Made by a program: the position numbers and the translations under genes
The notes under the pieces: generated by a model
Told to the model about the DNA's origin: nothing
Databases searched by the model: none
What the model saw: only the letters and a program-made list of their open reading frames with translations
Part shown: one piece after another, positions 1 to 41,693 of the stretch
Position numbering within the stretch: position 1 is the first letter of the stretch
Layout: each line of letters begins with the position of its first letter
Source of the DNA: a virus
IMG/VR virus record: IMGVR_UViG_3300030102_002005
Coordinates: 1 to 41,693 of that record
DNA length: 41,693 bases
Strand: one strand, 5' to 3'

Positions 1-41
1 TATGTCCTGACTGCAGAGATAAAAACTATGACAATGAATAA
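1..41 (+). CDS. 3' end of an upstream gene cut by the window edge
   Basis: Reading from base 3, twelve codons run to a TAA at 39..41 and give a C-terminus CPDCRDKNYDNE. The CPxC pair looks like half of a zinc-binding knuckle, but too little is present to name the protein. The frame overlaps the next small gene by 14 bases, the same tight packing seen in the following genes. It could also be a chance open frame, because only 12 codons are visible. Confidence 0.4.
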   Translation, partial: CPDCRDKNYDNE

Positions 42-165
42 TTTCATGATAAAACTAGGTGAAACTAGTGACGGTAAAATTATAGAAGTGCCAGACATTT
101 TATTGTTTGGTGCTGCTATTTTATTTATAGTTATTATAGTTTCAATATCAAACACTAACAAATGA
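28..165 (+). CDS. 45-residue single-helix membrane protein
   Basis: The gene starts at ATG 28 and encodes 45 residues. The first half is polar (MTMNNFMIKLGETSDGKIIE); residues about 22..40 are a continuous hydrophobic stretch (PDILLFGAAILFIVIIVSI) that should span a membrane, followed by a short polar tail. Its TGA overlaps the ATG of the next gene as ATGA (162..165), which implies translational coupling. An internal ATG at 34 is an equally possible start. Function is unknown; small phage membrane proteins of this form can be holins, antiholins or superinfection-exclusion factors, but nothing here decides between them. Confidence 0.55.
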   Translation: MTMNNFMIKLGETSDGKIIEVPDILLFGAAILFIVIIVSISNTNK

Positions 166-425
166 AAACAGTAATACACGTAAATCAACATAAAATACGT
201 AGTAATTGTAAAAACAATACTAACGAACCTGTGTTGACTTGTAAAACATATAAATCTAATACTTATGCACATGAAGCTGTTATATATGGTCAAGATGGTT
301 TAGAAGCGGCTAGAATTATATATTCACCAAACAAACCATTATCATGCGGCGCTAAAGTATGGATACAAACTGATAACAAAATAGCAACATTAGATCATGA
401 GAAAGTTGATATGGAAATTGTATAA
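162..425 (+). CDS. Conserved-looking 87-residue protein, function unknown
   Basis: An 87-residue soluble protein opening with MKTVIHVNQHKIRSN and containing CKTYKSNTYAHEAVIYG and PLSCGAKVWIQTD. The alternating polar/hydrophobic segments suggest a small mostly beta fold. From memory, near-identical opening and 'KTYKSNTYAHE' motifs recur in small hypothetical proteins of marine phage contigs; I cannot verify this and no function is known to me. It is coupled to the preceding membrane protein by an ATGA overlap and sits at the head of the early block, where host-interaction genes are common. No membrane segment or catalytic motif is visible. Confidence 0.75.
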   Translation: MKTVIHVNQHKIRSNCKNNTNEPVLTCKTYKSNTYAHEAVIYGQDGLEAARIIYSPNKPLSCGAKVWIQTDNKIATLDHEKVDMEIV

Positions 426-484
426 TGAAAATATGATCAGCCTTGAAGTTGCTAATCTATTACTAGATAAATATGAAGAATAAA

Positions 485-652
485 ATGAAATTTATTAATA
501 AATATTACTATATTATAATAGCATTTATATGCTTACTATATTCTGTAGGATTAGGTCTTGCAGGTTACACAGACGAAGCTGTATATTCAGCTCACTGGCC
601 TGGCACTATATTGTTGTTTAGTATAGCACTAAAGCAATTAAAAACAATATGA
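485..652 (+). CDS. 55-residue two-helix membrane protein
   Basis: Starts at ATG 485, 55 residues. Residues about 7..28 (YYYIIIAFICLLYSVGLGLAG) and 38..50 (WPGTILLFSIALK) are hydrophobic, separated by an acidic loop (YTDEAVYS). This gives a two-helix hairpin, the topology of small class II holins, although that is only a topological resemblance. Its TGA overlaps the next ATG as ATGA (649..652). Preceding bases 426..484 contain no convincing gene. Function unknown. Confidence 0.55.
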   Translation: MKFINKYYYIIIAFICLLYSVGLGLAGYTDEAVYSAHWPGTILLFSIALKQLKTI

Positions 653-840
653 CACTAACAATATTTATAGTAGGATTTTTTATATTTGTGTTGTATGTTG
701 TTTTTCTTGTATGGAATATAATATACAATGGCAACAAGCAACAAGAAGAAAATTATCCTACATTAAGCAAAAACGATATAGTTGATTTTGATGGTGTTGG
801 TAACCAAGGTCGAGTACCTAGTAAAAAGAAAACAGCATGA
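649..840 (+). CDS. 63-residue membrane-anchored protein
   Basis: Residues 3..25 (LTIFIVGFFIFVLYVVFLVWNII) form one strong N-terminal transmembrane helix; the remaining 38 residues are polar, with a run KKQQEEN-like in character and a lysine-rich end (PSKKKTA). A signal-anchor protein with a cytoplasmic tail is the natural reading. It overlaps both neighbours by ATGA (649..652 and 837..840), so three genes in a row are likely translated as a coupled unit. No family recognised. Confidence 0.65.
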   Translation: MTLTIFIVGFFIFVLYVVFLVWNIIYNGNKQQEENYPTLSKNDIVDFDGVGNQGRVPSKKKTA

Positions 841-1034
841 GAAGATACAGAGATGAATTAATAAAGTATCTTAGATACAAAAAGCACTATGCTTATGTAG
901 AAACCAGAGTAGTACAATTAAGAAATAAAATATGTAGAGATGCTACATTACATGGAACTATTGGTACTACTACAAGGGAACTATATTTAAAATATAATAA
1001 CTACTTAATTAAATTAAATGAAAAGAAACGATGA
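837..1034 (+). CDS. 65-residue basic helical protein, unknown
   Basis: A 65-residue, strongly basic and tyrosine-rich protein (MRRYRDELIKYLRYKKHYAYVE...). Predicted to be mostly helical, with two cysteine-free halves separated by a Gly/Thr-rich turn (HGTIGTTTREL). High positive charge would suit nucleic-acid binding, but no motif proves it. Start ATG 837 lies inside the stop of the previous gene (ATGA). The following small gene starts 17 bases before its stop. Confidence 0.6.
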   Translation: MRRYRDELIKYLRYKKHYAYVETRVVQLRNKICRDATLHGTIGTTTRELYLKYNNYLIKLNEKKR

Positions 1035-1155
1035 TTTTGTTTTATACTATAGTCAGTTGTGGCTAGATGAAGTTATTAATAGCAATGGCTGTAAAAACGA
1101 GCATGAGCTCTATATAAAGACATTGTATGACACTAGGCCTAAAGATATAGAGTAG
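1018..1155 (+). CDS. 45-residue hypothetical protein
   Basis: ATG 1018 to TAG 1153..1155 gives 45 residues (MKRNDDFVLYYSQLWLDEVI...). It fills the space between the basic protein and the HTH gene and overlaps the former by 17 bases, like its neighbours. One cysteine, no membrane segment, mixed charge; the pattern LYIKTLYDTRPKDIE at the end looks helical. No family recognised; it might be a chance frame, but dense packing in this region favours a gene. Confidence 0.45.
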   Translation: MKRNDDFVLYYSQLWLDEVINSNGCKNEHELYIKTLYDTRPKDIE

Positions 1156-1162
1156 ACAGCTA

Positions 1163-1783
1163 ATGTCACAAAGAGCTATGAAATATCTAAATGATAACCG
1201 TATCATATATCGTCGGTATTCACCTGACAGACCTACTAAAGAGTATGACTGGGGTTGGTACTATGCTGACGGTACTTATGGGTACTATAGTCTGTTTCGT
1301 AGTAATGCGAAAATTACTAGCTATAAATCTTTAAAATGGCATTTACTTACATTATGGTATTTAAATCCTCAGTTAACACTAGAAAAGTTTATAGAACTAG
1401 CTAAAGTTATATCTTATAAACCAAACGGATTTGTTACATTTAACGTAAATGAATGGCAACTAACTGATATGGTTAAAGATATATTTAATGAAGATCTCGA
1501 ACGTCCACCTAATAATAGATTACGTAAAATAGTATTTAAAGATGGAACAGGTCTTGATACTTCAGAAAAACTAAGTATTGTAGGTAGTATAATAGGAAGA
1601 AAGCGTATTAAACAAGAAGATATATATGATGCTATGTTACATATAAATGAACAAGGTGAAAATATTACTATATCTAAACTAGCTAAAGCTTTAAAATGTA
1701 CACCAAGAACAATACACAGAAACATGGGTGAAGAACTCAAAAAAGAAAAGGACAAACTAAATATTGACAATGAAAAAATATAA
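1163..1783 (+). CDS. HTH DNA-binding protein, possible phage regulator
   Basis: 206 residues. The N-terminal two thirds are not recognised: they open with a Trp/Tyr-rich part (EYDWGWYYADGTYGYYSLF) and continue with a helical part. The C-terminus, about residues 167..190, reads ITISKLAKALKCTPRTIHRNM, a classic helix-turn-helix in which 'SKLAKALKCTPRTIHR' gives both helices. This suggests a DNA-binding regulator or replication-initiation accessory. It lies directly upstream of, and overlaps by 14 bases, the sigma-factor gene, so the two are probably co-translated and may act together in switching transcription. ATG 1163 is chosen; ATG 1178 (Met6) is also possible. The exact role is not shown by sequence. 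Confidence 0.7.
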   Translation: MSQRAMKYLNDNRIIYRRYSPDRPTKEYDWGWYYADGTYGYYSLFRSNAKITSYKSLKWHLLTLWYLNPQLTLEKFIELAKVISYKPNGFVTFNVNEWQLTDMVKDIFNEDLERPPNNRLRKIVFKDGTGLDTSEKLSIVGSIIGRKRIKQEDIYDAMLHINEQGENITISKLAKALKCTPRTIHRNMGEELKKEKDKLNIDNEKI

Positions 1784-2519
1784 TGTAAAAAACTACATTA
1801 GATATAAAGAAGATGTCAAGCAAGCTATTGCAAATGTAGAATTAAAAGACTTCGTAGATTATACAAGTGAAGAACTTAAAATTATATTTCTACCACTTGT
1901 TGAAAACATAGGTCGTAAATTTGCTACATCACAAGAAGCATCAGGTGTTATGTCTATTATGGATATAATACAAGAAGGTAGTTTACAATTGTGTAAAGCT
2001 GTAGATAAAATAGATAAAGATAAGTTAGTTGAATCTGATGACGTAGAAAAAACATTAAAATCTTTTTTAGCTAAACGTATTCGTGGTGGTATAAGACGTG
2101 AGATAGATCGTAATAGAGGCACGATGCGTATACCTGAACATAAGTTAAATGAAATGCGTAGCACTAAAGACGAAAAGATGGTACGCATGTTTTTTAACTC
2201 TATATTTTTATCTTACGACGCTAAGCAAGAAGATGAAGATATGATATACCAAATACCAGATAAGAAAGATCCGTATAACGAAACACTACTTAATGCTTAT
2301 TTAATGAGTTTATTAAATAAACATTTGACTACAAGCGAAGTTTATGTATTAAACAAAAGCTATGGACTTACTGGCGAGAAACTACAAGCAAAACAAATTG
2401 CAGAGCAATTAGGAATTGAAGGCGTTTCTGCTTATGTTAGAATATCAGAGCTTAAAAAACAAGCTGTTGAAAAATTAATATCTAATGTAGATCACTCGCA
2501 AGTACTTGATTATCTGTAA
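1770..2519 (+). CDS. Sigma-70 family RNA polymerase sigma factor
   Basis: 249 residues from ATG 1770 (a TTG at 1764 in frame is a less likely start). Region 2 is seen at about residues 40..122: core-binding 'SIMDIIQEGSLQLCKAVDKID' region followed by SFLAKRIRGGIRREIDRNRG and the RIP motif 'GTMRIPEH' typical at the 2.4/3.0 boundary. Region 4 is at about 184..237: LTTSEVYVLNKSYGL, then an HTH in KQIAEQLGI...VRISELKKQAVEKL. The protein should bind host core RNA polymerase and direct it to phage promoters. No phage RNA polymerase is visible in this window, which makes this factor the best candidate for the early-to-late switch. It overlaps the HTH gene upstream. Confidence 0.9.
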   Translation: MKKYNVKNYIRYKEDVKQAIANVELKDFVDYTSEELKIIFLPLVENIGRKFATSQEASGVMSIMDIIQEGSLQLCKAVDKIDKDKLVESDDVEKTLKSFLAKRIRGGIRREIDRNRGTMRIPEHKLNEMRSTKDEKMVRMFFNSIFLSYDAKQEDEDMIYQIPDKKDPYNETLLNAYLMSLLNKHLTTSEVYVLNKSYGLTGEKLQAKQIAEQLGIEGVSAYVRISELKKQAVEKLISNVDHSQVLDYL

Positions 2520-2551
2520 ATTAAACTATAAACCTGTAATTATATATATAT

Positions 2552-3073
2552 ATGACGTTAACCAATAAATTAACCAAAATTCAAACAGAGTTTAAGTCGA
2601 AGAAAAGTAGATATAACTCATTTGGCAAGTATTATTTCCGATCTGCCGAAGACATCCTAGAAGCTACAAAACCCTTTTTAAAGGAGCTCGATGTAACAGT
2701 TACAGTACATGAAGAACTAGTATCTTTTGATCCACCAGTTATGCAGGTTACTGCAAAAATATCTGATGGTAAAGAAACTATTGAATCACAAGCTGTAGTT
2801 GGTGTAGACACAGATCAGAAAGGTATGCAAATGCCACAACGATACGGCGCAGCAAGTTCTTATGGTAAGAAATATGCGTTAGGTAATCTGTTCTTGATCG
2901 ATGATACTCAAGACTCAGATGCAACTAATACACACGGTAAAGCTAAAGCTGTAATTTCAACTGCAGACTTTGCCAAAGCTAAAAAATATGTTAAGTCAGG
3001 CGGTAAAGTTAATGCTATAAAATCTAAATATACATTAACTGAGGCACAAGAGACTGAGCTACAATCATTATGA
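2552..3073 (+). CDS. erf: ERF-family single-strand annealing recombinase
   Basis: 173 residues. The diagnostic ERF core is clear: SAEDILEATKPFLKELDVTVTV near residues 31..50 and 'MPQRYGAASSYGKKYAL' then 'LIDDTQDSDA' near 93..125. ERF proteins anneal complementary single strands and, with a 5'-3' exonuclease, carry out RecA-independent recombination and circularisation of phage DNA. The C-terminal 50 residues (ISTADFAKAKKYVKSG...) resemble a short helical tail domain often found after ERF. The start at ATG 2552 follows an AT-repeat leader with no Shine-Dalgarno. Its stop overlaps the exonuclease gene start (ATGA 3070..3073), matching the usual annealase/exonuclease pairing. Confidence 0.9.
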   Translation: MTLTNKLTKIQTEFKSKKSRYNSFGKYYFRSAEDILEATKPFLKELDVTVTVHEELVSFDPPVMQVTAKISDGKETIESQAVVGVDTDQKGMQMPQRYGAASSYGKKYALGNLFLIDDTQDSDATNTHGKAKAVISTADFAKAKKYVKSGGKVNAIKSKYTLTEAQETELQSL

Positions 3074-3801
3074 CAACAGGTCAAATAATAGATAAATTAA
3101 GAGATGATGAGCATTACTATGGCGAGTTTGGCTCTAAATTTCTCAGCAACAGTAATATCAAAACATTACTTAAAAATCCGCTGGGACTTAGAGAACCAAG
3201 CAAGACAACAGTACCCTTCTTAGTAGGCGGCTATTTTCACACTGCTATACTTGAACCAGATAAGATTAAAAACTTTAAAGTTATACAAGCTAGCACTAGA
3301 AATACTAAAGCTTATAAAGAAATATCTAACGGTGAATTATGTTTATTAGAACATGAAGTTGATATGATCGAAAACATGGTTGATAAAGTAATGAACAACA
3401 ATGTGTGTAGAGATTTGATACACGGTGATAATATAGATCATGAAGAGCCAAGCGTAACAGAGTTATGCGGATTAATGTGGAAGGGTAAAGCTGACGTAGT
3501 TAATCATAATGAAAAACTTATAATAGATTTAAAGACAACTAATGATTTAGATGGCTTTAGATGGAACTCTAAGAAATATAATTATGATAGTCAAGCTTAC
3601 ATATACAAAGAGTTATTTGGTTATGAATTTGTATTTATAGCAATAGACAAAAATGACGGACGTATAGGTTTGTTTGACTGTTCATCAGACTTTTATTTGT
3701 CTGGTAAAAACAAAGTTGAAAAAGCTTGTGAAGCTTACGACTTGTTTTATAACACGGAGGAGTTTGATCCTCAGCAATATTTTATAAACCAAACATTATA
3801 A
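3070..3801 (+). CDS. PD-(D/E)XK exonuclease, RecE/lambda-exo type
   Basis: 243 residues. Motifs of the RecE C-terminal/Cas4-like nuclease family are visible: VGGYFHTAILEPD (His57 and the following Pro/Asp, motif I), GKADVV with Asp142, IIDLKTT with Asp153 and Lys155 (the D-x-K of PD-(D/E)XK), and DSQAYIYKEL with Gln175 (motif QxxxY). The enzyme would resect double-stranded ends to give the single strands used by the ERF protein immediately upstream, to which it is translationally coupled. The next gene, a small SSB-like protein, begins three bases after its stop. Length agrees with phage members of the family. Confidence 0.88.
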   Translation: MTTGQIIDKLRDDEHYYGEFGSKFLSNSNIKTLLKNPLGLREPSKTTVPFLVGGYFHTAILEPDKIKNFKVIQASTRNTKAYKEISNGELCLLEHEVDMIENMVDKVMNNNVCRDLIHGDNIDHEEPSVTELCGLMWKGKADVVNHNEKLIIDLKTTNDLDGFRWNSKKYNYDSQAYIYKELFGYEFVFIAIDKNDGRIGLFDCSSDFYLSGKNKVEKACEAYDLFYNTEEFDPQQYFINQTL

Positions 3802-3804
3802 ATA

Positions 3805-4116
3805 ATGGCAGGAATAATAAAGGCTAGTATCAATTTAAATGCAATTGATAAGAGTAAGATAATAGAAGGTAAAAAAGGTAAGTACTTGCCCATTACAATA
3901 ACAGTTAATGATGAACCAGATCAGTTCGGTAATCAAGGACCTGTTTGTATAGAACAAAGTAAGGAAGAAAGAGAAGCTAAATCTCCAAAGACTTACTTAG
4001 GCAACGTTAAAGTTGTATGGACAAACGGCGCTTTTCCGGACAGAATACCATATGAAGGAAATGGAGCACCTCAACAAAAAGCTCCGGCTAAAGTAGAAGA
4101 AGATCTACCATTTTAA
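3805..4116 (+). CDS. Small SSB-like protein with acidic DLPF tail
   Basis: 103 residues. The body is beta-rich (GIIKASINLNAID...KYLPITITVND...YLGNVKVVW), consistent with an OB-like fold, and the last six residues are EEDLPF, closely matching the C-terminal acidic tip (D-D-I/L-P-F) by which bacterial SSB recruits partner proteins. Position between exonuclease and primase-helicase supports a single-strand binding role. It is shorter than typical SSB (about 150+), and no aromatic ssDNA-binding pattern can be confirmed by eye, so the assignment rests on the tail plus context. Leader is 'ataaataATG' without Shine-Dalgarno. Confidence 0.65.
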   Translation: MAGIIKASINLNAIDKSKIIEGKKGKYLPITITVNDEPDQFGNQGPVCIEQSKEEREAKSPKTYLGNVKVVWTNGAFPDRIPYEGNGAPQQKAPAKVEEDLPF

Positions 4117-4129
4117 TTAAATAAAATAA

Positions 4130-5854
4130 ATGCAAGTCGAAGAAATAGAAATAAATGGTTTTCAAATTGAAAACTTTAATCAGCACGGCTTAGACGTAGG
4201 TAAATCGCAGGGGACTTGTCCCCTGTGTTCTTCTTCTAGGAAACCTGAAAATAGAAAAGCAAAATGTGCTAGCTATGATTGGGGACGTGGTCTTGGTACT
4301 TGTCATAACTGTGATAGCACTTTTCAACTACACACATATAAACGTAAAGGCAAAGCTGAACGTGAGTATGTTATACCAACTGAGCTTAATTCTCAAAAAA
4401 CTAGTAACAAAACAAAAGATAAAACGCTAGATTGGTTTAAAACTAGAGGTATATCTAAAGATACGTTAGATGAACTAAAAGTTAGTGTAGGTAAAGAATA
4501 CATGCCACAGACCGGTAGAACTGAGAATACTATTCAGTTCAACTATTATGTAGGTGGACAGCTTACTAATATTAAATACCGCGATGCGCGTAAAAACTTT
4601 AAGTTATATAAAGGCGCTGAAAAAGTATTTTATAATATAGATAATATCGTAGGCCACGATACTTGTATTATAGTTGAAGGCGAGATGGATGTGTTAGCTT
4701 TACATGAAGCTAATATACCTAACGCCATATCAGTACCTAATGGTGCTACATTAAATAGTAACAACTTAGATTATTTAGATAATTGTATTGATTATTTTGA
4801 AGATAAGAAAAAGATAATTATTGCAGTTGATAATGATCCGCCTGGTCAAGCGCTACAAGCAGAACTTGTACGTAGACTAGGTGCAGAAACTTGTTACTTA
4901 GCTACATTTGATGATTGCAAAGACGCTAACGAGTATTTATTAAAGTACTCAGCTAAAGAGCTATTGTCACGTATAACAAACGCAAAACCTGTACCTCTTG
5001 AAAATGTAACAACATTTAGAGATATTGAAGATGAAGTTACAGACTTTGTTCGCAATGGTTTTAAACGTGGCTTTACAATTGGCTTACATAACTTTGATAA
5101 AATATTTAGTACTTATACTAAACAATTTATTACAGTGACTGGTATACCTAGTTCAGGTAAGTCAGACTTTGTAGATCAAATGTGTGTAGGTTACAACAAA
5201 GAATATGGTTGGAAGACTGCATTTGCTTCACCTGAAAATGCTCCTACATATTTACATGCGCACAAGCTTATGCGTAAAGTATGGGGTGATATGCCTAATA
5301 AAGGCGATATTGGCGGTGATAAATGGAATCAAGTTGCAGATCATGTTAATAACAACTTTTTCTTTATTGATATGGAACGTTACACGCTTGAGTCTGTACT
5401 GCGTAAAGGCGCTGAGCTAGTTAAACGTAAAGGTATTAAATGCCTTGTTATAGATCCATTTAATAAAGTAAGAGACGTTGACTGTACAACAGAAGACGTT
5501 AATAGATATACTATGGAATACTTAACTAAGATCGAGACTTTTGCTAAAAAGTATGATGTGTTAGTATTTATAGTGGCTCATCCTACTAAGATGTATAAGA
5601 CACAAGATGGTAAAATTGAAGAGCCAACAATGTATAACATTAAAGGCGGCGGTGAGTGGTATGATGCTAGCTATCATGGTTTGTTAGTACATAGAGACTA
5701 TGAAGCTAGAACAACTAAAGTTAAAGTACTCAAGTGTAAGTTTCAAAACCTTGGTGAAAACGGAGCTGAAGCTTTCTTTACTTGGGAACCTAAATCAGGT
5801 TGCTTTGTACCGCATGAAATGCCGGACTTAGAAGAAAAAATGCCTTGGGAATAG
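4130..5854 (+). CDS. Bifunctional primase-helicase, T7 gp4/Twinkle type
   Basis: 574 residues, close to T7 gp4 (566). In order: an N-terminal zinc finger with CPLC (Cys30, Cys33) and CHNC (Cys58, Cys61); a TOPRIM primase core with VEGEMD (Glu184) and VDNDPPG (Asp234, Asp236); a linker; and a RecA-like DnaB-family helicase with Walker A GIPSSGKSD (about 338..346) and Walker B CLVIDPFN (Asp442). The zinc finger indicates that primer synthesis is retained, unlike mitochondrial Twinkle. It should form a hexameric ring that unwinds DNA and primes lagging strands. Its last ten bases overlap the following small gene. No DNA polymerase is seen in this window, so that gene probably lies to the left. 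Confidence 0.94.
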   Translation: MQVEEIEINGFQIENFNQHGLDVGKSQGTCPLCSSSRKPENRKAKCASYDWGRGLGTCHNCDSTFQLHTYKRKGKAEREYVIPTELNSQKTSNKTKDKTLDWFKTRGISKDTLDELKVSVGKEYMPQTGRTENTIQFNYYVGGQLTNIKYRDARKNFKLYKGAEKVFYNIDNIVGHDTCIIVEGEMDVLALHEANIPNAISVPNGATLNSNNLDYLDNCIDYFEDKKKIIIAVDNDPPGQALQAELVRRLGAETCYLATFDDCKDANEYLLKYSAKELLSRITNAKPVPLENVTTFRDIEDEVTDFVRNGFKRGFTIGLHNFDKIFSTYTKQFITVTGIPSSGKSDFVDQMCVGYNKEYGWKTAFASPENAPTYLHAHKLMRKVWGDMPNKGDIGGDKWNQVADHVNNNFFFIDMERYTLESVLRKGAELVKRKGIKCLVIDPFNKVRDVDCTTEDVNRYTMEYLTKIETFAKKYDVLVFIVAHPTKMYKTQDGKIEEPTMYNIKGGGEWYDASYHGLLVHRDYEARTTKVKVLKCKFQNLGENGAEAFFTWEPKSGCFVPHEMPDLEEKMPWE

Positions 5855-6096
5855 TTAAACTTGAACCATACGAACGAACGGAAAAAGATAAAGTAGCTTA
5901 TAATTGGTGTGTTAATCACGGTATAAAAATAGGTATGTTAGCAGCAGCACCTGGTTTTGATAATGCTTCTTGGAAAATACGTGTTGTTGCAAATGGTAAA
6001 GAAACTATATCACCAAGAGATTATAACAAAAGGGAAGTACTCCCTAAATTATTTGAATTATATAGATTTTATTATGATAAAAACATGGATAAATAA
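5845..6096 (+). CDS. 83-residue hypothetical protein
   Basis: The frame is open from a TTG at 5845, which overlaps the primase-helicase stop by 10 bases, to TAA 6094..6096; no ATG occurs near the beginning, so TTG (or another non-ATG codon) is the likely start. The 83-residue product is basic-neutral, with KDKVAYNWCVNHGIKIGM, WKIRVVANGKETISPRDYN and a helical C-terminus ending DKNMDK. No family recognised. It overlaps the thymidylate-synthase-like gene downstream by 23 bases, consistent with co-translation. Confidence 0.6.
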   Translation: MGIVKLEPYERTEKDKVAYNWCVNHGIKIGMLAAAPGFDNASWKIRVVANGKETISPRDYNKREVLPKLFELYRFYYDKNMDK

Positions 6097-6781
6097 ATTT
6101 AGAAACGCAGATTATGCTTTTGATTATTGGTATCAAACAATAGAAAAATGGGGTATAGATTTTGCAGGTACTAAAGCTTTGTTTAATATAGGATTTGAAA
6201 TGACACATCCAATGGAAAGATCTATATCATCTCCTTATAGATCTTGGCGACAAGACTATGCGTTTGCAGAATGGGAATGGTATTTATCTGGCGATCGTAA
6301 TATTAAAAAACTAGGTGATCTGTATGGTAAAATACCTGAAATATGGAAACATATGGCAGATGATCATGGTAATGTTAACTCTAACTATGGTTGGCAATGG
6401 AATAGGATGTATCAACTTGACTACGTTATAGACAAACTAAAATCTGACAAAAACACTAGGCAAGCTACAATATCTATTTACGATGGTAAAGAACATTTAA
6501 ATTATAACAGAGACACGCCTTGTACATATGCTATTCAGTTTACAGTTGTAGATGATAGATTACATATGTGCGTTACGATGCGATCTAACGATCTCTGGTT
6601 TGGTTTCTGTAATGATCAATACTGTTTTAGTCAACTGCAAGAATTGGTTGCATCAGAGACAGATTATAAAATAGGTTCATACTTTCATTTTGCACATAAC
6701 CTACACTTATACGAAAGAGATTTAGGTAAATTTGAAAGGCCTGATAATATTGCACAGCGTAAAGCAGATCACTATGGATAA
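6074..6781 (+). CDS. Thymidylate-synthase-fold enzyme, dCMP-type Asp
   Basis: 235 residues from ATG 6074; a longer open frame upstream is out of character and overlaps the previous gene, so this start is chosen. Compared with E. coli ThyA, the conserved residues fall at fixed spacing: Cys150 in TPC (=Cys146, nucleophile), Arg170-Ser171 and Asp173 (=R166, S167, D169), His211/Tyr213 in HLY (=H207/Y209), Glu66 (=E58) and Trp91 (=W80). The position of Asn177, which selects dUMP, is Asp181 in FGFCND; Asp at this place marks T4-type dCMP hydroxymethylase (Cys148..Asp179, same spacing). The enzyme therefore probably transfers a one-carbon unit to dCMP rather than dUMP, using folate. A plain thymidylate synthase remains possible. 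Confidence 0.82.
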   Translation: MIKTWINKFRNADYAFDYWYQTIEKWGIDFAGTKALFNIGFEMTHPMERSISSPYRSWRQDYAFAEWEWYLSGDRNIKKLGDLYGKIPEIWKHMADDHGNVNSNYGWQWNRMYQLDYVIDKLKSDKNTRQATISIYDGKEHLNYNRDTPCTYAIQFTVVDDRLHMCVTMRSNDLWFGFCNDQYCFSQLQELVASETDYKIGSYFHFAHNLHLYERDLGKFERPDNIAQRKADHYG

Positions 6782-7604
6782 AGAAATAACATATTATTTA
6801 TACCACATACCGGGTAAAAAGATAGGTGTAACGCGTGATCTTGAATATAGGGTTACACAACAACAGGGTTATAGCCTAGACGAGTATGAAGTTCTAGATC
6901 AAAGCACAGACATCGATTATATATCGAGCCGCGAGTTAGAACTTCAAAAGTCTTACGGCTATAAAGTAGATTTAAAACCATATAACAAATTATTTAAAAT
7001 GAATATAAACGCAACTGAGCAGACTAGCACATTTCCTGTGCCATTAAACAAACTAAAAGGTAGATTAATGGATGAGCTAGGTAAGACATGGGAAACAGTT
7101 CATGGCAGATTTGAACTAACAAGAGAAACAATACATTGGATAATGCAAAATGCATCAACTTCTATGTTTAACAAAAAAAGATCTTACATATATAATAAAG
7201 CTTTTGCTAAAGAGTTTTTAGCTGATGATGTTAGTGAGTTTCAACAATATATAAATTCTTTATCTAAAAGAACTTCAACTGTAAAGCAAGAAGGTAAAGC
7301 TTGGGTAGATAAAGATAGATTTCAATTGATAAGAGACTGGGCTGGTGAAAGAGGTTTATATACTAAAGGCGATACTAAAACACAATTTGCTAAACTAGTA
7401 GAAGAGACTGGTGAACTAGCTCAAGCTATACTTAAAAAAGATGAAGCAGAGTTTGCAGATGCAATTGGTGATATGGTAGTTGTGTTAACTAACTTAGCTC
7501 ATTTAGGTGGAACAACAATAGAACATTGTATTGATTCAGCTTACAATGAAATTAAAAACCGTAAAGGTAAAATGTCTAATGGAACATTCGTTAAAAATGA
7601 CTAA
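6774..7604 (+). CDS. GIY-YIG-like domain fused to MazG pyrophosphatase
   Basis: 276 residues from ATG 6774, which overlaps the upstream stop. Residues about 5..70 resemble a GIY-YIG endonuclease-like domain: YYLYHIP...KKIGVT stands for the GIY/YIG pair, Arg26 follows in RDLEYRV, and a Glu-rich helix ELELQKSYGYKVD carries a candidate catalytic Glu. Residues about 85..165 are an unassigned helical linker with an HTH-like look (WETVHGRFELTRETIHWI). Residues about 180..276 are MazG: KLVEETGELAQAI (EExxE, 210..214) and EFADAIGDMVVVL (Glu226, Asp229, Asp233) bind Mg2+ to hydrolyse NTP to NMP and PPi. MazG in phages may clean nucleotide pools or alter (p)ppGpp. The fusion is unusual; the nuclease half is less certain than MazG. 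Confidence 0.85.
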   Translation: MDKEITYYLYHIPGKKIGVTRDLEYRVTQQQGYSLDEYEVLDQSTDIDYISSRELELQKSYGYKVDLKPYNKLFKMNINATEQTSTFPVPLNKLKGRLMDELGKTWETVHGRFELTRETIHWIMQNASTSMFNKKRSYIYNKAFAKEFLADDVSEFQQYINSLSKRTSTVKQEGKAWVDKDRFQLIRDWAGERGLYTKGDTKTQFAKLVEETGELAQAILKKDEAEFADAIGDMVVVLTNLAHLGGTTIEHCIDSAYNEIKNRKGKMSNGTFVKND

Positions 7605-7884
7605 AAAAGAAATAACATTTAGAGATCCTGTAGTAGAACGAGTGTGTGACAAATTTGTAACACGCTCAGACGTGGGTTACAAAAAGTATGGACAGACACT
7701 AGACAATGAACGTAGAACAAAAGTTAAAGATCTTGCTGCGTATTTAAATGATGTACAAGAAGAATTAATGGATGCAATACTTTATATTCAAGCAGCGCGT
7801 GAAGAGCTTGCTGAAGCTAAAGACAAAGTCTATGGCAAAAATGTAAACGGTTTACCTTATTATGTCTCGGACGTCGCGTCGTAA
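7597..7884 (+). CDS. Small MazG-like NTP-pyrophosphatase-type protein
   Basis: 95 residues from ATG 7597, overlapping the MazG fusion by 8 bases. The core 'RSDVGYKKYGQTLDN' followed by a helix with 'LNDVQEELMDAILYIQAA' matches the pattern of short phage proteins in the all-alpha NTP pyrophosphatase group (E-E-x-x-D metal site at EELMD). Only one of the usual two acidic helices is evident, so catalytic ability is uncertain and it may work as a dimer or with the neighbouring MazG. It would act on nucleotide pools before the ribonucleotide reductase. The assignment is by motif memory only. Confidence 0.55.
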   Translation: MTKKEITFRDPVVERVCDKFVTRSDVGYKKYGQTLDNERRTKVKDLAAYLNDVQEELMDAILYIQAAREELAEAKDKVYGKNVNGLPYYVSDVAS

Positions 7885-8311
7885 ACGAGGTCCTGTACGA
7901 TCTAAAAAAGTAATATATGATGGAATTAAATTTGCGTCAGGGCTAGAGAAAAATATGTATATAGCTTTAAAAGAAGCTAAGATCAAAGCTAAATATGAGG
8001 GACAAACTTACGAGCTTGTCCCTTCTTTTTCCTTTAAAAATAAATCATATGAAAGACAAGCTAATTCAAAAGGAGAGTTTAAAGAAAGAGGTAGAAAGAA
8101 AGTTAGAGCTATTACGTATACACCAGACTTTGTTGGAGCCGGATTTATCATTGAGTGTAAAGGAAGAGCTAATGAATCATTTCCTATCCGCTGGAAACTA
8201 TTTAAAAGATACATATCGTTACATCACCCTGACATTACATTATATAAACCACAAAATAAAAAAGAATGCGAAGAAACCGTGAACTTAATACTTGGGAAAA
8301 GAAAGACTTAG
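7862..8311 (+). CDS. PD-(D/E)XK nuclease, DUF1064/resolvase-like
   Basis: 149 residues, very basic N-terminus (MSRTSRRKRGPVRSKK). The nuclease signature is complete: SGLEKNMY with Glu29, YTPDFV with Asp89, and FIIECKG with Glu98 and Lys100 (E-x-K), followed by a conserved-looking helix FPIRWKLFKRY. This is the layout of DUF1064 phage proteins and of T7 endonuclease I-like Holliday-junction enzymes. It would cut branched DNA formed by the ERF/exonuclease system before packaging. It overlaps the upstream gene by 23 bases; a further small basic gene overlaps its end by 46 bases. Confidence 0.78.
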   Translation: MSRTSRRKRGPVRSKKVIYDGIKFASGLEKNMYIALKEAKIKAKYEGQTYELVPSFSFKNKSYERQANSKGEFKERGRKKVRAITYTPDFVGAGFIIECKGRANESFPIRWKLFKRYISLHHPDITLYKPQNKKECEETVNLILGKRKT

Positions 8312-8439
8312 CTAGACGTAAATATGCTGAACGTCAACTTGAAAAGTTTATTAAGTGGAGTATAAAGACTAAAGGGTATTTAAAATATAGAGAATTAATA
8401 GAATATGAAAGAAAGTACTTTGCTAGAAATGAAAAATAA
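8266..8439 (+). CDS. 57-residue highly basic helical protein
   Basis: ATG 8266 to TAA 8437..8439 gives 57 residues, almost all charged and helical (MRRNRELNTWEKKDLARRKY...), with 20 or so Arg/Lys. It closes what would otherwise be a gap between the nuclease and the next ORF, but the overlap with the nuclease (46 bases) and with the next ORF (35 bases) is larger than usual here. It could be a small DNA- or RNA-binding protein. No family recognised; a chance frame cannot be excluded. Confidence 0.45.
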   Translation: MRRNRELNTWEKKDLARRKYAERQLEKFIKWSIKTKGYLKYRELIEYERKYFARNEK

Positions 8440-8623
8440 AATTGAATCATTAACTAATATAATTCAATATTTATTAACAGAATATGAACATATAAAAACT
8501 CTTTCTGTTGGTACAATGAAAACAATAAAGCATATGCCAGGTTATGACGATGCTTTAGGTATATTAAAAAAAGAAATAAAACAAGATGTAAAAGATGGAG
8601 TTATCAAACAAGATACTAAGTGA
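8405..8623 (+). CDS. 72-residue helical protein, unknown
   Basis: 72 residues from ATG 8405; a second ATG at 8429 gives MKNKIESLTNIIQYLLTEYE, which overlaps the previous gene less and may be the true start. The N-terminal half is an amphipathic or coiled-coil helix, then LSVGTMKTIKHMPGYDDALGILKKEI, where 'MPGYDDAL' is a helix break and restart. No catalytic or membrane features. Its 3' end overlaps the ribonucleotide reductase start by 29 bases, so expression of the two is tied. Function unknown. Confidence 0.6.
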   Translation: MKESTLLEMKNKIESLTNIIQYLLTEYEHIKTLSVGTMKTIKHMPGYDDALGILKKEIKQDVKDGVIKQDTK

Positions 8624-10457
8624 TATAACTGTTTATATGAAGTATGCTAAATACTTACCAAATTTAAATAGAAGAGAAACATGGGAAGAGCTAGTATCAC
8701 GTAATAAAAATATGCATATAAAAAAATATCCAGAACTCACAGATCAAATAGAAAAAGCTTATGAACTTGTCTACGATAAAAAAGTTTTACCATCTATGCG
8801 TTCGTTACAATTTGGTGGCAAACCTATTGAAATATCTCCTAATCGTGTATACAATTGTGCGTATCTACCAATCGACCACCCTGAGTCATTTAATGAGATC
8901 ATGTTTCTCTTACTTGGTGGAACTGGTGTAGGTTACTCTGTACAACATCATCATGTAGCTAAATTACCGCCAGTTAATAAACCATATTCAAAAAGAACTA
9001 GAAGGTTTTTAATTGGTGATAGTATTGAAGGTTGGGCAGATGCTATAAAAGTATTAATGAAGTCTTACATGGGTGAAAGAAGATCAAGTAAAATTGAATT
9101 TGATTACTCAGATATAAGAGCTAAAGGCGCTTTGTTAGTTACATCAGGTGGTAAAGCACCTGGACCTCAACCATTAAAAGAGTGTATAGTAAAAATAACA
9201 GGAATATTAGACAGTAAAGAAGACGGAGATCAACTTACAACTTTAGAAACGCACGATATAGTCTGTCACATAGCAGACGCAGTATTAGCAGGTGGAATAA
9301 GACGAGCAGCTTTAATTAGTTTGTTTTCTGCTGATGACGATGCGATGATAGGTTGCAAGTCAGGACATTGGTGGGAAGAAGCACCACAAAGAGGTAGAGC
9401 TAACAACTCTGCTGTACTAATGAGACATAAAATTACCAAAGACTTTTTTATGGATCTTTGGAAACGTGTAGAGCTATCAGGCGCAGGTGAACCAGGTATT
9501 TATCTTAATAATGATAAAGACTGGGGTACAAATCCTTGTTGTGAAATAGCTTTAAGACCATATCAGTTTTGTAATTTATGTGAGGTAAATGCTAGTGATA
9601 TTGAATCACAAGAGGACTTTAATGCTAGAGTTAAAGTTGCAGCGTTTATAGGCACGTTACAAGCTGGATACACAGACTTTCATTATTTAAGAGATATATG
9701 GAGAGAGACAACAGAAAAAGACGCGTTGATTGGAGTGAGCATGACGGGTATAGGATCAGGCGTAGTACTAGGTTACGACTTGAAAAAAGCGGCAAGCGTA
9801 GTAAAAAGAGAAAACACCCGCGTAGCGAAGCTGATTGGAATTAATCCAGCAGCGCGATGTACAACCGTAAAGCCTGCAGGGACGACATCTCTGGCATTAG
9901 GAACGTCATCGGGTATTCACGCATGGCATAATGATTATTACATCCGTAGAATCAGAGTTGGTAAAAACGAAAGCATGTATAAATACTTGAGTAAGTTTCA
10001 TCCAGATTTAGTTGAAGATGATTATTTTAGAGCTCATGATACTGCTGTAATTAGTATACCACAGAAAGCGCCTGAAGGATCTATACTTAGAGATGAGTCA
10101 CCATTTGATTTACTTGAACGTATAAAGAAAGTTGCTACAGAATGGGTAGCACCTGGTCATAGACGTGGGTCTAACACGCATAATGTTTCTGCTACAGTTA
10201 GTTTAAAACCAGACGAGTGGAAATATGCTGGTGAGTGGATGTGGGAAAATAGAGATCATTATAACGGTTTATCTGTATTACCTTATGATGGTGGAACATA
10301 TACTCAAGCACCGTTTGAAGATATTAGTAAAGTGAAATATGACTATATGATGAAGTCATTAACTGATATAGACTTAGCTAATGTATATGAAGGTGAAGAC
10401 AATACTGATCTTGCAGGCGAACTAGCTTGTGCTGGTGGTAGTTGTGAAATAACTTAA
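8595..10457 (+). CDS. nrdJ: Class II (B12-dependent) ribonucleotide reductase
   Basis: 620 residues; reduces ribonucleotides to deoxyribonucleotides using adenosylcobalamin, without oxygen or an iron subunit. All key residues of the Lactobacillus leichmannii monomeric enzyme are present: Cys88 in NCAYLP (=C119) and Cys326 in QFCNLCEVN (=C419) form the active-site redox pair; Cys315 in NPCCEI (=C408) is the thiyl radical residue with Asn313 and Glu317 (=N406, E410); Cys612/Cys617 in CAGGSC (=C731/C736) are the C-terminal shuttle. GGTGVGYSVQ and AGGIRRAAL are also typical. It is about 120 residues shorter than that enzyme. Bases about 9721..9940 (GVSMTG to PAGTTS) are GC-richer than the rest. 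The host must supply or import B12. Last gene of the + block, seven bases before a hairpin. Confidence 0.95.
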   Translation: MELSNKILSDITVYMKYAKYLPNLNRRETWEELVSRNKNMHIKKYPELTDQIEKAYELVYDKKVLPSMRSLQFGGKPIEISPNRVYNCAYLPIDHPESFNEIMFLLLGGTGVGYSVQHHHVAKLPPVNKPYSKRTRRFLIGDSIEGWADAIKVLMKSYMGERRSSKIEFDYSDIRAKGALLVTSGGKAPGPQPLKECIVKITGILDSKEDGDQLTTLETHDIVCHIADAVLAGGIRRAALISLFSADDDAMIGCKSGHWWEEAPQRGRANNSAVLMRHKITKDFFMDLWKRVELSGAGEPGIYLNNDKDWGTNPCCEIALRPYQFCNLCEVNASDIESQEDFNARVKVAAFIGTLQAGYTDFHYLRDIWRETTEKDALIGVSMTGIGSGVVLGYDLKKAASVVKRENTRVAKLIGINPAARCTTVKPAGTTSLALGTSSGIHAWHNDYYIRRIRVGKNESMYKYLSKFHPDLVEDDYFRAHDTAVISIPQKAPEGSILRDESPFDLLERIKKVATEWVAPGHRRGSNTHNVSATVSLKPDEWKYAGEWMWENRDHYNGLSVLPYDGGTYTQAPFEDISKVKYDYMMKSLTDIDLANVYEGEDNTDLAGELACAGGSCEIT

Positions 10458-10463
10458 ATAAAA

Positions 10464-10494
10464 AAGAGGTGATTACTTGTCGTAGTCACCTCTT
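10464..10494. terminator. Bidirectional terminator at the convergent junction
   Basis: A 13-pair stem, arms 10464..10476 and 10482..10494, with one G-T wobble and loop TTGTC. On the - strand it is followed by TTTTTATTT, a good intrinsic terminator tail; on the + strand the following bases are CTTGATTTT, weaker but usable. It begins seven bases after the ribonucleotide reductase stop. On the - strand it also contains the last codons and stop of the 35-codon micro-ORF. Confidence 0.85.
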
Positions 10495-10580
10495 CTTGAT
10501 TTTAAATAGTTCCTTGTAAGGATTACTATGTATGCACCTTCTAGAACTGTAGAAAGTAGCACTACGTCATGTATCTGCAT
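10473..10580 (-). CDS. 35-residue membrane micropeptide candidate
   Basis: On the - strand, ATG at 10580..10578 opens 35 codons ending TAA at 10475..10473. The product starts MQIHDVVLLSTVLEGAYIVI and ends LTRNYLKSRRGDYDK: a hydrophobic segment (about residues 6..21, interrupted by a Glu and Gly) followed by a basic tail, which fits a small inner-membrane protein by the positive-inside rule. Its stop codon sits in the loop side of terminator 10464..10494, a common design for a last gene in an operon. It lies 16 bases beyond the T-tract of the preceding terminator (10597..10624), so it would need read-through. No Shine-Dalgarno. The opposite strand has a 48-codon frame that looks much less protein-like. 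Function unknown; a holin-like or regulatory role is conceivable. Confidence 0.5.
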   Translation of the reverse strand: MQIHDVVLLSTVLEGAYIVILTRNYLKSRRGDYDK

Positions 10581-10596
10581 CCAAGTACTATCACAT

Positions 10597-10624
10597 AAAA
10601 AAAGGGAGACTTACATCTCCCTTT
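10597..10624 (-). terminator. Intrinsic terminator of the late operon
   Basis: On the - strand, perfect 9-pair stem AAAGGGAGA / TCTCCCTTT (10624..10616 with 10609..10601) with a six-base loop, continuing into seven T residues. It stands 54 bases beyond the stop of the glycosyltransferase gene and should end most late transcription. Confidence 0.9.
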
Positions 10625-10677
10625 CTTGGTTACAGGAACTTTGGGTATGGTGCCCAGTTTTTAGTTGTTCCTAAATA

Positions 10678-11271
10678 TTACCTAACTTTTCTTCTGTTTC
10701 TTCTACTAGCTTGAAAATGCTCAATAATAGGATCAGAGTAAGGATAAATTTTTTTCATAGTATCAAATATAAACGTATACTCTGGCGGTATATTCATAAC
10801 ACTTAAACCTTTAGCTTTCATTTCTTCAATAGCTATTGGCAATACACTTTGTTCAGCTAACACTTTTATATTAGTGCTACTACATTTTGATATCCATAAA
10901 TCACAAAGTTGTTTTGATCTTTCGTTATTAGCAAAGTATATAGTACCAGATAAACACTCTGGTTGTTTTCTATGAGAAAACTCTTGATATCTAACACCTA
11001 CATCTTCTTTAATACTATAAAATAATTCTGGTTTACTTCTTACAATAGCATCTGAATCAACGTAAACTATAGAATAATCAGGATATTTATCTAACATATC
11101 TTTTATAACTCTTGGTTTCATCTTAGTATTAGACTCCCAATTACCTAAATTTTTTACACCTACTATATCATGATCTAGATTTAATTCTTCTAACGATGCT
11201 TTTAGTTTTGCAGCTTCTATAGCATATGAAGTATTAAGCGTGTAATAACCTATAAATTTTACTTTATTCAT
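10678..11271 (-). CDS. Nucleotide-sugar glycosyltransferase, GT-A fold
   Basis: 197 residues. A Rossmann-like start (KVKFIGYYTLNTSYAIEAAKL), then SIVYVDSDAIV with the metal-binding D-x-D (Asp72, Asp74), SGTIYFAN and LAEQSVLPIAI (acceptor-side motif with Gln141), and a late His in PIIEHFQASR (His185). This is the pattern of GT8/DUF-type glycosyltransferases that use NDP-sugars and Mn2+. It is small and may be trimmed. ATG overlaps the stop of the giant virion protein (ATGA 11271..11268), so it is translated late with virion proteins; it may glycosylate a virion or cell-surface component. After its TAA the same frame stays open for 15 more codons (see findings). Confidence 0.8.
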   Translation of the reverse strand: MNKVKFIGYYTLNTSYAIEAAKLKASLEELNLDHDIVGVKNLGNWESNTKMKPRVIKDMLDKYPDYSIVYVDSDAIVRSKPELFYSIKEDVGVRYQEFSHRKQPECLSGTIYFANNERSKQLCDLWISKCSSTNIKVLAEQSVLPIAIEEMKAKGLSVMNIPPEYTFIFDTMKKIYPYSDPIIEHFQASRRNRRKVR

Positions 11272-11369
11272 TTAATAAAAGGATTATTTTGCTTTTTCTT
11301 TTCTCTTTTAGCTTTTACAAAAGGATTACCTGAATCAGATGAATTACCTCTACCTTTCTTAAATGGATT
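11268..11369 (-). repeat. Three NPFxK motifs at 14-residue period
   Basis: The last 33 residues of the giant protein carry NPFKK (3149), NPFVK (3163) and NPFIK (3177, the C-terminus), each exactly 14 residues apart and separated by Gly/Ser or Lys-rich linkers. It is a degenerate protein-level repeat; the linkers are not conserved. Confidence 0.7.
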
Positions 11370-14300
11370 AGTATTTTTATTTTTATCTTTTTCATCAGGC
11401 ATTATTTGCCATTTTGGCCAACCTAACAACATGGCCATGCTTTGCCACCAATCAGCTTCTTCTGATAAAGCAGCTTGAACGTTTTCTATTTTTAATAACA
11501 TTCTATCAAGAGGGATATTAGTAGTAGCAGCAATTACTTTAGCTGCAGCTTTATAAGCATTGTTATCTATACTAAATCCTTTATCTATCATTTCTTGTCT
11601 ACGCTTTTTGCTATCAAAATACCAAGCAGCTTGTCTAAGTCTAGATATTTTAGAACTAATAGGTGGAGAAAATTGAGTTAATTTCCATATTGAATCTACA
11701 TACTCAGGTCTAGATCTATCTGATCTTTCATATAAGTCTAATAAAAAGTTTTTAACTACAGATATAGCAACACCTCCTATACCTAAACCTCTCAATACAG
11801 AATCAGCCATACCATTTGCAGTATCATAAAGTTTTTCTTCTTTCTTTTCATCATCATCACCATCTCCAAATCCAACAGCAAATACAGCTTGTTGAAGAGC
11901 ATTGAATATCATATTCTGTACAAAAGTATAATAAGCTATTTTACTTATATTTTCTTTTGCATCACCTCTACCGTTTATTAAATCTTGATAAGCTCTTTTA
12001 GTTAATCTACCATATTGCATAGGTGTAACTCCAAAAGTTAATGTTAGTCTACCTAAATCACTAGCTTGTTGAGATGATATTTTACTAGGGTCAGATGATT
12101 GCTGAGACTCTTCAGATTTTTCTATAAACTCAGTGTATGCTTTTTCTTCAGCTTCTTTAATTTCAATACCTTGTTTTATTAAATCATTAACTCTATTTCT
12201 ATAAAACGTAGCGCCACCTGAAGCTATTGCAAAACTATCCATCATTTGAGTAGGTAAATAACCTTTAGATAATATATAACTAATAGCAGCTTTTGCTTTG
12301 TTAGTAGCCGTTGCAGCTGCATTGGCTATTTCTGATTCGCTTATATCTAGCTTTTGACCTTTACGTCTATCTCTTAGGTAATTAGAGTTCATTAAAAACA
12401 TAAAGTCTTTCCAATATTGTTTTTGATTTGCAAATGCTTTACCAGCTTGATAAGGATTATTAAAACTCCAATTAATAAAATTAGTAGAAGATATAGCTTG
12501 TAACACGGCTGATCTCATGTTGAAGAACATAATAACACCAGTAGAATTATTTATATAATCTAATACTCTATTGCTTAATCTACTCCCAGATGCAAGTCTA
12601 TTTTTACCTGACTTCATTCTAGTCAATATATTTTCCATAGCTTCTCTATACTTAGGACCATATATAGTTTCTAACTTGTTTAAGTTTTTCTCAGAAAATA
12701 TAAGATCAGCATTTTCTTGCCACTCTTTTAAAGCTTCAGCTCTGTACAAAGTGTTTAATCCATTAAGTAAATCTGTGGTTATAGTACCACCAAGCCAATC
12801 TCTACCTGGCTGAGGATATTCATTATTTTTATTTATAACTAATAATTGCTCAGCAAAAGTTTGTAGTGTAGGATTTGATTCTATAAAATCATTTAACTCT
12901 TTTAAATCTGCCTTAGAAAGACCAGGTATATCATAACCCATAGCTGTCCACACGTAAACTCTTACAGCTTGTTCATTTGTAAATCCAGTTTCATTTGTTT
13001 TTCTAAGTTCTGCTGGTACTTGTAATGTTTTCTTTAATGCTTTAAAATCATCCATTAAATTAATACGTGCAGTACTAATATCATGTTTAGCTCTTGCATA
13101 TGGATCTATTAAATGCTTTTTAAACCAAGCCATTTGAGAATCTCCTAGCTTGCCTTTTGTAAGTAATGGATATATTAATCCCATAAAGTCTTCAGCTCCA
13201 TAAGGTATCCAGAATTTAAATTTACCTTTATTAGATCCAATTGTTTTAGCTTTAGCAGCTGAATATTCTTTAAATGATTTTACTCCTGTAGTTTGTTCTA
13301 TAATATTATTGAAGTCTTCGTCTACATTTTCACTAAACTTCATTTTAGCTTGTTGCACTTCTGACTTAACATCTATTTGAGCTAACGCATCTTTAACGGC
13401 ATTTACATTTCCTATAGCGTCATCAGCAAAATAAAAGTCATTATATCCTTCTGCTGCTTTATTTATTATCCATTCTGCTTTAGCAGCACCTGTTGAATTT
13501 CCTAAACCAGTAATGTTAGCTAAAGGTATGTTTAAACCTTGTGATTTTAAAAACTCATGTATAGGTACTTGAGCTTCTGGTGCTCTTGCTGTTAATACAA
13601 AAACATCTTCTGTACCTCTAGCGTCTCTGATTTTTTCAGCAATACTAAACAGAGGTCCTCTTCCACCATCTCTAACGGTATTAAAATCAGTAAAGTCAAA
13701 TGTATATCCTTCACTAAGTAGTTTCTCACCCTCAGCTGCAAATTCCTCAGCATTAAGTTCAATAGTTTCATTTCCTTTTTTAGCAAATACTATGTTATTA
13801 CTTGTAGCTAGTGTATCGTCAAAATCAAATACTCTAATTTTTCTTACTGGGGCATTAGGATCTCTTGCTATATTTAAAGCATTATCAACAGTAGCTGCAT
13901 AACCTACTACCTCAGCTAGATTATCACTAGCTTTCATGGTAATTACATTATTGCTTAATACTTTTTTATTTACATTATTAGCAGCTATCATTTGCTCTGA
14001 TAGTTTAACAGCATCATCAACCTCTTTTACTGGACCATTAATATCTAAATCAAATAATCCATGCATTGGTCCTCCAATAGTATATTTATTTATCCATCTA
14101 GTTATAGGTGAATCACCTATTTTATAACCAAAAGGCATACGCGACTGAAACAACGTACCAAAATTACTATTAAAGTCTACATGTATAACACCTACTGTGT
14201 AATTCTCTTGTAATTTAGCTAAATCTATTTCAGCATTATTATGGAATATTTTATCTGCTATAGCTAAATTAACAACTAAACCAGGTATACCATGTTCATA

Positions 14301-17300
14301 TTCAAATTGTTTTTTACCATTAATGTTTAGTTGAGTAGTAGGAGGATTTAAAGGTAAGTATCTTAATCTAGCACCAGCTCTAATTGGACCTTTCATATTA
14401 GCTCCAAAACCAGCTACTAACATTGCTAAGTTCTCATTGTTACCTACGTTGTCATTAACCAAGTTGCTAGCTGATTCATACACGTCTACTACAAAGTTAA
14501 ATGCTCTGTCAGAATCTTTCTTTCTTCTGCTAAGCTCTAGTTCACTCATAGTATTGTTAACCATATCTTTAGTAGTAGCTTGCGTAGTTCTACGTTGAGA
14601 ATTAACAACTGCTTTAGTCTTGTCTTTATACGTAAACTCTACTTGCTCTATATTAAAACCAAAAATTGGATGTTTAGTATTTTTAGTTTTTACAGCTACT
14701 ATTGGGTTTTCTGTAGTAGAAAAAACAGGTGCTATAAATTGATCTATATAAGCCTGCGAATGACCACCTGATCCTTCATTAAAGAACGTCATTAATCTTG
14801 TAGGATTATTACTACCATCCTCTAGACCTCCTTTATAGTGCCAAAAATTAGCAGCTAATTCTAGTGGATTAGTATAATTTTTCTTCATATCTGCAGCTAG
14901 TAGCTTTACAAATCCTCTTTGACTATCTACTTTGTTTCTAAATAAATCAGTTACATTACCTACGCCAAAGAAATCTGCTATACTTTGAGCTTCATTATCA
15001 GTTAATACTTCATTAATAAATTCTTCGACGTTTACGTCTACAGCTTCATATTTATTTATTAATCTACCATATGGAGCAAGTATCTTATTAAGATCATTTA
15101 CTATTTGAGTTATAGCTTTTTTAGTTAAATTAGGATAAACACCTTCAACTACTGCTCTTATCTGTGGCTTTCTTATCTTAACATCATTACTTATTCCATC
15201 AACGCTAACCATATTTTCTAAGCCACTTATTAATTCTTCATTTATATTTTCATTTAAAGTACCTGAAAACTTAGTGTTTATACCTGTGCCTATTGCTGTA
15301 GCAAAGTTTTGTAGCATTTCTTTAGCTGCGGCATCTTTAGCTATATTATTTAAGTTTTCTGTTGGAAAAGCTTTATCTATCACATCTACTATGTTGTCAT
15401 TCATAGCTTGCATTGTAACATCAAAACCAAATTGTTTTGATATATTTTTAGCTAGCGCATCTTTTCTTCCACGTTTTTCAAAAAACTCTATAAACTCTTG
15501 CTCAGTTGGATTTAATCTAGAATATAAATTAGGACCTGCATTTGGATTAGTATATACTAAATCACCACTTCCTTCATATTGTTTTATCTTTGCTGGGCTT
15601 AAATTACTTGCTTCTAGCTTGGTTAAAGTTTTTTGCTTAGAAAGTCTTTCCATAGCCACAAGATCAGCTATAGACATATTTTTCATTATAGTTGGTCTAA
15701 TGGCTCTTAAATAGCTTTTATACGCGTCTCCAGTACCCATAGACTTTTTAATTTCAGTAAACAAAAAGCTATCATAAGCATTTGCTAATTCTTGTCTAAC
15801 ATTTTTATATATATTATTAAGATCAGTTAATGCTTGGGCATCATTAGGATTTTCTTTTAATCTAGCTTTTACATCATTTAATTTTACTGTTTGACCTTTT
15901 CTTTTACCAGATTTATATGTAAATTCAAATTTAGGAAGTATACCTCCAACAACTCTTTCTCCAGCTTTAACTACAGTATTGTATATTTCACTGCCTGTTT
16001 CTACACCTATACCTTCTCTAAAACTTTCTATTTGTTCATCTAAATTTATTTCAGAGCTCGTGTCTGCTATATCTAACGCTCTAGCCCCTTCTCTTTCTTG
16101 ACCTATTCTTTTAGTACCTACAGGTGCTTGTCCTTTTGTTAAGTCTTTTATTCCAGTGCCTAATTTATTTTTAAGCTGTGAACCTATCCAACCTGCTAAA
16201 TCATTATTAACTTGAGGATTAAACGTTCTTATGTGCATCATTAAAGGTCTTACAGCTGCTCCAACCGCGTCTGGATTATTACGTGCTATAGTAAGTAAAT
16301 CTTTGCTATATAACTCAAATATTTTACCTAACGTTGTTAAGCCTTCTTCGGTATCTAAAAATGTCTGCCATTCAGATCTACTTATTGGAGCACCTTTACT
16401 ATCTAATGCATACTTATTATATATTTTTAAAATTTCTTCTTCTCTGTTTTTTCTTCTTCCTGTCTTTTCTTCAGCGGTTTCTGCTATATTAGACGATGCT
16501 TTTTCTACTAGATTATTTCTTGCTTCTTGAGTTGCTTTTCTTTTAGCCTTTACCTTGCGTGAAGCTTCTAAAGCTTTTGATTGTTTAGCTGCTTCAATTA
16601 CATCACTGTTTATTTGACCTGTAGATATAGCTTTACCTAAACCAATTAAAAAAGCTACAGCATCTGTCTGACCTTTAAAGTCAAATTGCATTTCACCTTT
16701 AGTAGCCGTGCTAACACCATCGCTAGCTCCACGACCAAACAACGCAGCAAACCTAGGATCAAGCGGCACGTTGTTATTACCAACTTCTTCTAAAAAATTC
16801 ATTACAAGCTCATCTGCCATTTGCGATGCTTGTCTATCTCTTACTAATATTCTAGTTAATACATCACTACCACCTTCAACTGTACTTAAATAATCTACAA
16901 TAGCTTCTGCTAATGGTGCAAAATCTTGTGAGTTTGTACCTAATAATTTAGTAAATATAGCATGGCCAATTTCATGAGTACCTACTTGAAGTTTATTATT
17001 TTTTACAGCATTATCTACTACTACTAATGAATAATCTTTAGTTACTTCTTTACCGTCTATTATTACTGGGCTAAAGTTTAAACCATTATTACCATTTCTT
17101 ATACCTTCTTTAGCTAGTTTTATTTTTTCTACTTGACTTTCTATAAATTCTTCACTTTGACCTGCATTAGTCAAATCACTTCTTACTTCGTCTATTATAT
17201 TGTCAATATACTTATATGAGTCTTCTTTACTTTGTACTCTACCTAATGTAATGTTTAAGTTAGCTTGTTCATTTATTTTAGACTGTAACTCGTAATTAGC

Positions 17301-20300
17301 GTTTACTCTATCTTCAATGTATAAATCTTCAGCTATAGCTTCAACTTCATCTATATTAGGTTGAAAGTCGTTGCTTTTGTTTCCATCACTTCTAATCTTT
17401 TGTTTAGCACGTTGTACATAATCGTCATATGCTTTTGTATCGTTCTTTTTTAATAAGGTAAAGTCATTACCAAATGCGTTTGAATTTTTAAATATATTAG
17501 AATTATATTCATTAGAATCAAATTGTTCTTTAATTCTTCTAAGTTGCTGTTGTTTAACGCCTGGTGCTAATTTTGTAGAGTTAATTATTTCTTCAGCTTG
17601 AGATCTTAATTGCTCACTTCTAATCATTGATAATGTCAACCCGTTGTTAGCGTCTTTAGATAAAGTATTATTTATAAAGTCAAACTTTTCTTTAGCCATT
17701 ACATTAAGCTTATCCTTAACTTCTCCTATTTCTTTATCATAAGCTTCTATAACTCCTGACTCAGCTCCTTCAACACGTAATTGATCTCGTTGCATTTGCA
17801 ATGATTGTAAATCTGCTGATAAACCTCTGAACTCAGCCATTTTACCATAGTCAGTAAATCTTTGTGCAACCATACCCATTATCATAGGAGAAGTAGACAT
17901 AGCAAAACCAAACATACCACCGACAAACATAGCATGATCTACATTTTCTGATATTGGTCTTCCATCAATTAAGTTTTGACTAATTTGAGTTAAGCCTTCA
18001 CCAATACCTTCTGATACTGTTTCTAGTGGTATACGTGGTGCTTGAGCCATAAAATAATTTTTCATAGCCACTCTATAATCAACGACAGATCTTTGACCCA
18101 TTCGCTTTATTAAATCACCACCTCTTCTTAATATAGGTACAGTTGTTAAAGCTTCAAACACACCTTCAGCAGCACCGTATCCTACAGCAGCCGCAGCATC
18201 TACCCATTCAGCTCTATATTTACCGCTTATCTCTTGTTGATAATCATTACGCATCCAATGATCACCAGCTGCATATGCACCTATAACCCATGGTGCAGCT
18301 GTACCACCACTAGCCATCATTGTTAAAAGTATAGGTATTTGTCTACCTACTTCTGTAGCAACAAAAGTTCCAAAACTACCAGCAAAAGCTGCTCTTCCAC
18401 CCCACTCGTTCTGATGAAAAGATACATCTTTCATTAGATCGTTTCTAACATCATTTTTCCAGTCTTGATATGTAACATTCATTTGTTGAGTTGCTTCTTC
18501 TGCTAAATCCCAAGACTGTTTAAATATATTCATTTCATCAGGCACGTCTAAAGCTTCTAAAGCTTCTCCAGTCCAATAAGTAGGGCTAAGATATTTTTGT
18601 GCTTTACCTGCTAAATATGTAGCTCCAATACCTATATCAGCAAACATAAGACCAAACTCAGTAGTAGCTTTACCCCATACACTATAATCTCTTCTAAGTA
18701 AATCCCAAGCTGTATTTAAATCATTACTTTCATCTGCTAACTTCCAAGACTCGTCTCTTCTTTGAGCTAAAGTTTGATAATGAGCTTTAGATCCTTCTAC
18801 TGCATTGTTATAATCATCAAATAAAGATTTACTTACTATTTTACCATTTTTCAACTTAACAGGTGTTTCACCAGGTCCAGGCGTAGGAAAATCTTCTGAA
18901 CCAAAATAAATTTGTTCAAAATAATTTATCATCATACCATTTTCTGTTGCATTAAATTTAGATATTTCTATTTCATTTAATGATGATAATTGAGCTGATC
19001 TTACTATATTAGCATCTTTTTTAAGTATGTCAAAACCTATTAATTCACCTTTCTTTTCTGTTGAAACTTCACCTAAATAAGCATCCCAGTTACTATCTAA
19101 GATTTTAGCTTTCATTTCTTCATATCTAATTCTAGCTACATAAGTCTTTATATCATCTACAGATGGTGCTGGTTGACCAGCTTTATTTCTTGCTTGACTT
19201 AATGTTTGTGTTGCTTGTTGCCATATTAAAGTTCCAGGGCCAGAGTATTGTTGACCTAAATATCTTTCTGCCTCATTAGTGCCAGGTCTTTCTTTCCAAC
19301 CAACGTTAGTTCCACCGGCTAAAGCTTGTTCAATAAATGTATTTTCATCTATTGTTTGATCCATTTCAGGATTTTCTAAATTAAATAAGTTACCAGAAGG
19401 TACAAACTTACCATAAGTTCTTTTATTTCTGGACTGATCAAAATATTCTCCTCTATCATGATCTTCTAAAAACATTTTTATACCTTCTGTAATAGGATCT
19501 TTAGTAATCTTATCAGCTTTCATGGTGCTATACTCTTCTATATTGTCGAGTATGTCGGGTACATTTGGAAAGTATTTACCTGGATAAGTCTCCTCTATTT
19601 TCTCTATCATTATTTGACGAGGAGTTTTAAATAGTTGTTGATTAGGAGTAAACACATTGAAAGTTCCAAGCTCTGTAGTTTTACTCTGGAAACTACCAAA
19701 TTGATCTATATCAAATTGCTGGCTTTCATTTATAGCTATACCACCTTCAGCAGGATTTTCAGAATTAAAAGCAGTAGATGCTATTTTATAATAGTCACTA
19801 CCCATTTGAGATAAATTCTTTTGAGTGGCTAATACATCTAAACCATTTTGATTTATAAAGTTAAATAAAGAAGCTTTAGTAGAATAAAGTGATTCAGAGC
19901 CTTCTAAATGATCACCAACTCTAAAAGTAAGTTCTTTACCGTTTTCAGCTATAACTTTAATTTTATCACCTTGACCTTGTTTAAAACGAGCTGGTTCATA
20001 TACTTTTTCAAAAGTAAAATTAGGATATTGATTAGATAAAAAAGGTACAAGCTCTTCATCAGTATCTGCTTTAGTAAAATAGTAGTCACCAGTTTCTAAA
20101 TCTTGTTCGTCAACAGCTGTTTCTCTGAGTCCCCAACTATGTACACCTGTATTTACTTTAGTAGTTTTACCATCTTTACCTTTTACATTTACAGATATAG
20201 TAGGATTACTTATATTATATTTTTGTACATAACTATCTTCTAATGTTATCTTTTTACTGTTTTCTAAATCTTTCTCGTATTGTCTTTGTAAGTTTTTTAC

Positions 20301-20813
20301 AGCTGCTTGGTATTCTGTGTTTTCTTCATCAAGCTTACCATCTTTAGTAAAACTATATTTTAATTTATTTAAATTATCAGTGTAAGTCTTCTTTATTTTT
20401 TTGTTTCTTTGAGATTCTAATTCCAATGAAGAAAGACCCAAAGATGAAGCCGTAGTTTGTAGTGGTATCTCTGCACCCTCTACATAATCTTCCGGCGCAA
20501 TATTCATGGCTTCTACGGAATTTGCGCCTAACAGCTTTCCCGCTTCTTCGCTGTTAACATCTGGTTCAACAATGTTAGGTATAATTTCTGACATACCTGA
20601 AATGTCTTTGAAAGAAGCAAAATCAGGGCTAGATACTATACCTTGTGTGTCTAAGTATTTGTAAAACTTAAATACATCATCGTCATTTTTAAATGAATTA
20701 GCAAATGAATCTAGCGAAGACATATCAATGCCTAAATCAGATACATTTAAACCATAAGTATTTACAATATCATATGCTTTTTTATAAGCAGGATCTTTAA
20801 TAGTTATGTCCAT
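11268..20813 (-). CDS. Giant 3181-residue virion/ejection protein, protease and HAD
   Basis: One uninterrupted frame. Residues 1..780 are soluble with no recognised domain. About 805..985 contain Gly/Ala-rich hydrophobic stretches (IPILLTMMASGGTAAPWVIG, AAAAVGYGAAEG, HAMFVGGMFGFAM) suited to membrane insertion during DNA ejection. About 990..1230 are charged, coiled-coil-like. HEIGH at 1280..1284, in VGTHEIGHAIF, is a zincin HEXXH site with Glu-rich helices after it. A full HAD motif set follows: DFDDT (Asp2330, Asp2332), VLTAR (Thr2408) and FADD (Asp2464, Asp2465). The C-terminal third is helical, with a hydrophobic patch, acidic GDGDDDE, SPPISSKI near 3054, and three NPFxK motifs at the end. 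It resembles in size and place the large internal proteins of podoviruses. No RNA polymerase DxDGD motif was found. Confidence 0.85.
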   Translation of the reverse strand: MDITIKDPAYKKAYDIVNTYGLNVSDLGIDMSSLDSFANSFKNDDDVFKFYKYLDTQGIVSSPDFASFKDISGMSEIIPNIVEPDVNSEEAGKLLGANSVEAMNIAPEDYVEGAEIPLQTTASSLGLSSLELESQRNKKIKKTYTDNLNKLKYSFTKDGKLDEENTEYQAAVKNLQRQYEKDLENSKKITLEDSYVQKYNISNPTISVNVKGKDGKTTKVNTGVHSWGLRETAVDEQDLETGDYYFTKADTDEELVPFLSNQYPNFTFEKVYEPARFKQGQGDKIKVIAENGKELTFRVGDHLEGSESLYSTKASLFNFINQNGLDVLATQKNLSQMGSDYYKIASTAFNSENPAEGGIAINESQQFDIDQFGSFQSKTTELGTFNVFTPNQQLFKTPRQIMIEKIEETYPGKYFPNVPDILDNIEEYSTMKADKITKDPITEGIKMFLEDHDRGEYFDQSRNKRTYGKFVPSGNLFNLENPEMDQTIDENTFIEQALAGGTNVGWKERPGTNEAERYLGQQYSGPGTLIWQQATQTLSQARNKAGQPAPSVDDIKTYVARIRYEEMKAKILDSNWDAYLGEVSTEKKGELIGFDILKKDANIVRSAQLSSLNEIEISKFNATENGMMINYFEQIYFGSEDFPTPGPGETPVKLKNGKIVSKSLFDDYNNAVEGSKAHYQTLAQRRDESWKLADESNDLNTAWDLLRRDYSVWGKATTEFGLMFADIGIGATYLAGKAQKYLSPTYWTGEALEALDVPDEMNIFKQSWDLAEEATQQMNVTYQDWKNDVRNDLMKDVSFHQNEWGGRAAFAGSFGTFVATEVGRQIPILLTMMASGGTAAPWVIGAYAAGDHWMRNDYQQEISGKYRAEWVDAAAAVGYGAAEGVFEALTTVPILRRGGDLIKRMGQRSVVDYRVAMKNYFMAQAPRIPLETVSEGIGEGLTQISQNLIDGRPISENVDHAMFVGGMFGFAMSTSPMIMGMVAQRFTDYGKMAEFRGLSADLQSLQMQRDQLRVEGAESGVIEAYDKEIGEVKDKLNVMAKEKFDFINNTLSKDANNGLTLSMIRSEQLRSQAEEIINSTKLAPGVKQQQLRRIKEQFDSNEYNSNIFKNSNAFGNDFTLLKKNDTKAYDDYVQRAKQKIRSDGNKSNDFQPNIDEVEAIAEDLYIEDRVNANYELQSKINEQANLNITLGRVQSKEDSYKYIDNIIDEVRSDLTNAGQSEEFIESQVEKIKLAKEGIRNGNNGLNFSPVIIDGKEVTKDYSLVVVDNAVKNNKLQVGTHEIGHAIFTKLLGTNSQDFAPLAEAIVDYLSTVEGGSDVLTRILVRDRQASQMADELVMNFLEEVGNNNVPLDPRFAALFGRGASDGVSTATKGEMQFDFKGQTDAVAFLIGLGKAISTGQINSDVIEAAKQSKALEASRKVKAKRKATQEARNNLVEKASSNIAETAEEKTGRRKNREEEILKIYNKYALDSKGAPISRSEWQTFLDTEEGLTTLGKIFELYSKDLLTIARNNPDAVGAAVRPLMMHIRTFNPQVNNDLAGWIGSQLKNKLGTGIKDLTKGQAPVGTKRIGQEREGARALDIADTSSEINLDEQIESFREGIGVETGSEIYNTVVKAGERVVGGILPKFEFTYKSGKRKGQTVKLNDVKARLKENPNDAQALTDLNNIYKNVRQELANAYDSFLFTEIKKSMGTGDAYKSYLRAIRPTIMKNMSIADLVAMERLSKQKTLTKLEASNLSPAKIKQYEGSGDLVYTNPNAGPNLYSRLNPTEQEFIEFFEKRGRKDALAKNISKQFGFDVTMQAMNDNIVDVIDKAFPTENLNNIAKDAAAKEMLQNFATAIGTGINTKFSGTLNENINEELISGLENMVSVDGISNDVKIRKPQIRAVVEGVYPNLTKKAITQIVNDLNKILAPYGRLINKYEAVDVNVEEFINEVLTDNEAQSIADFFGVGNVTDLFRNKVDSQRGFVKLLAADMKKNYTNPLELAANFWHYKGGLEDGSNNPTRLMTFFNEGSGGHSQAYIDQFIAPVFSTTENPIVAVKTKNTKHPIFGFNIEQVEFTYKDKTKAVVNSQRRTTQATTKDMVNNTMSELELSRRKKDSDRAFNFVVDVYESASNLVNDNVGNNENLAMLVAGFGANMKGPIRAGARLRYLPLNPPTTQLNINGKKQFEYEHGIPGLVVNLAIADKIFHNNAEIDLAKLQENYTVGVIHVDFNSNFGTLFQSRMPFGYKIGDSPITRWINKYTIGGPMHGLFDLDINGPVKEVDDAVKLSEQMIAANNVNKKVLSNNVITMKASDNLAEVVGYAATVDNALNIARDPNAPVRKIRVFDFDDTLATSNNIVFAKKGNETIELNAEEFAAEGEKLLSEGYTFDFTDFNTVRDGGRGPLFSIAEKIRDARGTEDVFVLTARAPEAQVPIHEFLKSQGLNIPLANITGLGNSTGAAKAEWIINKAAEGYNDFYFADDAIGNVNAVKDALAQIDVKSEVQQAKMKFSENVDEDFNNIIEQTTGVKSFKEYSAAKAKTIGSNKGKFKFWIPYGAEDFMGLIYPLLTKGKLGDSQMAWFKKHLIDPYARAKHDISTARINLMDDFKALKKTLQVPAELRKTNETGFTNEQAVRVYVWTAMGYDIPGLSKADLKELNDFIESNPTLQTFAEQLLVINKNNEYPQPGRDWLGGTITTDLLNGLNTLYRAEALKEWQENADLIFSEKNLNKLETIYGPKYREAMENILTRMKSGKNRLASGSRLSNRVLDYINNSTGVIMFFNMRSAVLQAISSTNFINWSFNNPYQAGKAFANQKQYWKDFMFLMNSNYLRDRRKGQKLDISESEIANAAATATNKAKAAISYILSKGYLPTQMMDSFAIASGGATFYRNRVNDLIKQGIEIKEAEEKAYTEFIEKSEESQQSSDPSKISSQQASDLGRLTLTFGVTPMQYGRLTKRAYQDLINGRGDAKENISKIAYYTFVQNMIFNALQQAVFAVGFGDGDDDEKKEEKLYDTANGMADSVLRGLGIGGVAISVVKNFLLDLYERSDRSRPEYVDSIWKLTQFSPPISSKISRLRQAAWYFDSKKRRQEMIDKGFSIDNNAYKAAAKVIAATTNIPLDRMLLKIENVQAALSEEADWWQSMAMLLGWPKWQIMPDEKDKNKNTNPFKKGRGNSSDSGNPFVKAKREKKKQNNPFIK

Positions 20814-20824
20814 ATTTTATTTTA

Positions 20825-22705
20825 TTATAGTGTTGGTAAGTTATAACCTGTCATGTTTTTTCTTCCTTCTGAATTGCCTAGTAAATATTGATCATTATCA
20901 TTTAACCCATACATGTACATTATGTTTCGCTCTGCTTCTGGGTTTAATTGCCCATTGTTATCTACACTAAAGTCTCCTGTATTAATTAAACTAGTATATC
21001 CAGTTACATCTCCTTTGTTTAAGTTAGGAAAATTATATATAACACTAGCACTAGGATTACCTCCAGCTGATTGCATTAAGTCAAACAATGATTCTTCTCC
21101 AGCTTTTTTAGGTTGACCTTGAGCGTTATAGTTTTTAAGTTCTTCACCAGAGAAAATATGATTAGGATTTTTTACACTTTTATTTGACTTAGTTAATATG
21201 TTTGGATTTTTAGTTCTTATTTGTGCCGCTATTTGTGTGCTTATAGGAGTATTAGAATTAAAAGTATGATTACTAAAGTTTTTCTTGACGTTAGTAAAAC
21301 CTCCAATAGAATTAGCAGCATGTGTCTTAGCATTTGCTGTGTAAGCTCCAGTAGATGTTCTACCTACTCTTTCTTTTTCTTGTTCACCTAGTACAGTCAA
21401 CGTATCCTTAGACTTCATATCTCCTATAAAACTTGCCTGAGCTTCTACACAAGCTTCTATTAAGTTTTTTCTTGTTCTATTGTATTCATCTTCACTAATC
21501 TCCATGTCACCAGAACCTACAGCTATTAAATCACCGTATCTTTCTTGAAGTTTTTTATACTCAGGATCTGCGGCTATATCCGCTTTTTCTTGTTGACTTA
21601 AACCCGCTGGAGAATTATCGTATTTTTCCGTTAGTGCCAACAACTCTTTATTTAATCCTTGTAAATGCGCTTTAGTAGGAGCAGATCCAAATGTTTGAAA
21701 GTCACCATCTTTAAACATGTCGTCAGTTATATAACCAGCATTTGCTAATTGAGTAAACTGTTTATCAAAATCAGTTCTATTAGTTTGGTTTTCTAACCAT
21801 TTTCTAGCTTCTGGGTTGTTTAATAGATTAGCTTTAGCATCTATAGGATCTTCATACTTAACTATCTTCATAGTATTTGTAGCACCATCCCACTCTTGTT
21901 TTACTTTAGGTGGTGAAGATAAAACACCTCCTGGCGCGTACCAACTTTTAACATACTTATCATCGGTGTTTACATACACATTCATTAGTGAATCATCTTC
22001 ACCTATTGTTCTAGATTCTAAAGTTTCACCTGTCTGTTTAAAAGCTTTGTATTCAGCATCATAATCAGTGGTACCGGTTTGCTCAACGTTGTTTTCATCC
22101 ATGTATTTATACTTTATTACAGTCTTATCTCCACTCCTATCATATTCTATATCTGTTAAATTACCTGAAGACATTACAGAGCTTAATGTTATTTCATTTT
22201 TATACTGATTCATAGCACTTCTAGTAATTTGTCCTACGCTACTATTCATTTCGTTAGCTTTAACATGCTTAGATATAACTTGTGAATTGTTAGTTACCGA
22301 CACAGCTAAAGCTGCTTGAGCATCTAAGTCTTGTCTTGATGCGGTAACAGCTGCGTTGTATTTACCTTGAGCTTCTTTTTTCTCTTCACCACTAAGTCTT
22401 GGATTATTAGCAGCTACTTCTAATTTATATAAATCATCTGCTACAGTACCTATATGCTTAGTCATGCTTTCTTTCATTATAGCATTAGCATCTTTTATTT
22501 GATCTGTATATAATTTAACGTATTCAGATCTATTCTTCTGTGCGTTTTCCATAACTTTATTTGTTTGGACACGCATTTCTTTATTATAAGATGCTATTCT
22601 ACTTAAAGCGCTCATGCTAGCTTGCGTCGCTTGTTGTACTGTTGCTACTCCAGCCTGCGTTAGAGCAGATTGTTGTGGCGTTAATTTTACTTGTCTTTGA
22701 CTCAT
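20825..22705 (-). CDS. Internal/ejection-type virion protein, 626 residues
   Basis: Gln/Ala/Ser-rich helical N-terminus (about 1..160: LTPQQSALTQAGVATVQQATQ...), then a mixed domain with short beta-like stretches (KTVIKYKYMDENNVEQTG) and a low-complexity, Asn-rich C-terminus. No cysteine cluster, membrane helix or enzyme motif. It lies between a T7 gp14-like protein and the giant protein, the position of the second internal core protein in T7-like virions (gp15 relative to gp14 and gp16). I infer a periplasm-spanning ejection protein. The stop is 11 bases before the giant gene's start. No family recognised by sequence. Confidence 0.65.
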   Translation of the reverse strand: MSQRQVKLTPQQSALTQAGVATVQQATQASMSALSRIASYNKEMRVQTNKVMENAQKNRSEYVKLYTDQIKDANAIMKESMTKHIGTVADDLYKLEVAANNPRLSGEEKKEAQGKYNAAVTASRQDLDAQAALAVSVTNNSQVISKHVKANEMNSSVGQITRSAMNQYKNEITLSSVMSSGNLTDIEYDRSGDKTVIKYKYMDENNVEQTGTTDYDAEYKAFKQTGETLESRTIGEDDSLMNVYVNTDDKYVKSWYAPGGVLSSPPKVKQEWDGATNTMKIVKYEDPIDAKANLLNNPEARKWLENQTNRTDFDKQFTQLANAGYITDDMFKDGDFQTFGSAPTKAHLQGLNKELLALTEKYDNSPAGLSQQEKADIAADPEYKKLQERYGDLIAVGSGDMEISEDEYNRTRKNLIEACVEAQASFIGDMKSKDTLTVLGEQEKERVGRTSTGAYTANAKTHAANSIGGFTNVKKNFSNHTFNSNTPISTQIAAQIRTKNPNILTKSNKSVKNPNHIFSGEELKNYNAQGQPKKAGEESLFDLMQSAGGNPSASVIYNFPNLNKGDVTGYTSLINTGDFSVDNNGQLNPEAERNIMYMYGLNDNDQYLLGNSEGRKNMTGYNLPTL

Positions 22706-22715
22706 GATCTATTTG

Positions 22716-23414
22716 TTATGCGAATGCATTGGTTAATGCTCCATCAGGTCCCATACCTGCGGTAGCAGCACTAGTTGTACCTTGAATACCCGCCATGAGT
22801 GAAGCTGCAGCAGCATCTTCAAGGCCTAACTGACGAGATCTAAGAGCATCTAATTCACCATATGCTCTATCTATACCAGCTTGATCTCTAGCTTCTTGCA
22901 TTTGTAGTTTTATATTTGCGGCTTGCGTGCTACCTGCAATAGCAGATTGTTCTATAGATAGTAATTGTTGTTGAACTTGTTGCTCTCCTTGTGCTTTTAG
23001 TTTTTCATTTTGAGCTTCTTGACTCTCTATATCTGCAGCAACGTTTTGTTTACTTTGCATAGCAGCTCTTGCTAATGCTGTAGCTCCACCAGCGCTTGAT
23101 CCAGTAGCGGCTAATGTATCTAAAGTATTAGCTAAAGCAATATCAGTTTGTTCCATTTTAATTTCAGCAGCTTGTGTAGCAACCGATAAATTAGCCATAG
23201 GATTACTAACCATAGATTTCATTGCTCTAATATCATCTCCAGGGTCATATACAGCTTCGTCAAGATCTTGTCTTGCTGCTAATGCATCATCAACAACACC
23301 CTGTTGAGCTAATATATCGCTCTCCATTTTATTTGCTTTGTTTTTTTGTACTGCTGCGTTAATACCTCCTATTACTAATGGAGTTGCTACCACAGCTATT
23401 GCTGCCATACTCAT
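22716..23414 (-). CDS. T7 gp14-like internal virion protein
   Basis: 232 residues: a short hydrophobic N-terminal helix (AAIAVVATPLVIGGINAA), then long Ala/Gln-rich helices (LAATGSSAGGATALARAAMQ, EKLKAQGEQQVQQQLLSIEQ) and a Gly/Ala tail. This composition is typical of the smallest internal core protein of T7-like podoviruses (gp14), which inserts in the outer membrane during infection. Starts at ATG 23414, one base after the cupin gene's stop; Met3 is an alternative. Function is inferred from composition and from the order gp14-like, middle-sized, giant protein. Confidence 0.65.
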   Translation of the reverse strand: MSMAAIAVVATPLVIGGINAAVQKNKANKMESDILAQQGVVDDALAARQDLDEAVYDPGDDIRAMKSMVSNPMANLSVATQAAEIKMEQTDIALANTLDTLAATGSSAGGATALARAAMQSKQNVAADIESQEAQNEKLKAQGEQQVQQQLLSIEQSAIAGSTQAANIKLQMQEARDQAGIDRAYGELDALRSRQLGLEDAAAASLMAGIQGTTSAATAGMGPDGALTNAFA

Positions 23415-23415
23415 T

Positions 23416-23910
23416 TTATTCTAGTTTTAATTTTGGATCATTATAGTCTCTAGCTATTACATCTTCTACAGCTTCTTCAACAGTTGTTTTATCTGTTGGA
23501 TGTACTGTTATCCATACACAATCTTCATGTACGTATAAAATTCTTTGTGTTCCTGGTTCTGTCATACCATGATAAGGAGCTTCAATAGTTTGAACGCCAT
23601 TGTCTGATATTATAGTTGCTTTACCTTTCATAACGAAGAAAGGATGCTTAACTTTATGTATCACAGTAACATATAGTAAGTTCTTTGGCATTGATATTTT
23701 ACGTATGTAAGTACCCTCACCAAACTCATGCTCTAAGTTAGCACCATTTATATAATCTATTTCATCATGTTCAGCAAAAGAAGTTCTACAAATAGCATCT
23801 GGTAACATAGCCATTTGCTTTTGAAATTTTATAATTCTTTTTCTAAAATTTTTTTTACTTATAATACCAGCTTCTTTAGCCAGTTTTATAAGCTCTTTAT
23901 TTTGTTTCAT
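23416..23910 (-). CDS. Cupin-fold protein in the virion cassette
   Basis: 164 residues. A basic helical N-terminus (KELIKLAKEAGIISKKNFRKR), then a beta-rich region: EFGEGTYIRKISMPKNLLYV, KHPFFVMKGKATII, PYHGMTEPGTQRILYVHED, VWITVHPTD. The spacing of His/Glu residues and the G-(x)n-G-A-T turn look like a double-stranded beta-helix (cupin) with possible metal ligands. Such proteins occur next to tail and internal virion genes in marine phages by my recollection; their task is not established. It could be structural rather than catalytic. Leader 'taaattaaATG' has no Shine-Dalgarno. Confidence 0.6.
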   Translation of the reverse strand: MKQNKELIKLAKEAGIISKKNFRKRIIKFQKQMAMLPDAICRTSFAEHDEIDYINGANLEHEFGEGTYIRKISMPKNLLYVTVIHKVKHPFFVMKGKATIISDNGVQTIEAPYHGMTEPGTQRILYVHEDCVWITVHPTDKTTVEEAVEDVIARDYNDPKLKLE

Positions 23911-23915
23911 TTAAT

Positions 23916-25622
23916 TTAAGACGATTTAACAAACGTACTACCAACTGACCATATTTCTTTTAACCCACCTACATCTGTAGAACTATCTGTTTGTATAGTC
24001 ACAGTGGCAAAGTAAGCTTTTATACCACTCATTTGTGCACCAAACAGTATTCCATCAGGTCTTTGTGCTGAGTTATTTATTAAGTTAGCTACGTATAAAT
24101 TTTCTTTTCTATCAAAACCAGCTCTTTTAGGATAACCTTCAGAGTCAGTATAATAACCTTCATCATAACTTTTTACTAATGTAGTAGTATCTTGATACGC
24201 ATTTGAATTTGCGTAAGTTGGAGGATTTTGTAATGGTATATCAGGATCTATTTGCTGAAAGTCAGAAACAAATGAACCTATTTCATAACCATTATCACCT
24301 TCATAATTAACTGTTTGAAAAACTTTTTTAAGAGAAGGACCATCATTAATTACAAACTGTACTGAAGATTTAGTAAAAACATTATAGAAAGTGCCTCTAT
24401 TATTATTACTTACTTCATCATGTTGTTTCCATAATTTACCATTAAAAGTAGTATAATACGTATCTTTTAAACTAAAAATATTACTAGGATTATAACTATA
24501 TCTACTAGGCCAACCTCTAACTGATTCGTCAAAAGCTGTTGTTTCATAATCATTTGATTCAGTAAAAGTAACTGGAGCAATTTGCATTGATATAACATAT
24601 TGTTTATCAAATATATCCCAACCTCCAACTATTTTATCTTTAACAGGTTTAGTAAATATTAAGTCATCAGGAACTATTGGACTAACAGTTTTATCTGTAA
24701 ACGTCAATGCTTTAGAAAATGTAACTTCGTCTGTCGCGTAGTCTACATCTATAACATAAGCATTTGTAATTAGTCCATTTAAAGTAACATTCATACCTAT
24801 TTCTATATCGTCAACTGGTGCATCTAATGTGACTACGTTTGTTGTTAATGGTGAAGCGGTGTATGAAGTACTATTATTTGCTGTATATATTTTAAAATTA
24901 GAGGATATTTTTTTAAGTTCATCTCTAAAATAATCTGACATACCATATTCAGATATTTCAGTTAATCCATCACGTGATAATCTCATTATAGATCCTCTAA
25001 AAGCATCTGCAAAGTATCTTCTAAAACCATATCTAGCAAAACTTTCTGGATTATCTGATATTCCAAAGTCACCTACGTAAGGTACAACTTGACCTATTAC
25101 TAAGTTGTTAGTTGTTACAGCTTGTCCTTGACCTTCTGCTGAATATATAGCATCTTTATCTATTAAAGCTCTACTTACTTTATTTTGTTGTAGTATAGTT
25201 AAGTCATTGTCACTAGCGTAAGTTCTTTGTATTGGACCATATGATGGGTCTAATGATTTAGTAATGTCTTCGCCTACAGAAAACACATTTGTTTGATTAA
25301 ATCCTGTTCTAGTGTTGTAAACACCTGAGTATATTATGCTATTAAACCTATGTTGTTGATTAATATTTTCTTCATTAGCATAAGCTCTAACGCCAAAATC
25401 AACACTAGTATTATTAAATCCACCTAATATTCTAGATTCTTCAATCATCCATTGTAAAACATTAAAAGTTGGATCTATATTAACATTGTTAGGATAATTA
25501 GGGTAACCAGGTGGATCCCATACTAAACCAGGCCACGCCGCAACATTAGTAGTTACATCGGTGTCTACAATTCTTTTATTCCAGAACGCGTTAAAATATT
25601 TTATTTTTACTATACTTGACAT
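23916..25622 (-). CDS. 568-residue tail/structural protein
   Basis: A beta-rich, Asn/Tyr/Thr-rich protein with a central IMRLSRDGLTEISEYGMSDYF segment and repeated aromatic beta strands, lacking membrane or enzyme motifs. It starts in the stop of the 1197-residue tail protein (TGATG at 25624..25620), so the pair should be translated together and probably assemble together. A segment near residues 250..330 (NSTSYTASPLTTNVVTLDAP...) looks like an inserted Ig-like or beta-sandwich domain. By position it may be a hub partner, nozzle or fibre-anchor protein of the tail. Confidence 0.65.
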   Translation of the reverse strand: MSSIVKIKYFNAFWNKRIVDTDVTTNVAAWPGLVWDPPGYPNYPNNVNIDPTFNVLQWMIEESRILGGFNNTSVDFGVRAYANEENINQQHRFNSIIYSGVYNTRTGFNQTNVFSVGEDITKSLDPSYGPIQRTYASDNDLTILQQNKVSRALIDKDAIYSAEGQGQAVTTNNLVIGQVVPYVGDFGISDNPESFARYGFRRYFADAFRGSIMRLSRDGLTEISEYGMSDYFRDELKKISSNFKIYTANNSTSYTASPLTTNVVTLDAPVDDIEIGMNVTLNGLITNAYVIDVDYATDEVTFSKALTFTDKTVSPIVPDDLIFTKPVKDKIVGGWDIFDKQYVISMQIAPVTFTESNDYETTAFDESVRGWPSRYSYNPSNIFSLKDTYYTTFNGKLWKQHDEVSNNNRGTFYNVFTKSSVQFVINDGPSLKKVFQTVNYEGDNGYEIGSFVSDFQQIDPDIPLQNPPTYANSNAYQDTTTLVKSYDEGYYTDSEGYPKRAGFDRKENLYVANLINNSAQRPDGILFGAQMSGIKAYFATVTIQTDSSTDVGGLKEIWSVGSTFVKSS

Positions 25623-28600
25623 CAGTTTGCAAAATAATTAAGTTGTAAATCTTCATCGACTACTTCGTATCTTAAACCACTACCGTTAGCATCTACTAAA
25701 TCGTAAGATATATGCCATCTTGTTTGGCAAAATCCCAATGATTGACCAGAGCCACTTGACAAATCAACAGGCGTGGCGGTTATAGGATTATTAATAAACA
25801 ATCCTAAACCAGTTACGCTATCATCCGTTGGGTCTACTTGACCTACACTAGGTCCATTTGGATTATTTATTCTAGCTTGACCTAATTCAATAGTAACTCC
25901 TGAACCATTATATGCAGTAGGAACATTTGTGCCTCCAACGTAACTTATTGTTAAGTTTTCAACTTTTAATTCTGAATATTTATTATCATTAAGAGCATTT
26001 GTTGAACTACCATTACTTGTAGAAGCTCCACTACCCGTATAATCAGTATCCGAGGTTAATTGACTTCCAGTTGTAAAACTACCTACATAAATTTGATTAC
26101 CATAAATTGGCCCTTCGTCGAACTCAAAAAGTCCCCATTTCCATTTAACACCATCTTGTCCAGCTGCAATAACACTAATAGGAGATAGATTAGACATAGC
26201 TCCAGTAAAACTCAAGTCAACAGTTTGAAAAAGCACTACACATCTAACTGTAAATGTATAATTTCTTATTTGACTATTTTGACCAAAGTAATTATTATAG
26301 TTTGAAACATCATTAGTTAACCTTATGTAAAATGTACCATTATTATTATCTACTAATTCAAATATATCTACTGGATCACCTAAGGCATCTTCTACACTAA
26401 TTAAATTAAAGCTAGCATTAGGATCATTTATTTCAACACCATCATTGTTTACTGTTGTCATGTCAATTGTAACTCCGCTTCCAGGTGGTTCATTTTCAAA
26501 AAATGCAAATTGAGGATCTGAAAGACCTACAGGAGTTGTAGTATCTCCATCAATAATACTTTCGTTTAACACTGATATTAAACCAGAAGAAGTAGTCTCA
26601 TAAAATATATCTAAATTAGATTCAAAAGGTTGTGTTTCTCCTATTGCTAAATATGGGATAAATCCAGTTTCTTCTGCTACACCTACAGCTTCAGTTGTAG
26701 CTAATATACCTATTAGTGGATTATTGTTGGAATTAAACACGACACCTGGAGGACCAAAAGTCCAGGTTGAATTAACACTAATATCAACAGTAGTTCCTGT
26801 ATTTAAAACTAAAGTTGATCCTCCAAAAACAGCATAATAAGCTTTTACATAAAAATTTTCTGAGGCATCAATTTTTTGTGTGCCGCCATCAATTACGTTT
26901 ACAACAGAAGAACCAGGTTGTATGTCTTCATCAAAAGTAGAAAAAGTAAAAGTAGTTGTACCAGCAGGCTCAGTAGCAGGCCCAGTTTGCTTTAAAGATT
27001 TTTTAGCTATAGAAATACCAAGATTACTTAACTCTGATATTTGAGATACTTTTTGATCTACAGGTCCGCCAAAAAACTGAACACTATTATGATATAATGC
27101 ATCCTTTTCATTTACAACTCTCAAATTTAAGCTTTCAGCAGATCTATATATAGTTTGACTAGGTCCTACTTGAGATATATCTTTAGGAATTTTATTTATA
27201 TTGTCAGAATACAAGCTTATAGTCGCTTCCGTGTCACTAGAACTGCCATCTTTATTAATAGCTCCGTTAACTATACCTGGTAGATAAGCATTATAATATT
27301 CTTGTTCTTGTTGTTTTATTACAATTTTAAAACTATACCAACCTAATGGATTTGTTATGCTATATAAACCTGGATAACCAGGTGTATTGATACTTGATGG
27401 TATTTGTGATTTAAAAATAACTTCAGCTAAATCACCTGGCCAACTTGCGTTTGAAGGCGTAGTAGTATCTAACGGTACGCTGCTTTCGTTTCTGTAAGCT
27501 TTATATAATGTAGAACCTTTAAAAGAGTCTGATAAACCAGCAACGACACCATCGTCTACTTCAGAAAGTATAACATCTGAAGACCTTCCATATCTATCAC
27601 TTAGCACTATACCAACTTGATAAGTTCTATTATCTTTTAACGTGTGGTTTTGATATTCAATAGCTATTATATTACTTCCTTGACTATCTTTCTCATTTAC
27701 ATTAGTATTATAGTTTAATGTTGTAGGGCTAGTGTGTTTGTCGTAAAAATTAGAATATAATATTCTATTACCTACAGCTGTCAATGTTTTAGCTCTTATT
27801 GGTGATTTATCATAAACTCTAACAACTTCTGAATCAGGTAAAGTTCTTGTTGGTTTTCTCGATTGATATATATATTGTAATTTATCTATGTTTGTACTAA
27901 CTAAAGTACTATTGTCTATAGTATCTAAAACTTTTATTGATATTTCGCTAGCATCTTTACTTATTATGTCTACTTCTTTTATTTTTAATCCACTAACAGC
28001 ATCTGCCCAGCTAGAAAAACCAGAAGGGGCAGGTAATATTAAACCTACTTCATCTATTTTGTTTCTCATTAATCTATTTTCTGTACTAGAAAAAGCCCAA
28101 TATTCGTCATTATCACCATCAATAAAATCACCTGTTGACGGATCGTATGTTTCATTTAAAAAATAACCATCGTTTCTTGGGACAAAAGCTATTTGAGTAA
28201 ATGGCGCTATAAGCGAATATTCATCATCATCAAATTTAAATCTATAACTAAATCTTATAAATCTTTCTTTTAAATACTCTGGATCACCAGGCCAATTCTC
28301 ATCATAATCAGGATTAGGATTAGAAGTACCATCTGGCTCAGGTGGTAAATATTCATCAGATCTATTCTTCATTGTAGATATACCTGTTACAAAAACTTCA
28401 AATTGACCTCCAGAACCAGGAACACCTAGTCTTACAATAAGATTTAAAACATCACCATTGGTATAACCCGTGCCTGGATTTGTTATTTCTATTCCACTTA
28501 TTTCACCAGTTACTGGAGATATACTTGTTATAGTTAGTATCAAACCTTCTCCTGTTCCACCAACTAAACCGTTTGCTGGTATTTGATATGGTAAATTTAA

Positions 28601-29215
28601 ACCTTGATAATTTTGCCCACCGTTTATGATAGAAACACTCTGAACTTCTTCTTTATATAAGTCTATTGGTTCAAATGGATAATACTTTGTAACAGATATA
28701 TGGTCTTCAGTAGTGTAATAATTTGGATTAGCTAAAGCTGTAGTTATGTTTATTTTACGAGGTTGATTTCTATTGTCAGTAAAAAATAAAAGATCTTCAA
28801 TAATATCTACACCACCTATTGGATGTGTTTTTGAAAAGTTTAAAAAATTACCAGATACTAATTGATTAACCGTGTTAGTATCAGCATTATAAGAATATAT
28901 GTAATGAGCTGAATTAGATGGAGCAAAGTTAGATAAATAATCTACAGATGCATCAGTATAGTTAGTTATAAAAAAATATATTAAATCTTTTTGTTCGTCT
29001 ACATAATAACCTATTATTTCTAAATGTTTATCAGTTAATCCAAAATCAGATATTTGTATGTTACCTTTTATATTTTGAACTGTACCAACATCATCACCTT
29101 CAGATCTACTAACCGTAATATTTACAGCATCTCTATATTCTCCTTTAGGAATTAACCTTGCGTCTATGTCTTTATTCATTTTAGACGCCATGAAAGTGTT
29201 TTTAGTTTCAGCCAT
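25622..29215 (-). CDS. 1197-residue tail hub/stabilisation protein
   Basis: The N-terminus has KMNKDIDARLIPKGEYRDA and SRSEGDDVGTVQNIKGN, which I recognise as the hallmark opening of large tail 'stabilisation' or hub proteins of crAss-like and many marine podoviruses. The following strands (IIGYYVDEQKDLIYFF, HYIYSYNADTNTVNQLV) read as beta-propeller blades. At about 190..280 lies a pair of GxGY-type repeats (IINGGQNYQG, ITNPGTGYTNGD), an inserted beta domain. The C-terminal half contains Gly/Ser/Thr-rich beta-sandwich-like segments, possibly receptor- or fibre-binding. Largest tail gene of the block; starts two bases after the connector gene. Confidence 0.78.
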   Translation of the reverse strand: MAETKNTFMASKMNKDIDARLIPKGEYRDAVNITVSRSEGDDVGTVQNIKGNIQISDFGLTDKHLEIIGYYVDEQKDLIYFFITNYTDASVDYLSNFAPSNSAHYIYSYNADTNTVNQLVSGNFLNFSKTHPIGGVDIIEDLLFFTDNRNQPRKINITTALANPNYYTTEDHISVTKYYPFEPIDLYKEEVQSVSIINGGQNYQGLNLPYQIPANGLVGGTGEGLILTITSISPVTGEISGIEITNPGTGYTNGDVLNLIVRLGVPGSGGQFEVFVTGISTMKNRSDEYLPPEPDGTSNPNPDYDENWPGDPEYLKERFIRFSYRFKFDDDEYSLIAPFTQIAFVPRNDGYFLNETYDPSTGDFIDGDNDEYWAFSSTENRLMRNKIDEVGLILPAPSGFSSWADAVSGLKIKEVDIISKDASEISIKVLDTIDNSTLVSTNIDKLQYIYQSRKPTRTLPDSEVVRVYDKSPIRAKTLTAVGNRILYSNFYDKHTSPTTLNYNTNVNEKDSQGSNIIAIEYQNHTLKDNRTYQVGIVLSDRYGRSSDVILSEVDDGVVAGLSDSFKGSTLYKAYRNESSVPLDTTTPSNASWPGDLAEVIFKSQIPSSINTPGYPGLYSITNPLGWYSFKIVIKQQEQEYYNAYLPGIVNGAINKDGSSSDTEATISLYSDNINKIPKDISQVGPSQTIYRSAESLNLRVVNEKDALYHNSVQFFGGPVDQKVSQISELSNLGISIAKKSLKQTGPATEPAGTTTFTFSTFDEDIQPGSSVVNVIDGGTQKIDASENFYVKAYYAVFGGSTLVLNTGTTVDISVNSTWTFGPPGVVFNSNNNPLIGILATTEAVGVAEETGFIPYLAIGETQPFESNLDIFYETTSSGLISVLNESIIDGDTTTPVGLSDPQFAFFENEPPGSGVTIDMTTVNNDGVEINDPNASFNLISVEDALGDPVDIFELVDNNNGTFYIRLTNDVSNYNNYFGQNSQIRNYTFTVRCVVLFQTVDLSFTGAMSNLSPISVIAAGQDGVKWKWGLFEFDEGPIYGNQIYVGSFTTGSQLTSDTDYTGSGASTSNGSSTNALNDNKYSELKVENLTISYVGGTNVPTAYNGSGVTIELGQARINNPNGPSVGQVDPTDDSVTGLGLFINNPITATPVDLSSGSGQSLGFCQTRWHISYDLVDANGSGLRYEVVDEDLQLNYFAN

Positions 29216-29217
29216 AT

Positions 29218-30384
29218 TTAATGTTTAATCCATTTAGATTTACCTCTCATAACCTGAACAAACTCATCAGATTTAATATTGCTTAATCTTATTTTAGCAT
29301 TTCTCAATGCAGCGCTTCTGTCTTTTTGATAACGTTTAACAATATACTCAGGAACGTTTCTCATTGTAGCTAAAAGTGAATGTACTATATGCTTGTACAT
29401 TGCATCCTCTGCTAACTTAGGTACCTTAGTGTCACCATTTGGTGATAGACCATCTGATATATACTCAAACACTATACATAGTCCAGCTAAATCACTAGAA
29501 AAAGATATTTTACCTAACCTTTCATTTATAGTAAACCTACCATTAGCTTGAGCTTCTTCAGGGTTTAGCCCATACATTCTACCATACCAATTTAAAGTAG
29601 GATAATATCCCCAATAATCACCCCATGGATATTGTTGCCATATATCATTATAATTCCAATCTTGTGTTTTATACTTTTCTTCTGTTAATGATTGTTGAGC
29701 TTCTAAGTTGTTTTCAAAAAAATCTTGTGTAGGAATACCTTTATTATCTTGAAGTGGTAGTTCAGTAGGATTAGCTGTTATTCTTGTAGGATATATTATT
29801 CTACGTATACCACCTTCGTCTATCCAAGATAATCTTACATAGTTTACATAGTCTTGCGGCATAGGTACAGATAAACTTGGAGGTATTGTAAGTTCTTGTG
29901 ATCTTATACTTTTTAAAGTATCGTAACTAAATTCTTGCAAACCACGCTTTGCATGAAATATAACATCTGATCTTTTAACTCTTGGTATTAATTTGTCTTG
30001 ACCTACATAAGTTATTAAAAAGTTATTTATAATATCATCTAAAGATACATATCTATAATCACCGTAGTTTTCTGTTATTGCAAATTGTTTAAGTTGGCAA
30101 AGTATAAACCCACCACTATAGCTGTTAAGTGTTTGAACTTTAGTTCCTTCAGGATTTATTACAGCTACTTCGTTTTCAGGAATTAATGTTGGTAAACTGC
30201 CTGGAGTTGTTATTCTGTATAAATTAAAATTAGAAGCTGAATTTACTTGTATACCAGAAGTGTTAAATGCGCTTACAAGTTCAGTATTAAAATTTAAAAA
30301 TGTAAATTCACTAGTGCTAGGAGAACCAGAAGATACTTCAACTAAATGCTGGCCTGAGTAATATTGTGCGTTAGATTCTGACAT
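29218..30384 (-). CDS. Head-tail connector/ring protein, 388 residues
   Basis: Key segment near residues 110..180: YRYVSLDDIINNFLITYVG, then RVKRSDVIFHAKRGLQEFSY and MPQDYVNYVRLSWID. The 'DVxxHAxRxxQExxYD' helix is characteristic of ring proteins joining portal to tail (gp4/gp7-like adaptors) in crAss-like podoviruses. A Trp/Tyr-rich region (YPWGDYWGYYPTLNWYGRMY) follows, then a helical C-terminus (RKSKW end). It should sit below the portal with the next 252-residue protein. Leader 'acaataataaATG'. Assignment by motif memory and by place between head and tail genes. Confidence 0.72.
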   Translation of the reverse strand: MSESNAQYYSGQHLVEVSSGSPSTSEFTFLNFNTELVSAFNTSGIQVNSASNFNLYRITTPGSLPTLIPENEVAVINPEGTKVQTLNSYSGGFILCQLKQFAITENYGDYRYVSLDDIINNFLITYVGQDKLIPRVKRSDVIFHAKRGLQEFSYDTLKSIRSQELTIPPSLSVPMPQDYVNYVRLSWIDEGGIRRIIYPTRITANPTELPLQDNKGIPTQDFFENNLEAQQSLTEEKYKTQDWNYNDIWQQYPWGDYWGYYPTLNWYGRMYGLNPEEAQANGRFTINERLGKISFSSDLAGLCIVFEYISDGLSPNGDTKVPKLAEDAMYKHIVHSLLATMRNVPEYIVKRYQKDRSAALRNAKIRLSNIKSDEFVQVMRGKSKWIKH

Positions 30385-30387
30385 TTA

Positions 30388-31146
30388 TTATTGTTTTTCG
30401 TTTACTTCTTCTTGTTGTATTTTTTGTGAAGCTACTTGCACTATTTGCGGATCGCGAATAACTACACCAGCATAGAATAATATATTAATTATAATTTCAG
30501 TTCTTTCAGACTCTTGTAATTCAAAATTAATACTACCACTGCTAGGTATTGGAGTAGGAGATACAACACCTGGATCTGAAAAAATATATTCACCTAAATT
30601 ACCAACTGTATAAGCCCAAACTGGATTTGTAGGTTTCTTAATATAGTCTATTATTATAGAATTATCAGCAGTTATTGATAATGGTAATACTTTTATTTTA
30701 TTACCTTCGTATAAGTATTGTGGATATTTTCTAGTTGGAGCAGCAAGGTTGGAGTTTCTAAGTAAGTTAAATTCGTGGCGTGTTACTTGTTCTGCTTCAA
30801 CATATTTATCACCAAATGATATAGGTGATATATTTGTATAATCTCTAAACGTTACATTACCTAATTTATATAAATCATTAGGTATAGTAAATCCGTTATT
30901 ATAAGTTAATTCAGAAGTAGTTCTAAATACTTCTAGTTTTTCTTCAGTTGCAAATAGTCTATCAGCATAATCTACATCAGTTTGAAAAGCTCTAGCTTGT
31001 TGATTAAGATCATCAAAGTATCTTTCAAATATTTCTTGCTGAACTTGAGCGGCTATTTTGTTAAACTCAAATGGAGTCATATAACCTCTTTGCTCTTTAT
31101 TTAATATTGTTAATACCGTTTGGTATACGTCATTTACTCTAACCAT
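30388..31146 (-). CDS. Second connector/ring protein, 252 residues
   Basis: Opens MVRVNDVYQTVLTILNKEQR with the following YMTPFEFNKIAAQVQQEIFE, an N-terminal helical signature of ring/adaptor proteins in crAss-like phages. The middle is beta-rich (NNGFTIPNDLYKLGNVTFRD; KYPQYLYEGNKIKVLP), the C-terminus helical (NILFYAGVVIRDPQIVQVAS). First gene after the terminator at 31163..31185, so its expression depends on read-through or an unseen promoter in the 58-base gap. Its partner is the 388-residue connector just downstream. Confidence 0.7.
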   Translation of the reverse strand: MVRVNDVYQTVLTILNKEQRGYMTPFEFNKIAAQVQQEIFERYFDDLNQQARAFQTDVDYADRLFATEEKLEVFRTTSELTYNNGFTIPNDLYKLGNVTFRDYTNISPISFGDKYVEAEQVTRHEFNLLRNSNLAAPTRKYPQYLYEGNKIKVLPLSITADNSIIIDYIKKPTNPVWAYTVGNLGEYIFSDPGVVSPTPIPSSGSINFELQESERTEIIINILFYAGVVIRDPQIVQVASQKIQQEEVNEKQ

Positions 31147-31162
31147 TTACATTTATTTAAAA

Positions 31163-31185
31163 AGAGGCCAGCAATCCTGGCCCCT
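31163..31185 (-). terminator. Terminator between capsid and tail genes
   Basis: On the - strand: stem AAGGGGCCAG / CTGGCCTCTT, ten pairs with one G-T wobble, loop GATTG, continuing into T residues (TTTAAAT). It sits in the 58-base gap after the 250-residue gene, so it would lower transcription into the connector and tail genes. Confidence 0.85.
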
Positions 31186-31204
31186 TAATGATTATAATCA
31201 CTTG

Positions 31205-31957
31205 TTATTTTAATTTTTTCTCTAATGATCTATAAACATCTAAACCTTCGTCTGTCTTAAACCAAGCGGCTAAAGCAGAGTATGGGTTTTCATCAAATGG
31301 AACTGTCATTAATTTACGACCAGTGTTACCCCAAGTAAAAGTTCTTTGATCAGATGAAAGCTTTATAAAACCTTCTTCTGTAGCTCTTATACCAAAGTTT
31401 CTTAATGTTACATTTTCATCAGATACTAATTCTAAGAAAGCAAATGGATTTTTTCTAGCCATTAATAGTATATCTCTTTTTATTTCCTTAGAACTCATCT
31501 TATTAACTCTAGAACCTATCTCAACTCTTAATATAGCTTCAGCATGATCAATTTCTAAGTCTTTAGCTATATTTAAAGCATCTATTTCAGTTTCTAGATA
31601 ATCAACATCTTGTATAGCGTTTTCTTCTGGCTTAACTTCAAAATATATTTGATCTCTTTTTGGGTGATATAGAGATAAAAGCTTTTGTAAGTTTTGTTGT
31701 TGTTTGGTTACTAATAAATTACCAGATTTAAATACAATATGTCCTAGTGTAGCTGCACCATTTTGCTCATCTACAAAAGGTGATGGCATATTAGTAGCAT
31801 ATCTTAATTCTCTTTGTACACCTTTGTCTTGATCAAAATATAACAATGGTGATTGAGATGAGTGTTTTGAAGAGATTCTATAAGTTAAAGGTTGTTTTGT
31901 GCCTTTTAACTTGTATAATCTATCTTTTATTTCCCATTTTGTTTGTGTGTTTTCCAT
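31205..31957 (-). CDS. 250-residue protein after MCP, unknown
   Basis: Mixed alpha/beta protein, with a basic start (KWEIKDRLYKLKGTKQPLTY), a region rich in charged helices (DYLETEIDALNIAKDLEIDH) and NPFAFLELVSDENVTLRN followed by strands. No membrane, enzyme or nucleic-acid motif is evident. It is flanked on both sides by intrinsic terminators, giving it a transcriptional level between capsid and tail genes. It may be a head decoration, assembly or host-modifying protein; sequence alone does not decide. The ATG follows a 17-base AT-repeat leader shared with the scaffold-like gene. Confidence 0.7.
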   Translation of the reverse strand: MENTQTKWEIKDRLYKLKGTKQPLTYRISSKHSSQSPLLYFDQDKGVQRELRYATNMPSPFVDEQNGAATLGHIVFKSGNLLVTKQQQNLQKLLSLYHPKRDQIYFEVKPEENAIQDVDYLETEIDALNIAKDLEIDHAEAILRVEIGSRVNKMSSKEIKRDILLMARKNPFAFLELVSDENVTLRNFGIRATEEGFIKLSSDQRTFTWGNTGRKLMTVPFDENPYSALAAWFKTDEGLDVYRSLEKKLK

Positions 31958-31971
31958 AATATAATATAATA
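31955..31971 (-). promoter_or_regulatory. AT-repeat translation leader, copy 1
   Basis: The start of the 250-residue gene is preceded by TATTATATTATATTATG (ATG at the end). The same 17 bases precede the scaffold-like gene at 34693..34677. There is no Shine-Dalgarno; an unstructured AT leader of this kind fits Bacteroidota translation initiation. Confidence 0.5.
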
Positions 31972-31986
31972 TAAAAATAAATAAAA

Positions 31987-32010
31987 GCTAGAGCACCGAA
32001 GTGCCCTAGC
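31987..32010 (-). terminator. UUCG-tetraloop terminator after the major capsid gene
   Basis: On the - strand: ten-pair stem GCTAGGGCAC / GTGCTCTAGC (one G-T pair) closed by a C(UUCG)G tetraloop, followed by TTTTATTTATTTTT. It starts 12 bases after the MCP stop. This is the strongest terminator in the window by shape. Confidence 0.92.
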
Positions 32011-32022
32011 AATATAATCATC

Positions 32023-33540
32023 TTATCCTTTTTTGAATAAGAAGAAGTTGTTAGCAGCTTGAGTCACTAGACATCTTTCAGTTAAGAAATGTACGTCCAT
32101 TGCATCAACACCGTTAGTGTAAGCACCACCAACTGAACCAGTCACCCATGACTTCATTCTACGATCATCAGCCTCAGAAGCTCTATATCTTACATGTAAG
32201 AAAGGTCTTCTAATATTAGATCCTAAAATTTGATCATAAACAGTAGATGTTCCAGCAGGTACTAATACACCTTGTATGTCTTTAGTTAAACCTCTTGTAG
32301 AAGCATCGTTAAGATATTTCCAGTCAGTTTTATAGAAGTCATAAGAACCTCTTCTAAATCCATCAAATCCAAAGTTTAACGCCATACTTGCTTCATTATC
32401 GAATAAACCATAAGAAGCTCCAGGGCCTTTTTGACCAGTACTACCGTTAACTTGAGCAATCATGTTATCGATATTCAACGCTAAAGTTCTATTACAGAAA
32501 ATCATATTTTCTTCAATAGCACCTTCAAAGTCTAACTGAGATAAAATTTCATCAAAGTCAGCTAAAGCTCCAGAACCACCATTTGGACTAGAGAAACCTT
32601 CATATATATGACCTCTATTTTCTATAGCAGAAAATAAACCTTCTGTACCTTTATTACCGGTGTAATTACCGCCAAGTCCAATAGCAGCAACACCAGAACT
32701 AGGTTTAGCAAGTTCACCTTCAACTAACGCCATTTCAGTATAGTCTTCAAATCTTAATCGTGTTTCAGATTCAGACTTTAAAAACCATAAGTATCCTGAA
32801 GTACCATCTTCTGTAGCAACTTCAACCCAACCAATTTGAGCAGTATCAGAACCATTAATCTCAAACTTATCTCTTAATATAATTGGAGAGTTTTGGTACT
32901 GAGTAAAGTCTGGTTGAATAGAAGAAAGAGCTGCATCATCAGAACCTTTTTGCCATTCAGAACCGTATACAAAGGCAACGCACTCTGTAGCAGGACTTGA
33001 AGACTGAAAAGGAGCTGGAGATGAAGTTAAATCAGCAAACTCATATGGCTCAACATCTACTGTTGCAGTTCTTGGAGTACCTGAAGTACCACCAGTAGCT
33101 GCATCAACAGCAACTACAATACATTTTACAGCCTCACCTGCACCAGTATTGTTTGATATATCTTTACCATATATAAGTATAGTTTGGTTTACTTTAAAAG
33201 CACATTGTTTATCGTTGTCAGTAGTATTACTTGGATCGATAGTAACTGTGATTTCATTAGTGCCTGATACCACTACCTCATCATAAGAAACATGTAGTCT
33301 GTTTTGTTCAGACCATATTACTTGATCAGATGTCATTGGCATTTCAGCACCAACCATTCTCAAGAAACCACCAATAGTTCGGTTTCCGTATCTTTCAACT
33401 TCTTGCTCGTACAATTCTGGTAGGTATTGCTGAGCAAAATCATTATCACCTTCATCAAATTTTAAATAGTTTGACTGTAAGGTTAACTTTTTCTGTGCTG
33501 GTTCTAAATCAGGACCCAGCCCAGGTATCATTGTTCCCAT
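32023..33540 (-). CDS. Major capsid protein
   Basis: 505 residues, directly after the scaffold-like gene and followed by its own terminator, as expected for the most abundant virion protein. N-terminus LTLQSNYLKFDEGDNDFAQQ precedes RTIGGFLRMVGAEMPMTSDQ and VIWSEQNRLH, which I associate with MCPs of crAss-like and marine Bacteroidota podoviruses (HK97 fold). About 85..215 is Thr/Ser/Gly-rich beta sequence that looks like an insertion domain. The C-terminal part (IRRPFLHVRYRASEADDRRM) is helical then beta. Length matches crAss-like MCPs (about 490..510). Leader 'aaaataaaataaaaaATG'. The HK97 fold itself cannot be proved by eye. Confidence 0.85.
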   Translation of the reverse strand: MGTMIPGLGPDLEPAQKKLTLQSNYLKFDEGDNDFAQQYLPELYEQEVERYGNRTIGGFLRMVGAEMPMTSDQVIWSEQNRLHVSYDEVVVSGTNEITVTIDPSNTTDNDKQCAFKVNQTILIYGKDISNNTGAGEAVKCIVVAVDAATGGTSGTPRTATVDVEPYEFADLTSSPAPFQSSSPATECVAFVYGSEWQKGSDDAALSSIQPDFTQYQNSPIILRDKFEINGSDTAQIGWVEVATEDGTSGYLWFLKSESETRLRFEDYTEMALVEGELAKPSSGVAAIGLGGNYTGNKGTEGLFSAIENRGHIYEGFSSPNGGSGALADFDEILSQLDFEGAIEENMIFCNRTLALNIDNMIAQVNGSTGQKGPGASYGLFDNEASMALNFGFDGFRRGSYDFYKTDWKYLNDASTRGLTKDIQGVLVPAGTSTVYDQILGSNIRRPFLHVRYRASEADDRRMKSWVTGSVGGAYTNGVDAMDVHFLTERCLVTQAANNFFLFKKG

Positions 33541-33548
33541 TTTTTATT

Positions 33549-34679
33549 TTATTTTCTTTTTTGTATTTTTAATTTTCTACCATCGGAACCTGTTATAGCT
33601 TTAACTTTTAATCCATTAATATAAACTTCACCATTAGATGTAGTTCTAGGAGCGTTACTTATATTTTTAGATTTAGCCATTATGTCTTTTGTTGCATCAG
33701 CAACACCTTGTTCATAAAAGTGCTTAGCTAAACTATCTGCATTTTCCGCGGCAAATATAGCCTTGTGATAACCATCATAGTCATTAACAATACCATCTTT
33801 ATCTAGGAACTTCCCTACAAGATTTTGTAAGTTAGACTGTGTTTCGGCCACGTCAGTCGGATTTGGAACTTTATACTTAAAAGATTTTTCTCCTAAATTA
33901 AAATTGAAACCTTCAAAATTGTTAAAATAATCTTTTGTTTTAGCTGTAAAAAAGTTTCTAGCTTCATCCGATTTTTTTTGGCTTTCGTTGTAACGGTTGA
34001 AAAAGTCCATTGCTTTTTGTTGTTCTTGAGTAACGCCCGGTCTCAACTTGATCTCGTCGTAGTATTTACTCTTTGTATCCTCTAAAAATTTACGAGCTTT
34101 AGCAACCTCTTCTTTGTACGCAAGACGTTTCTTACGTACAATTCTTTCTTCGTCCTCTTCTTCATCATATCCAAAACTATCTTCCATTAAAAAGCTTATT
34201 TCTTCTTGATCAAGATGAGGTCTAGTATTTTTATAATATTCGTTCAATAAAGTTTTTTCATCTATATTAGAGTAATCTTTATTTATTCTAACATAGTCTT
34301 CTACATCGCCACCTGTCTCTTCCATAAACTTAACAAGTTTATCAATATTTTCTGGTAATACTCTTTCTTGTGCAACAGGAGCTACAGTTTCTACTGTTTT
34401 TTCTACAGGTGTATTTTCTAATTCTTCTAATACAGGTTTTACTTTTTCAGTTTCTTCGGTAGATTTTTCTTCTTCGTGTGTTGATCCCACTTCTTGCAAT
34501 CCCACTTCTTGTTCTTTCTTTTCCTCATTAGACTGTAACACAACTTTCGTTGGCTCTGACTCTTGAACGGCATCTTCTTGTTTTTTTGTTAAGTCAACCT
34601 TAATATCACTTGGTTGAGCTGTTAGTTTTTTAGGTCGTTTAATTTTAAACTCACCTTCTTGTTTTACTTCTTCTGACAT
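33549..34679 (-). CDS. Acidic scaffold-like head protein
   Basis: 376 residues. The first 130 are Glu/Lys/Val-rich and low-complexity (EEKKEQEVGLQEVGSTHEEE); the centre has acidic FGYDEEEDEER and long charged helices; the end is compact (GEVYINGLKVKAITGSDGRK). This is typical of podovirus scaffolding proteins, which form the inner shell and leave or are cleaved. Its place between portal and MCP is the normal scaffold slot. No protease motif is seen in it, and no separate prohead protease was recognised nearby. Shares a 17-base start leader with the 250-residue gene. Confidence 0.75.
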   Translation of the reverse strand: MSEEVKQEGEFKIKRPKKLTAQPSDIKVDLTKKQEDAVQESEPTKVVLQSNEEKKEQEVGLQEVGSTHEEEKSTEETEKVKPVLEELENTPVEKTVETVAPVAQERVLPENIDKLVKFMEETGGDVEDYVRINKDYSNIDEKTLLNEYYKNTRPHLDQEEISFLMEDSFGYDEEEDEERIVRKKRLAYKEEVAKARKFLEDTKSKYYDEIKLRPGVTQEQQKAMDFFNRYNESQKKSDEARNFFTAKTKDYFNNFEGFNFNLGEKSFKYKVPNPTDVAETQSNLQNLVGKFLDKDGIVNDYDGYHKAIFAAENADSLAKHFYEQGVADATKDIMAKSKNISNAPRTTSNGEVYINGLKVKAITGSDGRKLKIQKRK

Positions 34680-34693
34680 AATATAATATAATA
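34677..34693 (-). promoter_or_regulatory. AT-repeat translation leader, copy 2
   Basis: Same 17 bases (TATTATATTATATTATG, - strand) as before the 250-residue gene, ending in the start codon of the scaffold-like protein. May be a shared translational element or simple AT repeat by chance. Confidence 0.45.
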
Positions 34694-34704
34694 ATTAATA
34701 ATTC

Positions 34705-37101
34705 TTACTGTGGTGCAAAGTCCGCCATAGTAAGAGGTTGTTCTTGTTGTTCAAAGTTTGTTGGAGCTAGATCATTTTTTCTTTGAGCAATCATTTGACT
34801 TTGTTGTGATCCAGCTATTCTAGTTCTTTTATCTTTTCTATCTTCTATAAATTCTTCTTTAGCTTTATCTTTCTGTACATCTACTTGTTTCAATTGAGTA
34901 TCATATTGAAACTTCATTTGCATTTCTTGTTGTTTTATTTGAGATTCAGCTTGCATTCTCTGTATTTCAAGTTCTAGTTTAATTTTTTCTAATTGAGCTT
35001 GAGTTTCTGTAAGTGCCTGTTGCTTTTGCATTTCAGCTAAAGCTGATTGTTCAGCTGCTTTAGCATTTGCCTCGCCTTGCGCTTTAATGTTTTGAAGATT
35101 AACTTTCTCATCGTATTTTTGTTTCTTTTTTCTTCTAAACTTAAGCACTTGATTAGCTAACTTTAAATTTCTTATTTCTCTAATATCTATAGCATCTTCT
35201 AAATATATTTGACCAGATTGTAAAGCTATTTGTATATTTTGCTCTAGTTGCTGTTGCTCTTCTTCGTCTGGTTCTAAATTTAAATATATACCAAAATCAT
35301 GTATATTCAAATTCATTAACTCTATTAAAGTTTCAGAATTGTATTTAGATATACTATTTTCTAAGGCCATTTTAGTTAATGGATACATTAAAGAATCAGC
35401 AACTCTTAGTGATATATTTTCACATGTTTTTTGAGTCAAATATAAACTAGCTTGTAGTATATGTCTTGTAGCTGTATTACTATTAGCAGCTGCTAATTTT
35501 TGTAAACCAACTAAAGAGTTTTTATCAGGATTACTTGCATCTCTTGCTTCATTTAATCCAGTCACATCTCTTATCATTTGCAAATAATAATTATAAGTTT
35601 GAATAAGAGCTTGTATTTTAGGCATTCCATTAGAAGTACTTAATTCTTGTATAGGAACTTTACCTCTGTTAGGATCTCCATCTTGTGTTAAAGATCTACC
35701 AACTACACTACCAGTTTGAAAATACATATTTAAAGCTTCAGCAGGATTATAGTTTGTACCATTACCTAAATCAACTTCGGCTAGACCATCCATATCTAAA
35801 AACACACCATCAGGTACCATACGTGACATTACTTGTTGTAACTTTAAATGTGTTAATTGAATCATATCTGCAAAAGTAGTTATTCTACTAACTATAGATT
35901 CTATTCTACCTTTATACATTCTTGGCGCACACAACGTGTAATTCATTTTTACTTTAACAGTATCAGCATTTGGGCGTGTCATATTCTCTGCCATCTGCCA
36001 TTGTAACATCATTGGATGACCTAATATTTTAGCACCAGTATATAAAACTTCTATAGCTCTATGAACTTTATTAAAGTTTTCATTTTCAGGTGGATTAAAT
36101 GTATCTGTTTTTTCTATTGCTTTTTCTAAACCTTGATCAGTCTTTTTAATTTTAAATACTTGATTAGTATAAGTTTTATATTCAAAAAACAAAACTTGTA
36201 TAGTATTTTCATCTTTTCTACCGTTCCAGTTTCTAGTATAATCGTTATTACCAGGGTATTTTTGTATAGTTTCTAATTCGCTTGGTGTTAAATGAGGAAA
36301 TTGTTTTTTAACTTCTGCAAGGTTTAAGTTTTTTACTTCGCCAATATACCATATATCTTCAAAGTTAGGATCTTCTGTATATGAATAAACTATATTAGCA
36401 GGATCAACATAGTCAACAGTAATACCCTCAGACTCGTTCCAACAAGTTTTTACAGCACCAATACCTAATACACATAAATCATAATTAACTCTACGTCTAA
36501 CTAAATCATATTTGTTTTTATCTAGTACATTGTTGATTATTTCTTCTTCTGCTATTTCTACAGATTGTTTAAAATCTAATTGTAAATGAACTTCTAATTC
36601 CTCATTATCTTGAGGTCCCATATCAGGATTTTGCTGATTAAAAGCGTTAATACCTAAAGATTGTTGAGCCAATTGTAAATAAGCCTTTTGATTTATATCT
36701 CTCAGTAATTGTTCTGCATATCTAGTCCTTACTTGCATTGACGTAGGGTCTTGAGCAAAAGCATTTACATCGTAATTTCTTTGAGATATACCGTTGACTA
36801 CAATATCTACAAATTTAGGAATAATAGGAACTGGCTTCCAATCTAAATTAAGATAAGATAAATCACCATTAATAGCTAATTCATCTTTGTATTTTTGTAT
36901 AGACTGTTCACCTCTAGCATATAATCTTAAAGTATGAAACCATTGATAATTTTCTTGAAACCTATTTCTAGATCTTCCTGCCCAAAACCATTCACCCTCA
37001 ATTGCTTGACCAACTCTATAACCATATTCAGGAGTTGCTTTTACATCATCAGGTACAACTTGATCTGGAAAAGTACTATTTGTATTAGTATAAATTTGCA
37101 T
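34705..37101 (-). CDS. Portal protein
   Basis: 798 residues, next to TerL. Residues about 25..110: TPEYGYRVGQAIEGEWFW, then LRLYARGEQSIQKYKDEL, LSYLNLDWKPVPIIPKFVDI and VVNGISQRNYDVNAFA, an arrangement I associate with crAss-like portals. Also INNVLDKNKYDLVRRRVNYD and YVDPANIVYSYTEDPNFED, typical portal wing/clip-adjacent motifs. Residues about 640..760 are an unbroken Gln/Lys/Glu-rich coiled coil (EMQKQQALTETQAQLEKIKL), consistent with the long barrel helix. It forms the dodecameric DNA entry ring. Leader has no Shine-Dalgarno. Confidence 0.88.
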   Translation of the reverse strand: MQIYTNTNSTFPDQVVPDDVKATPEYGYRVGQAIEGEWFWAGRSRNRFQENYQWFHTLRLYARGEQSIQKYKDELAINGDLSYLNLDWKPVPIIPKFVDIVVNGISQRNYDVNAFAQDPTSMQVRTRYAEQLLRDINQKAYLQLAQQSLGINAFNQQNPDMGPQDNEELEVHLQLDFKQSVEIAEEEIINNVLDKNKYDLVRRRVNYDLCVLGIGAVKTCWNESEGITVDYVDPANIVYSYTEDPNFEDIWYIGEVKNLNLAEVKKQFPHLTPSELETIQKYPGNNDYTRNWNGRKDENTIQVLFFEYKTYTNQVFKIKKTDQGLEKAIEKTDTFNPPENENFNKVHRAIEVLYTGAKILGHPMMLQWQMAENMTRPNADTVKVKMNYTLCAPRMYKGRIESIVSRITTFADMIQLTHLKLQQVMSRMVPDGVFLDMDGLAEVDLGNGTNYNPAEALNMYFQTGSVVGRSLTQDGDPNRGKVPIQELSTSNGMPKIQALIQTYNYYLQMIRDVTGLNEARDASNPDKNSLVGLQKLAAANSNTATRHILQASLYLTQKTCENISLRVADSLMYPLTKMALENSISKYNSETLIELMNLNIHDFGIYLNLEPDEEEQQQLEQNIQIALQSGQIYLEDAIDIREIRNLKLANQVLKFRRKKKQKYDEKVNLQNIKAQGEANAKAAEQSALAEMQKQQALTETQAQLEKIKLELEIQRMQAESQIKQQEMQMKFQYDTQLKQVDVQKDKAKEEFIEDRKDKRTRIAGSQQSQMIAQRKNDLAPTNFEQQEQPLTMADFAPQ

Positions 37102-39327
37102 CTATTTTATTATTTTAGAAGTTAATCCTTTATTATCATATTTTTTAATTCCTATATTCATAGAAATTTTTTGTCTTTCAGGAATAGGTCTGTATTTATT
37201 TTTATTACAAGCCATTATAGCAAGTCCAGAGCTTATAGTTGCATCGTACTTTGTTCTATTATTTATATTAAATCTACCCCAATCTTCTAAAGTACTTTGA
37301 AAATACATATCACCATATGAATTACCTAAATCTCCAACATATTCATTTATATATGCTTCAATAGCTGCAGCATGAGCTTGTTTAATATCTTCGCTTGAAT
37401 TAGGTATACCACCTATTTCTTTTTCTGTAGTTGATAATTTATTCCAAATTTTATCTGGCCTGTTCATGCTGTAACCTCTATATCCTCTACGTTTTAAATA
37501 ATATAATAATCTAGGTTTATTGTTCTCTGCTAGTATAGGCATACTATAAAAAACTAATGCTTTTAAAACATCTTCAAAAAATATATCAGCTGTTTGTGGT
37601 CTTGCTATATATTCTAAAAAAAAGTGATTTGGCGGTGCATCTTCCATACTAAATTTAGTTAATCCATGTAGAGATCCTTTAGATCCTTTACCATCTACAG
37701 TACCACTAATATCGTAGCTATCACATCCAAATGCTCCAATGTGTTCGTTTACTGGATATTTAACTCCATTTTTTATTATTACTCGATTCTGTAAATTTTT
37801 AGGTGGAACCCATGAAATTAAAAATCTACCATCTTTATTAGGAGTAAATATAACCTCAGTATCTTGTACTCCATTTTTCCACATGAAAGAACCTTTTGTA
37901 ACATTAAAAGAATTACTTAGTTCTTCATTATAATCTATTTGTTGATATATTTTTGTTAAGTTAAATAAACTATCTTTAGCCTCATCTCTGAAAGCGTGTT
38001 GCTCAGTACGAGGAAATTGTCTATAATATTCGTTTAAACTATCTGGATCGTTTTTTAAACCTTCTACCTCGTTCTCCCAATGTTCGATGACTCCTGAGTC
38101 AATTGGGATATTGTCGATAGAGAGGACTGGATTTTCTGGCGTTGTGAATACAGGAAGTCCAAAAGAATCCATGAATCCTTCGTAGTTCCACTCCATAGGT
38201 ATGAACAAAGAGTAGAGTCCAGAAGATGTTTGTCCATTTTTATTTCTTTTTGTAACGTCTGAATTGTAGTATAGTTTTTTGAAGTTGTTTCCACCTTTAT
38301 CTAAAGCATTTGAAGTTGAACCCATCATACATTTACCTACAACTCTTCGTCCTAGTCTTAATGTAGTTTTTGTAACTCGCCAATTGTTTAATATATTATC
38401 AGGTCTTTCCCATTTACCACTTTCGTCATGCGCAAGTAGTTTAAGTTTTTCACCATCATATGAGTTATCACCTGTGTTTTTCCAGTCAATAGTAGTATCA
38501 AGACCTTGCAGCTCTACTGCTTTAATATTTTCCTCCAATTTTCTTCTAGTAAGCTTTGATGCAGGAACACGATATGCCAACTCAGTTTTTGGCCTGTCCA
38601 TACCATCTTGGATTGGCTTGAAGAAAAACGGATAGTTAACGGATATTGGCACAACTTTATCTGTAAACATTTTTTTGGCATCTGCACCAGATTTTGATAA
38701 TATACCAAATCTTGAATCGCTTGAAATCGTTGCCAAGTTAACAAGTTCGGCTGATGCCATAAAGCTAAATCCACTCCGTCTGTTTTTAAGATAACACATT
38801 CCGTAACACCTGTTATCTGCCTTACAAGCTTCCCAGAATATAAAGAATAATCTATTTGCTTCTCTATATTCAGGTGCTCCGATGTCGATTTTTGACCATT
38901 GCAAGTACATGTAATGAGTACCAGTAATGTAAGTGCTAATGCCGTTATTAACAAACCAAAAACCCTCTTCACGTCTTCTAAATTCTTCATCTATATAATC
39001 GTACCATTCTTCTTTAAAATCTAATGGATATTCTTCCCAGTCAAACCTAGTTTTTATTCTTTGCAGTTCTTTAGGATATTCAAATTTTTCCCAGTATTGT
39101 TTCGCTTTATCTTTGCTTCGTTTATACGGTTCATTTGCTGCTGGTAAAGCAATGCGGAGATTTTGTATTTCGATGATTTGTCCAATTGTTCCATTTTTAC
39201 TTATTACTATAAAATCATATTCTGAATTATAACCATATTCCCATTTTTTATACCTATTGTTTTTTTTAAGTATTTTAGGGTTTATTAATCCGTTTACTTC
39301 TTTCCAAAGTGTTTGTTTATAACTCAC
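37102..39327 (-). CDS. terL: Terminase large subunit
   Basis: 741 residues from GTG 39327, whose last two bases form the TGA of the previous gene (GTGA). ATPase: the P-loop place holds LKNRRSGFSFMAS (about 180..192), which lacks the usual GKT/S but matches the 'K-x-R-R-x-G-F-S' variant of crAss-like and related TerL proteins; Walker B is LKLLAHDE (Asp301, Glu302). Nuclease: GAFGCDSYDISGT with Asp536 and Asp539 in an RNase H-like strand. FPRTEQHAFRDEA between them is typical of terminase linkers. It translocates and cuts concatemeric DNA at the portal, encoded just downstream. Confidence 0.92.
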   Translation of the reverse strand: MSYKQTLWKEVNGLINPKILKKNNRYKKWEYGYNSEYDFIVISKNGTIGQIIEIQNLRIALPAANEPYKRSKDKAKQYWEKFEYPKELQRIKTRFDWEEYPLDFKEEWYDYIDEEFRRREEGFWFVNNGISTYITGTHYMYLQWSKIDIGAPEYREANRLFFIFWEACKADNRCYGMCYLKNRRSGFSFMASAELVNLATISSDSRFGILSKSGADAKKMFTDKVVPISVNYPFFFKPIQDGMDRPKTELAYRVPASKLTRRKLEENIKAVELQGLDTTIDWKNTGDNSYDGEKLKLLAHDESGKWERPDNILNNWRVTKTTLRLGRRVVGKCMMGSTSNALDKGGNNFKKLYYNSDVTKRNKNGQTSSGLYSLFIPMEWNYEGFMDSFGLPVFTTPENPVLSIDNIPIDSGVIEHWENEVEGLKNDPDSLNEYYRQFPRTEQHAFRDEAKDSLFNLTKIYQQIDYNEELSNSFNVTKGSFMWKNGVQDTEVIFTPNKDGRFLISWVPPKNLQNRVIIKNGVKYPVNEHIGAFGCDSYDISGTVDGKGSKGSLHGLTKFSMEDAPPNHFFLEYIARPQTADIFFEDVLKALVFYSMPILAENNKPRLLYYLKRRGYRGYSMNRPDKIWNKLSTTEKEIGGIPNSSEDIKQAHAAAIEAYINEYVGDLGNSYGDMYFQSTLEDWGRFNINNRTKYDATISSGLAIMACNKNKYRPIPERQKISMNIGIKKYDNKGLTSKIIK

Positions 39328-39599
39328 TTACTTCTCCCTTCTGCAAATTTAAATACTCTTTCTTTTTTCTCTTCCTTTGGCTTTCCACTGAGTATAGCTT
39401 CTTCTTCTTCAATTCTTTGTAATATTTCAAAAGCATCCATAATACAAAGTTTTTTAGTAGCCGCAGCATTTTTTAATCTATCAGCAGATACATCATCTTC
39501 GGTGTGTGTAATAATTTTTTCTTCTGCTACTTTAATTAATTCTTTAACTGCTTTACGCCCAGCTTGTATTATATTCTTTCTCGTCTCTTTGCTGTCCAT
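39324..39599 (-). CDS. 91-residue helical protein, possible small terminase
   Basis: All-helical, charged: NIIQAGRKAVKELIKVAEEK, SADRLKNAAATKKLCIMDAF, EILQRIEEEEAILSG, then a basic tail ending EGRSK. It is directly upstream of, and coupled by GTGA to, TerL, which is the place of small terminase subunits; size and helicity agree, but no HTH is evident. Its first 47 bases overlap the end of the GroES-like gene, in another frame, with no alternative ATG nearby. TerS assignment is inference only. Confidence 0.6.
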   Translation of the reverse strand: MDSKETRKNIIQAGRKAVKELIKVAEEKIITHTEDDVSADRLKNAAATKKLCIMDAFEILQRIEEEEAILSGKPKEEKKERVFKFAEGRSK

Positions 39600-40146
39600 G
39601 GTTTATTAATATATCATTAGATTTCATACAGTAAACAAGTTCTTTATTTATTACAAATTCAAATTCTCTTTTATCTTTGTAATTAACTACATCACCTTCG
39701 TTTACATTTAATTTTTTAAGCTGATCATTGCCATAGACCAATACTCCATAATTCTTTTTTCTATTATCAGTAGTAAATGTATTATCGCTTTGTAATGGCT
39801 TAACAAAACATCTATTACCAAAAGATCTCCAACCATCATTATAAAACATAAATACTTGATCAATAGAAACAAAATATTTATTATCTTTAAAATAAGCTCT
39901 TGAATTTTTTTCATTGCCTTTAATATCATAAAAACGTCTAAATACATTATGATGAATCAATAATATATCATCTTTAGATATTTCTGTTTTTACATTAATA
40001 GGTGTTGCTATTACTTTGGCTATTGAATTAACAAATTTGTGATTTTCAATATTAGCATTTAATATTAATTCTTTATTACCTATTTTTATTTTGTTTGCGT
40101 ATCTTTCTCCTATTGGTTCTACTATAAAGTCATATAAAGCTTTCAT
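39553..40146 (-). CDS. Duplicated GroES-like co-chaperonin
   Basis: 197 residues, about twice GroES length. First half: ALYDFIVEPIGERYANKIKI, then SIAKVIATP and ISKDDILLIHHNVFRRFYD match the GroES beta-barrel order (start 'L-x-D-x-V-x-V', central G/K-V-I-A, 'GD-x-V'). Second half: NRCFVKPLQ...NYGVLVYGN...VNEGDVVNYKDKREFEF...VYCMKSNDILI repeats the same plan, including G-D-V-V and the final D-I-L-I. It should cap host GroEL to fold the large capsid or tail proteins, like T4 gp31. Lies among head genes, first clearly head-related gene of the late strand. Conserved-looking end KEYNTSWA. GroEL mobile-loop residues cannot be placed with certainty. Confidence 0.78.
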   Translation of the reverse strand: MKALYDFIVEPIGERYANKIKIGNKELILNANIENHKFVNSIAKVIATPINVKTEISKDDILLIHHNVFRRFYDIKGNEKNSRAYFKDNKYFVSIDQVFMFYNDGWRSFGNRCFVKPLQSDNTFTTDNRKKNYGVLVYGNDQLKKLNVNEGDVVNYKDKREFEFVINKELVYCMKSNDILINHGQQRDEKEYNTSWA

Positions 40147-40373
40147 GAATAAGTCAAATCATACTCTACAGCTATTGCCATATTACGATTAAATTTTTTC
40201 CAAGGTAATACTTCTTTGTTTTTAGTTATGTATATTAAATACTCACCATCTGTATCATTGCTTATTATATCACATATAGTATGACCTCCATAGACTTCTT
40301 GACCTATGGAGTAATGCATAGCATCGTTTTTATAATCTGAACCGATGCTAATTTTTCTTATAACACTAGACAT
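40143..40373 (-). CDS. 76-residue beta-rich protein, unknown
   Basis: Small beta-rich protein: SVIRKISIGSDYKNDAMHYSIG, GGHTICDIISND, GEYLIYITKNKEVLPWKKF. Coupled to the GroES-like gene (ATGA 40146..40143). The pattern 'IGSDYKNDAMHYxxGQ' seems familiar from marine phage hypothetical proteins, but I know no function. No membrane helix or metal motif. Given the location it may help in chaperonin or head assembly, though nothing in the sequence shows that. Confidence 0.7.
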   Translation of the reverse strand: MSSVIRKISIGSDYKNDAMHYSIGQEVYGGHTICDIISNDTDGEYLIYITKNKEVLPWKKFNRNMAIAVEYDLTYS

Positions 40374-40621
40374 TAGATAGCAGCTACTGGTATGTCCTCT
40401 TGTTCAATTTTACTATAGCTACCGTCTTCTATATTAATGTTAACAGCACCGTACTCTTTTTCAAGCTCTTTTTTAAACTTTTCTATGTCTTGATTTAACC
40501 CTGCCATTTCGTGTAATAGCCCATGCTTGTTAGCTTCTAACACGCCTATTTTGTTTAGTAAATCATTAAGTTTAGTTTGTTGTTCTTGAATTTTAGTTAA
40601 TTGTTCTTTTTTTATTTTCAT
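40373..40621 (-). CDS. 82-residue coiled-coil protein
   Basis: Residues 1..55 form a long amphipathic helix (EQLTKIQEQQTKLNDLLNKI...GLNQDIEKFKKELEKEY), likely a dimeric coiled coil; the end is a short beta segment (YGAVNINIEDGSYSKIE) and DIPVAAI. Starts after an A/T-rich leader and abuts the next gene (stop and start share base 40373). No family with known function; comparable small 'coiled coil + VNINIxDG' proteins occur in marine phages to my recollection. Confidence 0.7.
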   Translation of the reverse strand: MKIKKEQLTKIQEQQTKLNDLLNKIGVLEANKHGLLHEMAGLNQDIEKFKKELEKEYGAVNINIEDGSYSKIEQEDIPVAAI

Positions 40622-40651
40622 TTTATTAAATTTAATTGTTTTTTGTTTTTA

Positions 40652-41693
40652 CTATAAACCAAATTTAGATTTTGAATAATCATATATAGTTTGCATATCA
40701 GCATCAGATTTAGCTTCTCCATCCCATAAGCAGCACAGTCCAATTTCACCATTCCAGTCATGTGTGTTATAATATGGAGCTGCTGTTCTAGCAAACTGAA
40801 AACCGGTAAATTGTTCTATCATTTCACTTGCTACTAATTTTTCGGACGCCGGAACCCCTGCGGCACTTCCATCTGATGGCTTACTTAAATCTCCATCATC
40901 ATATAAAAAATCTATATAAGTTCCATTAGCATTTATATCTATTTCATCGCTATCACTAACTATTCCAGTACCTGTAATAGTATCACCTGCGTTTTCTTCT
41001 GTATATTCATTACCCATTAGGTGTCTAATTTCCGCGTAAGTTCCTCCAGCTCCGTCATCTTTAACTGGATCAAACGCCATAATTAAACAAGTCCAGTCGT
41101 TATTTGCCCAGTTTTGGTATTTAGATTGATACTCCTTGATGTCTCCAAATGATGAGTTTCTTGTTGTGTAGGATATGTTTCTACTTGAAGTGCTAGTTGC
41201 ATTATCTGCTTTAATACCACTTGATAAATTCAGCTGACTGCTGCTTCCAGTAATAGAAGCATTAAATAAACCTAAATCACTGTTATCACTACTAAAATCA
41301 CTTCTAAACCATACCATAACAGTATATCTATTATTTGTTGGATTAACAGTGTCGTTGTTAAAAAGAAAATTAGCACTACCAGTAGGTTTAAAATCAAAAG
41401 AATAGTTTGAACCTCCTAAATTCACCCATTCTATATGTTCCCAAGCTTCGTCAGCTTGTGTTTCTTCGTTGTCTACAGTTAGTGAGTTTCCAGTAGAACT
41501 TCCACCTAAAGACTTAGATGTTAATGTACTATTGTTCACTACACCTAAATAAGGGCTTCCTGTAGCAGGATCATTTTGATCACCTAAAACTGCGCCTGTA
41601 TAATCATCAGGATCCCACCAACCATATAAATTACTTACTATAGCTGGTGCAATATCTGGGCCTAGTATAGTAGCTGGAGTTGTAAAATTTTCA
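40652..41693 (-). CDS. LamG/lectin-like tail fibre protein, 5' end missing
   Basis: The frame is open from the right edge to the stop at 40652..40654; about 346 residues are visible and the true start lies outside the window (a GTG at 41539 is internal). Composition Asn/Ser/Thr/Gly-rich. YSFDFKPTGSANFLFNN, then TVMVWFRSD, NDWTCLIMAFD and GEIGLCCLWDGEAKSDADMQ with YDYSKSKFGL at the end match LamG/concanavalin-like lectin domains (jelly roll ending with a 'G-x-I-x-x-x-x-x-W' strand). The part nearest the edge (NLYGWWDPDDYTGAVLGDQN) looks like the start of the same domain. It probably binds carbohydrate on the host surface. Confidence 0.7.
   Translation of the reverse strand, partial: ENFTTPATILGPDIAPAIVSNLYGWWDPDDYTGAVLGDQNDPATGSPYLGVVNNSTLTSKSLGGSSTGNSLTVDNEETQADEAWEHIEWVNLGGSNYSFDFKPTGSANFLFNNDTVNPTNNRYTVMVWFRSDFSSDNSDLGLFNASITGSSSQLNLSSGIKADNATSTSSRNISYTTRNSSFGDIKEYQSKYQNWANNDWTCLIMAFDPVKDDGAGGTYAEIRHLMGNEYTEENAGDTITGTGIVSDSDEIDINANGTYIDFLYDDGDLSKPSDGSAAGVPASEKLVASEMIEQFTGFQFARTAAPYYNTHDWNGEIGLCCLWDGEAKSDADMQTIYDYSKSKFGL

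Follow-up and report, generated by a model that had tools for sequence, protein, structure and literature searches.

A giant phage protein with a zincin-type site and a predicted T4 Pnkp-like HAD domain, probably ejected into the host

The locus considered here raises the question of what a 3181-residue phage protein that carries both a peptidase-type and a phosphatase-type active site is used for, and whether it travels within the virion. We analysed one stretch of DNA over its entire length of 41,693 bases (hereafter the window), which constitutes an IMG/VR entry from a virus known here from environmental DNA alone, and which, judged from relatives of up to 55-77 kb, is probably incomplete.

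The giant gene, its relatives and its C-terminal domain

The preliminary description of this DNA had reported a single open reading frame of 3181 residues; its coordinates proved exact, and the frame, which runs uninterrupted from an ATG start, is located on the minus strand, a detail that had not been given. The following features of the window define the gene and the kind of virus in which it resides:

11268..20813, minus strand: coding sequence of the 3181-residue giant, a probable ejection/polyvalent protein (open reading frame list and relatives)
11397..13316, minus strand: C-terminal domain, residues 2500-3139, predicted to be all-helical; the most conserved part (AlphaFold model)
25622..29215, minus strand: crAss-type muzzle protein of 1197 residues (Pfam PF25731, E 2e-9; PHROG virion structural protein, E 3.5e-44)
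1764..2519, plus strand: sigma-70-like factor (Sigma70_r2, E 9e-5, just under the curated Pfam cut-off)

The terminase large subunit (TerL), the portal and the major capsid protein (MCP) have matches among the packaging and head families of PHROG and, together with the crAss-type muzzle, represent features of a Crassvirales-related podovirus. TerL is 62% identical to that of MW202828 and about 45% identical to that of the Flavobacterium elemo phages (Elemovirus); these, along with Cellulophaga phages of the Pervagoviridae and Pachyviridae, two families placed near Crassvirales (PMC9855967), are the nearest named records. Contigs that were binned with genomes fall mostly within Bacteroidota.

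Scans of viral contigs covered 30 loci and then 80 loci drawn from at least 542 confirmed stretches carrying the C-terminal domain, a domain that was found in 0 of 50,697 phage records. Nearly all loci encode one giant of about 2100-3900 residues at the same position, of which the C-terminal 640 residues are approximately 40-70% identical to the window protein (94% in the nearest relative), the remainder being highly variable.

Searches of Pfam, PHROGs and PDB profiles with the whole protein returned chance-level matches only, as did those with the C-terminal sequence profile. The Pfam scan of all 3181 residues scored no polymerase family (T7-type included), no LPD family and no zincin family; matches to eIF-5a and DUF6196 fell below the cut-off and were taken as chance. 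Near residue 1531, an 'FDP' motif resembling sigma region 2 was likewise set aside, as no Pfam sigma match was obtained in 54 members. At the level of structure, residues 2300-3139 were modelled with AlphaFold (pLDDT 78.5), and the C-terminal part of this model matches entries of a viral structure library beyond close relatives, with E values down to 1e-13 and a TM score of about 0.5. The matched entries are giant proteins, several of them named large polyvalent protein-associated or ART-PolyVal, and the predicted fold thus appears to resemble the C-terminal parts of viral 'large polyvalent proteins', the library consisting of predictions and names rather than tested functions. No PDB structure matched the helical C-terminus, a comparison that is barely a test of that part; the whole-model Foldseek search against the PDB was swamped by long helices.

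Two enzyme sites and their conservation

Considering that short motifs may occur by chance in a protein of this size, the two active sites noticed from the sequence alone were assessed by shuffling, by conservation and by structure prediction. They are located as follows:

16584..17381, minus strand: zincin-type metallopeptidase domain, residues 1145-1410 (conservation and predicted fold)
16962..16976, minus strand: HEIGH zinc site, residues 1280-1284 (H1280, E1281, H1284)
16809..16811, minus strand: E1335, putative third zinc ligand of the gluzincin type, invariant in 96/96
13317..13850, minus strand: predicted HAD phosphatase domain, residues 2322-2499, T4 Pnkp 3'-phosphatase-like (motifs, model, PHROG)

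Of shuffled sequences of the same composition, 0.9% contained HEXXH and 0.8% all four HAD motifs in the right order. These frequencies are secondary, conservation providing far stronger evidence for both sites and ruling out that the motifs are chance products. H1280, E1281, H1284 and E1335, the last being a further invariant Glu approximately 50 residues past HEXXH, are found in all 96 giants that bear HEXXH (97 giants being among the matches listed); the 97th, in L092, carries HEXXXH instead, a variant reported earlier among polyvalent proteins (PMC5512222). In an alignment of the domain (80/80 rows, 11% mean column identity) these four residues alone are invariant, HEXXH and the Glu being kept at 10-20% identity. 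The HEIGH motif described previously is therefore a real zincin site, to which the downstream ligand E1335 can be added.

The HAD set of D2330/D2332 (within DFDDT, 2330-2334), T2408 and D2464/D2465 proved genuine as well, and the lysine K2445 was recognised in addition. Of the 26-27 relatives compared, 25-26 retain D2330, D2332, T2334, T2408, R2410, K2445, D2464 and D2465, eight residues that are also invariant in a 52-row alignment whose members were picked for the presence of motif I. The domain is missing or eroded in the giants of L019/L029, L104 and L067 and of the genome-bin loci L208 and L210. Because these relatives all keep the zincin, the latter is regarded as core and the HAD domain as accessory.

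Structure prediction and search, which had been proposed as a check, placed the motifs in a HAD fold and in a weakly matched zincin-like fold. In the HAD part of the model of residues 2300-3139, superfamily motifs I-IV (DxDxT, T/S, K, DD) are predicted to lie on a Rossmann-like core, and the best three chains obtained with VIA-align are all T4 Pnkp phosphatase (Z 10.5, 9.9 and 9.2; rmsd 2.4-3.2 over 120-123 residues, the best being Z 10.5 with rmsd 2.4 over 120 residues), ranks 4-6 falling within Z 1 of the third of these chains and other HAD phosphatases below. With the HAD domains taken in isolation, PHROG_415 'polynucleotide kinase' matches 48/52, the best at E 1.4e-8 and that of the window protein at E 0.0099 only, while Pfam assigned HAD to 14/52, PNK3P to 2/52 and DUF2608 to 44; the HAD sequence profile gave no significant match to any solved structure. 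The earlier suggestion that this domain acts on DNA ends thus fits a predicted fold closest to a polynucleotide 3'-phosphatase, the substrate itself being our extrapolation from that fold. A search for the RNA ligase PF09511 on 22 contigs gave no match, yet the control search was equally silent.

The zincin model (residues 1030-1810, pLDDT 81, pTM 0.47) places HEXXH on helix 248-262 and the Glu on helix 304-316 (model numbering), after three short strands; such successive conserved helices are the arrangement described for polyvalent zincins (PMC5512222). The structural matches obtained with VIA-align are lethal-factor-type zincins at a weak Z of about 5 (5.1; rmsd 4.8-5.3 over 158-165 residues), the fold type that was also found by HHpred for polyvalent zincins (PMC5512222), and the zincin sequence profile gave chance-level matches only, in Pfam and PHROGs as well as to solved structures in the PDB.

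The HAD domain of some relatives carries further modules. A P-loop kinase is positioned directly after HAD motif I in 5/97 giants (L021, L022, L083, L086 and L107), that of L083 matching Zeta_toxin (2e-12) and AAA_33 (4e-12), and at the same insertion place L076 possesses an ART-PolyVal-like domain (E 0.013, below the cut-off). Six giants contain a DUF6934-like domain between the HAD domain and the C-terminus, scoring E 4e-4, below the cut-off, in two scanned giants with a match; a first reading of this insert as GNAT was not supported by Pfam. When mapped onto a FastTree phylogeny of the C-terminal domain, the kinase and the post-HAD insert each called for four or more changes, both near random placement. 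The inserts have been gained or lost repeatedly, and the HAD module appears to serve as a platform for swappable insertions.

The N-terminal region and location in the virion

The region preceding the zincin domain and the genes adjoining the giant bear on its proposed presence in the virion:

17814..19376, minus strand: N-terminal ejection region, residues ~480-1000, homologous to phi38:1/phi40:1 gp101, elemo gp18 and phi46:3 gp120
20825..22705, minus strand: 626-residue protein, positional equivalent of phi40:1 gp100 and N4 gp51 (synteny)
22716..23414, minus strand: 232-residue protein, positional equivalent of phi40:1 gp99 and N4 gp52 (synteny, hydropathy)

Residues ~480-1000 are Gly/Ala-rich with moderate hydrophobic stretches, and the pre-zincin profile matches phi38:1 gp101 (E 7e-32), elemo gp18 (E 2e-18), phi46:3 gp120 (E 1e-12) and the giant of MW202828 (E 1.5e-7). 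The gp101 protein of phi40:1, 99.7% identical to that of phi38:1, is recorded as structural from experimental MS/MS proteomics. Gene order is common to phi40:1 and the window (portal, a gene of scaffold size, MCP, three genes, muzzle, then small genes, a 549-residue gene and the giant), one extra 568-residue gene being the sole difference. The virion association proposed previously is hence upheld by N-terminal homology to, and synteny with, a protein detected by MS/MS, and on the same grounds packaging of the giant and its injection with the DNA are well supported by inference and are considered probable. Since phi38:1 gp101 possesses neither HEXXH nor a HAD domain, the ejection part is the shared part, and the enzymatic half would be placed in the virion by linkage. 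The 626-residue protein and the 232-residue protein, the latter with a hydrophobic N terminus (residues 1-23), are probable co-ejected partners.

Membrane-inserting segments that build a channel had also been suggested. Moderate hydrophobic stretches are indeed present (826-846, 961-979 and 3002-3028), but no strong transmembrane helix was recognised, so that such segments are weakly supported; a channel formed by the giant is conjectural.

Proposed mechanism, alternatives and known systems

The interpretation that we favour, and consider probable, is that the giant is a phage polyvalent ejection protein for which delivery, self-cutting and dephosphorylation of 3' ends are proposed. Its N-terminal third would be a virion/ejection module common to cultivated flavobacterial podoviruses, followed by the zincin, variable segments, the T4 Pnkp-like HAD domain and a helical C-terminus of the large polyvalent type. 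The giant would be packed in the capsid together with the adjoining 626- and 232-residue proteins, the three most likely forming an ejection set like N4 gp50-gp51-gp52, and would exit before the DNA by way of portal, tail and muzzle, the enzyme domains being delivered to the cell. The zincin, situated between the ejection and effector parts, would most likely cut its own polypeptide and so free the effector half, whereupon the HAD domain would most likely dephosphorylate 3' ends of broken nucleic acid and blunt host nuclease defences. For such a counter-defence role T4 Pnk and Rnl1, which repair tRNA after its cleavage by the anticodon nuclease PrrC (PMC2610378), offer a precedent, not evidence. 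The HAD domain and its swapped inserts nonetheless point to a repair or counter-defence activity that would be delivered and available as the DNA enters. A more extended proposal, namely a virion-delivered end-healing effector in which a Pnkp-type phosphatase, completed in some relatives by a kinase in its cap, is freed by the zincin and acts as an exchangeable counter-defence platform across a large uncultivated marine crAss-like lineage, is regarded as unlikely in its entirety.

Other functions can be envisaged for each enzyme site. That the zincin is a structural or packaging domain, or a peptidase acting on host proteins, with the giant delivered whole, is possible though not the reading to which we incline: the N4 virion RNA polymerase enters the virion unprocessed in spite of its HExxH domain, the HExxH-holding region being needed for encapsidation (PMC5512222), and an invariant zincin alongside a HAD domain that gets lost fits a core virion role, while a purely structural role would need neither the general-base Glu nor the third ligand, and all catalytic residues are kept at 10-20% identity. 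Nothing in the analysis pointed to cell-wall proteins as the substrate, which had been an earlier suggestion. It is also possible, though again not our preferred reading, that the substrates of the HAD domain are small molecules, be they nucleotides, sugar phosphates or second messengers, and that the inserted kinases, as UDP-sugar kinases of the zeta type, target wall precursors. The inserted kinase matches Zeta_toxin and AAA_33 equally well, HAD acid phosphatases, AphA and class C among them, follow in the structural list at Z of about 7-8, one BFVD relative bears the name UDP-N-acetylglucosamine kinase, and polyvalent proteins include zeta-like kinases (PMC5512222); against this, T4 Pnkp tops the structural list with the lowest rmsd of the top rows, the PHROG named 'polynucleotide kinase' matches nearly all isolated HAD domains, and the cap sits where a kinase could pair with the phosphatase.

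Considering its genomic slot and size, which are those of virion polymerases, and an order of 3181, 626 and 232 residues that parallels N4 gp50-gp51-gp52 (3500, 644 and 150 residues), the giant might alternatively be a crAss-like or N4-like virion RNA polymerase diverged past recognition. This is very improbable: the absence of the crAss polymerase motif DxDGD from the window protein was confirmed, only 2 of ~97 relatives having stray matches near residue 670, Pfam recognised no T7-type polymerase, the family profiles miss N4 gp50, and the most conserved part is all-helical. Moreover, the phage encodes the sigma-70-like factor, with homologues on the contigs of 16/22 long relatives, which would redirect the host RNA polymerase and make a virion polymerase unnecessary.

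Returning to the favoured polyvalent ejection protein, the concept of an injected giant with several enzymes is not new, polyvalent proteins having been described in 2017 (PMC5512222), a precedent missed by the preliminary description. Like these, the giant joins two or more unrelated catalytic domains, whose active sites are conserved across relatives, in a single chain, with a zincin hub domain and a virion gene neighbourhood; ART-like and zeta-like modules recur in its relatives, and its predicted helical C-terminal fold resembles that of proteins named 'large polyvalent'. What is new is the Pnkp-like HAD module in a polyvalent protein, which is absent from the main text of PMC5512222, its apparent use as an insertion platform, a zincin that is practically universal, and the lineage itself. 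No paper describing a Pnkp-like HAD giant or this lineage was found in the literature searched, which leaves the absence of such a report unproven. With the zincin being practically the sole invariant enzyme site, and with its position between the ejection part and the effector part being defined, the role of zincins in polyvalent proteins, a question standing since 2017, becomes approachable through self-cleavage.

N4 gp50, of ~3500 residues, likewise displays an N-terminal ejection part, an internal HExxH and a large helical C-terminal domain, with two smaller ejection proteins adjoining (PMC12633501). The giant differs in having a HAD domain and no RNA polymerase domain, and the likeness of the loci is one of position and size, the family profiles having detected no sequence homology to gp50, gp51 or gp52. 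Phi38:1/phi40:1 gp101, phi46:3 gp120 and elemo gp18 share the N-terminal homology and gene order of the giant; the phi38:1 and phi46:3 proteins, unlike it, have neither zincin nor HAD domain, while elemo gp18 has a zincin matching the family profile (E 3.6e-7) and no detectable HAD or C-terminal domain. T4 polynucleotide kinase/phosphatase shares the HAD fold and motif order and, in some relatives of the giant, the kinase partner, which is fused at the N terminus in T4 and inserted after HAD motif I in these relatives; the HAD domain of the giant is embedded in a putative virion protein, and the window protein has no kinase.

One more segment of the giant is conserved besides those already described:

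14034..14459, minus strand: third conserved region, residues 2119-2260, including E2173-H2174 (>90% conserved, 54 rows)

In relatives, E2173-H2174 forms part of the motif 'EHxxPA'.

Loss, partial duplication and variation of the enzyme domains

Among the loci on viral contigs bearing relatives of the window giant, the HAD domain of L067 is eroded upstream of residue 2231, its first half, with DxD and LTAR, being lost and its second half kept, and the adjoining C-terminal domain is intact. A partial second copy of the HAD and C-terminal part, 1181 aa in length and missing HAD motif I, is located in L022 (L022:19289-22831, minus strand), downstream of the complete giant and on the strand opposite to it; this copy is reminiscent of a silent cassette.

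At the zincin site (residue 1400) of the giant encoded by L092:1718-12358, HEXXH is replaced by HEXXXH (AHEILGHG). The HEXXH motif is present twice in the single 3859-aa giant of MW202828 (L031:741-12320), from which HAD is absent and which appears to be misannotated in its record, where it is named ‘reticulocyte binding/rhoptry protein’.

Giants broken into at least two ORFs were found at three loci, where assembly error, frameshift or an intervening element may be the cause:

L024:8747-17055, break within or after the HAD part
L025:2077-12178
L030:6159-12968, break within or after the HAD part

Further motifs

Two additional motifs are shared by the window giant and its relatives:

Window 14292-14297, residues 2173-2174, ‘EHxxPA’ region
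Window 16210-16230, residue ~1531, ‘F(D/N)P...(Y/W)...’ motif

The former, a third strongly conserved region situated ~150 residues N-terminal of HAD, is possibly a further enzyme domain. The latter, a recurring helical motif, looks like sigma region 2 and gave no family match (Pfam sigma, 54 members).

Neighbouring and sigma-factor genes

The giant's stop codon is overlapped by four bases of the following gene:

Window 10678-11271, minus strand, glycosyltransferase-like (Nucleotid_trans, E 5e-5)

The sigma-factor matches in the records of L007, L017, L024, L035 and L111 are interrupted by stop codons (TAA, TAG or TGA), one or two per match. Possible causes are recoding, decay, the choice of start site and errors in sequencing.
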